This document shows, piece after piece, positions 1 through 64,000 of a stretch of DNA of 64,000 nucleotides. How positions within the stretch are numbered: position 1 is the first letter of the stretch; every line of letters begins with the position of its first letter. The notes under the pieces are model-generated. The model saw only the letters and a list, made by a program, of their open reading frames with translations, was not told the DNA's origin and did no database searches. The stretch spans positions 54,747,265-54,811,264 of the forward strand of contig CM026426.1 in the NCBI GenBank assembly GCA_014871385.1, given 5' to 3'. The position numbers were made by a program, and so were the translations under genes. The DNA is from Ceratodon purpureus (taxonomy: Eukaryota > Streptophyta > Bryopsida > Pseudoditrichales > Ditrichaceae).

Positions 1-984
1 TTAATACAAAAACTAATCCTTGGTCAATTCCTTTAATTAATTGTTTCATAGACGCATTTCGGAACAAAAATGAGTTGGCCTCTGCTGCAAATTTCTGCAC
101 ATAGGATTCTGAATAATAATGTAGACCTCTCGTAACCCTGCCACTGCCACAGATGTGATATCAGCTAGAGCCAGGACAATGCGTGAGATAACAGTCAAGA
201 ATCCAAAGTGTATAAAATCCTACAGCAACTTAGGAATACAATTCTCTAATCCCCCAAGGAAGTCTTTGGAAATGTCTTCGTAATACTCTATCGTCGAAGG
301 AACTACTAAGAGTGCATTCCAAACACGATGTACTCACTTTAAACAAAATGGGATGTCGTCTGTGAGGAGCTTGCTCAGATACGGAAATAGCACACAACTT
401 CTCAAATGAACATAGAGCATTCTTACCTTCCAAATATCCTCGCCCAGATGCCGACCGTGCAAGTTATTAGCTAACGAAACGCATGCGTCACAATGGAATT
501 TGCTCAAGGACTGAGGAACGCGGGCCTCGTCACTTCTCTTACTCCTCTTATTTTTCCCGTTGCTGACCCTAAACTCCAACACATCCTCGTCTTCGCAGTA
601 CTTACTTTTCTGCTGGCAACGATTCCTTCGTCACGTTCTTTCCGGGCACCTGCATCTTCCCCGGCTTCTATGTGTAGCTCTTTCCGCATCTCGTACTTCA
701 TACGCAGTGCCGACGGCCTTCATCAATCACCGGGTGGATGGTCGTCAGGGTCAGCTCTCTCTTCGAATGCCCTTGGATCTGTCTCTCAGGTTAGCCTTGT
801 CTTCATCCCCTAACATCACATACGTCACTCGCGCGCTATCCAGTCACCACGGCAAACCTTTGGTCTAAGCGAGTCTAAGGGGACGTCGAGTGCATGACAA
901 GACGCGATCACCTACATGGCGCTGGACATACTTACCCAGGACCAAACACACTGAATTCAGCAAAAAATCAGAGTTTTGGTATGC
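1..984. other. No recognisable gene
   Basis: Mixed-composition DNA with several short overlapping frames on both strands, none with a motif I recognise or a convincing start and splice context. It lies downstream of the minus-strand frame that ends at 985 and could hold that gene's 3' region. I see no clear repeat or RNA gene here. Confidence 0.4.
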
Positions 985-1671
985 TCACATTTTTGGTCCA
1001 ATGGCGTTATTGTCAGCCTCGGCGACCTTCAAGAGCTCCAGTACTTCAGACGTCTGCTCTCCCGAGAACCGCACAGCATCACAAGCTGCTCCGAATTGCC
1101 GACGTTGGCCAAATGAAGTCCCCTCCCCCGCAGTCTCCAGACCTCGCAGCTCGTCCCATTTCATCCGACACGCTTCCTCCACCCTCCCATCCCTCTCCCA
1201 CGATGCATATTGTTTGCGGCAGATATCGAAAGCGAATCTGGCCCAATTGATCTTCGCCTTCCCCTCTCTCTCCGCCAACCAGCTCCTCAGGAAGTACCTC
1301 GCGTACTCCTTGTTAGGAGGCGGGTGATTATACACCACGAGGTACAGATTATAAACTGTGGCGCACTCCTCCTCTGACAGTCGATCATTCGACACAATTC
1401 TCAAACCGCTCCCTCTCTTGTTCGGAAACACGCGCATCAGATGTGCGTCGGTGATGTGCCTGGCACCGCACTCCGTCTTCCCGCAAATCCCGGCGTCTTC
1501 CAATCCTAGCCTCTCCGCGAAGTCCTGCACAGTCCACTTGCTACGATCATGCAATGCTTTCGCGAACTTGATTCGTTCCACACCCTTCCTGTTCAGCTCG
1601 ACCTCCACCTTCGGCACGACCTCCAGCTTCGGCACTAGAGAAACCTGGTCACACAGATTTGACGCCATCAA
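985..1671 (-). CDS. Hypothetical 228-residue protein
   Basis: An open frame of 228 residues beginning MMASNLCDQV and ending at a stop at 985. It is rich in Lys, Arg and Glu, soluble-looking, with no signal peptide or membrane segment. I do not recognise the family. A short stretch near residues 25-45 (ELNRKGVERIKFAKALHDR) resembles a stretch in a minus-strand frame near 14.3-14.4 kb (KLNRQGV, then LKFARAFDPRAK), so the two may descend from one repeated gene family. Upstream, on the same transcription unit, the plus strand carries AAACCCTAA-like boxes (about 1753 and 1866), which plants often have near the 5' ends of expressed genes. It may be a single exon or a gene carried by a mobile element. 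The frame is real; the function is unknown. Confidence 0.45.
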   Translation of the reverse strand: MMASNLCDQVSLVPKLEVVPKVEVELNRKGVERIKFAKALHDRSKWTVQDFAERLGLEDAGICGKTECGARHITDAHLMRVFPNKRGSGLRIVSNDRLSEEECATVYNLYLVVYNHPPPNKEYARYFLRSWLAEREGKAKINWARFAFDICRKQYASWERDGRVEEACRMKWDELRGLETAGEGTSFGQRRQFGAACDAVRFSGEQTSEVLELLKVAEADNNAIGPKM

Positions 1672-2440
1672 GCTTCGCTACGCGCTACCCTCTTGCAAAC
1701 AAGTCAGTCTTTGCGGGGAATTATCTGCGAGGTCAACAATATTTCTAACTCTCGAACCCTAACAACCTTAGACAAATCTGCCCGGTCTCTTCTAGACACC
1801 AATTCAAACAACAAATCCTCTACGTCGATGCTGCTACGTGAGGAGAATTAAATCCAAGATGACCCTAAAACCCTAAACTTAGTGTTCGACAGTAGTGCAA
1901 CAGCCCCAGCAGCATGTGCAGCATCTCCAGCATAACCCCCCACGTCCGTGAGTTTCAAGAACACGCAAACACACAGTAAATTGTGAAAACAGCACACATA
2001 AAACCAGAAATTCGCAACACCAAATTCAGCGTAACACCGCACGGCGCTGCCTTCTCCTCTCCCGACTGAACCCTGACCGTGCCCCTCTCCGATCCTAGAG
2101 AAGAAAGTGTTTCGAAAGTGAAGTGATTTGCACACCGGGAAACCCATTCCAAGCACTTCCACCCTACACATTCGCCTCAAACATAGACCCAACATCAAAT
2201 GCGAGTGGCAGCGCACCTGCAATCTCACTTCGTGTCCCTCGAAAACAGCGTTGCAAAGGATTTTGAGGAAATGGCTGCGGAGCATTCTCAGCGGCCCTTC
2301 CCGGGAATTGGCGCAATGAAGAGGCCTGGCTCGACTTCTGTGTCGACCCCAAAACTCCTGAACATGTGTCACAGCGTTCGCTTCCCCTTCATGCGGTAGT
2401 TCAACTGCCTCCCCGTTCCCAAAGTCCCCAAACATGGCAC
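1672..2440. other. Possible 5' region of the minus-strand gene
   Basis: A long minus-strand frame (1848-2435) crosses here, but its Cys/His/Phe-rich composition does not look like a protein. The stretch contains two telomere-box-like ACCCTAA motifs and may be leader or promoter of the frame ending at 985. No protein family is recognised. Confidence 0.3.
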
Positions 2441-2458
2441 TTTTCTTTCACTGAAATT

Positions 2459-2505
2459 TGGTCACACATTGCACTTTTTGGTACACTTTACTCTGCTTCC
2501 CCCCA
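2459..2505. repeat. Stray end of the 2.8-3.5 kb MITE family
   Basis: The stretch ending CTCTGCTTCCCC matches, with a few changes, the right terminal repeat of the element at 2792-3524, including the preceding GTCACA and TTGCACTT stretches. It is in the same orientation as that right end. No matching left end is seen, so this is a lone or truncated terminus. Confidence 0.5.
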
Positions 2506-2579
2506 TTTCCATTTACCAATGAATTTTTTTTGTATACTGTTCATTATACGAGTATGTCCTAGTCAAAACTGTATGTAAC

Positions 2580-2790
2580 GCTGCATATCTGGGCGCGTGC
2601 ACAGGGACGGGCGCGTAAAGCGAGCAGGCGCGAACTGAGAACCGGCGCGTACAGGGTTACATGCGCGCGCACGCTAGCACGGGCGTGAGCACGCGGGCAT
2701 GGGCGTCGGCAGCCTCGTCCGGCGCGCCCAAACTGGGCTAACGGGCGCGCACACGCGGGCACGGGCGGGGGCAGTCTCGTCGGGCGCGTG
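2580..2790. repeat. GGGCGCG-type motif array, left arm
   Basis: A run of irregularly spaced GGGCGCG, GGCGCG and CACGCGGGCA motifs gives a very GC-rich patch in otherwise AT-leaning DNA. The same motif family recurs at 3525-3620 in the same orientation, and at 5530-5760 and 6090-6150 as its complement. These look like subterminal repeats of a mobile-element family, interrupted here by the MITE. Confidence 0.5.
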
Positions 2791-2791
2791 G

Positions 2792-3524
2792 GGGGAAGCA
2801 CAATAAAGTGGACCACAAAAGTGCTTAGCTCATTGCCAATTTCAGCCTGTTGTGTAAACACGCTAGAAAGTGGCATCTAAAACTTCTTGATGGGAAATTA
2901 AGTTTAGGATACGGAAAGTAGACTTGATATACTACAACTTCCAAAATTTGCGTTCGTAGTTGTTGAGTTGAGACACCTCTATGAACACGACAAAGTTGAA
3001 CAAAGTGAATACAGTCATTTGGAAAAGTGACTGTATTACATTGTAGTTTTGACAAAAATCACTTTTGACTTTGTGGGGCCCTTTGTTTGTACATTACGCT
3101 TGTAGAAATGATTCGGGTGGCAGTGTTTGCAATCCTGGATTGGCAAAAAGTATCCCCGGGACGTTTTTAAAACACTGTTTTCGGTGAAACTTTTTTTGAG
3201 GTTTTTTTTACCGAACATTGTTTTTTAAATTGGAAAAAACATCCTCTAAAGACAATAGAGGGCCTCAAATGAAGAAATTGAGACTTTGGAAAAGTTCATT
3301 TTCATGATTTAGAACTAGGGGTCAAATAAAGTTTCAATTGAAGATGTTTCTTTCATGGAGATGTGTGTAAGATACCCTATGACACCTTAAAAAGTGACTA
3401 AAATGCTCAAAAACTACACCAAAATGCTCAAAATCAGCTTTGAGCTATAAAAAATAGCACACTTCATATTCACTTCCTAGTGATCACATATTGCACTTGG
3501 TGGTCCACTTTATTGTGCTTCCCC
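2792..3524. mobile_element. MITE-like element with terminal inverted repeats
   Basis: The left end GGGGAAGCACAATAAAGTGG and the right end, its exact complement ending CCACTTTATTGTGCTTCCCC, form an inverted repeat of about 24 bases. Similarity continues inward (TGGACCACAAAAGTGC on the left, GCACTTGGTGGTCCA on the right). The 733-bp interior is AT-rich and codes for nothing recognisable. Size and ends fit a non-autonomous DNA transposon, possibly PIF/Harbinger-like because of the G-run termini; I could not make out a clear target duplication. It sits inside a GC-rich motif array, with pieces of that array on both sides. Confidence 0.65.
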
Positions 3525-3620
3525 TGCGTGCAAACACGGTGGATAAGCGCGTGTGGAGTTCGTGCTCGGGCAGTGTGCAAGCCCTGTAGGCGCGCGTGTA
3601 CGCGCTTACGGGCGCGATCA
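3525..3620. repeat. GGGCGCG-type motif array, continued
   Basis: A continuation of the array at 2580-2790 beyond the MITE, with AAGCGCGTG, GGCGCGCG and GGGCGCGATC motifs, directly upstream of the kinase-like gene. Confidence 0.4.
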
Positions 3621-3811
3621 TCCGAGGGGAGCATAAAAGGCTCTTCTTAACCCTTATTTTCTACTTTTTAAAGTCTCCTCTTCTAGGTGGCTCCTTGTCC
3701 TAGCTCGTGACTCCACGTGCTCTGCTTGGAACTGCGGGAAGTGGGAGCAATCAGGTTGGGTGGGGGGGAATTTTTGTTTTTTTTTTCGGTGTCCAATTCA
3801 TTGTTCCAACT

Positions 3812-5339
3812 ATGTCGCTCTCTCGTGGATCCGAGAACCGTCCCGCGTATGTAGATCTTGATGCTCCTATAGATGAGGTGGTGGCAACCTCCACAACACC
3901 ATCTCACACTGGCTCGAACCCGTCATCGAGCTCCTTGGGTAAGAAGAACCGGGAACGAGCAAGTGAGAAGGACCCAGACTACCCACCTCCTCGATACCAG
4001 GATTTTGTTAGAGAGCTGCCTTTGGAGTGGTACAGAATGCGTAAACGCAAGGCGATTACCCAAACATATGTTGACAAGGGGGAGGGGGGAATTAAGGCAT
4101 TAAAGGATGAGTTGGAAGAGTATTGGTGGAAAAAACCGAATAATTCCGAGAGATATAATGAGTGTTCAGGTTACTACGGCAAGTGGATGGACCAACAAAT
4201 AACAACAAACACTACGAACATTGTGCATGTGTTTGAGTGTGTCCACAAGAAGCCGAAGGAGGGCAACTTGCAGGCGCAGAAGGAGATAGAGAAGCTCGAA
4301 TATGTCCAGGATTTGTGCAAGAGATTCTCGAGTAATAGGACAAGGGTGAGGCCATGGCATGAAGCTGGACTGAAAAGCGCAATGGATAAATACTTGTGGG
4401 GAGCAGTGGTCTCCGTCCCAAGGAACGTCAAGGTGGTTCCGTTGTTAGGCACAACTGAAGACGGGTATGGTAAAGTCCAAAAATTACGTATTCTTGGCAT
4501 GGAAACCATACCTGAGACTTGTGTCTTTGCGGGGAAGATGTCGAAGGCACAGGACAAGAACCAGAAGCGGCAGGAGATAGCGATAAAAGCCATGGTTTGC
4601 AGGATTGACCATACCGGCATTATTAAGTTTTTTGCGGACCATGACAGGACCATGAAAGCATACACACTTTGGTGGAATGGGGATTGCATCCAAAATGGGT
4701 ATTGAGAACCGTAACATCGACAAGCAAACAGATCAGCCCATGGGGACACTTGAACGTGTTAAGGCCTTCCGCATCCATAGGGCCAAGCTAGCTTGGGCAT
4801 TGATCTGTATTATGGACCGGGTCCATAAGGGGTATTTGCAGCATAATGACATCTCTCCGGGAAATGTCTTCCTTCACTTCCCAGAGGATAAAATGAGCCA
4901 AGTTTACATTGGAGTATGCGATTGGGGCATTGCAAGTCGCACTTGTGAGACAACTCCTTTAAAATACGGTTTCCCAACTGCTGCATCGCGTAAGGCTGCC
5001 TTCAAACAACGTGGTACTTTTGTCGCTCCGGAGTTGTGGTACACTTATGGTAAGCCAAATTCGGAGACCTCATTGGAAACTCTAAGGAGGAGACATCTAT
5101 ATACGCAGGCTGCCGATGCGTACTCGGTTGGAGTGGTAGCAAATATGATTTGGAATAACGAGAACGACCCCGATCTTTTCAAGTATGCAGCGGGGAAGTC
5201 TAGATTTGCAGTGGTGTTGAAGGAGCTCACAAATCCCGATCCCAAGAGCCGCTCCACCTTGCAGTTGGCCCACGCTACTCTAACGTCCCCTCCCTACAAT
5301 TTCCAGATCCTAGAGTGTTGTTATCGCAAACATATTTAG
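3812..5339 (+). pseudogene. Protein-kinase-like gene, intronless, frameshifted
   Basis: Starting at the ATG of MSLSRGSENR, one frame runs to 4705 and the kinase continues from about 4677 in the next frame, so one frameshift lies between about 4677 and 4705; together about 505 residues. Visible kinase parts in order: a glycine-loop-like GTTEDGYGKV, a VAIK-type lysine in CVFAGK, a helix-C-type Glu (RQEIAIK), a catalytic loop HNDISPGN (Asp and Asn present, HRD replaced by HND), the metal-binding segment as DWG instead of DFG, APE as APEL, and DAYSVGVV. About 170 residues precede the domain, with a low-complexity start. No introns are needed, unusual for a plant kinase and suggestive of a processed or element-borne copy. 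A TATA-like CATAAAAGG lies at about 3631. It sits between inverted GC-rich motif arrays. Confidence 0.7.
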
Positions 5340-5529
5340 AAGTACGCAAGTAGTGACAGCAATGTGATTTTCCCAGTTCTCCATATGAGGGGACATTCTT
5401 TGTAAGTGGTTTACTGCCACAATTTTGCAATACTTTTCAATAAACATTGCACTTCACAATTGCCCTCTCCTGAAATACATGGCCTCTCTTGTGATGTTGC
5501 CCAAGGTTGCTCTTTTCCTTCTAATTTGC

Positions 5530-5760
5530 AGCGCTCGCGCCCGACCGCCCGCGCCCGATGCAGCGCACTCGCCTAAACGCACACGCCCAATAGTGTACGC
5601 GCCCGCTAGAGCGATCGCACCTGATCCAGGCTCGCGCCCACATGACCGCGCCCGATAAGTGTGATCGCGACCGTCAATAAGATCGCGCCCGCCGCGACGC
5701 TCGCGCCCGCCGCGACGCTCGCGCCCGCCGCGACGCTCGCGCCCGTTTGCGCGCGCACGT
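5530..5760. repeat. CGCGCCC motif array, right arm, with 18-bp tandem repeat
   Basis: Dense GCTCGCGCCC and CGCGCCCG motifs on the plus strand, the complement of the motifs upstream of the kinase. Within it, 5684-5745 is a perfect 18-bp tandem repeat (CGCGCCCGCCGCGACGCT) of about 3.4 copies. Together with 2580-2790 and 3525-3620 it brackets the kinase-like gene in inverted orientation. Confidence 0.6.
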
Positions 5761-6548
5761 GATAGCGCGTTCACCCAGATGCTCGCCAAGGTTATCATAA
5801 TAGACAGACGGGGCATAAAATTGTCGTCTAGTCACGTGACAGACGTGACGGACGATTTTTTACGTGACTATTGGACGCGCTTATCGAACGAGCTTCCCCG
5901 CGAGTAAAATACTATCCTCACAGTTTACTATTGTTTACCATGGGATGGCGCCTGTCGTCGCATTTGCTTGCGCCCATAGGCACACGCGTGAGCACTCTGG
6001 CGCGCGACCAAAAAACCAAAAAAAAAAAAAAAAAAAAAGTAAATAAACATTTTTTTTTTTTTAATTTTGTTTTTTGGTTTTTTTGTGCGCGAGCCAACAT
6101 GCTCGCGCTTGAATGCTCGCGCCCACATGCTCGCGCCCAAGAGCTTGCGGGAGACTTTCACACAGAAATTGTTCATTTCATTTCGGTGATAGTTCATCCT
6201 TTGGGCATGTGCATGTAGGCATGCACATAGGAAAAAATAAAGCACCAAAATGAAATGAACAACTTCTTGGTGGAGGTTGGGTGCGTGCGTGTCGGTGTGT
6301 GTAGAAAAAACTAGCACGAAAATGAAATGAAATCGAACTCCCAAAACTCATGTAGATATGTTCTTATATGATTTGAATCCTGATTTTCGTACTATTAAAG
6401 TTTTTCTTGTTAAATATAGTTTTATATTTTGTTAGTGATTGCATTCATTAATTAAATATGTAAATAACTTATATTTCATGTTATTCTTGAATTTATTTAC
6501 CATGTTTCATTCAATTGGCACATACAATAAGTTTACATAACAAATATA
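5761..6548. repeat. Short dispersed repeats and homopolymer runs
   Basis: No gene. Contains TTATCATAATAGACAGACGG (about 5792), similar to the start of the duplicated units near 7956 and 8163. It also has long A and T runs (about 6008-6062), more GCTCGCGCCC motifs (6100-6145), and two copies in opposite orientation of an AAAATGAAATGAACAAC motif (about 6160-6190 inverted, 6241-6280 direct) that recurs at 7338 and 7561. These look like ends of one small transposon family. Confidence 0.45.
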
Positions 6549-6960
6549 GGAAAAAAAAATACATGATAGACTAAGAATGGAAGAAAAAGAAAATAAAAAG
6601 ATAGAATGGAATAATAATGAACTTAAATAGAATAGAAGACACTTGGAAAAATAAATAAAAATAAAAGATGGAATGGGCGACTAATCGAAGAATAAATAAA
6701 TAAATACATCATCTACTAGAAATGGAAGAAAAGGAAAACAAGAAGATAGAATGGAATTATAATGAAGTTAAAAGGGACGAGATGATAGAATGGAAGACAA
6801 TTGGAAAATTTAATACATAAAAATAAAAGATAGAATGTGAGACCAATGGAAGGCTAATAAAATAAATAAATACATCATCCACTGGAAATAGAAGAAAAGG
6901 AAAAGGAGAAGATAAAATGGAAGAAGAATAGAAAAGTCAACAAATAAAGGGATAGAATGG
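6549..6960. repeat. A-rich minisatellite, unit about 150-165 bp
   Basis: Purine-rich DNA in which the block ATACATCATC, then GGAAGAAAAGGAAAA, then GATAGAATGGAA, then AATAAATAAATA repeats about 2.5 times with substitutions and small indels (unit boundaries near 6560, 6705 and 6870). No coding potential. Confidence 0.55.
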
Positions 6961-7254
6961 GAGAAATATATAAAAAAGTCATGGATAAAAAGCCATCAAG
7001 TGTGATGAACGACATAGTCAACAATGAATTGACGTTTCAATAGATTATGATTTAATCAACGCGAAGATAGTGGAAATGTACACAAAATGCTCTAGTTTAA
7101 ACAAAATTAAACTAACTCCAAAATCTTCTACTAATCTAATTATCTATAACTTTTGCTACTATTTTTATTCTAATATCATATTACAAAAATGTTCTCATCA
7201 CTCATCGATCTCCATCACATCGCGTACTGAGCAATTGAGCTCCTTGGTCTAGCA

Positions 7255-7680
7255 ACAATTATTTGTGCATAAAATTGCAATGAACACCTTCTTGATAAAA
7301 GTCCGATGCATGCTATCGGGCGAGTGCAAAGGAAGAAGTAGCACCAAAATGAAATGAACAACAACTTGGTGGAAGTCCGGCGCACGCCATCGGACGAGTG
7401 CGGACGGACGCGAGCATACGAGCGCAAGCATACGGGCGCGAGTATACGGGCGAGTGTCAAAAATAAAAATAAAAATAAAAAATAAAAATAAAAAACCTTG
7501 GCTGGTTTTTGTGTGCGCGTTTGCTGATATGCTCGCGCCCGGGTGCTCGCGCTCAATGAAGGAAGTAGCACCAAAATGAAATGAACAACAACTTGATGAA
7601 AGTTTGACACGAGCTCTCGGGCGAGTGCGGGCGGGCGCGAGCACTAGGGCGCGAGCATACGAGCGAGTGCAAAAAAATTC
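7255..7680. repeat. Copies of the AAAATGAAATGAACAAC / GGGCGCGAG repeat
   Basis: Three related copies (about 7255-7330, 7338-7450, 7561-7670), the latter two combining AGCACCAAAATGAAATGAAC with a following GC-rich stretch of GGGCGAGTGC and GGGCGCGAGCATA motifs. The frames crossing it are repeat-derived and I do not call them genes. Confidence 0.55.
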
Positions 7681-7955
7681 TTAGACAGTGGCAGAAATAA
7701 GATGAAAATAAAGATACACCCCCATGTCCGTTTAATCTAAGATGAAAATAAAGATAAAAATTAAGAACATATATGAAGACACTGTTGCATAGAAAATGAA
7801 CGACAACTTTCACCATCTCATGCAAATTAAACACTTTTCACTCCCCCACATGCCAACGTAGAAACACTCCTGAACGATTTAGAACTGTGGATTAGTAAGA
7901 TGAGATACAACAAACTATGTCTACAATTTCACTCCTCGTCTCATACCAGTTACAC

Positions 7956-8092
7956 CATGGTTGTCATAATAGACCGATTGTCCGTTAGTCCGTTAGTCCG
8001 TCATGGTGACAAGACACACCCCCATGTCCGTCCGATAAGGGCGTTGACCGGTTGACTCATGGTAAGGGTAAAACAAATTTACCTAGCGCTGA
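7956..8092. repeat. 137-bp direct repeat, copy 1
   Basis: The stretch from CATGGTTGTCATAATAGACC to CCTAGCGCTGA is repeated 207 bases downstream with only a few differences. It holds the internal repeat GTCCGTTAGTCCGTTAGTCC. Its start resembles sequence at about 5789. Confidence 0.8.
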
Positions 8093-8162
8093 ATAAGTGC
8101 GGGCGCGAGCGCGGTTACGGGCGAGTGCATGTGGGCGCGAACAGTACAACGGGCGCGAGCAT

Positions 8163-8299
8163 CATGGTTGTCATAACAGACCGATTGTCCGTTAGTCCGT
8201 TAGTCCGTCATGGTGACAAGACACACCCCCATGTCCGTCCGATAAGGGCGTTGACCAATTGACTCATGGTAAGGGTAAAACAAATTTACCTAGCGCTGA
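8163..8299. repeat. 137-bp direct repeat, copy 2
   Basis: Near-identical second copy of 7956-8092, separated from it by about 70 bases rich in GGGCGCGAGC motifs. It probably arose by local duplication of a repeat end. Confidence 0.8.
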
Positions 8300-9480
8300 C
8301 TTTTGCGCGCGCGAGCAAACGGTGCCAGAAACGGAATGCATTGCTCATCATGCTCAACAGTAGGGAGAGTCGGGCATTTTTCTTTACTGAAATGTTTATA
8401 AGATTATATTCGAATTTGAAGTTATAACAAATGACGATAGTTCAATATATGTATTCAATTTATTCCTTTAGTGTATATGTTCTTAGTTCATGAAGTGAAA
8501 CTGAAGTAGTACATAGTACATATGTTACTACTGTTGTGAGTCTTGCAAAGTTTATAACAAATTATTTTAATTCCAGTTAAGACATCGTAAATGTCAATGT
8601 TGAAACATTGTGTAAACGTATTTTTTTAACGTTATCACATGAAAGCTAAAGAGATGCACTTAGCTCGATCCTATGTACGTTGATATGTCTACTTCGTTGT
8701 CTGTTCAACTATGTGGTCAAGAAGGGAATTGTCATAGGAACAGAATCAGGACTTGCATTTCAGAGGTAAGTTTGAGTCAATCGACTTGTTGTTGGAGTTT
8801 TCATGTATTATTTTGCAACATTTAGTGATAGAAAGTGTAGAGAGCAGAATTACAGTCTCCATGAATGAAATGACAACAGTCAAAATAAAAAAAATAAAAA
8901 TAAGAGTAATGATTGTCTTTCTAAGGCTGCATTTTTTGAGTATCACTGTATGATGTGCATTGGTAATAGACGGTGATTCTGTTTGTTGAAGTACCACTTG
9001 TTTCGTAGTTTTGGAGATAGCAACCGCGACATTATATACTAATCATGCGGGACTACTTGTTTCTTAACCTCGTTACTTCAGTACACTCTCTGTAGATGCA
9101 TTTGTTTTCTTAAACACATTATGTGTGTGTCGAATATGATATGCAGCATTATTTCGGGGTCAGTCTAACATGGTGATATTCGTCATCTTTTGCTAGTATC
9201 AGGCATTCTTACCTTATTGATGTTCATGCAGGACTGTTCGAGAAGGGGTTTGGTACTAGCCGCTCACGACGCAATTGTGGAAGCAATTTAGACGAAGCGG
9301 ACACATGTATGACACAAACCATATGTTTAGAATGAAGTCATTTTCTGCAGGGTTTTTTGTATTTCTTTAGTCTATTTTTTAATTCAAGGGTTTTAGGCAC
9401 TTCTAAAAAGGTTGTACTCCTCAAACAGCAAATCCAATTCCGACGATGCATACATAGTTCTGATTTTGAAATTCAAATGG
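8300..9480. other. AT-rich DNA, no recognised gene
   Basis: I see no domain, clear repeat unit or RNA gene. A pair of overlapping opposite-strand frames at 8746-8997 arises from AT-rich, low-complexity sequence. Confidence 0.4.
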
Positions 9481-10067
9481 CAACAGGATGAGTATGCAGA
9501 TGATGTTCGATGTCAATAAGAGGGATATGGTGAGGGCGAAGTATTATAAGTCTGAGGAGAAGAAGAGGGTTGAAGCACAAATAGGAAGGGTGACTGTCTT
9601 GAATCCGTGGAAGACAATGAAGTAGAGAATGCAAAAAAACGAGTGGAGGCAAGTAATTCTTCTGATGGTGCCCCAAAGAAGGCCCCGAACTCTTCCCTCA
9701 AATTTGTTAAAACACTCGATGAAGCAGTGGATGGGAAAAAGGAGTCTCCTTGGGATAGAGAAAGAAGAGAGTATGCAGAGCATCTTTGTAGGTGCGAAGA
9801 GTCTCCAGAGGTCTCGGACATGCAAATGACATGCGAGGAGTGGATATCCCAGAAAAAATTGATGAAAACGAGTTTGGACCAGACAAGGATATTCACAGCA
9901 TTCGTCTTACGTGCTTAGATCTCCCGTTTCAGGATCAGAAAATAGAGAGAGCGTGGAAGTTCCGATCAAATCGTTTCAAGGAGGTACAACGTGGTAAGCG
10001 GATGAGAGCTACTGGGGAAAATACATCAGAAGCACCTGGAGACCAAATGTCTGATCGGAAGTATTGA
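9480..10067 (+). pseudogene. Unrecognised gene fragment
   Basis: Three overlapping plus-strand frames give protein-like, charged sequence: MSMMFDVNKRDMVRAKYYK near 9490, then a Lys/Glu-rich frame (9607-9918, with DGKKESPWDRERREYAEHL), then a frame ending at 10067 (KIERAWKFRSNRFKEVQRGK). They look like parts of one reading frame broken by frameshifts or joined by introns. I do not recognise the family. It lies just outside the left end of the CACTA element. Confidence 0.35.
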
Positions 10068-11707
10068 GCAACCCGTTGTCACCCTTCTTTGTTGGTCTTG
10101 TTCATACGTTTTTGCACTTTCCGTAGTTGTATTTTGAGTTAATTTAAAGTCTTTTACAGTGGATGTGAGTCGAGATTTTTTTGTAATGACATCATACACA
10201 AAACACTATCTTTTTTTTGCAACAATAAACTTAAAGTCCTACTTAACAAACATTTACAGTATGACTCAATCATTTGTTTCTTTAGATTTCCAGTTGGAGC
10301 AGTTGATAAAGAAGGAATGCCAACCGGGGACAGTGATGGTCTTGTAACGGCCACAACAAGAAACATTCAGTAGATTTAATGTGTGTTGAAACACATTTTA
10401 GATATGTGCGTACAGACTTTTTAAAGTGGCAACTTTTCCTGCAATCACTAAAAGAAAATAGGGATTTTCGTGACGCTTTTTAACGCATTTTTTAAGAGAG
10501 TTTAACGCGTTTAAATGCGTCAATTTTTTTGACGCAAAAAACGGCCATTGTGTCTTGAGAGTCAAATTAATCTAGACGTGTTGCGTCTACAAGCGTCATC
10601 AGCCTCCTTACTTTGAAGCTCGACGTTACGCATCCGTCATGTTCTGTTTTGTAAATTCCACATAGGATTTGACGTGGACAGGTCTCCATCCTCATTATGG
10701 ATGAAAAATTTGCTGAAGTAGCATAAAAATTTGACATGGCGATTAGAATTTCAATGGCTCATATTTGACACGTGGCATGATTGTGGATTGGATGTATATG
10801 TGCGATACGTTTGTTAAAAGAGATGTTATCTTTTGTTACTTTTGACGCAATGGGGTTTTTTGGAAGTACGTCATGGACGTCGGATTTGACGCTATTTGAG
10901 GTTTCTAAAATGTGTAACGCAAATTTCAGATGTGTTGACATGGGTGTATGTCCGCCACGCGTACGGACTGAAGCATCCAACACAAATTTCTTGTCAAAAG
11001 CAACACATTGCATTGTTTAAGTTGACGTGCATACACTTGTTCGACACATATTTGGGGTGTTTTGGTAAACGTCTCCTGACATAGGGTGGCGGTCGAAATG
11101 ACACCTATTTGACGCATCGAATATCGTAGTGTTACGTCAAAAGGAACACAACATTCTGTTTAGGTTTACGTGGAGGCAACGTCACTCCTGACACTGGTGG
11201 ACACTCTTAAACATAGACCGTCATGTCAACATTGACGCAACAAAATACAAGACATAACGATAGCAAGGAACGTGGCGCTTAACGTTGTTAAAATGCGAAA
11301 TTATAATAACACTGTTGTAAAGAAGAGATTGTGCACTGTTACATAGAAAAGAACCCTTCTGCATTGAAATAGATCCTCATACATACATGAATAGTCATTG
11401 AAAAGTTACTACTACTTGCGCTACTGAAAAGCGTAAACCCAACTGGAAAAACGGGTCATGACTACTGCTACGTACGTAGGTTGGGGATGCACAAAGATGC
11501 TGCGTCACGTCAAGGCGTCCACTCATGCCGGGTTCTTCTTAACCTACACTATACACATGTGGCCAACGGTGAGTTTATACCAATAGATAGCCGTTATCAG
11601 ACAAGGTAGGATTTCATGTAGCTGGGCTGATGATTTTAATTACCTTTTTTGTGCTCTTAACGGGCTGCTCTTTTGGTTCGGTCGATTTCGCCGAACCCAC
11701 AACTTTG

Positions 11708-14700
11708 TCATCGACACACAACTCGCTCATCATCACGCGGATAGAGGAAAGCAACAGCTTGCATCAACGCCTTCAAATGCGGCCTATCGCTGGCCTTCCT
11801 CGGTCGTGCACGAACATGTTGGACCTGCGTAATGGAATGAAAAGAGGTAGAGGAGACGCTACTGAGAGTCTTCTTGCGGCGCATAACTTCCTGGAAGGCT
11901 TGATGGACAAGGTGGGTGGAGAATGTACCTCTGAGGCCTCCACGGGAAAGGCGACTCATTTCCGGACCTTGAATGCATCGTCCTTTGTTTTATTTGCTTG
12001 CTCCTGCGCCTTCACATTAGACTTAGGCTTCTTCTCCTCTTGAATGGATTTGAGCCTAAGGACCACTAAACAACTCGATTGGTACGCCTTTCACTAATCC
12101 ACCCTGCCATATCAGAGAAGATGTAAGTCATTGCTTTGTTCTGTATCGTCACTCGGGACATGTATAGTGTCAACTAAAACGATAGGTTGTGTCATCAATG
12201 ACACAGTTTGATGTCACTGGAAATGCTAAATCAAAACAACAGTAACACTTTTCTATGTCAAAATTGTAGCACGCTCTTGTGAGAGCATTGTAGGAGCGTT
12301 ATCTGGAAAAATTAGTCTTGTGTAGGGACATACCTGCTCTGCCGGTATCTTCTTGGAAGACACAGTGGCATCCGTTTCGGCAACCTGCTGGTCTACCGCA
12401 TGGGTTGGGGAGACCTTCTTCTCCCTTTCAACGTTTGGTCCATCGGTACCTTCAATCTCACGCTCGAAAGCGGTGCCCACTACAATAAAGGTGGCGGTGT
12501 CCTCGCTGTCAACATCTTCATTCGGGGCCTCTGCTACATTGTTGCCTTCCTTGTCCAATTCCCATGTTGTGTGGATGCCTGCATACTCGTCCTCTTCCCG
12601 CTCTGAGTTGTCCGTGCCTACCGGTAGGCGACTGTGCCCGGCATCTTCCTTCATTGTCCGTTGTTCGGGAGCCCTCTCTCTCGTGTCCGCAGAGTCTATT
12701 GTGCCCACCACCTTCGTCGCTTCATCTCTGTCAGGATCCTCCTTCTCATGTGTGTTAGCCTTGTCAGGCTCTGTCGTTGCTGCTTGATTACTTGCCGCAA
12801 TTCTTTCGTCGGTCCGCATGGGCTGCGGTGTCCCCACAGATTTCAGGTGCGCTTCTGCTTGGGCGGCGATGAGGCCATGGGCTGTGGTTAAAGTGCAACC
12901 CTTGCCATTGTGTCCTTCAACTCCTTGAGCATGTCCTTCATCGTCTCTAATCTTTTATCCTGGGACACATACATAAATTCAAGTTGCTCCATCCTACCCA
13001 CTTCACGAGATTCTACCCTCACCTGCCTTGCGCGCATGCGTTCTACTGCCTCCTTTCGCTTCATTGCCTTCACCTACATAGTGACTTCTACGTCTGTTGG
13101 TTGGTGTCCTAATTTGATAGCCTCCATCATGAGTCCCACGTTTCTCAGTTAATAGTTAGAATATCACAACTGCGCTGGACTATTCACGTGCACGACCAAG
13201 CAAATGCACAATTGTTACATACCTAGATTGTCAGAGAACCGGGTTAATGTGGAAATGTTGGTTCAAGCAGACATACATCACAGGAAATGAATAGACATAT
13301 AAGAAGAAATAGAAGGCAGCGTCATAAGAGACGTTCTATCACAACATAAAAAAATGCAATGCCACGTCAGGTCATGCTCTGGCTGTCATTAAAAACGTTG
13401 TATGACGACATTAGAAACACAATGTTAGGTCAGTGGAGACGCGGGATATAAACTGAACTGTTCGTACTCCCATGTATAGAAGATGCTACTTCCCAGACGA
13501 AGTACACTTAAGGAGAGCCATGCAGTAGGCAAGACAAACAACGCATTGGACTTGTAAACAAAACAACCATCAATATACAAATATGAATCAGTAGATGACG
13601 TGATGAGACAAGGAAACTAATAAGACAAATACATCCCACAAAATAAAACACAAGCGCCAGTTGAAAAACACAGACCATCCGGATAAAAGACTCCTAAAAT
13701 GACATACCTAGGTTGTAAAAGGACCGGGTTAATGTGGAAGTGTCAGTTTAGGCGCGCATGGACGTCATAGGAAATGTTGAAGCAAGATGTGAAGAAACAC
13801 AAGGTGCTGTCATTAGAGACACGAAATCAGAACAAATTAACACAAAGTTATGTCAATAGTGACTCAGGCCGTTTACGAAATGCAATAAGGCGTCAATTGT
13901 GACATGGCGTAAGACTAGCTGCTTCATAGTCGGAATGGAGGAACTAGCCAATGATCCAATTGCGGTCGCATGCTGAGCCCATGAAGTACCGATCTTCGAT
14001 GGCCTCCACAGGCTAATGCTCGACATGAATTCTGACTTCTCCTGAAACGCAAGGTCATCCCTTAATTCCACCAACTTGTCCTAGTAGTTGTTGCCTACGT
14101 CGGCTCGCCTCGGCGCTCCCACCTTGATTTGCTTCATGATTCCGTACATGACCCGCGACACGCATCTAGACATCTTAGAGTTGAACTACTTCTCACTTAA
14201 TTCCTTGGAGGCCCCATTGAACTCGAAAGTTGATTCCACTCGCAAAACCAGGGACTTCTTGGCCTGTCCGTGTTATCCGTACCAACCAGACTTTGCTCTT
14301 GGATCGAAGGCTCTCGCAAACTTGAGCACTTCTCTTGCAACCATTGCAGAGTGATGCCCCATTGACACGCCTTGTCTGTTCAGCTTGATGCGAATGGGGT
14401 CCTTTGGATCCCCCTCATCTTCCTCCTCAAACATGTCGAGGTCCTTATTTGTGTCCATATGGTCATCATCAAAATCTTCCTCTATTTCTTCATCCTCCTG
14501 GGAGATTTGTCGTCTTCAGGTTCTTGGCAATGGGAGGCAGACCCCAAGGTGATATGGCCCGTCCTTCTCGTTGCTGGTTTTGCCCAAGAAGCAGATGAGC
14601 GCCACCTTGCTGATAGCAAGTCCGTGTCATTCCGATGGTGCCAATTTGGTGCAGTTGAATTGTCGCTCACCTCGTGCGAGGGCCTCTTTGGTGCAGCCGT

Positions 14701-15906
14701 TTTGAGCAAACGCGCTCCGGTTGACCTCTTGCGGCTTGGCCCTGGAGACACGGCCCCTGTAGGATTCGTATGGGTTTGCGTTTTAGGAGGGCTTCCGACC
14801 CTGCTGTTTGACATCCACTCTGTGGCGACGCGCCTTGGCTGGGCAATTTTTTGTTTCCCGGGTTGCACGGGACTTCCTTCCGTCGAGTCCTTCGCCCTCC
14901 ATTGAGCCCACACTGTGGAAATTCTCTACACAAAGTACTGCACGTATCGCCCTCAAAGAAATATGGTTTCCTCTTACTGATGCCCTCTCAGATCGGTGCC
15001 TCCAATGCGCAAAGGGCTCCTTTGTCTCCTTCCGTTTCTGCCATAAGAAAGAACAACTCAACAAGACATGGACATTTTGGTAGCCATCCGAATTTGTAGT
15101 AAAAGTATTGGCATTATTTCCAGAGGCTCTGGGTTAGTACCGGGAAACCAAATCAGCTAGCTCACCCAGGCTTATAACTCTGAACCCAAATGAGCCCCTA
15201 CAAATGAAGAATATCGCAAATGCGCTCTATTTATAAGAACCGTAACTGAATTACATAGAAGTAGAAATAATGAATTTGTCTAATAAGCATCCTGTCTAAA
15301 TACCCTAAACCTCGGAACATCTATGACAAGCAATCTCTAATTAAATTGTACTGACACCAAACCCGTCCACCTAACTGTTGGCGGTGGCGGCTTAGGCTGC
15401 AATTAATTTCTGCAATCCCAAAATTCCGATGTATGGAGAACTCGTCAATCAGACTCTTCTACTGCCGGCACGGACTATTGTTGCTCTAGTCTAGTCCCCT
15501 TCTAAATGTTCAGTCTAGCCATGGAAACCACCAGCTGAACCCAGTGGTTTAGGGCAAGAGTGTAAGAGCGGCTGCGAGCTTTATTGTGCGTCTCATTTGT
15601 AGCGTAGGAGTCCGTATGAGCTTGTCTAGCGCGCAAGCTGCGCCTTGGATGGAAGTTCAAATCCTCGGAACCTAGGCGCCCTCCTCGGAGATTCAATGCG
15701 ACAGTGGGAGCAGCGGAGGACTTCACTGAAGAACCTGCACGCAGGGGAAACAAGCCGACTGCGAATTCCAGATCAAACCCTGCTTCCCTCAAACAATTTC
15801 TAACCTCCCTCTTGTTTGCTTCTACAATTGCATCACTCATCAGCTCGTACGCTGGATTGATGGCAGCCGCGTGTATATCTGACCATGATGAAAGGGTAAT
15901 GGCCAT
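11708..15906 (-). pseudogene. Unrecognised multi-exon gene inside the CACTA element
   Basis: Protein-like minus-strand pieces: 15906-15502 (MAITLSSWSDIH), 14913-14482 (basic, Ser/Pro-rich), 14458-13853 (DPIRIKLNRQGV, KFARAFDPRAK, then ELRDDLAFQEKSEF with stops between), 13073-12888 (Arg/Lys-rich coiled coil, MKDMLKELKD), 12837-12335 (acidic, ending KKIPAEQ at a GTATGT donor), and 11959-11708. Several pieces end at GTATGT-type donor sites, so real introns are likely. In-frame stops and at least one frame change show decay. It lies divergent to the TNP2 piece and could be the accessory DNA-binding gene of the element (TNP1/TNPA position), but I see no diagnostic domain, and a captured host gene is equally possible. 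The 14.4-kb piece shares a short motif with the 985-1671 frame. Confidence 0.35.
13200..13860. repeat. Direct repeat of about 110 bp, two copies
   Basis: A stretch from ACATACCTAG through GGGTTAATGTGGAA to CAGGAAATG at about 13218-13330 is repeated in diverged form at about 13702-13820. Both copies sit in GCGTCA/GACGTC-rich non-coding DNA. On the minus strand the start reads CTAGGTATGT, donor-like, so duplicated intron sequence is possible. Confidence 0.5.
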
Positions 15907-16245
15907 GCCCTAATTCGCTCCGAGTAGGTGATCCAAGAAAGACTGCGCCAATTAAATCACTCGGCATTTACCACGTACGGGTACTCTAAAATCGCGGAAT
16001 GTTTGAGAAGTAAGAAATTAATGTAGAACAGTGTCATTAAATGTCATGCATAACAATGCAAAGCCTCATTGGAAACGCGTTGACCCATCATGTTAAAGTT
16101 TTGAGACCGTGCTTCTAAACGTGTTTAAATGGATGCTCAACGTCATGTTGAATGTTTTGTAACGTCATCTATAATGTAACTTATGTCAAACAGAACGTTC
16201 ATTGACAAAGTCCAAGTAACAGCCTATATTCTAACTGTAATGTAG

Positions 16246-16870
16246 GAACATAAGTTATTTGAAGATGCTTTCAAAGTTTACGAGAGAGGTGTACAAGTAT
16301 TTAAGTATCGTAATGTTTGCCTTATGAGGTCTATGTACCTGGATAAGATTCTAGGTCACTATGAAGGGAAGAAATTAGAACGTGCATTCGATTTGTCATC
16401 AGATCTAGACCTCTTTATCTAGAATATCCGGAGTAGAGAGCGGTATGGTGATGGGGGTAGTGAAAAGCGGTATGCGAATAATAAAATCAATTTACACTAT
16501 TGTCGTGCAACCGATTGAAGTGCATGCTGAGTATATTTGATATGAATGAGCAAGTGATATGATATCACTTTATTTTCTGATTTTTTTTAAAAAACATGCT
16601 TCTATCTCCGCAGATAAAGTTGTGGTGTACGATGGCAGCATTCAATCGAGGCTGGACTACCAGACAACGATGTGAAAACTACGTGCATCAAGTATGCTGA
16701 ACTTTAGCGTAGTCTAGAAGAAGAAAATTGAACTAAGGGCTAAATAAGTACATGCGTCCCAATCAACGAACCTGCGTTTAGACACAGAGTTCTGGAGCAA
16801 GTGGAATTACATTGGTGAAGTTCTGACAACCAGAGGAGGATGAGGAAGAGGACACAAGCGCGTAAGACCC
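16246..16870 (+). pseudogene. Captured fragment of pre-mRNA splicing factor SYF1
   Basis: After a TAG acceptor, 16246-16419 reads EHKLFEDAFKVYERGV and YEGKKLERAF, matching the HAT/TPR helical repeats of plant SYF1 (an XAB2/SYF1-type subunit of the Prp19/NineTeen spliceosome complex), where I recall EEHKYFEDAFKVYERGVKI. A second piece at about 16640-16800 reads SIEAGLPDNDVKTTCIKYAEL and, after frame changes, YVHASQSTNLRLDTEFWSKW, matching the next part of SYF1 (AIESGLPHKDVK, then SDPEFWNKW, from memory). Intervening residues are missing and several stops are present, so it is non-functional. It lies within the CACTA element, so this is gene capture, a habit known for plant CACTA and MULE elements. 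The product identity is fairly secure; the function of the copy is nil or regulatory. Confidence 0.8.
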
Positions 16871-17089
16871 TCGACTGTGTGAATCAACGCCACAAGTGAG
16901 AGTTTGTAGGGTTTATTTCCTTATCCTAACCTCCATTGTTTTCAATGAACCCGATATAACGTGATCTACTCTCATATGTGACAAGATTCCACGTCATCAG
17001 TAACGCAATATACACACTCTCCACTTCCTAGGAACTTCATAGGATGAACATGTTACCAATCTTATAGATGCCTTGCTATGAATATATGA

Positions 17090-17930
17090 TCCGACTATGT
17101 GATATTTGCGTCATTATTTTGCGTCATTGGATACGCGTTGAAACATACTGTAACATCTAATGAGACGTCATATGCCGTCATTGGAAACGCGATATCAGAT
17201 TTAGGATATGGGCGACCATAAAATGGTGAGGCACCTCAAATGTGCACAAGTGAAAGCGGTATGGGGATGGTAGAAGAGGAAAGTGAAGTTTGGATTTGGA
17301 GTGTAGAAGGGTGCGAAGTAATTCATATCCTCTCAAACCTAGAAGCCTATTTGATTCCCACTCGAAGGCAAGAGGCTGTGATTGACAATGCAGACAACAT
17401 AGATACCTTGAATCCTGTAAGCCCAGGCCCATATTCTCACCTTCGCGGTTCGAGGAACCTTTGAAGGATCGCAAGTCCGTATTGGAAGCCAAAAATGATG
17501 AGACCAATCGCTTCAAGGACACTAAGATGTGCGGCCAATCCATATGCTGATACCGTTGGAGACGAAAAGATGTACGTGTCGTATTTGCCCAAGCGTTTAG
17601 AGCGTCCACCGTCGCCAACCATACCAGCGACGGATATTGCAATCAGTCTTGAAGATCACCTAGACTGGGAGCGACTAGACTTCTCTGTTGATGGAGGAAA
17701 TAGTACTGTTGTTGGGCGGTTGTATGTCTGACAGAATCTTTAAGAATGAAAAGCAGTAGTGGCCAAAGCTGTAGCATTGACCGAGCCTCAGAAATCTAAA
17801 TATTGCGTTGTATATATAATTTGACCATGTGATATCTGCGTCATTATTTTTCTTCATCACAAACCTATTGTAACATAATACCACATCTACTAAGACGTCA
17901 TATGGCGTCACTTGAAACGCGATATAAGCT
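17090..17930. repeat. Diverged 100-bp subterminal repeats of the CACTA element
   Basis: The block GTGATATTTGCGTCATTATT to TTGGAAACGCGATATC (about 17096-17195) recurs at about 17823-17930 with scattered changes. Both are dense in GCGTCA, GACGTC and AAACGCG, the same vocabulary as the first kilobase of the element. Frames between them (17178-17731) are open on both strands but I recognise nothing in them. Confidence 0.5.
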
Positions 17931-18104
17931 TCTGTAACATGTCCGTGAGTTATAGTCTATGTCACTTGAAACGCAAAGTATCGCCTTCTAAAACGCCTTC
18001 ACTGTCACTTTAAACAGAGTTTAACATAATCTACACATCGGTTTGAACATCATTAGCTGCATGAAAGCGCCATCTTAACCTATCCCAGGGGCTTGTGTGT
18101 AAAA

Positions 18105-18891
18105 ATGGCGTTTCCCAATAGAAAACGAAAGTGGAGATCGACTAAGGAGGTCATTCACCATCATGAACTTGAATTCACTGCAAGCAACGAGGTCCCTATA
18201 ACAAAGTGGTCATGCCCATGCAAGCTATGTTGAGGAGGGCACCGTTACACCAGTGCCGCAATAACGACGCATTCAAATTCTTACGGAGGTGACCCATTTC
18301 TATTCCGCTCTATGATTGGAGGAGATCCTCCGGGAGGGTATCCGCCGTCCGGAGGATGGAGCGTGGTACTACAATGACGAGGAATGGACTGTAGACAATG
18401 AATGCGGGCCTAAAGAAGATTTTCAGAATCTTGTACCTCTAGATGAAGATCCAGACTGTGATCAAAATGGCCAGCACGACGTCCACAAACTGTTTGAGAA
18501 CGCCCTGCGTAGTGCCGAAGAGTTACAGGAGATAGCGCATGATTCCAAGGTGATGCATTAGGAGGACATCAAAGACCCACAGTCCGTAGATAGCACCATA
18601 GAGGCTCTGGAGTTACTGTATTCCAAGGCCTCACATCGACTATATTCAGGTAGTACAGTGAGCCTAATCTCAGCAGTGGTGGTCATCATGACATTGTGCT
18701 TGACACATGGGATGAGCAACGCATTCGTAACTGAGCTACTTCATTATCTATCCGAGGAGATGCTACCCAAAGGCAATGTCTTGCCTGCAAAGCACTATAC
18801 AGCGAAGAGGATGCTACAAGCACTTCGACTAGCATACAATATTATGCATGCTTGTCCTGCAGGTTGTGTTCTATTTCATGGTGAGCACTAG
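18105..18891 (+). pseudogene. CACTA TNP2 transposase, N-terminal part
   Basis: From the ATG of MAFPNRKRKWRS, the reading shows a CPCKLC zinc-binding start typical of the TNP2 N-terminus, an acidic segment (VPLDEDPDCDQNGQHDV), and the conserved segment LYSKASHRLYSG, MLPKGNVLPAKHY, YNIMHACPAGCVLFHGE. This last part corresponds to the TNP2 segment I know as LPEGNxLPxSYYxAK ... IHACPNNCMLYxGE. In-frame stops follow CKLC and the MH before EDIKD, and one frame change is needed near 18.3 kb. The gene stops abruptly at 18891, where unrelated repeat sequence starts, so the catalytic region is missing from the window. Confidence 0.75.
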
Positions 18892-18892
18892 G

Positions 18893-18955
18893 GGGAAAGT
18901 TACCATGCGAGCGGCGAGCGGAGAGCAAAGATTTGAGAGCAGAGATTTGACATTT
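18893..18955. repeat. GCGAGCGGCGAGC repeat end, left copy
   Basis: ATGCGAGCGGCGAGCGGAGA and the following GAGCAGAGATTTGA match, in inverted orientation and with a small insertion, the sequence at 40979-41022. It starts right where the TNP2 reading breaks off, so it is probably the end of an inserted element. Confidence 0.5.
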
Positions 18956-19690
18956 GAATACACATTTGAGAAAAGAAAACACACTATAACCCTGGGAAGT
19001 TACTAAAGAAAGAGTTATATTTTTAGAATTATTTTTAGTAATTGTGTGTAATTCCGTGAAATTATTATCCCAACTCGCATTTAACTTAGGGTTACTATGA
19101 ATCAATAAAATTAAGGTTGACGTCATGATGACGTCATGCCTTGAGTATAGACCTCTAGAGCTGTTTTAAATCCTAAACCTTCTTATGTTTCATATACCTT
19201 TTTGATTGACAAAAGGAATCCATCTTTCTGATATATTCCCTGATATGATAGAAACAGTGAATAATCGGCACTGGATTCTTTAGGAAAAGAAATTTAAAAG
19301 ATAAATTTGAAAGGTAGTTGTGCTCTATTGCTTCTGCTACTATGTGACTAAGAATGCGGAGTTGAAAGTATTTCACCAGGGAATGTAAAGCATGCCTTTG
19401 AAAGCTTCTTGGGATTTCTAAAAAACCGTGTACAATAATTGTATTGCTAAGTCAAAAATTTATCCTTCCCAAATTTGCTTGCCCTCACTGATAATTCCAT
19501 CAGGTATAGATAAGATCTATTCTAGCTTTCTATGTCTCTCAGAGTTCCATATAAACCATAAAGGTTTCGTTTCTACTTGTTTAGGGTCATCAATTGAAAC
19601 ACAGAATCTTGCAATTCATAGACACTGTTTGAGAGAATGAGCAATTCCTTTGAAGTCGTCGCTTGAGAAACAATTCTTCACGATCTGCTT
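18956..19690. other. AT-rich DNA, no recognised gene
   Basis: Apart from a possible minus-strand exon around 19430-19640 (readings such as FIWNSERHRKLE), which may belong to the unrecognised minus-strand gene at 20.3-20.95 kb, I see nothing I can name. Confidence 0.3.
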
Positions 19691-19696
19691 CGGCGG

Positions 19697-19894
19697 ATGG
19701 CAGATGGACCGAACCTCTGGGAATCAATGTGTTTTAGTACAAGACAAAGTTGGACTCCTCCACCAGTGATCACGTTTCAAGATGAGGAGAATGCTCGTGC
19801 TTTGTCAAAGCTCTGGAGACGTGACAACAGTCTTGAATACGCTTGCCTCCGACTTGCAAAATGGGATTACGACTCAGACTTGCAGGGGCACTGA
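19697..19894 (+). CDS. Short unrecognised frame
   Basis: A 65-residue frame (MADGPNLWESMCFSTRQSW ... LAKWDYDSDLQGH) with balanced composition. No domain, no splice support, and decayed DNA on both sides. It may be a single exon of a lost gene or chance. Confidence 0.2.
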   Translation: MADGPNLWESMCFSTRQSWTPPPVITFQDEENARALSKLWRRDNSLEYACLRLAKWDYDSDLQGH

Positions 19895-20336
19895 ACTCCC
19901 AAGAAATACTATGAAGCGTTTTGCTTCAACGTGAACTCGGATATTTTTAACAGTTCCTAGATTCTAGCACATCTAATTTGCAATGACAAGTTAGAAACAA
20001 CGTCATTTGGTGAACTTTGTTGCATTGAGCTAAATCAATTGAGGTCATTCATCATTGACAATAGAAATCAACCAATGTGGGTGGAACCGGGAGAGAAAAT
20101 CATTCCCCATGATGGTATTTGGTCACTCCTTAGCATAGATGAGATTGGTGTGATTAAGACATCATAAATGCAACACATTTGTATATGAGTACTGAAGTAT
20201 GTATATTGTGAGACTTGCATTTATAAGAGCATGCAGGCTAAACTCGCAAGTGGCACTCTGTATTTATTGTTCTCTATATATGGTCATATAAATTCCATGT
20301 ATATTTCAGAGTGCCTTTTATAGTTCACTATAGTCA

Positions 20337-21000
20337 CTATTCAGTGTGGTCAAGTTTTGGACGTTTGGTTGGATTTTCAATCTCCGCCTCCACTGATGAA
20401 CTATCACTGTCCACTTCCATGGGTGCTCTTGTTTCCTCCACTTCCACAGTTGATCCGCAAATTTTAGACCAATCAAATTGTTTAACACATACTGGACTAT
20501 CATGGTTACAACCTGTGGAATCAAGAAAAATACCAATATCATTTGCTTTCCAAGCACAATCAATAAACATCATGTGTGTGGGATCATCAGGTGGTATTCA
20601 AAAAAATACATCCTTGCAAATTTGCCTTGTTCCAACAGAAATGAACTTGCATTTCCATTCTATAATAAAATGTAGATGTGAATGGCTTTTCAAGATAACT
20701 TCAGTCGTACGTTCATTTTCAAATGGTCTCTGAAGGCAGGATGGAAGTGTTCCAACTGTCTTGTCACCAGTTATCGGTCCGTAAACTAGCATCAATTCAT
20801 GGTCAAGGTCATTAAGCATTATAACCAAGTAATTGCCAAGTCTATCAATCAATCCCCACGTGTATGGCATTAGGGGAAATATGGGGTCTGCAATGGGCCT
20901 TGTAAGACAGCTCGAAGGTAGGTGAACTGCTGCCCGCTGGCACCTCTCCAAGAAATTTCATTGGTGGATATCCTGTCCGCTGAAAAAAAATCCGCTACTG
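20337..21000 (-). pseudogene. Unrecognised gene fragment with acidic, NLS-like tail
   Basis: The minus-strand reading from about 20951 gives PLMPYTWGLIDRLGNYLVIM and LMLVYGPITGDKTVGTLPSC, then after one stop continues in the same sense as MMFIDCAWKANDIGIFLDST, ending in an acidic segment followed by ENPTKRPKLDHTE, a likely nuclear localisation signal. The sequence is clearly protein-derived. I do not recognise the family; nuclear location is inferred only from the basic patch. Upstream exons may extend to about 21.2 kb. Confidence 0.4.
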
Positions 21001-21311
21001 TTCAATGGGGTGACAGCAGTGGGCACACGCCTTCCGTGCAAGCGATTGGCTAGACCCCCAAAACGCCAATTTGGCGACCTGCTCGCACCATTGGTGCCAG
21101 CAGGTAAAGTGCACGGGCATGGCCAAATTTTGAGGCACGAGTTCCGACCAAAGGCCCATTGTAGACCCCATATTTCTCCTAATGATTCAGTGTGAATTCA
21201 CGCTTCTTAAGAAAATGCTTGCAACCTTGTGGAGGACTGAATTGAGAAACATAGACTCCATCCGTCTAAATTTTCCAACGATATTGAGGTTCCTCAGTGT
21301 GCGGCCATTCA

Positions 21312-21966
21312 TCGCATATTGGACAGTCGTCTACTGAGTATCCTGCCAACTTGTTTTGCTTGCATTGCACTCAAGGATTCTCATAAACGCTCAGCGGTTC
21401 AACAATAAAAGATTCCACGCAAGTCCAACTCCGAGTGTTCTACAAAAATTCACAAAATAGATTGTTTTTAATCATTTCCAAATTCATACTTTGTCGAAGC
21501 GGAGAACCAATTAAGGCTCCTGTATTGGGACTAAGTGTATTCCAATCTTAACACTCCATACATGTATTTCTTTTCACCGCATTTAACTCAAATTGGATAG
21601 GTAGAGGCATTGAAAATCTCAAGGGTACTATGTCGAATTGATCTAGAAGCATATACGCAATAAAAAATTTAAAAAAAGTAACAACATCATGGAAGTAAAA
21701 TGAATCTCAAACACCTAATTCTGCATATTTCCGAAGGTGGCGTCCAATAAAAATATGTGCAACACAATGAGTAATTGGATATTATGATTGATGAATTACA
21801 AGCTATCAAATGATAAGCTCAACAATGAAGGAAATTTGATAATATAAATTTGGCTCTTTTGCAATGTAAATTACTCAGGAATTTATAGTGAGTGATTCAT
21901 AGATTTAGGATAAGACTTTCAATCGGTGAGACATGGTAAGAGGTAGTGTTGAAACAAAATACTTAG
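21312..21966. repeat. 655-bp direct repeat, copy 1
   Basis: From TCGCATATTGGACAGTCG to CAAAATACTTAG the sequence is repeated at 23420-24074 with no difference that I could find by eye. AT-rich, no protein. The two copies bracket a retroelement fragment. Confidence 0.9.
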
Positions 21967-23419
21967 CTCACGGCAGGAGTATTTAGCACGATGCAAGACC
22001 CTCACAGCGCATAACGAGACCTTGAGGCTGGGGCAGAAACCAGAGGAGACCACAGACCTTCAAGACCTGAGGACCACGGCCGAACAAGCTCTCCAGGAGT
22101 TCGAGGCTAACAAGCTGGGATGGATCCACACGGCTGCCAAGTTGATCGCCAACAACGCCTACACATGGCTTTGCGATCACCCTGCTACGACAGCCGAACC
22201 TCCCCAAGAACTCCTCGACCATTGCATTGACACTACACTGGCTACTTTAGAGATGGAACAGTCAGAAAATGACTGGGAGAACATGGAGCTGGATCCCATG
22301 GATCTCAAGTCTTTCGACATGGAAGCCTTGTCATTACCTTCCTCGGCGGCCATGGGGACAGTACCAACCAGCCCCCTACAAACACCACAGGAGGAAGCGC
22401 GGCCTTCAAACCTCATCATCCCTGATGTCCATGACCGAGCAGAACGTGTAGACATCCCCGACCAATTCACCGACCCCGAGGACACCCCCCAGCCGTCACC
22501 GAACCTGCAACCACAGCTGCAACCTCCACAACCACAGGTGAATCCCACGGTACCCATGCGTTCCAAGTCTATTAAACATCATAAGGATGCCTTGAGAAAA
22601 ATAGAGGAAGAGTATGATCTCGAGGAAGAGAACAGCGATGAAGAAGAAGCCAAGGAAGAGTTAGCGACTGCAATTACAAAGCTCAAGCGTTATTTTGAAG
22701 CTAACCCTGACCTCGTTGCTTTGTACAGCGACACCGAGGCTAATCATGTGCAATGCCCCGCCTGCAATAAAATACTAGGAAAAACAGTGTACGACATTTA
22801 TCAGCATGCCATGACTTCTAGGACCAGACACAACCTAATCCATCGGGGTGTTGGTGCAGCCATAGCCGCAATACATGGCGATGAAGCTCCACCCCGCGGT
22901 CTCGCACAGCTGCCCAGAGAAGAAACTCGGCCTGATCGACGACCCGCCCACCGACGCACGCGTGGCTGAACCTCTAATCCGGGACGGATTGTGCTCTCGG
23001 AGGGAGGGCTAAATGTTACCTACAACAGCCACGGCAATCAAGGTAACCAGGGGCGGTGAAGACTAGCAGTTAAAAGAAGGAGCAGGCAAAGCAGAGAAGT
23101 CGTAGTTGTAGCAGACAGATAGGACAGAACTTAGTATAAACAGAGTAGCTAGTGGAAAGCTTACACTCTTCAGTTTTGTGACAATGTTGAGTCAGGACTC
23201 TTAGTACGCTTGTTTTTCCTTGTAAGCTGGGGCTCCGTTGCTCCACGATGCCCATGGGTGTCTCGGATAATAGACCCTCTCTCGCTTTGCTTGCACTTGC
23301 TCTGTTCTGTCTCTTGCTCTCTGTGCTGCTTGCTTAACCCTAGTCTGACCTTGTTTGGGCAAGTTATCTCTCTCTACCTTTTGCCTCGTCCTACCACCCA
23401 GTCGAGGCATATTGGACAG
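21967..23419 (+). mobile_element. Retroelement 3' fragment (fossil)
   Basis: This 1,453-bp block sits between the two 655-bp repeats. It holds an open frame at 22022-22969 whose C-terminal part has a CPAC zinc-knuckle-like pair followed by YDIYQHAMTSRTRHN. After it comes a purine-rich tract (GGAGGGAGGGC, about 22999-23010) and then TGTTACCTACAACAGCC at 23014. That order is what one expects before the 3' long terminal repeat of a retrotransposon. A candidate repeat runs from 23014 to about 23409 (TG...CA). No reverse transcriptase, integrase or 5' repeat is present, so it is an incomplete copy. Family is uncertain. The near-identity of the flanking repeats suggests the arrangement is recent. 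Confidence 0.4.
22022..22969 (+). CDS. Frame of the retroelement fragment, zinc-binding C-terminus
   Basis: An open frame of 315 residues (start codon uncertain). It has a helical N-terminus (TTAEQALQEFEANKLGW), a Pro/Gln-rich linker, a Glu-rich coiled stretch (DALRKIEEEYDLEEENSDEEE), and a C-terminal VQCPACNKILGKTVYDI with following His residues that could bind zinc. I do not recognise the family. It lies just before the purine tract and candidate terminal repeat, so it is most likely the last coding part of the element. Confidence 0.45.
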   Translation: MRLGQKPEETTDLQDLRTTAEQALQEFEANKLGWIHTAAKLIANNAYTWLCDHPATTAEPPQELLDHCIDTTLATLEMEQSENDWENMELDPMDLKSFDMEALSLPSSAAMGTVPTSPLQTPQEEARPSNLIIPDVHDRAERVDIPDQFTDPEDTPQPSPNLQPQLQPPQPQVNPTVPMRSKSIKHHKDALRKIEEEYDLEEENSDEEEAKEELATAITKLKRYFEANPDLVALYSDTEANHVQCPACNKILGKTVYDIYQHAMTSRTRHNLIHRGVGAAIAAIHGDEAPPRGLAQLPREETRPDRRPAHRRTRG

Positions 23420-24074
23420 TCGCATATTGGACAGTCGTCTACTGAGTATCCTGCCAACTTGTTTTGCTTGCATTGCACTCAAGGATTCTCATAAACGCTC
23501 AGCGGTTCAACAATAAAAGATTCCACGCAAGTCCAACTCCGAGTGTTCTACAAAAATTCACAAAATAGATTGTTTTTAATCATTTCCAAATTCATACTTT
23601 GTCGAAGCGGAGAACCAATTAAGGCTCCTGTATTGGGACTAAGTGTATTCCAATCTTAACACTCCATACATGTATTTCTTTTCACCGCATTTAACTCAAA
23701 TTGGATAGGTAGAGGCATTGAAAATCTCAAGGGTACTATGTCGAATTGATCTAGAAGCATATACGCAATAAAAAATTTAAAAAAAGTAACAACATCATGG
23801 AAGTAAAATGAATCTCAAACACCTAATTCTGCATATTTCCGAAGGTGGCGTCCAATAAAAATATGTGCAACACAATGAGTAATTGGATATTATGATTGAT
23901 GAATTACAAGCTATCAAATGATAAGCTCAACAATGAAGGAAATTTGATAATATAAATTTGGCTCTTTTGCAATGTAAATTACTCAGGAATTTATAGTGAG
24001 TGATTCATAGATTTAGGATAAGACTTTCAATCGGTGAGACATGGTAAGAGGTAGTGTTGAAACAAAATACTTAG
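23420..24074. repeat. 655-bp direct repeat, copy 2
   Basis: Second copy of 21312-21966. Just before it the 16 bases GCATATTGGACAGTCG occur twice in tandem (23407-23436), marking the junction with the retroelement fragment. Confidence 0.9.
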
Positions 24075-24382
24075 ATGAAAGGATGCGGACTAGTACTGTT
24101 TCAGTTGAGGTTTTGAGGTTTAGGGGTTAGGGGTGTAGTCCAATAGATGATGGGGATTCCAACATCTTAAGGCGCTTCTATGATGAGTCATTAATTGAAG
24201 CACAAGACCATGTGATCTCATAAATATCATGTAACGGTTCTGTTCATAACCATAGTTTACTAAGGCTTCCCCAAACTCCTTGAGTTGTGCATTCTTAAGA
24301 GTTAGTGTTTGGTTGAAGGAGAAGAGTAGCAGAGAGTAGGAATCAGCGTAAGATTGGATGTGTTTTCTGAGGTTTGTAAAGA

Positions 24383-25862
24383 ATGACGGGCAAGAGAAGG
24401 AGAGGAGGTAGGTCGCATAGAGCTAGAATGCTGGTCCTTCTACAGGTGGTTTGGATGCTCCCGATAGTGGTACTGGTGAAGACAATGTAATGAACTAGGG
24501 TGATGTGGGGCAAAGTGAAACATTATACTCTGCGGAAGAGTTCAATCAGCCATTTATCTTGGACAGTATAGAGGATTCTTTGCGTCAGAGGATGGTGGTG
24601 GCCGCCCCCATGCTAATGGGTCGCTTTGCTGTATATGGTCGCGAGTACTTTACAGTTTTTGTGGGGTTGTGTGAGGGTCCTCTGATACGAGACGTCTCCA
24701 AAGTCTACGGCTTCATCAAAGACGAAGAAGTAACTGCGGTTTGGAAAGAAGGAGCCTTGAAAGGACGATACAAATTGGAGAGATGTAGAAATTTGGAGCA
24801 ACTGAAGCTGTTTTGTCATCACTTTTTCAAGGTGTATGGTAAGAAGCTTGATAACAACAAATTTCCTTTGCGATTCTTGTAGGCCTATTTTGTCAGGTTT
24901 GTTTATATTAAGCTAGTGAATTGGTGTGAGGAAGCACTTGACCGACACAAGGCTCAGCTGAAGAATGCGAAGCCCAATCCAGCGAAGTTGAAACCCATCG
25001 CAACCCGTTTCCAAATGGAGGGCCTATGCAAGATAATTGATGACCAGTCATTGCGGAAGGTAGGTGCAAGCAGAGGAAGTTATGGTCTAGACTGTCTATT
25101 ACCGTAGCAGCGCAAGAAGAAGAGTAGGCCCGCTGTGAGGATGTCAGACGAGCTACTCTGACATTAATCGTTTCTTGCGAGAAACACGCTACAGCAGTCA
25201 AGAAGATGGAAGATATGGATGCGGATGCAACACAAGATGCACTGAATGCCAAATTCAGTGCATTACAGAAAGGAAAACGCCGGGCCCTCTTACAGGGATC
25301 TGCAGCGCAAGGGTACAAGGACTTGTCAAAAGAGATGGAGGCTATATCTTCTCAGCTGGGAAGCATAAGGGAGGCTGACGCCGAGATACAAATTGAAATT
25401 GTCAAACTTAATGTTGAGGTACAATTGAACTCCGCAGCTCACGATGCAGCGATGGCAGCATTAAAGATGGCCGAGGAATCTGTTGAGAAGGCGAGGGGGA
25501 GCATGCTTGCGTTAAAGACAACATGGGTTTTCTCATGCCCAGAGGCTTCTTCAATTCCCCCTTTGGGCTTCACAAGTAAGGATACTTGTGCTTACTGTGG
25601 ATTTGGATTTGTATGGAAAGCCGTAGTACTCTCCTCTTGCGGTTGTTTTTTGCATCCTCCTTGTGCAGCTGAGTTAATTGCACGAGGGAATTATAGATGT
25701 AGGTTGGGTAAGGATGAGCTTCTAGCCTCATCTCCCATACATCTTACTGGTGAATGGGTTGCTCAATTCGGAGGAGAGCTAGATAGGCAGCAATTAAACA
25801 AGTGCAATGGTTTTTTAGATGTTCTTAAGGTAGTTCGTGGGAAAGAGAAAGAGTTGGGATAG
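24383..25862 (+). pseudogene. Coiled-coil / RING-like zinc-finger protein gene
   Basis: Pieces on the plus strand: a basic start at 24383 (MTGKRRRGGRSHRARM); 24505-24882 (MGQSETLYSAEEFNQPF ... FFKVYGKKLDNNKFPLRFL); the continuation VKLVNWCEEALDRHKAQLK after a stop (to about 25105); and 25206-25862. The last has a coiled coil over about residues 40-105 (DLSKEMEAISSQLGSIREAD) and then CAYCGFGF with SSCGCFLHPPCAAEL, a Cys/His spacing like a RING or PHD finger. One or two stops separate the parts, some of which may be introns. It is convergent with the large gene at 26278-32832. A RING-like finger would suggest ubiquitin ligase activity, but this is inference from spacing only. Confidence 0.45.
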
Positions 25863-27214
25863 ATGGACAAGTTGAGCAATTTCAATTAGCACTTTTGACT
25901 AGAAAACGGACCGCAAATGGATGACATATACCCTCATTTTGATGATATTCAATTACTGGATCTGCTTATATTCAGACCAAGGTGATGTTTAGGTAAAAAA
26001 GAGTAAATATAGCTGCTGTTTCTATAATGATATGTTTGTGAGTCAATCAATATCTTGTTGTATACATGGGCCGCGGCTTTTTGTTCAGTAATACAATTGA
26101 ATTAATTATTACAAGGCAGAAGTAAAAAGAGAATGCTTGTAAGTCAATGAAATTGAGAATAACAATAAGCATAAGACATTTGTTCGGAAATTTACGGAAG
26201 CAAAATACTTCAACATAAGGAAAACAACGAGAGGTAATAAGTTGTTATCAGAATTACGATTCTCATGTCAAAATAGTTCAAGGGATAAACTCATCCTCAC
26301 TTTCAACCGCACAATGATCAATGAAACAACAATGTGTATAATCGTATTTCAAACATGGACTAGAAGAGGCACTAGAACTATGAGAAGAGTATTCCTCTAA
26401 GGCTGGAGCTTGGTCCTCGATGTAGCATGGAAGTTGCATGTCAGATAAGCTAGGGGATCGGTAGTGCCTCCAACTTTGTGCATTAGTCAGTCGTAGAGGT
26501 CGGCTGCAGTGAAAAAAAAAACGATCAACTTGTCAGAGATTGTAAGACCAGCGTAAGCATAAACTAGAAATACAGACAAAGAAATAAAACTTATTCACAT
26601 AGACTAACGGTTCCGTGATCAGGTGGGATGTCTTTGTTGTCGTTCGAGAGGTCCCGTGTCTGGGTCACTACACATCCTACTGCTTTCGATGATGAGGCCT
26701 GAAGCGGTTGCAGCACCTGTTTGAAGATCTTTTGGTAACTTTCCAAGGCCATAATTGCTCAGTTGTATGCCTGAGCAGCCACAATAGAAGCTCCTGGATT
26801 CAAATATATTAGCATGTTACTTAAGATGATGAAAGTGAAGATACAATAAGAAATGAAACGAGAATAGGAAAACTACAAACATGTTCCAACTGTAAGATCA
26901 CATACGATACCATCTTAAGGGCATAGGCCCTTTATGAAAAGCTTCATAAGCGACATAGCTTTTTCCTTTGGGCCCCTCCAATAAATGTTACCATGTCGCT
27001 TAAGTGCTGTGTCTTCCGTGAGAATGTTAGGAATGACATCGTCTTTCGCAAGGTTTATTTTCTTAAACACTAGCGGAGTAGTAATAACGAAGTTCTTTGG
27101 CTTCCGGTCCACTGCTGTAGCAAAGGATTGCACAAATAGAACAGCCTTGGATTTGAGAGTCTGCACAAGGAAGAGTATATAAAATGATTAGTAATACATA
27201 AAGGTAATAGGCGC

Positions 27215-27360
27215 CTCATAGGTACCGCCAGTATCGGCGATGCCTTTGCGGCACCACACTGCTCATGACGGTGGTTGACTGGGGCTATCCCGACAACCAC
27301 CGCCATGAGCAGTGTGGTGCCGCAAAGGCATTGCCGGTACCGGCTGTGCCTTCAAAGCAC
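27215..27360. repeat. Intronic palindrome with 37-bp hairpin arms
   Basis: 27241-27277 and 27294-27330 are inverted copies matching at 36 of 37 bases, with a 16-base loop. Weaker pairing continues outward for about 20 bases and includes the CCGGTACCGG-type core seen in the other arrays. It lies in an intron between the two methyltransferase exons. Confidence 0.8.
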
Positions 27361-28855
27361 ATTCTGCCTCAAGTGAAACAAGAGCAATCAAAGGAAGAAC
27401 ATTAAGAAAATTACCATTCTGGAGGCATCTGTGGGATGAGTTATATGAAGCAAATTGTGGATGAGCCACTCGTTCTTCACTTGAAGAACGTTGTTATTCA
27501 AGAAAGCGCCAACTTCCTTTTTGATCTTGTTGCAGTCAGGGTAGAACAGCAGAAAAGCACCATCATCGTGGAGGTATTGCCGGCAGAATTTTATTGCATA
27601 CTTTATGAAGTCTTCAACCTTACTGTTCCAAGTTGGGACTTCTCTAAGGCGGGATGACACACCCGGAACAATTAAACCGTCGGGGTAGTCCGCAATAACG
27701 AGGTCCACCGCCAATCTCTTATTTAACTTCCCATCGAAGTAGAATTCTCTACTGGAGCCAACCTAAAAGAGAATAAGATTATTGCTTAGTAAGAAACAAG
27801 TAGGAATCATAATATTATATATAAAAATAATATTCGAAAAGAAACTCACCTTCTTGAGGAATGATACCATGAACTCGAAAGAGGAAGGAAATCGCCCGGT
27901 CGTGTCTCTAAACTGAACCATGGAATGAAACGACTCATCAAGGATGAGAACATGAGATGTTGGCACTGAAGTGGTGACCGCCTGGCTCACGGACATTGTC
28001 TTCACAGGTGGAGGTGCCAACTCTTCAGAGCCATCCTTTGAAGATGCTCCAAGCAGCAGACGCTTCCTTGATCTATTCGCAGTGCCGACACTAGGATGTG
28101 ACTCTTCCTGACCGATTTCAACAACCTTGTCAGCTGCAGCTTTAGTTGCTGCTATATCCTCCTCCTCCTCCTCCTCCTCGGCTTGATCCTTTACCTCATC
28201 ATCAGCTTTCCTCTTCCGATTCCTTCTTGCTCTCGCTCCGCCTTTTCCCCTGGAAGAGCCAACGGCGGGAGCAGTAGCAGAGGCCTATGAAGCAGCAATT
28301 GGAAGCACCTTTGGTATCTTGGCAAGTTCAGGCTAAATAGAGTCCCTCAATGCAACATTTAAAGTCGGGCATTTCTTTGGAGGGCAATCCATGTACCACC
28401 ACATCTCTCATAGTGCTAGGGTTCCCATGCCTTCAGTATCGCAGCTATATACATGCATTCCGCACTGTCTGTATCTAAGGAATTCAGGGAAAAAGGTGGA
28501 ACCTTCGAAATCAATTTTCAGGGCAGAAGAATGTACTTAAAGTACCGGTACAAGATTCTCCAGACAGCAGGTTGAAAATTTGGCTGCTCCTTGGACTTCT
28601 TGTTCTTATGAACCAGCTCTCCATTCAACTCTCTTAAAAATGCGGTATCCCAGAGCAAACATCGCATTGCTTCATTATAACTGAAGATGCCTTCAATCAC
28701 GTCTCCAATATCCAGTCCGTAGTCCAGCTTCACCCCGAGATCTCTAACAACTCCCTTGAAAAGCTCCTCGGCCTCAATAGCTAACTCCAAAACACAGAAT
28801 GTGAATAAGAATCTCTGGTTGACTATCAAAATGGATGAGATCAAGATAAAGCACA

Positions 28856-29600
28856 AAGGCCTTCAAAAGCAACGCCGGTATTGGCGATGCTTTGAGAGGC
28901 CCTTTGCTATGACCGTAAAGGCTGCAAAAGTAGCCTTCACGAATACAGTGAAGGCCCTATCAAAGCACCGCCGATACCGGCGTTGCTTTTGGCTCAACAT
29001 TACAAGTTTCGTGAAGGCTGTTTAACAGCCTTCTCGGAGACTGTAAAGGTGCTCCAAAAGCATCGCCGATACCGGCAATGCTTGGCGAGCACTCTAACAG
29101 GCTCTGAGAAGGTTTCTTAAGCAACCTCCTTGTTGATAGCGAGGTTGCTCTATAAAGCTCGCTGGTACCGGCGGTGCCTTTGGAGCACCCTCAAGTTACC
29201 AAGAAGACTCTTAATACAGCCTTCTCGGTAACTATAAGGGTGCTCCAAAGGCATCGCTGGTACCGGCAAGCCTTATAGAGCACCCTTGCGGACTCCAAGA
29301 AGGTTGCTTAGACAATCTCTTTATTGACAGCGAGGGGCTCCAAAAGGATTGCCGGTATTGGCGGTGCCTTTGGAGCACCCTTATAGTTACCAAGAAGACT
29401 GATGTTACAGTTTTCTCTGTGACCGCCGTGGTGCTACAAGGGCACCTTCGGTCTTGGCAAGCCTTTTAGAGCACCTTTGCGGTCTCTGTGAAGGTTGCTT
29501 GGACAACCTCCTCGTTGACAGCGAGGGAGCTCTGAAAGGATCGCCGGTAACAGCAATGCCTTTGGAGCACCCTACCAGTTACCGAGAAGGCAATCAAAGT
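28856..29600. repeat. Palindrome array, unit about 95 bp (190-bp higher-order unit)
   Basis: Eight copies of an imperfect palindrome of the form AAAGCATCGCCGGTACCGGC plus its mirror GATGCTTT, centred near 28875, 28973, 29065, 29165, 29258, 29352, 29449 and 29547, so spacing is about 91-100 bases. The spacers alternate between two types (one with AAGGTTGCTTAGACAA..., one with AGTTACCAAGAAG...), giving a 190-base unit. It falls inside an intron of the ParB/methyltransferase gene. Confidence 0.8.
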
Positions 29601-31099
29601 CTATCTGGTCAGTGTTCTTACTTGTGCTCATCAAGTCGCTTTGTGTAGCCATGGCAGAAACACCGCGTCTGAGAATGCACCTTTCGGAAACTTGTGGGCA
29701 ACTCTGATTGCATCCAAAGAATTCCACCCCTAGAGCCACTTTACCATCATCGTTGTTGGCATGGCAAAAGTCGCTAGCATCAAGAGCTTCTTCTGCTGCA
29801 TCTCTTGCTTATCATCCGCCTTCTTGTAATGCACCTAAATTTCTTCCAGAAACGCGGGTGAGTGTTTCGGATCTACGATAGGTAAACACTTCCTCAATTT
29901 CCTTGCTAATTTGTCCTCTACCCTCTGGACCGCCTTCTGAACCATTGATCTACTGAGCGCTCACTCCACTGGCTCGGGTTGGGGTTGGCCAACTGATAAC
30001 GTTGTTAGGCGGCGTGAGCAGCCTCTCCGATCTCTTGCTCCATAGTTGGTTTGAATATAAAAAATAAATATCAATCCTGTATAGAAAATTTAAGCCAATG
30101 AACTTTGGTGCTCAATATATTCGTACCTGATGCAAGATCGAGTTCAAGGCTTCCAGTGACAGTGTATACCAGGTCCTATTCTTTCTAGGTTGCTTCTTCT
30201 TTGCAGCATGAAGGAACGGCCGCAAAACAAGGCCTTTGAAATACTCCACTGGTTGAGGAGCAAAATTCTGTATCCAATAAAGCCTATGCACAAGGTTTGT
30301 CGAGACATGGGATTTCTAGTTCCTCCTGGATATTCACAACAAATGGCGCTTAAATATCATTGAAAACATATTTGCTAGAATCCAACACAAATAAAACACA
30401 TTTCAAATCACTTACCAGTACACTTTGTGGAGGGCTGTCAACACCAATGGAATTTCTCCCTTCGGATCAAGGACCACGCTTTCAACTCGGTAATGCCAAC
30501 TGATGTCACTAGCATGAAAGTGCTCAATGATCGGCAACCAAGCCTGCAACATGTGGTTTCCGTCCCAAACCATGAACATCTTCCTTGAAAAAACCTTCGA
30601 TTCATCATCAGCAAGCAGGGTTTCTTCAAAATCTTCATTCACCTCCTTCCATTCTTTTGACCAAGAAGCTTTGATAGCGGGTGTGACCTGTGATGTATGA
30701 TCGTGGTTCTCCTCCAGAGCCACGTAAAAATAGCCGTTGCCCTCCATATAATCGTCTCTCACAAAGTGTACCTGCAGAGTTGATACATCATTCTTAAGGT
30801 ATGATCTCACCACAGGCAACGAGATCATACGGCAAAGGGGAATGAAGAGCTGGCCTCTGTTCTTTGGTTGCCATCTCAGTTTCTCCAGCCTCTAAGCGGT
30901 GTTGATCGTCTCCTTTGCAATTAGATCATACAGCATTTGATTGACTTCACGCTCTGTCAAAGTAACTGCATGGTAGGGACCACAATTAGTCCATAGCCGA
31001 ACATGAACCGGTACTCTATAAGCAAGATGCAGTACCAGCCTTACTTGTGACAACCCCTACCAAACCTACTTATACAAAACAACACTTTCTTAAACATAT

Positions 31100-31690
31100 T
31101 CTTAAAGGTACCGCATTAAATTGCCAAAAAAAGGAAGCCGGTACCGGCATCGCTTCTGGGTGCCACCTTCAAGCCTCTGGCTAAAGCAATGGAGTCTGAA
31201 TTGAGAACGAGAGTGCCCAGAAAGCGATGCCGATACCGGCGACGCATTCCTGGGCCTCTTTGTGATTTGCAGAAGGCAACATACCGCACAGCTCGGCCGA
31301 GCATCAACATCTGTTCACGAGCTCAATTCTACCCTGAAAGTCGTCGCTGGTACCGGCGTTGCATTTCCAATCGGTGACCAGGAAGTGCAAAGGAACTGGT
31401 CACTGCCCGAAAATGCGACGTTGATACCGTCAACGACTTTCAGGGCACAATTGTGCTCGTGCACAAAAGCTCATGTGCGTCCGGGCAATGGAAGAGGATT
31501 CCTAGAAATCGACGCGGCTACCGGCATTGCCTTTGAGGGCAGGTCAATCGGTGCTCGAAATCCGATGCCAGTACCGGCGTCGCTTTCTACGGCACCTCTG
31601 TGCTCTGCACAAGTGCACTGTTGCACATGTGCATTGCGCGAGGTTTGCCCAAAAGGCGACGTAGGTACCGGCATAGCTTCTTGGGCACAA
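31100..31690. repeat. Second palindrome array in another intron
   Basis: Seven copies of the same palindrome family (GCCGGTACCGGC, GCCGATACCGGC, GCTGGTACCGGC and variants) at about 31130, 31222, 31344, 31415, 31512, 31566 and 31653. Spacing is less even than at 28.9-29.6 kb, and spacers differ from that array. It lies in the intron between the acidic exon (31751) and the ParB-like exon (30966). Confidence 0.75.
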
Positions 31691-32839
31691 GTCGACACAG
31701 CCATCAAAGGTAACGGTTATAAAATTGTAGACAAAAAAACCAAAACATACCTTCGGGTCGTGCATCTTCTTGCTCGCCCTCCGCTGCTTCCTTGTCGTCG
31801 CCCTCTCCTCGCTCTCTGATATCTTCCATCTCAACCTCGTCATCGTCTTGAGGCTCGCGGTAGATATGCCCACTCCCAGATTGTGGCCCCTTGGAGCCAC
31901 GGCTGGTTTCAGGCTTGTCTTCCCCCTCCTCCCTACCTTGCGATGTTGGTGTCTTCTCTTCAGACTGGGACTCCATTTCCTGAATTGACCAAATAATATT
32001 ATTGGATATAAGTCTGATAATCCAATTAAACCGCAAAAACAAAACCCTAAACAAGACAACTACTTATTATGCTTAGTGAAGGCAAACGGGGAGAGAGTCC
32101 ACGGGCGACAACGATATACAACAGCAAACGATGGGAAACAAGCGGGACCACCGACTATATAGGAAAAGGAGGACCGCAAGGGGCGAAAGACGAAGAGAAG
32201 TAGTTTGGGCGGGAGGATTAGAGCAGAGAATAGGTAAGATAGGAAGACGAGGGCTCGGGTGAGGCTTAGGACAGGTGCTCGTAGAGTAGCCTAGTCGTAG
32301 CAAACTCTGGTACTGAAAGTAATTACAACAGAATGCAACAAAGACAATCATAAATATGTAAGACGTCTAATCAGCTCGAAGGACATGAGTGTCAAGAACT
32401 TTGTGATTAACAATTATAGACTTGGCAAGGATCAAGAACTTCTAGAGTTGATGGGCCATCGCTTGAGCTGCTCTAAAATACTGCAAAACAAATTCTTAAA
32501 TGACAAAAGGACTCCCACACAAATTCGCATACAATCTAATGAAAATTTGCTCAACATACCTCTTGACGGTCACTCTGGGTTTCTTGAGCTTCACTTGTTT
32601 TCTCCACGTGTTTTCTTGCCCCCCTCATGTATTGCTTGGTATTTTCTTCATGTACAGCAAGTAGGGGTGTCTCCGCTCCAGACGAGTAGTCTAAAACCTT
32701 TCCCAATCCTGCAATTTCTAAAGTCTCGGTTCTCTTCTTCTTATCCTTCGCCATCCGACTCGCCATCAACGCCCTTTTAGTACTAAAATGACTTGTTCTT
32801 CTTCGTTTCTTAGCCTTCACTGGGGCCTGCATATCAAGA

Positions 32840-33660
32840 ACCTTTATACAAATGCATCCTACTCACCTAACAAAATGAGAGCTCACCTGTCTTGTTAGAA
32901 TCACTTACTCGTTCTTGAGACGACGAAGTTATCTTTGCCTCTGCACTGACGATGTTGTAGGGCCCATGCCATAATCAATACAAAATTGATTGTGTAGATC
33001 GTGGGCAAAGGTAGCATAAAACTCATTCTATTTGTAACACAAAAAAACAAAAGCCTGTACCAAAACTAGATTTTAGTTATTCCCATGACGACTCAATCTT
33101 AAATTAAACCACTCTTTATTAAATAGGATGTCCACCGTGAATTACAACGAGTCATACGAGATTGGTTTGCATCTGGCGGCTTCATATCTGTTTACGACTA
33201 TAATTGATAGTGCTTAACATCCATGAATAAGTAAGTTATCGTTGTTTAGAATGAACAAATGGATCCAGGATCCTGGATAAACAGAGCTAGGACAATGGAC
33301 TAATCCTCACAAGTTATACTCTCTAGTTCTAGTAGCATCATTGTAAGCTCAACTCCCACAGCATAGAATGTCTCATTTCCATTCAGACACAGTGTTAGGC
33401 ATGGCCGTGCTCAGAGCTCATGGTGTTGGTATTCCACTTACAATATGTATAGATGAGGATGGGTTGGCAAATCTGTGACGGCGCAACGCCTTAGCCTCAG
33501 ATTTCACTTCAGAGAGGAAACTATTAGTATAGAAGAAGAGATTTATGATGAGGGGACATATGAGATTACACATACGCTGGATCAGGTTTCTGAGAATGAT
33601 GATTATGATAACAGGTTCTAGAACCTTTATCTTGGTAGATACAGAGTTTATTGTCTCACA
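32840..33660. other. Intergenic, no recognised gene
   Basis: AT-rich DNA between the methyltransferase-type gene (minus) and the decayed MULE transposase (plus). It may contain promoters of both or an upstream exon of the latter (readings at 33360-33600). No repeat or RNA gene recognised. Confidence 0.3.
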
Positions 33661-34922
33661 GAGTCCCAGATGCAGGCGTCCACTGAGATTATAACTCCTC
33701 GTCGTTCATCTACTTGTACTATTCACACTCCCATGCCTCGTCATGTAAAGATTAAGGTAGAGCCTAGCTTGGGCAGTCCTGATGTAACGCCAGTCATCTC
33801 CCTATCCTCAGACGAGGAGACTAGTCCTCTGAAAGCATCACCTGATGTTCACAAACAGTCTGTAGAATCTAGCATGCCAACTACACTTCCAGTCAAAAGT
33901 GCCAGTAACTCCCAGACTTCAAAGAATGAGACTGTTAGTGTAGTCCGGTTGATTAGGAAACTTGGGGAGAGACCATGGACGAAAAACAATCTTAAAAGAA
34001 TAGATTACTCCTTTGTGAGACACAAGAAGGTAGAGTACTTGCCTGCAGTGTTCAATGGTGCTTTGATTTTTGAGCTTCCTCCAGTTGATGAAGGCGCGGC
34101 GAGGTCGCAAGCGAAGGCAATGCAAGGAATGGACAAGCGTTATGATGGCCATCTGTGGACCAAGACAATCACTATTAACATCACCAACAACTTCGGCCTC
34201 TCTTTCCACTACTCCAGCTGCGTTGGATGGCTGCGCTGCAACAACAAGGACTGTGATTTTCTGAATTGTCGAAGTAAATGAGACAGAGTTTGAACGATGT
34301 ACCTTACAAGCGTTTCTGGAGGATAAGCCACCCCCAGCTGCTTCAACACTTGTCTGCAAGGTATGTAAAGAACCTCTAGCATGTATTGCTACATGTGGAG
34401 CTATGATTTATTACGTTGTTGGGAAACTCAACCAGACCAGCCCATGTATCCACCTCGGTACTCATGATCACCCAGTCAAGGTTGTGGAGTGAAGGGACAG
34501 TAAGATGGAGATTAGTAGCCTAATTGAAGACTAGGTTGAGAAGACTCCTCAAGCTACGAAGAGTGCAGTTGTGTTGGAGGCGAGCAAAGTCCTGATCAAC
34601 ACCTATTTCCATCAACCTGAGAACGCACACCCGAAGAAGCTGAGCATGGAGGAGCTCGTTCCTGTACTTGACGGGTGCAAGGACATGGCTTCTCCAAGTA
34701 TCCACAACAAGGTTATGACCTTCAGGCTGCTGAGAAGGTAAGGTTTCACAGACGCCATCACCAAGCTCCGTGGTATCAGCCTATGGGCCTATGTTCAGGA
34801 GAACAAGTTTCTTGGTCAGGGCGCTGATCTTGACAAAGTGTTTCTCTTCAAGATGTCTGAAGTTGGGCCATGCAGTGGCGTCCACTTGGTGAGAAGAATG
34901 CAGCCCGGCGGAGATCTCCTGA

Positions 34923-37333
34923 CACTAGAGCAGAACAGCATTCTGTCCTGCATTAAACTGCGTCATCAGAAACGTAAACCTGGATTTATGGAAATTAGTG
35001 TGGAAATGTGATCCAAATAAACATACTGCACGTTAAAGGTTTTAACGTGCACGCGTCACTTTTGACGTTGCTTTAACGGCTCCTGTCAAAAAGTGTCAAC
35101 TTGAATTTTGAAGTGACGGTTCAGTGTTAAAAATAACAACATGAGTGACATCGCGTCAACTTAAACATAAATCTGCATTGTGGAAAGTAACTTTTTTGGA
35201 GAGTTTTTTACCTCACAATAGTTTTTTAATGGTTAAATTTAGTCACATCCCACGTCAGCACGTTTCTTTTAACATAGAGGGCGTTTAAGGTGACATCGGA
35301 AACGTTCAACTATGTTACTAAAAACATATTAACAGATCCTACGTGGAATGCCCTGCTGACTTGGAACAAAGGCGTGGAGGATACGGCTGACCTGGAACGT
35401 AGGTTTTGGATCCTAGAGGGTGTCAATAGTGACGCCTGCGTTTTGGGTGACATAAAAATGCGTAACACTGTGTTTCAAGAAACATATTGATATAGCTTAC
35501 GTGTCCCCTATGCGTGTAAGTTAGAGCTGACGTGACGGCTAGGTTATGACCTGGTCTACATCCTAGGGGGTGTCAGTAGTGACGCGCGCGTTTTGGGTGA
35601 CATAAAAATGCGTCACACTGCGTTTCAAGAAACATATTGACATAGTTGACGTGTCACATGTGCATGGAGGCCGTGATTGACGTGGCGGCTATGGTTTGAC
35701 TTGATCAACATCCTAGAGGGTGTCAATAGTGACACACGCGTTTGAAGTGACATAAGTTGCGTGAAATTGTGTTTCAAGAAACATAATCACATAGCTGACG
35801 TGTCAGATGTGCGTAGAGGCTATGGCTGACGTGGCGGCTAGGATTTTGGTGATGTACACGTTAACTCATGTTTCCATTGTTCATTCTTTGGTGGAAACAT
35901 TCATCTATGAAGGTCTTAGATTAGGGCTTTAAGCCTTGGTTTAGGGTTAGGGTGAGCCGCCACTTCGGCGGCTTCTTATCTTGTATTTGAAAGCTTGTTT
36001 TCAAGCTTTTTGTGTTTTCTTCTTACTCCATAGAGTGTCTCCCATTGTTTTCCCTATCAGTCCCTCGTTTCTTGTTCAAGTAGATTGAGATTTGAAAGAG
36101 TTGTAGATCTCTTGTAGGGCTTTCCAATGGTAGTAAGCACGTCCAATTCTAAGTTATAGGGAGTGAGATATCGCCTACCGAAGTTGGGGTTGTCAAAGGA
36201 GTGCGGCTGGAGGAAGGGTCTCGGATTTTTAGCAATCAGTCTTTGAATTTTGATCTTATGATCTTGAGATTTTGAGGGTAGATGCACAATCAACTTTGCT
36301 TTCCAAAAAGCTAAGGCAGGCCTTAATCCAATCAAGGATGGAGTAATGGCGACCTATAAACTGAAAGGTACTTCAATAAAATCCGGGGGGGGGGGGGAGG
36401 GGGGTTGGGGTTTCTCCTAACTTTATTTTTGTTCTCCATCTTCTTCTTGTCTCCATTCTTCCCTTGTTCCTTGAATGATGTGTTGCTATGAACTCACCGT
36501 GAGCACAGTGATGTGGGGTGTGTAGATTAAGGAGGATCCAGCATGAGCAACCCCTTACATTACGTCATCCTACGTCTAAAAACGTTTTCCGAAACGCGTT
36601 AAAATATGTGACATATGTGTTTATCAGCGTCAAGTTGAACACTACATTGTGTTTCTTTTGACAAAAAATTCAAATTGAATGCGTCACTATTGACATGGCA
36701 AACATCATCCTTCGTCTAAAGACGTTTCCGTAAACGCGTTAAAATAAGTGGTACATGTGTTTATCAGCATCAAACAGTGTCAAAGTTAACGTCCAAGACG
36801 CACTTCCAAAACACGTCACACTGCGTTTACATAAACACAAAATAATACAAATCCCAAATTTGATGCGAAAATATATCTTCAATCCACGATCACTCCACTT
36901 GTCACAATCTAGGCCATTGAAAACCTAAATGATACGTCAGATTTCCATGCCACATCAGAATTTTTTTCATCCATCAGGACGACGGAGCCTTGCCCACGTC
37001 ATATCTAACCTGGAATTAATTAACATTGGGAAATGTCCATGTCACATGCAACGTGGAATGCAAAAAGGAAGGAAGTGCTCACGTGGCAAAAAACTTACTC
37101 TCAAAGTTACTTACCCTGGGTAACTTCCATAACCTGTGTTTGCGTCACTTTTAACATAACGTCAACTCCTGTTAAACGGTTTAACATAAGGTTGACGCAG
37201 CACGTCAAACGAATGCGACGTCCATGACCTTTTTGCCATTTTTGCGTCAAAAAAACTGTCCACGTTAAACTGCGTTAAACCGCGTTAAAACCGCGTTAAA
37301 CAACGTCACTTTGGACACTGTTCTGCTCTAGTG
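34923..37333. mobile_element. Complete non-autonomous CACTA element
   Basis: The left end CACTAGAGCAGAACAG and the right end, its exact complement CTGTTCTGCTCTAGTG, form 16-base terminal inverted repeats. A 3-base target duplication TGA flanks both sides, as expected for the superfamily. Inside are subterminal TGACG, GCGTCA and GTTAAAC motifs near both ends, a 150-bp tandem repeat, and a poly-G run (about 36386-36404). It encodes no transposase and sits inside the decayed MULE transposase gene in a position that interrupts its reading. It must have been mobilised by a transposase acting on these ends. Confidence 0.9.
35385..35850. repeat. 150-bp tandem repeat within the CACTA element
   Basis: Three units marked by CCTAGAGGGTGTCAATAGTG at 35412, 35562 and 35712, exactly 150 bases apart. 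Each also holds AAGTGACATAA-like, GTTTCAAGAAACATA and GACGTGGCGGCTA blocks. They are probably expanded binding sites of the element. Confidence 0.8.
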
Positions 37334-39499
37334 TGAACAACTGGGTCATGTTTGACCATGTCAAACGGGTAAAATACAGGACTACTATGGCTTGCCATGT
37401 GTACGACTCAACCTACTCTCGTGTCATGACAATTGCGACCTGTGACATGTAGTCTGAGGACTATCAGGCTCAAATTCTTTTATGGCAAAATCTCAACTTT
37501 GTCATGGAGAGTAATGGCGTGAAAGAGGTAAACTTCAAAGGCTTCATGGCGGACAACGCCCAAGCAAGCTGGAATGCAGTTCGGATAGTCTATGGAAATG
37601 GGAAGAAGGAGGACCGCATGGAAGACACAAAGAGGACCTCTCTATTTCACTGGACTCGGTCCATGGTCGCCAATACAGAGAAGCATATTCCCGAAGAGCT
37701 ATAGGAACAGCATAAGAAGATGTGTCACCAGTACAAGAAAGCAAGGACTATAGAAGAAGTGGATACCATGTATAACAGCTTCTAAGCTTGGTGGGTATCC
37801 ACCGGAGTTGTGTCGGAGAAATCTCTGGGCAACCTAAAGCTCTGGCTTGCATTCTAGCATTTCCGTTATCGATAGTGGGGAGCATTCATGACTAAGGTAC
37901 ATTAATTCCACTCTAATCTGTTCTTCTACTTTTCTACATAATGCCCTCTTTTCTGAATTTTTTCATCATATCTAAATACTTTGCGTGTATCCCTTGTAGA
38001 AATTTATAGGAGAAGAATTTGCAGAAATGCATTCATACAACCTATCCAAAACAGTCCACAACAAATGGCTCCAAGCTTCAGGAAACAACAGCCAGGATCT
38101 ATATGTTGCTACTGTGGACGACTTTGTCCGTGCATTTCTACAGGTCGTCAACTTTTGCTAGTTCCTGAAAGGTGACGTGGGCGGCACAGGACCATCCAAG
38201 AAGGAACTCAAGCTAAGGAATGCTGAACGTCAAGCGAAGCAAACAGTGAATCCCATACTCCTAGAAGACGCGATGTTGGAGATGCCCGGTGCACAAGAGT
38301 TTTGCACACCTCTGCCTCGCATGGCAAGAGAAGAAGTGTTTGGATCAGTCAAGCAAAAGGCAGACCTTCCCGTCGGAGCTGAACAAGAATCACATCGTCC
38401 GGTCAAGGTAAACTACTCTAGTCCTAAAGGTTTAGGACGTGCTGTCGGGACTAGTACCATGTCAATGCCAGTCATTGTGGAAGATGACATTGAAGATGAG
38501 ACCGAGGTAGTTGAAATTGAACCCACGACAGCAATATCTCAAGATACCTCATCATCACTAGTGGACGAGGCGGTAATTCGGCATGTCAATGCAGTTGAAC
38601 AAACCAAGGTCAATGTCAAGGAGTGGCACATTTCAAGACTGTCCAAGAGTTCTGCCAAGTGCTGCTGGGCATAGAGAGCTGTTACGAAAAAGAAGTATAC
38701 CGAGAGGATTGTAAGGGGTACTAATTTGACTGCAGGACCTACATACACCGGAGCTTGGACTAACATACGCAGGAACACATCTGAGGGAACGAAGTTCTTC
38801 TTCTGCTTCGACAACATTGAGAGGTGTGTGAAGGGTATGAAGCGCAAGTGGATTGCCACATACTCTATGGACCAAGAAATGCCTCCGATTCCAAAGGTTT
38901 GGCCGGTGAAGCTAGGTACAAACCTGAATCTGACAGAATTCGTGCACTTGAAGGGGCAGGGTTCCAACTCCCGCAGAAGATGCCCGTCTCTCCAAGACGC
39001 CTCTTCTCAACTGCAACCCCCCCCCTGCAAATCTGAGTTCACTACCCATCCCTGCAGAAGCTGACTACTACCCTGGTAAGAGAGACGGCAAGATGGTGAA
39101 ATGCACAGCCACTCGCACAAATCGATCACAGCATCTGTCGATGAGCTCCTCGTACTCCCTCAAAGCTCGACTTTGCTCCGACACTATGATTCCTAAACCG
39201 GGCGATAGCTGCATCATTGGGCTGGATTCCGGCGTTGTGCCAGCCACCACGCAGTACCAGATCACCATTAGCTTCTATCCGGGATGCACTTGCCTTGCAT
39301 TCAGAAAGACGATGACTAAGTTCCGAGGCAGGGTTCAGTTCTCTTATTGCAAGCACCTCTACTATATTCTTTTGAAGGTCTGCAGCCGAGATCCAGACAC
39401 CGACCTTTTCATCCATGCACCTACTTTTAGTTTCAACGAAGTCAAGCTCGTCCTAGAGAGTGGAACCTTGACTCACCCCTTGGCCAAGAAATAGGAGCC

Positions 39500-40970
39500 A
39501 GGATACTATTCTGGACACGCATTCTCGTAGTGGACGGTGGTTAATGCGGATACTTAGTCATTGGTGATTGAATTTTTCCTTATACCGAGTCAGCAATACA
39601 AATATTGTATTGCCTATTTCAATATAAAGATTTTGTCATTCACATTTATTTCATTCTATAACAATACCTTTCGCTTTGGACAAGTAGGCTTTGTTCTTTG
39701 AATCCACTATTTGTTGCATTGTACTAATGCAATCATAAATAATAATAGGCATCCTTATTTTTTGAACTTAATGCGTTTCGGTATCCCTGATGCATTTTCA
39801 GCATATTTATCAACCTCTGGCTGTACTACCGGACAAGCTAAATTGACAATCTTTGTTCGTTCCACACTTGGCAATCGTCCTCGGTGGAGGCGTTTGAACA
39901 ATGGAACAGCTGCACTCTTTCCTCACAATGCTTCCCTAGAATAAGTCCTTAGTGGAATCTTCCCAACCTTAGAGTATGCATGAGGTGGTAGAAGCACGAC
40001 CGGCTCCTCTTCAAGTACAACGATACCACTTGGCTCTTCTACAGCCAGAGGATCCCCTATCATATCCAATTCTACATCCACATCATCATTCCCAATATGC
40101 CCTTCACGGCACCCATTCGCCTCCTCGTCCTCCTCAACCTCCACAAACGGATGAAAGGGGCCAACGACATCACGAAGCGAGATAGCAGTATCCCCGGCAT
40201 CTTCCATAGCCAAACACGCTCCTTCAAGGACTTGATTCAAGTGGAGAATGAACAAAGAGGAAGGAACCGTGTATTGCTACTACTTAAATATCCAAGAGGT
40301 ATGTGCTTGGCCCCACGAAACTCGGGCATTTTTTAGATAAACGTATGTCATCCGACCCATTGGAAGACTAGGACTGTTAACACTGCTTTGATTGAATTAG
40401 AGACTGAAAAAAAAAGGTAAAGAAGGGGGTGTGGCAGATGATCGTTTAGTTTTTAAAGAGACAATGAAAAAAAAATTAATAACTAATAAGATGAAGGTTG
40501 TAAATATAAATTAGAACATTGAACCTAGAAGTACGGAGTAGGGAAGAACGCCAAAAAAAAAACCAAACTAAAGAGAAGAAATGTCAAACAAATGATAAGG
40601 TAAAAATAAAGGAATAAAATATGAGAAAAGTGAACATATAAATTTAAGATGAAATGAAAAAAAACAAAGGATGAACCTTGAACCATATGGGAGAGGAATA
40701 ACTTGAATCAGGAACATAGATAGATAGATAGATCGGAGGTACTATGGAAGTAATAAAAAAAAGGATGAAATGAAAAAATAGAATTAAACTGATCTAGACA
40801 AAAATAACATTAAAAAAAAAACTGTAAATTTGTCCACGGTTATAGGGTCAACAAAATTACTAAAAATAGATTTATTCTTAATTTATTTTGAAATATTTGA
40901 TTTTTCTAAATTTAGATTCTATTATTGGAAAATAATAATTCTATTTTTAGGTTTAGAACTTCATTATCTG
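39500..40970. other. Low-complexity and AT-rich DNA
   Basis: An acidic minus-strand frame at 40255-39923 (GNDDVDVELDMIGDPLAVEE) may be an exon of an unknown gene, but nothing supports it beyond composition. From 40380 to 40970 the DNA is A-rich with runs of AAAAAA and a short GATA repeat (about 40720-40732). No gene recognised. Confidence 0.3.
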
Positions 40971-41030
40971 CTCACTGCCCTTCAAATCTCTGCTCCCCGC
41001 TCTTTGCTCGCCGCACGCATATAAGTCTCG
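40971..41030. repeat. GCGAGC repeat end, right copy
   Basis: TTCAAATCTCTGCTC, CCGCTCTTTGCTCGCCGC and ACGCAT are the inverted match of 18893-18955 (GAGCAGAGATTTGA and GCGGCGAGC), with a small length difference between. Confidence 0.5.
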
Positions 41031-41160
41031 TCCTCTCTAATATTGTTCATTTTTTCCTTGTCCTATAGCTAGCATGTTTTTTTAAAATTGAGATGTCAAG
41101 GAAAAGAATATTGCCAAGAGACGGTGGTGGACCTTTTCAAGATCAATCCATCAATGGGAC

Positions 41161-42954
41161 GTCATGTATTAACAAGTTTATCTTTTGGATAGTGAAATGC
41201 GAGATGAAGTATGGTTTAGGGATTTTTGTATGAATTACAGTTCTTTAGTTAAGCTTTGTGACCTTTTCAAACCTTACATTAAACATCAAGACACAATAGT
41301 AGAAACCACACACAACTACACCAAAGTTTACACCAAAAAGGATTTAAATCGGGCTTTTAAAAATGGTGTATTCAAAATTCTGTTTGGTGTAATTCGGCAC
41401 CTAACATTGCTATTTCTGTGCAAGGATGTGGAATCAAACTCAGGTGGCCCACGCTGCTTTAACCGAACAATAAATCTTTAACCCAGCAGTTTATCTGGCA
41501 ATTCAATAATTTATTTGTTCTGGTAAATTTTTGCATGTTGAATGGATGAATTGCATCCGTTGGAAGGGAAAATATGGGAGGGTGGAATTTGGGGCACATT
41601 TATTTTGGTCCATCACATTACCTAGATCACTCACTGTTAAGCATCTATACCTGCGTGTGTATGGGAATGATTGGGCGCCTATATACTCAAGGACTGAGGT
41701 TTGGAATGCAATGCTTATGGGACTTGGGGACTGTAAGACAAGTTTTAACCTTTCCACATTTTCGTTGAAACACGGGTCCTTTGACATGCCCAGAGAATAC
41801 CCAAAAATACCCTGCATCATGATTGGTTGACCCGTCCTCTGCGAACAACAGTGATCTATTCTGAGAGACCAATTTCAAGGGGGCTTGTTTTTACACCAAA
41901 AAGGATATTAGACCAATCAATGACCGTTTCATTCTAGGATGAACACCAAAGCATATTTTTGGTGTAATGCTTCGGTGCAGTTAGCACATGTTTGCACTAG
42001 TGACACCAAGTACAGAAATGTTGTCCCTGTTTAGAAAGCAGTTGCAATGGTTCTTCACAAACTAGCTCATGCGAGAACAAACCGGAATGTTGGAGATAAG
42101 TTTGGCGTCGGAAAAACAACAGCTCTGAAGTATTTGATGCTTATATGAAATGCATTGGCTGACAAAGATAAATCATATCACCAATTTATTGCTATTCCAA
42201 GTGGCAGGAGATTGAAAGATATTATACGTGGATTTCATCGTATAACCAAATTGCTTCAAATTTGTGATGCTATAGATGGATCACATGTTAAATTATACAG
42301 GAAACCCCACAAAATTCACCCTGGCAGATTATTGGTGTCGACACGATGTACATACAATATTGTTACAAGGAATATGTGATAGTTATCAAAAAAGTTTGGA
42401 TGTCTGTGTTTTAGCGCCAGGGGGCACTCATGATGCTACGCACATGCAATCTTTAGAGTTCTTCAAAAAACTAATGAGAAGACGAATTTTACAAGAACAT
42501 AGCATCAATATTGAAGGTGAAGCTATAAAACCCTTTATTATTGGAGATTCAACTTATTCTTTACTGAAACAAATTCAGAAGCCTTTCAAACCAAAGTTGT
42601 CTGGAAATGATGATCAAGATGCCTTTGACAAGTGTATAAGACAAAGAAGAGTCAAAATTGAAAATACCTTTGGTATCCTTAAAAATAGATGGGGAATTTT
42701 GAAGAACCTGAATGTTGATGTCAAATATGCTGTAACTATAATCACTGCTTGTTGTGTGCTATATAACTTTTGTAGATACAATTGTAATGATAAACAACCA
42801 ACGTCACCACATGATTATATTAATACCATGTCCAATAATAATGATAGGTACCATGAAACAGATGATCGAGAACCATCGACAAGAACATCTGCTCGTGCAG
42901 GAACCAGAATCAAAAAAAACTTTGTTTCAATATTGGTTAGATAATGTGAAGTAA
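41161..42954 (+). pseudogene. PIF/Harbinger-type transposase (DDE_Tnp_4 family), decayed
   Basis: Pieces: 41190-41305 (MNYSSLVKLCDLFKPYIKHQD, the family's N-terminal QDT segment), then an insertion, then from about 42005 NVVPV, KAVAMVLHKLAHARTNRNVG and GVGKTTALKYL. From 42155: ADKDKSYHQFIAIPSGRR, then CDAIDGSHVKLYRKP with the first catalytic Asp. After one frame change near 42.3-42.4 kb: SLDVCVLAPGGTHDATHMQ, IIGDSTYSL (second Asp), and RQRRVKIENTFGILKNRWG with the catalytic Glu, then ACCVLYNFC. Order and motifs fit Harbinger transposases (DAIDGTH, PGSxHD, GDxGY, RxxVExxFGxLKxRW). In-frame stops and the insertion make it inactive. The companion Myb-like gene of autonomous Harbingers is not seen. 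Confidence 0.8.
41306..42000. mobile_element. Short insertion inside the Harbinger transposase
   Basis: The transposase reading stops after HQDT (about 41296) and resumes at DTKYRNVV (about 42011). The intervening 0.7 kb begins with CTACACCAAAGTTTACACC and ends near TTTTTGGTGTAATGC, inverted forms of ACACCAAA, as in small non-autonomous transposons. ACACCAAAAAGGAT also recurs directly at 41332 and 41892. Exact ends are uncertain. Confidence 0.4.
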
Positions 42955-42959
42955 TATTT

Positions 42960-43395
42960 TTTTATAAAGAATGTACTTAATTTTCCCTTTATATTTTAAA
43001 GGTAATACACCACATTGTAATGAAATAAACAAAATAAATTTTCATTTGTACATAATCACTTGTTAATAATTCAAACATTGCCAAGAATACTAGTCTTAAA
43101 TTGCCAAGAAGACTAGTACAGAGTCCAGATTTGGACAAATTCACCATTCAACCCACTTTAATGAAAACAATCCTCCAATAAACTTACATTCTCAAAACCT
43201 GCACATGGCATTATAAATCAACAAATCAGTAGTACAATACACTTTGCCTCCATATTCACCAATAATTCAAATTTACATTCGGGCAGTATTTAAATTTGCT
43301 TCCAACCAGGGCTAGTGGCCACCCTGGCTGGAACAGGGTCAGACCGGACCCACAGCCGAGTTCAGCCCGCCCTGGCTGGACCCCGCCGGAGGCCT
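42960..43395. other. Flank between Harbinger remnant and MULE
   Basis: AT-rich to about 43300, then a GC-rich patch with repeated CCCTGGCTGGA (43332 and 43370) up to the MULE insertion point. The patch could be the right end of the Harbinger element or older repeat DNA. No gene. Confidence 0.3.
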
Positions 43396-43405
43396 GGTGT
43401 GGCCC
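43396..43405. repeat. Target site duplication, left
   Basis: GGTGTGGCCC immediately before the left end of the MULE. The same ten bases follow its right end at 56084-56093. Confidence 0.9.
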
Positions 43406-43661
43406 GGGTCTCTCTATTTTGCCCCATCGAGCGTTGCAGCCGCCCCTCACGCGGGCAGGGGCAGCGCAACGCCCCCCGACCCTCCCCCTCCCCGAACCAG
43501 GCTGTCCCCGACCCTGGGCGAAGCCCCGCGCGCCCGTGGTGAGCCCCCGCGCCCGGGCTCCCGCTCCCCGCCCTGTCTGTCCGTCAGCCATTCTTCATCC
43601 CCGTCCCGTCACCCTCGTCGAGCCTCCACCCCCGCGCCCCGCGACGTCTCCCCCGTTGTGC
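43406..43661. repeat. MULE left terminal inverted repeat (256 bp)
   Basis: About 70 percent G+C or more, CpG-rich, from GGGTCTCTCTATTTTG to CCCCCGTTGTGC. By my reading it matches the complement of 55809-56083 at every base except for a missing 19-base unit. In Mutator elements these repeats contain the promoters of the two genes; the same is inferred here. Confidence 0.95.
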
Positions 43662-43857
43662 CATCATTATTCTCGGCGTCTCTCCTGACGGCGGCTGCGC
43701 AGTTTTGAACGTCGGGGCGACGCTGTGAAGCAGAGCCAGGGGCGAATTCATGAGTTTGTAGGGAATTTGGATTGGACATGGCATGGGAAGGTTGGGCGGG
43801 GTTGAGGATTGTCGAGCTTGTGTCATTTGTGCGGAAAGTTTTCATGAACCTGCTGTG

Positions 43858-43967
43858 TTGTAGTTGCTGGGATTATGCGATGCATGGAGGAGGTTGTAGT
43901 TGCTGGGATTATGCGATGCATGGGGGAGGTTGTAGTTGCTGGGATTATGCGATGCATGGGGAAGGGT
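43858..43967. repeat. 36-bp tandem repeat, three copies
   Basis: TTGTAGTTGCTGGGATTATG with the following GCGATGCATGG starts at 43858, 43894 and 43930, a 36-base period. It lies between the left terminal repeat and the transposase start, so probably in the leader. Confidence 0.9.
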
Positions 43968-44113
43968 GAGCGGTACTTGTAGCGCGAGCTTCATTCAGCA
44001 TGAGATGACGGTTGCTGAGTGAATCACTTCGGATCGGTGTGACTCCATTCTACCCCTGTCATGCATACTCATCGGATCGGGAGCACGATCCGGACCTCGC
44101 AGACACTATACAG

Positions 44114-47100
44114 ATGCATGATGTCCAGTTCGGGGCGGACGCTTATGCGGTGGACTTGGGCGCGGTCGGTGAGGACAGCACCTGGGGCTTCCAGGAGGCC
44201 GGGGGCGATGCAGCAGAAGATGAAGGAGGGCGAGCCCGAAGGGAGGAGACTCCCGACATCGATGTCGGCTGTCGAGAAGGCAGATGGGCAGTCCACTCCG
44301 ATGCAGCACGGCCTGTTTCCGAGCGGCTTCAGCAGCCAGTCGGATCAGCAGGCTACGGAATGGATGAGCAGTGTGACGAGGAGATGGAGGACGGGGAGGA
44401 CAGGGTCAGTCCGGAAGAAGAGCGAGAACTGAGCGAAGGTGAAGACTCTCTCAGTTTTAGGACACAGCCCGTCCTGGAACCAAGTGGTGATGAACCTGAA
44501 GTCGAGGACTTGGGCGTCCAGAGTGCTGTTCTGGACGAGAAGATCAAGAGGCCCTCCTGGCGGAGGGTGGCAGACAGGGTTAGAAGGTCTGTCCAGAACC
44601 CACCCCCCGGGCCATTCTGTAGGACAGATCTGCGGTGGGAGTCCAAGTGGAACCAGGGGAATGGGAAGCGAAGGGAGACGCAGAAGGTCACTATCCCATG
44701 GGATAGGTTGGAGGACTTCCTCAAGGGTGAGATGTCTGCCCGTCAACATCCCTGTACCTTTGTGGAGGAGTCCCGCCGATGCATGAAGAAGGATGCTAGG
44801 AAACAGATCAGGGCTGACTCGGCTGTCCAGGAGATAAGGTAATGCCTGGCCTGAAGTGCTTCCCTGCTTAGGACAGCTCCTTTCGTTTGCAATTTCTGTC
44901 TGTTGCGATTTTCTGAGTCCCTCGCTGCTGCTGTGCAACCTCGAACAGTAGGACAGGTTCAGCTCACTTTACATGCCCCTCTCTGTGTCCTGTGCAGCTA
45001 TTGGTGTCAATATGGGCCGGTGGACTACAGTCGCCAATACAAAGCCGAAGTGCAAAAGGTCTTCTCTCACTGCCTCACCCAGAGAAAGAACTCCACTAAT
45101 CAGAGGAAGGCCGTGAAGAAGGCTCAGAAGCTTGTAGAGAAGGCTGCAAAAGATGCTGAAAAGGCTGCAAAAGATGCTGAGAAGAAGGCCGCAAAAGAGG
45201 CTGGGAAGAAGGGGCGGCCTAAAAAGAAAGGTAAGACAGAGACTATCCCTGTCCCTGACCTTAATGTTGAGGCTGTGGATGAGGACGCAGAAGAGCTTGC
45301 TTGCCTACAGGAAGCACAGGAGAAGCTGCTGCAGGCGCAGGCCTTGATCGAAGCAGCCTCAAAGCCAAAGAGAAAGACCCGGGTGAGCAAGGTCCAGGCC
45401 GGGATGTCAATCAAGCGCGGCTGCCAATGCAATTTCGTTGCAAAACAGCTACAGTGCGATGAAAAACTCTGTACTATTCAATTTCACTGCATGACCCATA
45501 CTAACCGGGAAGGGAAGGAGTGTCATGGAGCACAGTTTGGAGGCCACAGAGCTGGCCTATCAGGTCATTTGTCAGCAGCCACGAAGAAGTGGATAGCAGA
45601 CACCTTGAGGTCAGGCAAGTCGCCTGCCCAGGTCATGGCCGAGCACAAGGCGGAAGTAATGCGATGTGCGCAGAATAACCTGCCAGCCACGAGGGACACA
45701 TTCATTATGCCGTCCGACGTATATAACATCGCTAACAAGCTTGCCAAAGAATTGTGGGAAAAGCATCCCTCCGATGCCATGAGTGTCCGTATGTGGACAG
45801 ACGAGAATGCAGACTGTCACTATCACTACCGTGAGTATGGGACTGTACAGCTCAATGAGCCGCCACCTCCTGAGGACGACCCATTCTGCCTGGCCATCCA
45901 AACAGACTGGCAACTAGAGATGATGGTCAGACATGGCCACAGGAGGGCTCTCTCTATGGATGCGACTTTCTCCACCAACGCCCCCAAGGTTAGCACGCCG
46001 GTCACCCTCCAAATCTTCTGTACACATGAAGCCCTGTTTGCTGTATACGAGTTCAATTGCCTGTCCTCCTGTCCGAGCCATCTCTGATATTGTTCTCCAT
46101 GTCCTCGGGTGCAGTATCCACTATATACGGTGATGGTGTTCGACGAATGGGAGCAGGGGATACCAGTAGCCTTCACAATCCAGGGTAGGTCACGGGAACA
46201 GGACATCACACCGTGGCTTACGAAGCTGCGGGATTGTTGCATAGCTGTGAAGCCTGATTGGAGACCAAGCTCCTTCTTGGTTGACAACGACCAGGCTGAA
46301 CTGAATGCAATTAGGTGAGGACACTGACTACTATATCTCCGGGGGAGTGTCTTAAATATGATTAGGACACGCAGCAGTTTAGGGTTCATCACGTCCCTGA
46401 AACAGCCCGCTTTCATGTCACTTTGCAGGAAGGTCTGGCCTGAGGCCGATGCTGTTGAAGGAGGAACGAAGGACGACGTGAAGATTTTGCTGTGTCTGTG
46501 GCATACATGCAAGGCGTGGCTGGAGAATGCGACTCAGAAGATCAAGGCAAACTATCTTAGGGCAGAGATTCTGTCTGCCTGTGCTGACCTAATGTATGGA
46601 AACGGTATCCTCCAGGGAGATCTTGCTGTAAGGCTGCGCAGGAGCGTTTCAACTTCCTGAAGGCTAAGTATCCACAAGCAAAGGCATTCTTCCAGTATTT
46701 TGAAGAAACATGGATTCCCAAGCTGGAAATGTGGGTCAAGGGTTTCCGCAACATCCCCCACTGCAACCAGGACACCAACGCAGCAGTTGAGAGTTACCAC
46801 GCCAACCTCAAGGCCATTCTCAGGTATTCCAAGCAGAAGTTCGACGGCCGCCGTGTGGACTGGTTAATCTACCATCTGGTCAGGGATGTACTAATTCACT
46901 ACTGGTATGCTGTCCAGTGTAAGCTGTACGGGTTTATCAAGAACGGGAAGGCAGAGGGGATTGTGGCCAGTGCAGTCATAAGGGCTGCAGAGATCCCCGA
47001 CGAGCATGTGTCTATCTGCCAGGACCAGGACGTGGCCTATGTTGCGTCTCAAACTAACTTTCCAGCGATCTGGGTGGTGACCAGCCCAAATTCAGACTGG

Positions 47101-47607
47101 GCTCACTGCAACTGCCCGTTGGGCATGCGAGGTAACATCTGCAAGCATATGGTGAAGGTGTTTAGGATGATAAACACGGAGGTTCACCCTGGAGACATCA
47201 TACGGTATGCTGGGACCTTGAGGGGGACGATTCAGAGTGGCTGCAGTACTGCTGGCCTGGACATGGGAGACGGGACAGGCGAAGCAGCAATCCAGGACAT
47301 CAGAGGGGCTGTCCTAAAGTCAGACGATCCTGAGAAGACGTACATCCAGATGAGGGGGTTCCTGGAGGAAGCGGATACTCTAGCGCTTGAGAATGTGGGT
47401 CTCCGGGAGCATTTCCTGGCTATCCAGGCTGAGGCCACAGGAAAGATGGTTGCACTGAAAGCCAAATCCGAGGCAGGCTTGCTGCACCCTCTCTCACAGC
47501 CGTCCTTCAAAGTGAATGCAGGGCCCAAGAATCTGCGGCGCTTCAAAGCATGCTCCGAGACTGGGACTAAGAAAAGGGCTGCCGGGCGAAGTAGGAAATG
47601 GGAGTAG
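44114..47607 (+). CDS. MURA-like transposase with DDE residues and SWIM finger
   Basis: Four exons with good GT-AG sites: 44114-44838, 44998-45988, 46115-46314 and 46429-47607; about 1,030 residues. I chose the ATG of MHDVQFGADAY because the frame upstream has no ATG; an earlier start is possible. Order: acidic N-terminus; Lys/Ala-rich coiled coil (QKLVEKAAKDAEKAAKDAEK, 45128-45187) with GRPKKKGK; a zinc-binding module (GCQCNF ... FHCMTHTNREGKECHG); RALSMDATFSTN (first Asp); FLVDNDQAELNAI (second Asp); LLCLWHTCKAW (C-x2-H); DTNAAVESYHANLKAIL (Glu); and the SWIM finger CNCPLGMRGNICKH. These are the hallmarks of MULE transposases. One base appears to be missing at about 46630 (between LQGD and QERFNFLK), shifting the frame once; without that the protein would be whole. 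It would cut and join the terminal repeats in the nucleus. Confidence 0.88.
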
Positions 47608-48038
47608 GACAGGGGAGTAATATGACAGAGGAGTACGAGGACAGGAGTTTATTAGGGGGGAAGAGTACTCTGTACAGGATAGACAGGGTATGCAGGTACT
47701 GTATGTATGTGTACTTAAACGAGTATTGTTACCTCAGTTTTCAGAGTACAAGAAGGCTATGGCATATGCCCAGCTTCTCTTTTCCCTGCCCAAGGAGGCT
47801 TCGGCTCCCACTCTAGTCCTTCTGTCATCTATGGTCGTCTTCGAAATTGTAGTGGGTGTGGAATTTTAGGCCACCCTTAAAATTCTGGAATCACTGTGCA
47901 CAAGAGACACGGTTGCAGTACTTCGTATTACTATAGTTCAGATTCTGTTCTCAGTCCCGCGGTCACCGAATTCAACATTGCAGACCTGGAGTTCAGAAAA
48001 CCTTCACTCCACCAAATTTCACTCTAGAAGGTTCAGCC

Positions 48039-48245
48039 ATGGTTGCCTGTCCTAAATAATCCTACACACAGGTTAACTAGAATTGGTTACCTGTCCTAAA
48101 TAATCCTACACACTGTGGTTCACAACAGTTGGTTACCTGTCCTGAATTATCCTACACAGAGGTTAACTACAATTGGTTACCTGTCCTAAATAATCCTACA
48201 CACTGTGGTTCACTGCAGTTGGTTACCTGTCCTAAATTACTGTAT
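48039..48245. repeat. Tandem repeat of about 45 bp (90-bp double unit)
   Basis: GGTTACCTGTCCTAAATAATCC starts at 48084, 48131, 48174 and 48221, with a variant at 48039. Alternate units are more alike, giving a 90-base double unit. Each carries the CTGTCCTAA motif found elsewhere in the element. Confidence 0.85.
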
Positions 48246-48927
48246 AATCCATGCTTCATTAATTTAATTGCCACTTGGTAACCCTTCTCCATTTGCAAAC
48301 GTAGCAACCTAGGGTACTCAATGAATATTTGATTTTCAATCTTTTTACTTTGCAGTTCTCCGGCTTTGGTCATGTTATATTTATGTAGTATTGCATGTTC
48401 TCGAGTGGTATGCTAAGAAGAAGAGGAGATTTAGGAAATAAAAATAAAATCATGGTTATACTGCGTGAGATAAACTCATACGAAGACCTCATGCTCTTGA
48501 AGGGGTCATTTAAAAGACCTTCTCTTCTTTAGGAACACATTTCACTTCCCGGTTTTCAATAAAAAAATTGTTCAGGGTCTGCGAATCATGAAACTGATGA
48601 ATCAAGCACCCTTCCGTTTCTCATGGCTTACAAGAATAATAGATTGCCTCTCCGGTTCATGTAGTCAACAACGTGATGGAGTACTACACTGGTGTCTTTA
48701 GCGTGCAGGAAAATTGCAGCGTTAACTCCAAAGTTGTAATCAACGCCTGATCGATAGCTGGAGTTTGCGAAATCAAGTTTTCATATGTAAAGGCTTTTTA
48801 CATGCAAATTCAGAAAATTCAAGTTCTCTCAGGAGTCCCATAAAAATTCAAAGGGTTCTGCAAGTTTAGGATGCTAATTTTAATTAACGCATACGGCTAC
48901 AAGGGCGGGAAGGGCATCGAATAATTC

Positions 48928-49290
48928 AACAAAGTGGGGCCTGCTTATTTCCTGCAACTTCTTCAGAAGACCTTCATCATGAACTGCCGTGAAGGGCACT
49001 AAACAAAGTGAAGCCTGATTTTGTTCTGCAACTTCTTCAGAAGACCTCCATCATGAAGTGCCGTGAAGGGGCATTAAACAAAATGAAGCCTCATTTTTTC
49101 CTGCAACTTCTTCAGAAGACATTCATCATAAAGTGCCGTGAAGGGGCACTAAACAAAGTGAAGCCCGATTTTTTCCTGCAACTTCTTCAGAAGACCTTCA
49201 TCATGAAGTGTCGTGAAGGGGCACTAAACAAAGTGAAGCCTGATTTTTTCCTGCAACTTCTTTACAATAGCTTCATCGGGAAGTACATGA
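48928..49290. repeat. 75-bp tandem repeat, about 4.7 copies
   Basis: Units start at 48928, 49001, 49076, 49151 and 49226. Consensus parts are AAACAAAGTGAAGCCTGATT, CCTGCAACTTCTTCAGAAGA and CATGAAGTGCCGTGAAGGGG. The length is a multiple of three, so a frame stays open across it (25-residue repeat FFLQLLQKTFI), but nothing else suggests translation. Confidence 0.9.
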
Positions 49291-50754
49291 AGAGGCAGTT
49301 AAGAATCTGAAGAACACCCGAACTTAGTATTCTGTTAATTTTGACCTTCACACCTCTTTTTTTGGCAATTAGATGTGGATTGATAAGTTGAACTACGCAC
49401 TAGTGATTCACTAATTTGACGCATCGACGCTCCTCAAATGTGTAGGAGTTCTTCTCTGTAGAGAAGCTCCACAACTTATCCAAATCTTTCTGGACTCACA
49501 ATTGAAGATGTCTTTGTATTCAGAGAGGGAGCCGCCCTAGTAAACGTTGGGGTTTTTCCACTTCCGAACATGAAGGCTATCACCTTCTTGTAGATTCCTA
49601 CTTTGGTGCATTCATAAACTTGATATAAGCACTTTGTTCTTCAGAATTTTGCACCAGGTTTTGAATTGAAGTTAAATATTTTGCTTTCCCTGCCTTGTAG
49701 ATCTTATTTATGTGTTTATGAACTTGACAAAGTTTACAACTCTCGATTCATACTTTTAATGTTCGGTTGCGTGAACATGTTTCTTAGCATAAACGTCCTC
49801 ACCGCTTACTGAAACGAGGGACTGTCGTAGCCAGCATCTTTGCGTACGACGCCGCCTCCCCATTCCTCCTCCTTAGCTCTACTCGCTCCACTCTTCGCCC
49901 TCGCTCCTTCCCATCGCCCTCGCCGTCTTCTCGATCTTTTTTTTTTTTGTCAGCCTGGCCATGGGGAATGATGGAATTCTAGGACGACGCTGCCTCCTTG
50001 TATTTTCGAGGAAATCCTCACCGCATTTAAAAACTTATTGCTCAGTGAAATGGATCCAACATAACGCTAAGTACTGATTTTTTTCTCCAACTTTTTCATC
50101 CAAAGGTCACATAACCCTAAACCCTACAACCTTCTATGAAAGCGCCTTTAAGTTCTATTTTTTTTTTCCGGAGTCTTCTTTTATTTTATTTTATTCGAGG
50201 ATTACAAATTTTTAATTTTTTTTCACAAGTTTAGTACCTTCGTCCTCACATGCATTGCCTACAGCCTCCTATCCTTTCACCTCACTGTATTAAATTCATA
50301 GCATTTACTTCTTGAAAGTTTAGAACATTTAGTTCCTCAGCATTCTAAATTTTACCAAAAATAGTACCTCGTGACCCCTTTTGATCACCCCTTTCTATCC
50401 CCTGGTCCGCACGGACCGCACATGTTTTTTATTTTTTCTTTTCTTTGTTGATTACTCTTATTTTTTTTCCATTGTTCAGTTCTTCTGGATTTTTTCTAAA
50501 TATATATATTTTATTTCTGAATTCTTTGCATATATTCTGTGGACTTCACTTATTTCCTAAATTTTCCCTGCCCTTACTCTTGGTTTTTTTTTTTTAATGT
50601 TTTTTCTGATTCATATTGATTTCCATCGTTCTCGTCATTTTCATTTTCTTCCTTTTTTTTCCATTTTGGGCGTTTGAATTCCTCCCCATTTGCCATTCCC
50701 TTTCATTAGCATCCTCAGTTTCATTTTCATCAATTTTTTTATTTTTTTTTTCTG

Positions 50755-50880
50755 GTTTTCCATTCTTCCCCATTTTCATTTTCGTCCCCATTTACTTTAA
50801 TTTCAGTTTTCCATTCTTCCCCATTTTCATTTTCATCCCCATTCTTTCTAATTTCAGTCTTCCCTTCTTCCCCATTCCCC
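50755..50880. repeat. 51-bp pyrimidine-rich tandem repeat
   Basis: TTTTCCATTCTTCCCCATTT with CATTTTC and a following TAATTTCAG occurs twice in near-perfect copies and once partially, inside a T/C-rich stretch (50.4-50.9 kb). Confidence 0.75.
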
Positions 50881-51565
50881 AGTTTCATGTACAAGAAGTC
50901 TCCACGTTAAATTTTGAAACACCTTTATTTTGGAGTCGCTTCTTGCCGAGTTTCGAGGAAATCCTCACCAGAATTGTATTTAGGACAGACATCTGTGGTC
51001 GTCCCTCTTTGTTTTTGCCCTTCCATGCTTTCTGTCCTAAATGTCCCCTGTCCTAAATTTCCTCCTCTCTACCTGTTCATTTAATTTAAATGAACTCGCC
51101 CGTAAAGCCCTGCCAGTCCCGCGCTTAGGACACAGGAATGAAGAGGACTTAGCATGGTAAAACCTTGATCTCCAGGGCTGCCGACCTCCGGCTCTGTCCT
51201 AATGGCGCAATGCTGAGATGGAGTTGCCTGATTTTTTTCCTACGGAGTTTCTGCACTTTTAATCAGTCTTCTTCGTGCTTCGAGTTAAGTATCAAACTCT
51301 GTACTAAATGTTAATACATTCACATGAGGAGGCAACATACGAATTTTGAAAGTGTATTTAAATTTCAGTGGTCACATACGAATGGTCTCTGGCCTAACGT
51401 ACTCCCAACCCCGTCCTCGGCAGCTGCCTAGCGTCCCCCCTACAAACCGCCCGTCCTAAACTGAACCAAGTAAGAGCAAGCAAAAACTGTCCCGGACTGA
51501 CTAATACAGAAGTAGCACCCTGCGAATTCTGCCTAGAAGAACTAAGGGGCAGCCAAGGAAACAAC

Positions 51566-54500
51566 TCATTCGCATGACGGTACAACGGGCTCCACGTCTT
51601 CCACCTGCTCGCATGAAGGGACCTCTGGCTCCACGCCTCCCGAAGCCTCGCACGAAGGGTTTTCAGGGTGCTTGCCTTCCACTTGCCCAGCATCCGGTGC
51701 GAGGTGCCACTCCCCCCCTGCATTGCGCTCGCCCGAGTTACTTCTCTCCATCCGGCTGAAAGCGCTGTCGCCCTCCAGACACGGCAAGACCAGCGGCATG
51801 TCGAACGTACACATCACCTGCGAGGGCAACGGTAAGTAATCCAAGTCATCCAAGTCCACTAAGATGTTCCAGTCGGCCAACTTCGCATGCATGTGGTACT
51901 GGCTGTTTGAGAGCATCTCCTTCGCTGCATCAAACAGTGACTCCCCCGCAGCCGGCCATTGCCCCGTAGCCTCCAGAGACCCCCACCCGTACTCGAGGTC
52001 GATGTTCTCGCGAAGGAGCAAGACTGTCCTAAAAGCCCCCGCGACCTTCTCTTGATCCACTCCTGCCTTGGTTACCCACATGTCCCGCAATATATCCTCC
52101 TTCCCCTGATCCATCACGTCCATGCATGCACGAATGAAGGTGGCGCGCCTCCACTGCTGGTAGCTCTCCACCTGCCCACCCTTGTCGTCCCCGACATCCA
52201 GCACCTCTCGGAAGACTTCCCAACTTTCTCCATGAATATCCATCGTGGGGAAATAAATTTTACCCACTCGTATGAGTTCCTCCATAGTGAGCATGACCTG
52301 CCTCGATCTCTTCATGAGAGTGTCCTCCGTCAGCCCGAGCACCGGACACAGCATGGGCACGCGAGCCCCTGTCTCGCTCCGACTGAAGAGTTTCAATGCC
52401 CTCGCAAAATGGGGCGGCTCGTTCTTCTCCCTGGCCTAGCGGTTCTCCCGCTCCATCCATTTGATGAGACCCTGGAACTCGTCCTCGGAGTGCTCACAGG
52501 GCCTGCAGAGGCAGGGTGGCAAAGGCAAGAGGATCATATGACTGAACAGAGGCGACCACCCCCATTCCCGAGCCTCCGCCGCAATACTCAGCTCCCGGTC
52601 GAATCTGGCCATCTCCTCAGCCACAAACGCAGCCCAGTTCTTCACCAACTGTTTCCTCGCCTCCACGGACTCCTCGTGCTCCTTCACCCGCGTTGCGTAG
52701 CTCAGTACGTCGTCGTGATACAAGTAGAAGTCTTGGATTTCCCTCTCGATGGCTGCCTCGCATTTGGACGTAAACGCCTCTTTGCACCTGTCCAGGAGCT
52801 TGAGGGACTGGATCGGCAGCGCATCCTGCAGTCATAAACCGGGGGGCAGCCACGATTAATCCTCGCCAATACACAAGGGCTGCTCGGAGAATGCATGGAA
52901 AGCACTCATAGGAATTCAGCAATGGCGACGGAAACTTACCGTGAGGTCTGGATTGAATTGCAGCGCCCCCCATGCATGGGCTACCATCCTAGGCAGTTGG
53001 CCCACCTCCTGCAGCTTCCGCAGCATCTCCACCGGGCCGTGAAGATCCTTCATGCAGTCCGCCGCGAGAATTGTCACTACTTGCTTCTGCAAGCAGTACA
53101 AGCCCGGCGGATGCCCGGGCTTCCTGGGGGCTGGCTTCACCTGATTATCCGGGTAGAGCGTTCGCGCCTTCTCCCTTGCTTCCTCTTGTATCTGCAGTCG
53201 CCGACTCTGTCGTCCCCCCTTGGCTTGCACCTGCTCCTTCCCCTTCGGCTGCCCTGCCTCCTTCCCCTTCGAAGCCTCTGCCCCCTTCCCCTTCGCACCA
53301 TCGTGGTCCTTCCCCTCCAAATGTTCTGTGTTTTTCCCCCACGCCTGCGCTCCCTCACTCCCTCCTGGCTTCCCATCCCCCTTCGACCCCGATGCCGGCT
53401 CGCGCTCCGCTGCTGGACCTGCATTTCCCACATTCCGCCTACCTCCCTTCACCGACGGGACCCACTCCTCCGAGGTGGTCTTCTGCTCCGAACTTGGGGA
53501 ACCCACACGCGGCCGCCTCTCGGTTACCTTTGTTGGAGTCGTTCCCGCCTGCTGTGTCGCGGCCCGTGCCCTTCCCCCGACCCCCGGAACGTTCTGCCCT
53601 TGATTCTTCGGCGTCCCTGCAGGGCTTCTCCCCCCGACCCCCGTGCTTCCTCCGCGGTCACCCTTACTCCCTCTCTTCCCGGCCGCAGTGGATGGCCCTG
53701 CTCCGCCCTTCGGCCCACTGCAGTCAGCACGGCGGCCCCCTCCCTCCTTACTCCCTTGCGCTCGACTGGGCCGCTGCCTCTTGGGCGACCCCGCTTTCAT
53801 CCAATCGTTGCGCTTCTTACGCAGCAGGTCCGCGACAGATGGCGGCTCTTCCTCCCTTGCCCGCTTCCCTTGTGTCGGCGTTTGCTGGGTCCCCCCCCTC
53901 GTATCTCCCCCCGTCTCCCTCTCTGGACTGGAGATCTCGACCACCTCCACACCTGCGCAACCACCCTGCCCCTCCTCCGAGCTCGTACCATCTTCCCCTG
54001 AATCGGTGCTTTCCCCATGTGTCTCCAACTCGTCTCCGTCCGTGTCTGGTGGCTTGGTTTTTTTTCCGAGCATCTGCCACGGTAGCTTGATGTTATACTT
54101 CCGAAACACCACCCGGGACTCCTTATTTCCATTCACCCCCATCGCCGGATAAATCTTGAGAGGGCCCCAGACATTGTACTCGTAACCCTCGCACATTTCC
54201 ATTTGCCGATGCCATCCCAGGTTTGCTTTGTCCACCATGTCTAGGTCGCAGTACTTGCAGTAGAATGGGATCTTGGTCCTGGCCTTCCCGACTGCCTCCG
54301 GTGCCGGCTTTGTCCTTCGCCACAGCAGGTTAACCTCCACCATCAGCCAGTCATATTCTGACATGGTGAAGGCGTCCCTATTCGGAGCGTATCCCACCCA
54401 TGTGCTGCAGCACACTATGACCCGCTCCGGGCCGAATTTTCCTTCCACCTGGAGCTGCAAAACCAGAGCCCCGATTCTTGAGAACTCCAAGTAGAATAGA

Positions 54501-54743
54501 AGAAGGTATTCAAAGAGAATGACAATAAAATTTGGAAATCATGTTTAGGATAACATGCAGATACGAGGGGAGAAGTTGTAGTCGCTTACCCCCGGGACAA
54601 CTCCTGGATCCATCTTCGCGATCTTGGACTGCCATTCCTTCGACAACGTCTTCACGTCCAGCTCTGTCGCCCTCAGCCTCAGCACATCGCAGGCGTCCTG
54701 CCGGGAGAGTCGAGACAGGTCTGGAGTGCTGGGATCATGGATC
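51566..54743 (-). CDS. Second MULE gene, large zinc-finger protein of unknown function
   Basis: Exons with matching phases: 54743-54591 (IHDPSTPDLSRLSRQDAC ... MDPGVVPG, GTAAGC donor), 54454-52940 (GTAAGT donor) and 52825-51566; about 970 residues, and the first coding exon may lie further upstream. Exon 2 has FYCKYCDLDMVDKANLGWHR followed by QMEMC, a C2H(C)-type finger, then an acidic stretch (DSGEDGTSSEEGQG), KRAREEE and a very long Gly/Lys/Pro-rich disordered part, then KQVVTILAADCMKDLHG. Exon 3 is helical (KLLDRCKEAFTSKCEAAIER; EVNRQ-like region) with a repeated tail VPSCE. A single TAG at 52436-52438 interrupts exon 3 after KWMERENR. It begins next to the right terminal repeat, the position of mudrB, but shows no similarity I can recall to MURB. 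Nuclear DNA-binding accessory role is inferred from position and finger. Confidence 0.75.
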
Positions 54744-54849
54744 TAGGCAGCGAAGGGCACCATCGTCAGGGCCCGGAGCAATGACATCGCGAGGGCGAAT
54801 AGAAATTCAACGGCAGAGGGGAAAGGTGGGGAGAGAAGAGCCAAGGTGA

Positions 54850-55808
54850 ACCTAGGTGGGGATACGAAGCCAAGGTGAACAGGAACTCGACAAAGAAGAA
54901 CATGGACAGCGTAAGGGAAGAGGCGGAGCCGAGACGCGATGGGACTGAAGAGGAGCTACTGTCGGAGGTTTACCATGCCCAATTGGATCCTCGAAGCTGC
55001 GACGGATCCCGAACACAAGGTCCCCGGAAGATGGAAAGAAGAGGAGACCAACCTTGAATACGACCCTAAACCCTAATACAGTGGTAGGACAGACCGAGAC
55101 GAGGACAGGAAATCGAGAAGAACATGAAGACACGAAGACATTAGGACAGCAAAACTAGGTGACTACAAGACAACATAAAACTTCAAAACAAAGGGCAAAG
55201 CTCAAACGGGAAGAGAGGTACGATGCTCAGTACTGACCAGCGCCTATAGAGGTCCCATGGCAGTAGCCTCACTTGATTTCACGCTTCCGACACCTCCTGC
55301 CCACGTCGCGTGTCCACACGCACGAAGACGCCCTCCATTGCCGAAGCTTGGTGCCCACCTGCAGTCCGAGATGCAATCGCCTTCCTCACCGTCACAATGG
55401 CACCGCTGTCCAAGGACACAGAACGCGTCCCCGCCTCCTGGCCAGCACCCTCCCGAAGTCTAAAACCTAGGAGGAAACATGGGCCCCGGGATCGCCCACC
55501 TGGCCTCCAGAACTCCAGTCGGTCGACAGCCTCCGAGGGGTTTACGAGTCTTCAATCGCAGCCTCAAACTCGCACTTGACCAACCCTGGACGCTCGAAGA
55601 CAGCCTGCCCCTCTATCCCGGAGAAGGAATGCTCATGGCCACCTAACCTAACCCTGACCACGATATCACAGAATGCACAAACATCCTAAACCCCTAACCT
55701 CTGCTAATACACACCCTAAACGCCATAGCCATTGTGAGTAAACCCTACCTTAGAATTCAAAACCTGCCTGTCCTAAACTCAGGGGCAAAACGTCGAATCA
55801 TGCTGAAT
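54850..55808. other. Probable leader and promoter of the second MULE gene
   Basis: Lies between the first placed exon and the right terminal repeat. It contains several ACCCTAA-type boxes (about 55067, 55685, 55719) and TAGGACAG motifs (about 55085 and 55143). Frames on both strands are short and unlike proteins. An untranslated first exon on the minus strand is likely. Confidence 0.4.
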
Positions 55809-56083
55809 GCACAACGGGGGAGACGTCGCGGGGCGCGGGGGTGGAGGCTCGACGAGGGTGACGGGACGGGGATGAAGAATGGCTGACGGACAGACAGGGC
55901 GGGGAGCGGGAGCCCGGGCGCGGGGGCTCACCACGGGCGCGGGGGCTCACCACGGGCGCGCGGGGCTTCGCCCAGGGTCGGGGACAGCCTGGTTCGGGGA
56001 GGGGGAGGGTCGGGGGGCGTTGCGCTGCCCCTGCCCGCGTGAGGGGCGGCTGCAACGCTCGATGGGGCAAAATAGAGAGACCC
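55809..56083. repeat. MULE right terminal inverted repeat (275 bp)
   Basis: Complement of 43406-43661 with one additional 19-base unit: the CGCGGGGGCTCACCACGGG block occurs twice in tandem at about 55919-55957 and once in the left repeat. Otherwise no mismatch was seen. Confidence 0.95.
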
Positions 56084-56093
56084 GGTGTGGCCC
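56084..56093. repeat. Target site duplication, right
   Basis: GGTGTGGCCC directly after GAGAGACCC of the right end, identical to 43396-43405. Confidence 0.9.
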
Positions 56094-57700
56094 TTGTATC
56101 AGAGGGATGACACAGTCAAACATGCGGCGACGCCAATCGACGGCCTAGGACGCCCGAGGCAGTGTCAAGGGTTTTCGCTTCTCGGTAGGGAATGGAAGCA
56201 CCTTGTATTCGGGTGATTGAAAGGTGGACGCTGGGCCTGGTGTTCGTGATGGGGACGTTGGGTGCGGTGAGGAGGTTTTTCAAGTTGGTGTCCGGTCAAG
56301 CTCAGTGTTGGCGCATCTAGAGATGAGTTCAGATCGAAAGTTCTACTAGAACTTGCTAGTCGGTATGCAGGGATGTCGAGAGGGTGGGAGATGGTGGCCT
56401 ATCCTATTGACGACAATGCAGCTGGTGTTGCGTTCTGGAGTGGACTTCTGTTGTGACCAGAGAACGCCTGGCGGGTCTAGTGGTGATTTAGATGGAGGAA
56501 TTTGGGTGGAGTTTCAGATCTGGTTTACAGGTGGTGTTGGCATCGAGCTCGTGTACTGCACTGCTAGGTTGGGCCATCTTCTTGATGATGATACTAGCGT
56601 AGTCTTCATCAGCCGCGTCTAGGTTCATCTTCTGGGGCTTATGATCTGGGGTAATTTGATGACGTTAGACGCGAGAGAGTGAGATCATATGATCGGAGAT
56701 AGGGGACGGTTGATGGAATTGGCGGTCAATGGATCAGCATCTTTTGGCGATTATTGTCGATGTGTAGTTCTACTTACCCGATCATGCCGGACTGGGTGGT
56801 CGTGTAATGGTACGCGACAGGTTGCACTTACCGCGTTGTCGTTGTACTTTTTGTCTTTTCGATGTTATATCTGTTGAAATCGGGAAGTGGCGTTTGCTGT
56901 GAGGCTACTTGCCTTTTGGGCTCCTGGAATTGCGGCTCGTACACGAGCAGTGCTGGGATGGGAGCCGAGGTAGTTATGTAGTGGCATTAGGTTCACACCA
57001 TGGTTTTGATGACAGGTTTACGACGTTCTGGACCGTAGTAATCTTGCGCAGGGAATGCTAGCATCGGCTATGGATTGTGTCAGGGCAAGACAAAGCAGCA
57101 GCGTTCAGATGAGTTGTAAGAATGGAGCTGGTGGTGGACTTCAGTTGTAGGGTCAGCAGCTACCGTTTCTTATGCTTAGCAGTTTCAGCGAACAAGAATA
57201 TTTGACAACATTGTGGGTATTTCCAACGGCTTGTAGTCCGTGTAGAGTCGTTACCGGGGCTCAAAGTGAGTCGGAATTCTCACCATCTGGTTCTGGAATA
57301 ACTTAGTTGGACGATGCTATTATTAGCATTCGAGTTATGACGTTTGTGGTTTGAACCAAGAAGAGGCAAGACAAAGATATTGGTTTACGAAGTGAGTGAG
57401 GTGGAGATGTGTTGTTGATGTTTGAAGGCGATTACATTTTTACAGATACTTCACTTGGCTACTTGGACCATTGTAATGATGGATGGAAGCGTTTTGAATC
57501 GTGACTTGTTGATATTTTCTCCTGCAGGTCTTAATATTGGTTCTGAGTAAAGGCAGAAATCACAAGTTGTGGCCCGTTTGAGGCGAACATTCTACTCGAT
57601 TCGAAATTTAGGACTGTATTTGATGTACTAGGAACATTTTTGAGAGTGAGTAAATGGAGTTGAGAGGTTAAATATCTCTAAGGTGAAGGCTGATCAAGAA
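56094..57700. promoter_or_regulatory. Upstream region of the BPP-like gene
   Basis: Unique-looking DNA with no recognised protein or repeat. It probably holds the promoter and 5' leader (perhaps with a leader intron) of the gene starting at 57704. The MULE inserted about 1.6 kb upstream of that start and could alter its expression. Confidence 0.35.
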
Positions 57701-57703
57701 GCC

Positions 57704-60700
57704 ATGACGGTGGAAGCCATGGCGAAAGTCGAGCGGCGGTACTGCCGTAAAGTAGGGGAAAGCTTCAGAAGAGATAAAGAGCATCTTGCCCTGTTTGAGG
57801 AGCTGGCAAATCATGATGACTTGGATTCATCTCTTGGTATGTTATCTCCCTCCTTTTACATTTAGTCATTCTCGCAGCAGCATGCACAATGGTGCTATCA
57901 AATGATCATCATAATAAACTTGCTTTGTGCATATTCATTGAGGATTTCCCCTTCATAGCGGCAGTTTAGTACGAATTAGATCCGTTCTTAGGTGCATGTG
58001 TATATAAACGTCGCGAAGTTGAGATGTTTCGGACTTAGTTCAGTAGAGGCAGGTGCTTGACTCAATGCTTTACCCCTTTAGGAAGAAGGTGTACTGAATC
58101 GGTAAATAATATAGGCCCCAATGGAACGTACCACATGTCTAGTTTGATGCCCCTCATTTAGCTAGATGTAGTTTCGGGTCACTGAATCTCTCCAGAACTA
58201 GAGTGCACTGATAACTCTTTGACCTAGATGTTTTGTACCTAAAAAGATTGTGCTCTTTCATGTCACTTCAGCTGCCATGGATTCAATCGTGCCTTCTGAG
58301 TTCGTAGCATCAGCTCAAGGAGGGATCAGAGACGATGTGATGAAACTTGACGGCAACAAGAGTGAAGACGATTGGTGAGGAACACTTCATTATAATAATG
58401 CATTTTCCCCAGTTTTTTTTCTCAATCTATAGTTTATGAAGGCGAGATATTGATTTATGTCATAAAGAGCATAACATCTTCGGAAATTATTAATTTTTAT
58501 TCCTTTCTCTTGAACGTTATGCTTTTTCGTGCCCATCTTTAGCATGAACATGTCTTCTTTCCTCATCAACAATTCTGCAGGCTTGTGACTGTTCCGGAAG
58601 TATCCCCTTCTCCAAAATCGGGGCAGCAGAAAGTGGTCACGAATGGTAGTCTCGCTTCCATCAGGACCTCAATGGTGAGTTCTTAACTGTGTCTATCATC
58701 GTTATGTATTTCCACAATCTCGTGTTATTTGTGATTTATGGTGCCTTTCTCTGGCTAGATGCTTAGCCGCTTCATCAACTCAATATCATCGAGCAGTGTT
58801 GGAGGAGGCATCTCCTTGATCTTATTGCCGTTGTGTCCGGTTGTAACAGAATGTAGCCAATGAGGTGGATCTCGCTGTGCTAGCGCCCAGACGGAATGCA
58901 AGCCCCATTAGTAGGGACAGCAAAGGCCCGGAAAGATCAAATATCGTTACGTCCACGAGCCCGCGACCAGCGTTCAGCACTTCGACGAAAAGCCCCAGGC
59001 CAAGCACAGCGTCATTGAACTCAAGAGGGTCATCCTCGCCCAGATCAATCTCCACAGTGAAGTCATCCGGCTCTCCTCGGCTTCCAATTCGGTTTAGCTC
59101 TCCGTCTACGACGAGGTCAAGATCAGCCAGTAGGCCAACTATTGCTACAGCAGGGAAAAGCGCTGGTGCGGTCAAGAGCTCTTCCGCTACATTCACAAGG
59201 GCTTCCACGATCAATTCTTCGCCCGGGAGACGAGCAAGCACTGGTACTCTGAGTAATCGACCATTACTTACTTCTAATGCGGCAAACCTATCTACTCCTG
59301 CAGGGATTACCAAAACGTTTGTACGAGAATCCTCCCCTTCCGCGAGAGGGAGCTCACCCGCGCGATTCGGCACTGGTTGGTCCTCAACTCCTTCTGTGAG
59401 CAGCATCAATAGCAGGGGAAGCTCCCCTGGAAGAGCTGGATACAATCGAGGTCTCTCCCCTGCAAAGAGTAATAACGTTATAAGTAGAGGAAGCTCGCCT
59501 CCTAGAAGTTTTAGCTCAACCGCAGGAAGGAACAGCTCTTCATCAACCCCTGAAAGAAGTTCAGTGACTTCGAGCAAGGCCATCTCGATCGCAAGAAAGT
59601 CTAGCACACTTGAGTCAGTTGAGAAAGCTAATGGTAGTTTTAATGATTTTCTCTTAGAGACACCTGCCAATCTGCGTACATCTTCCTTCAAGAGAGGTTC
59701 TAGTCCCCCTGGATCTGTCATAAGTAAGTCCTATGATGACCCCAGCAACGGAAGGAGGCGGAGTTGCTCTTCGCAGGACTTTGACAGTTTTCTCTCTAAA
59801 AGCCAGGATCGTGATTCAAGTTATCTTAGTGGTAGTCGAGGATCAAGCCCCAATCGGGATCTCAGCAGGAGTTGTGATGAAGGGAGCAAGTTTGTGTCGA
59901 AAAGCCCATCCGATCGGCTTTCCCCACCTTCTGAATACACTTCGGTTAGAGGTTTTAATTCACAACCCTGCCCAAATCGTCGGGCTTCTACAGGTGATCA
60001 TCGGATTCCGTCTCGAAATGTTACCGTTTCTGAATATGGACTGGATGGACGTCGCATTTCGAAAGGCAACAAGGAGATGCCGTCAAGTCCTAATGTTGGA
60101 CAAAGTTTGGGAAGATTAACTGCACTTCAACAAGATCCTGCTTTTGAGAGCTCCTTGATGAGAAGAGTATCAGACCCCACTGCTTCACGTTCAGTTGTAA
60201 GTGCCAGACGCTCCCCTCGAAAAAGGGCTTGTGATATGGGTAATTTTCAGATCTAGAGGTTGATGTTGGAGTGGACAAATTCTTTGATGAGCTCATTAAC
60301 AGCAATATTTTCTTTGTTGATTGCTTCACATCCTGCAGACATCATTAAGAAAGTATTTTACGAAAGCAGAAAGTGTCTTTTTTCAGCGATTCTGCATTTG
60401 TAACACAGTTTAGGGTCTGCGCAGGGTTATAGAACCTTAAGTTCTGGAGGTGGCTTCAAACCATTCATGACGAATAATTCCATCCCGTCTTTCAACACCT
60501 CCATATTACAGCGTAAGCTTCATCAGACGGATGGTCAGCCCCAAGCTGTCTCTTCAGACTATGAGAAGCATGTAGACATGACACCAGCTGCCATGAAAGA
60601 GAGCTTTCCACATGGGACGGAGGAAAGCTCTTATGTAGATCAGAAGGACACGGTCAAAAGGATACAGACGGGGTTCGCCCTCAAGAAAGAGGATGCTACT

Positions 60701-63700
60701 ACAGCTAACCATGCTTGGGTAGGCACTTCAGAGAACGAGGCTCAGCTAAACAGGACGGAGATGGGCTCCAAAAGCCCAAGGCTAACCGCACTTGTTGTCA
60801 GCCAAGGGCCAGTGAAGGTTTATCAAGGGTTGGGAGATATGGAAGACATGGGTGCTAATTGGTGTTGCGGGATGGAGTACCAGTATCGAAGCTTCTGTAG
60901 GCAACACGAGTGTGGAATCTACAAAAACTTTCATGACGCTTTGGTGGTTTCCAACTCCAAGTTTACGCCTGCTTCTAAGAAAAATGCAGAAGAAGGGAAA
61001 GATTTGGATAGCAATGATGTCGTTATGGATTCTCCAACTGCTTCTGTGAGGAAAAGCGCAGGCCTTACATCAGATAGTAGAGCAGTTGAATTGAAGAATG
61101 AAGTAACGGCCGAGCTTGTGAGTGATGCAATGAATACAGAAATAGATTCTGCAGATTCAGTGGTCAAATCCAGAATGCAGCAACTGAAATGCCGACAAAT
61201 GAGCTCCGAAAATGCAAATCTGAACTCCAGCGAGCACTCTCAAGATGGTGATGAATCCAAACACTCTAAGTCTTCACGAGAGGAGACGTTGGAGAACAAT
61301 TCTGATCCATCTGATATCGATCCTGCCGTAGGTGGAGCCGGAAGGCGAAAGAGTCCTAAAGAAGGATGTGTGCAAGAGAAGAGTTCGTCTGACCCTGAGG
61401 TTATCATGATATCGCCAGTTTCTGTATGTGAAAGTGAAACCTCAGACGAGATGTTGCCGCACCATGAACAATCCCCGACATCTCCTCTGGCAGTTGTTAA
61501 TAAAAACAGGCAGCTCAAATGTGAGAAAGCTGAATCAGTGATCAAGAATGACTTGATCCGGGAGTTTGATACTCTCGAGTCTTCCTCACGGCCGCTCAAG
61601 CCACCTGATTTTTTTTCAGTTACGAAACGGCATGGAGAAGGAGCTGCAATATCTAGGGTTCAAAGTTTTAATGCGTCAGAGTACGATGCAGAGAAGGCAC
61701 GATGTATTACAGACGCCAGGAAAACAAAGAATCCCAACCATCTCTACACAGTGGCCACTGAAGTTCATCCCAGCAAGAGTGACAGTAAAGAAGACCTCAG
61801 TTCGAAAACTGCCGAATTCGGCTCAAATGCAGTGTCTGAACCAAGGTCGGTGATGGAACCGGTTATGAATAAGAGAGGTGCGCAAAGGGTCGAAGGTCTG
61901 GAGAATATACAGGTCCAGGAAGGTCCCCACTTTCGCGAAACTGGGAGCGATCCTGAAGAGGACAATCCTAGTGCCCCATTGCGACATGTTGCTGATGACT
62001 CTAACTCAAGCTTGTCCGAGCGATCACATATTATTCCTCAAATAGCAGCGATATTGTTCCCGTTTGTAAAGAGCCCCAAGGATGGATTCGGTGGAGGCTG
62101 TTACAAAAAAGGAGACGTCTCGTTAATCTCTTCTATCAAAAGTGCTGGAAGCAGAGTTTCTTTGGCATCTGCGACCAGCATTGATCTGACCCTCAGCATT
62201 GATACAACTTGCTCGGCTCACAGTCAATATGACAACGCTCTCTGGGATGACCCGAATTACAGCGGGAGATTTGGGGACTCTATGGCTGGAATTCCTTTCA
62301 AGTCGATAGCCACTTTGCCCTTGCCCTTACCAATAGAGGTGAGGTGCATGCAGTCGCCAGAGGCGGTAATCCCCAGCAGCGAAGGGGGCACTGCTCCAAA
62401 TAGCGAAAGCAAAACACTGAGATATAATGATGGGCTAGAGAAGCTTGCAGGATACATGCGCAGTGCCAGCCTGAATGCACGAAAACGAAGACCTTCAAAT
62501 GGGCGTTCTAGTCAGGAGGACTCGAAGATGCACTCTCGTGAGAGTTCATTTGACTACTTCGTCGACTTCTTGGATTCACAACCAGATGTCGACCTAGATG
62601 GGTGTGGTCTAACTGACGTTCTTGTTTCTGCTCACAAGGAAGCAAAGAAGCTCGAGAATTTCCCTGGAGCAAACAACAACTTGCGGTTCATAAAGCGCTT
62701 GGATTCCAGACTTAGCAACAACAGCTTGATCAGCGACAAATCCTACGAAAGTAAGGTGACTGATATGTCAAGTGATTCAAGCTGGGAATCTGGTAAGAAC
62801 CGAACGCAACCAGTGGATGGCGCATGTCAAGTGATGGAGCAAATTGTGGAGAACGCGAATGCACTCTCCCATGGCAGGCACTTGTCTTCTTTCAAATTCG
62901 GACAAAAGAAGACTGCCGCAATCTCCGATTTGGAAGCGGACTCCGAGTCACCTCCAGATTCAGAATATGGACCTTCACCGGCGCGGCAGCCGAGACACCA
63001 GAAGCAACTCAGCAACGCCACCTCGGAATCGTCCCAGAAATCTGCAAAACATTACGGTAAAGCACAGTCTTCCTCTAAGAAATGCCTACGCGACCCATAT
63101 GGTTGCGTGTTATTCTTAAACGAAGGTGTGCATTCTCGCTTTTAAATGACGCTAACCTTGTACTGAGTGTAATACTTCTCGCTTTCAAACCTGAAAAGTC
63201 GACAGAAAGACCTCCTGCCTTCTAGATTAAAGCCGGAAAGTATCAGAGTGCTCAGGTATCCCTCCATCTGAGCGCTCAATTTCCAAACAGCCATCTGCCC
63301 CCCTTATTACTTCAATCCATGCACAATCTATGCATCAGAGAATCACTTTCAACCAATTCTCGTTTAACCCTAGAGCTTAAATCTTTGTCTAGCCCTTCTA
63401 ACCCGTTTGTCCCCTTGTCTTTCTGATCTCGCAGACGAGTGCCTCGCCGACGGACGCCTCCTCCTTGCCCTGAAGTCCACTCCGGGTATCATCATCATGT
63501 CCGACAAATCCCCGAACGACTCAAAATTCGGTCTCAACAGCCCACCCCGGACGTCCTCCAGAAACGACATCGGCGAATTCAATGGCAACTTATGGGAGGC
63601 AGTGCAGATCATGGAAGAGGAGCAAGAGATGGAAGCCGATCTCACCCCTCCAACTCCCATTGAATTTGCCATCCGTGACTTTACCCCTGCACGCACCCCA

Positions 63701-63976
63701 GCTCGCACTCCTGCTCGCACTCTCAATCACGCCTCCAAGGCCTCCTCCAACGACTCTCACCACTCGCATCATTCACACCGTTCTCACAACTCCCACCACT
63801 CCCACAACTCTCAAGCTTCGTGCGTGATGGGCGTGACCAGGAGTCCCTCTGTGGCGTCCAAATCTTCCAGTAAGCATCTTGACAGCAACAGCGACTATGG
63901 CGAGGCCAATGCTGAGGGAGTGGACTTCGGATCGCGCCATGCGCATCGGTCCTACTGTGGCTGCACTATTTTGTGA
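57704..63976 (+). CDS. BASIC PROLINE-RICH PROTEIN (BPP)-like microtubule-associated protein
   Basis: Exons fitting in phase: 57704-57836, 58272-58374, 58581-58674, 58850-60196, 60425-63056 and 63435-63976; about 1,610 residues. The start is MTVEAMAKVERRYCRKVGES. Hallmarks of the plant BPP family: an early RRDKEHLALFEELANHDD (compare EELALFLEMRKRE), then KSEDDWLVTVPEVSPSP (compare YDWLLTPPGTPLFPS), then a long Ser/Arg/Pro-rich part with repeated SRGSSPxR and SPRPST (58.9-60.2 kb). BPPs decorate cortical microtubules. This protein is far longer than Arabidopsis BPP1; the 2.6-kb exon is Ser/Glu-rich and disordered, with DSLRK-like and SSFDYFVDFLDSQPDVDLDG segments. The last exon has TPARTPARTPART and a His/Ser repeat and ends SYCGCTIL, a CaaX-like tail with Leu (geranylgeranyl-type). 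If the donor at 63057 is not used, translation stops at 63145 and the last exon would be another gene with ATG at 63497. Confidence 0.75.
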
Positions 63977-64000
63977 GGAGCATGACTGCACTGTTTTTGT

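Follow-up and report, generated by a model that had tools for sequence, protein, structure and literature searches.

A decayed giant DNA transposon in the moss Ceratodon purpureus carries an accessory gene with a ParB-like motif and an altered methyltransferase-like part

Among the readings considered here, we favour, with a probability of roughly 0.7, the one in which a gene at 26278-32832 of the window (the whole stretch of 64,000 nucleotides of Ceratodon purpureus DNA that was analysed) is a transposon's own accessory gene, carrying a methyltransferase-like part that has been altered and perhaps serving self-recognition through a ParB-like part and a set of inverted repeats (iterons). The surrounding region is almost certainly a dead, old copy of a giant, roughly 18.6-kb DNA transposon that has inverted ends, delimited as follows.

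18892-41033, read on the minus strand as 41033-18892: decayed transposon, end to end, 22.1 kb including nested inserts (homology to the extended copy L029+L009+L030; end sequences)
18892-18950, plus strand: low-side inverted end (GGGGAAAGTTACCATGCGAGCGGCGAGC...; end sequences)
40975-41033, minus strand: high-side inverted end, degenerate (end sequences)
21312-24074, strand not applicable: nested LTR-like insert with identical 655-bp direct repeats at 21312-21966 and 23420-24074

Both ends recur in the genome, as the right-end query (low-side end) and the left-end query (high-side end) each recovered 40 strong places elsewhere. Target-site duplications of about 9-11 bp were present in all seven full-length copies checked, as well as in the copy first extended (L029+L009+L030), which lies outside those seven; the shared words measure 10-13 bp, and some of their bases may be part of the G/C ends. 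At the element ends of the window copy, a clear target-site duplication was looked for and none was found. Element length ranges from 16.6 to 18.9 kb across seven copies, and better-preserved copies exist elsewhere in the genome, some of them without stops in the methyltransferase part. A genome search with the exon carrying methyltransferase motif IV scored 150 of 1712 candidate places (the window's own included), all with E <= 7.5e-34, well above what chance would give. Chromosome C6, with 30% of genome length, holds 72 of these 150 places, an excess that is biased because the query itself came from C6.

The window copy also retains a broken transposase gene, whose two parts are separated by an insert at 34925-37341, and a second accessory gene.

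33622-34924, plus strand: transposase gene, broken, first part (homologous to a 608-aa frame in the extended copy; 126 places scored genome-wide)
37342-39491, plus strand: transposase gene, broken, second part, with a SWIM-finger-like Cys/His cluster by eye (homology to the extended copy)
24499-25862, plus strand: second accessory gene, spread over three frames in the window copy, with a coiled coil and a C-terminus that is rich in Cys/His and looks RING-like on inspection (ORFs)

A scored transposase lies within 25 kb of 81 of the 150 motif-IV places, and in 76 of those 81 it is upstream on the opposite strand, against a mean of 4.1 and a maximum of 10 in 200 shuffles. Together with the inverted ends and target-site duplications, this pairing bears out the suggestion of the first-pass annotation that the gene is carried by a mobile element. 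Mutator target-site duplications are 8-11 bp long, typically 9 bp, and the affiliation of the element with Mutator rests on duplication length (within 8-11 bp in 7/7 copies) and on motifs identified by eye. Inverted ends, duplication length and DDE-like motifs (DAT, GDN and CLFH, by eye) are common to the element and Mutator-like transposons, but the transposase found no convincing match in Pfam or PDB, and the MULE profile PF10551 matches none of it. When aligned with a single MULE domain from this genome, the transposase scored no better than shuffles, 916 of 1000 of which reached the score. In the extended copy (L009/L029) the second accessory gene is a single open frame, 490 aa long counted from its initial M; it had no Pfam match above cut-off.

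The multi-exon accessory gene is oriented head to head with the transposase gene. It encodes a ParB-like N-terminal part, a middle part and, after these, a permuted N6/N4-type methyltransferase.

32560-32832, minus strand: N-terminal exon, basic (AKKRRR) (ORF; counterpart in the extended copy)
31751-31979, minus strand: second exon, acidic (ORF and splice sites by eye)
30416-30965, minus strand: ParB-like exon, VWDGNHMLQAW, one stop in the window copy (83% identity to L009; dN/dS; ParB label from motif only)
29622-29993, minus strand: middle exon, conserved, without known domain, five stops in the window copy (block comparison among copies)
27850-28350, minus strand: lysine-rich exon preceding the methyltransferase part (block comparison among copies)
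27415-27762, minus strand: methyltransferase exon, motif IV region (VDLVIADYPDG), also DGAFLLFYP, open frame (genome search and copy comparison)
26882-27160, minus strand: methyltransferase exon, RGPKEK and motif I (DGIVCDLTVGT at the exon end), one stop (copy comparison)
26594-26791, minus strand: exon finishing motif I (ASIVAAQAYN), one stop (copy comparison)
26278-26493, minus strand: last exon, serine/acid-rich tail ending ESEDEFIP (ORF list and copy comparison)

The first-pass annotation had described a decayed, intron-bearing gene joining a ParB domain to a permuted methyltransferase, and much of this stands: its quoted strings occur on the minus strand in order (30965-30416, 27762-27415, the exon from 27160, and 26791-26594), the gene is intron-bearing, and in-frame stops fall in the ParB-like, middle and motif I exons and in the exon that follows. 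The ParB domain fared less well. ParB_N proteins are marked by G-x-x-R following a strand, with I-P-L and V-R blocks ahead of it; the label is applied here to a short motif (DGNHR) only. PF02195 had no match in a scan of the genome, searches for a ParB profile in Pfam, PHROGs and PDB and by hhalign against eight phage ParB-type proteins returned the short motif only, and 0 of 70 pattern matches in prokaryotic genomes support a relationship beyond it, the profile comparisons aligning just 7-13 residues around G-x-x-R. A phage DUF6551 protein has YFYVWDGQHRLVA in common with this part, having been found by a pattern that already contained the motif. Structure prediction from single sequences gave unusable models for two exons of the window copy (pLDDT 37 for the ParB-like part and 44 for the other). 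VWDGNHR is present in 9/9 aligned members of the window's family (A) and of two further families (B and C), with the R replaced in the window copy (M) and in L009 (S), and the exon shows dN/dS of 0.07-0.11 in diverged pairs.

Between the coding blocks, all 21 sequences compared (20 fetched copies and the window) contain the inverted repeat TGCCG-N4-CGGCA, which may be a binding site of the encoded protein, a candidacy we put somewhat short of even odds.

31132-31677, plus strand: iteron array 1, 6 sites, flanked by the second and the ParB-like exons
28869-29559, plus strand: iteron array 2, 7 sites, period about 95 bp, after the middle exon
27222-27349, plus strand: iteron array 3, 2 sites, flanked by the exons for motif IV and motif I

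These 15 sites compare with 0.01 expected, and each of the 20 copies holds 10-28 against 0-0.6 expected, in a search that started from the core of the main family, for L027 also from its own core, and that other repeat kinds would escape. Placement is uneven: of 367 sites, 204 fall between coding blocks and 157 in the 2 kb that precede the ParB-like exon, with one inside a coding block and five elsewhere. Outside the element, the window has one extra core match, at 54297, with 1.3 expected. A strict dyad test returned 119 dyads in the 21 sequences, against 4 expected, 113 of them with an iteron-type core. It found none in the window copy, L021, L024 or L025, and in L022 and L023 only other sequences; the test misses the iterons of these six sequences because their centre is non-palindromic.

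That the iterons are plain minisatellites or intron RNA hairpins, unrelated to the protein, has close to an even chance of being right, and the possibility that they are plain intronic minisatellites is a point against the explanation proposed here. They form tandem arrays with a near-fixed period, hairpin-based correction can preserve arm symmetry, and G-T arm mismatches slightly exceed A-C overall (263 vs 218, p 0.045), mainly through L026/L028 (49 vs 10). Against this, the two kinds of mismatch are equal in the main subfamily (176 vs 177), and the arms stay near TGCCG/CGGCA throughout while the centre differs by subfamily, for example from GTAC to TTAA in L027. The equality in the main subfamily, combined with the occurrence of both orientations in L022/L023 (GCAA 14, TTGC 10), favours a site acting at the DNA level.

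Homology of the C-terminal part to permuted N6/N4-type methyltransferases, judged from profile comparisons, is statistically supported, in agreement with the first-pass annotation. Motif IV precedes motif I, and PF01555 (N6_N4_Mtase, beta-class) matches 10/11 spliced members of families A and B at E <= 1 (best E 1.8e-9). Profile comparison recovers 5hfj (labelled DpnA; 3e-8) and CcrM (6pbd; 1.7e-4) from PDB, and hhalign with the methyltransferase part aligns 183 columns from motif IV to motif I (E 6.5e-9). In a PF01555 genome scan, 33 of 150 scored places exceeded the curated cut-off, those read belonging to sister families B and C; the spliced family-A member L015 reaches 21.1 bits (E 3.4e-4; cut-off 26.7), and single exons of the window copy gave no match. 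An RGPKEK block occupies the place of HPTQK in PF01555-type enzymes.

Active methylation, in which the protein would modify the DNA of its own transposon to N6-methyladenine or N4-methylcytosine, is supported by this homology, and self-modification has been proposed for algal relatives in the available passages of PMC12477816. In sister family B, 5/5 loci read retain D[QT]P[FY]. Some known adenine methyltransferases use [DN]xP[YF], close to that motif; N6_N4_Mtase enzymes normally have [DNS]PP[YFW] as motif IV and G-x-G in the SAM-binding motif I. In family A, however, motif IV is [DE]-x-P-D, the acidic residue varying between D and E and the aromatic residue absent: PP[YFW] occurs in 0/19 copies read, and the genome has the codon pattern for DLVIA[DE]xPDG at 117 places and for DLVIADPP[YF]G at none. 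The DPPY/W sought in intact relatives was thus not what families A and B carry. Motif I is DLT[AV]GTG in many family-A copies and ends in STG, GTR or GTS in others. Because motif IV is noncanonical in all 19 copies read, methyltransferase activity of family A is doubtful, and base methylation by it seems unlikely.

Mutator-type elements pick up gene fragments (PMC6431247, in the part available), and the gene could be a passenger captured in Pack-MULE style, without a role. This appears very improbable: the ParB-like, middle, lysine-rich and motif IV blocks stand in the same order in 21/21 sequences, and the motif I block in 20/21 (some copies being partial or split), which also upholds the earlier claim that both parts belong to one gene. 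The 20 fetched copies keep this order even where identity of the motif-IV exon falls to about 50-60%, and families B and C of this genome have a gene of this kind as well. Substitution rates indicate that the gene family is under purifying selection, with median dN/dS of 0.05-0.16 for the ParB-like, middle and motif IV blocks and 0.14-0.23 for the motif I block (pairs with dS 0.3-1.2). A giant virus remnant or other viral integration is barely credible, for although phages carry ParB-methyltransferase fusions and viral insertions are said to occur in mosses, the element has clean ends and target-site duplications, 0 of 54 pattern matches in viral_contigs encode a relative of the methyltransferase part, and the ParB-like profile yields one short motif match there (1/32).

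Under the preferred reading of an accessory gene for self-recognition, the encoded protein would dimerise and use its ParB-like N-terminal part to bind the iterons, so that its own element is recognised, and the methyltransferase-like part, binding SAM or flipped-out DNA bases, would either mark element DNA or act as a non-catalytic clamp. The likely gain would be that the element maintains its own expression or steers its transposase, for which other transposon proteins with anti-silencing or self-marking roles offer a model. A more specific version, resembling a plasmid partition/iteron system, is rather speculative: a ParB-like protein with a catalytically altered methyltransferase might bind intronic arrays of its own gene, protein specificity and repeat changing together between subfamilies (the GTAC to TTAA centre in L027). 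The moss copies allow a direct binding and base-modification test of the idea of binding and marking one's own DNA, with a natural contrast in one genome between a near-canonical motif (family B) and a lost catalytic motif (family A).

Among known systems, the PF01555 enzymes 5hfj and 6pbd (CcrM) share the motif order of the moss protein and differ in motif IV. Phage ParB_N and N6_N4_Mtase fusions (Terrisporobacter phage TPDSL_ph1 XAO13880.1; Streptococcus phage Javan117 QBX14016.1) have the same layout, ParB N-terminal and permuted methyltransferase C-terminal, and hhalign spans the stretch from motif IV to motif I of the methyltransferase part, but their motif IV is DPPYG and DPPYN, respectively, against [DE]xPD in the moss, and they are single uninterrupted genes with a true PF02195 match in the one scanned, whereas the moss gene has introns and no such match. 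Sola1-1_Ec32 in Ectocarpus carries an accessory gene with a ParB-like part and an N4C/N6A methyltransferase (PMC12477816), and that paper cites relatives from transposons of green algae (Iyer 2011) and of red algae (Petroll 2025). By the description in its available passages, the algal cargo and the moss gene are alike in lying opposite in strand to the transposase within a giant element; the moss element differs in its duplication of about 9-11 bp, its [DE]xPD motif IV and a ParB part recognised by motif only. Going by those passages, methyltransferase cargo of transposons is already known from algae, and the host, motif and target-site duplication reported here differ or are new. The same passages make no mention of iteron arrays between coding blocks and name no target sites, for which the moss element now provides candidates.

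The minus-strand gene at 26278-32832 is firmly identified as the accessory gene of a DNA transposon, with a permuted methyltransferase domain. All strings quoted in the first-pass annotation were found on the minus strand in the same order. We searched the genome (362.5 Mb in 151 contigs, of which C6, holding the window at 54747265-54811264, makes up 110.5 Mb, or 30.5%) with the motif-IV exon, and all 150 scored places (of 1712 candidates, window included) matched at E ≤7.5e-34; 10 kb was then fetched around 20 of them (12 close and 8 more distant). The block order ParB-like, mid, pre, MT_IV was kept in 21/21 sequences and the MT_I block was found in 20/21 (20 loci plus the window, some partial or split). 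Because the blocks recur in order, the ParB-like and methyltransferase parts form a single gene, as had been proposed.

The earlier suggestion that the gene travels on a mobile element is borne out by inverted ends, duplications and a paired transposase. In an extended copy (L029, L009 and L030 joined), inverted ends (43 bp at 91%) lie ~18.2 kb apart and the flanks have in common the 13-base word CCCTCTGTTCCAC, the chance of a common word of at least 10 bases in two random flanks being 0.7%. Each end sequence, used as a genome query, returned 40 strong places, with 8 and 2 short extra matches, respectively. Seven copies were chosen with both ends listed and transposase and methyltransferase-gene matches in between; with 46 bp read per end, these measured 16.6, 18.6, 18.9, 18.8, 18.8, 18.6 and 18.6 kb, and all seven had a duplication directly outside the ends. 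Since the element ends are G/C runs, the true duplication length is ~9-11 bp, below the 10-13-bp common words. The window copy (18892-41033) carries nested inserts, and comparison of its flanks gave no clear duplication.

The transposase frame of the extended copy (608 aa, on the other strand from the accessory gene) had 126 scored matches among 2234 candidates in the genome. A scored transposase lies within 25 kb of at least 81 of the 150 listed motif-IV places, and among the matches listed it is upstream and on the opposite strand in 76 of the 81 paired places (median distance 8.9 kb), against a mean of 4.1 and a maximum of 10 such pairings in 200 trials with shuffled positions. No profile search of the transposase identified its superfamily; the duplication length and the motifs DAT, GDN and CLFH presumably point to a Mutator-like element.

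Other features accompany the element in the window. Within the old copy, two identical 655-bp direct repeats surround a 338-aa frame without a Pfam match (21312-24074), an apparent young LTR-type insert. A Harbinger-like transposase fragment is located at 42276-42944 (DDE_Tnp_4, E 2.6e-17), and long frames at 44009-47607, whose end (46588-47607) weakly resembles SWIM (PF04434 at E 0.0065, under the cut-off), are possibly another transposase gene. A protein-kinase-like gene lies at 3704-5339 (PF00069 E 8.8e-6, below its cut-off); by eye, the extended copy is flanked by a related frame and seems to have landed in a kinase-like gene. Long open frames of 469, 913 and 200 aa at 58847-63976, without a Pfam match at 0.01, are possibly an ordinary host gene.

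Single exons matched nothing relevant in Pfam. Spliced members matched PF01555 at E≤1 in 10/11 cases (best 1.8e-9), including family-A member L015, reported in full (E 3.4e-4, below the curated cut-off), family A being that of the window gene. The profile of the 11 spliced members matched PDB 5hfj and 5hek at 3e-8 and CcrM at 1.7e-4; 5hfj and 5hek are labelled DpnA, but the enzyme is M1.HpyAVI. Alignment with three phage ParB-methyltransferases by hhalign covered 183 columns (probability 95.8, E 6.5e-9), with controls against the wrong profile at 0.12 and 0.33, and the reading of this part as a permuted amino-methyltransferase holds. A genome search with PF01555 placed 33 of the 150 scored places over the cut-off, and the eight loci fetched from such places belong to a second family, B, with 33-43% identity to family A in MT_I segments (8/8 loci) and 30-42% in MT_IV segments (7/8 loci). 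Families B (L031-L040) and C (L041-L043) of the two-part gene are in the same genome; in C both parts lie within one 567-aa frame, and the N-terminal part of B is 42-48% identical to those of A and C.

A ParB domain was not detected in this N-terminal part by Pfam (PF02195 had been proposed), PHROGs, PDB or hhalign, and 'ParB-like' is here a motif-level label. VWDGNHR is present in 9/9 aligned members of families A, B and C, its R being replaced by M in the window and S in L009, part of the extended copy. One phage PF20188 protein has YFYVWDGQHRLVA in common, a motif that the search pattern itself contained.

Motif IV was read in the 19 sequences with all three blocks (2/21 dropped, a block missing), and its region was free of stops in 12. 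In family A it is [DE][YFI]PDG, with two variants, PNG and LDG. Whether relatives carry DPPY/W, a question raised by the first-pass annotation, is answered in the negative: PP[YFW] occurs in 0/19 family A sequences, and codons for DLVIADPP[YF]G at 0 places genome-wide versus 117 for DLVIA[DE]xPDG (reversed control 0). Family B has DQPF, DQPY or DTPF in the five loci read, and family C has DVPED. In known enzymes the aromatic motif-IV residue stacks on the flipped base; judged by its motif, therefore, an altered or inactive family A methyltransferase is more probable than a canonical one.

Selection was estimated as dN/dS (Nei-Gojobori with Jukes-Cantor, stop codons skipped, gapped copies dropped) from 21 ParB-like, 17 mid, 21 MT_IV and 12 MT_I copies of 21, leaving out saturated pairs (118/208, 56/136, 104/210 and 10/66, respectively). 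Medians at dS 0.3-0.6 and 0.6-1.2 were 0.07 and 0.11 for ParB-like, 0.07 and 0.05 for mid, 0.16 and 0.16 for MT_IV, and 0.23 and 0.14 for MT_I. For close pairs (dS <0.1) the medians were 0.21-0.49, the outcome expected when individual copies go on to decay.

The fresh lead of this analysis is a set of iterons, tandem inverted-repeat arrays of TGCCG-N4-CGGCA occupying stretches that separate one coding block of the accessory gene from the next. In the window these are:

27222-27349, iteron array between coding blocks
28869-29559, iteron array between coding blocks
31132-31677, iteron array between coding blocks

A 22-bp pattern with ≤3 mismatches had 15 sites in the window (0.01 expected), all within 27222-31677, and the 12-bp core with ≤2 mismatches had 10-28 sites in each of the 20 loci (0-0.6 expected). 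The 21 sequences (locus L027 searched with its own core as well) hold 367 sites: 204 between coding blocks, 157 in the 2 kb preceding the ParB-like exon, one inside a coding block (locus L024) and five elsewhere; at least two lie between blocks in 21/21 sequences. The stretch preceding the ParB-like exon is modelled as an intron only for the window and the extended copy. Strict dyads numbered 119 versus 4 expected, 113 with an iteron-type core and none in coding blocks. Perfect 14-mers numbered 269 genome-wide versus 23 for the reversed control, and 38 of 50 distinct places listed had a scored motif-IV place no more than 8 kb away. The arms read TGCCG/CGGCA or, for much of the main subfamily, CGCCG/CGGCG; the commonest centre varies by subfamily (GTAC, GTGC, GCAA, TTAA), and in L027 and L022/L023 symmetry extends well past the search seed. 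In the main subfamily and L022/L023, the kinds of mismatch and the occurrence of sites in both orientations point to a DNA-level site rather than a sense-strand RNA hairpin; in loci L026/L028 they do not. We infer that the iterons are candidate sites bound by the encoded protein.

A literature search, with most subscription papers outside it, found no record of such a gene in land plants, mosses included, and in the available part of a 2025 survey of eukaryotic 6mA (PMC12695648) ParB, moss and land plant were absent by word search. In phages, fusions of ParB to methyltransferases are reportedly common (PMC12704722), and phage examples were found here. According to PMC12477816, a 21.5-kb Sola1 family in Ectocarpus carries a 1104-aa protein with ParB-like and N4/N6 methyltransferase domains, its gene opposite to the transposase; green and red algal cases are cited there (reference list: Iyer 2011, Petroll 2025), and its authors suggest self-marking. 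The Ectocarpus element and the one described here are alike in carrying a methyltransferase-type gene opposite to the transposase.
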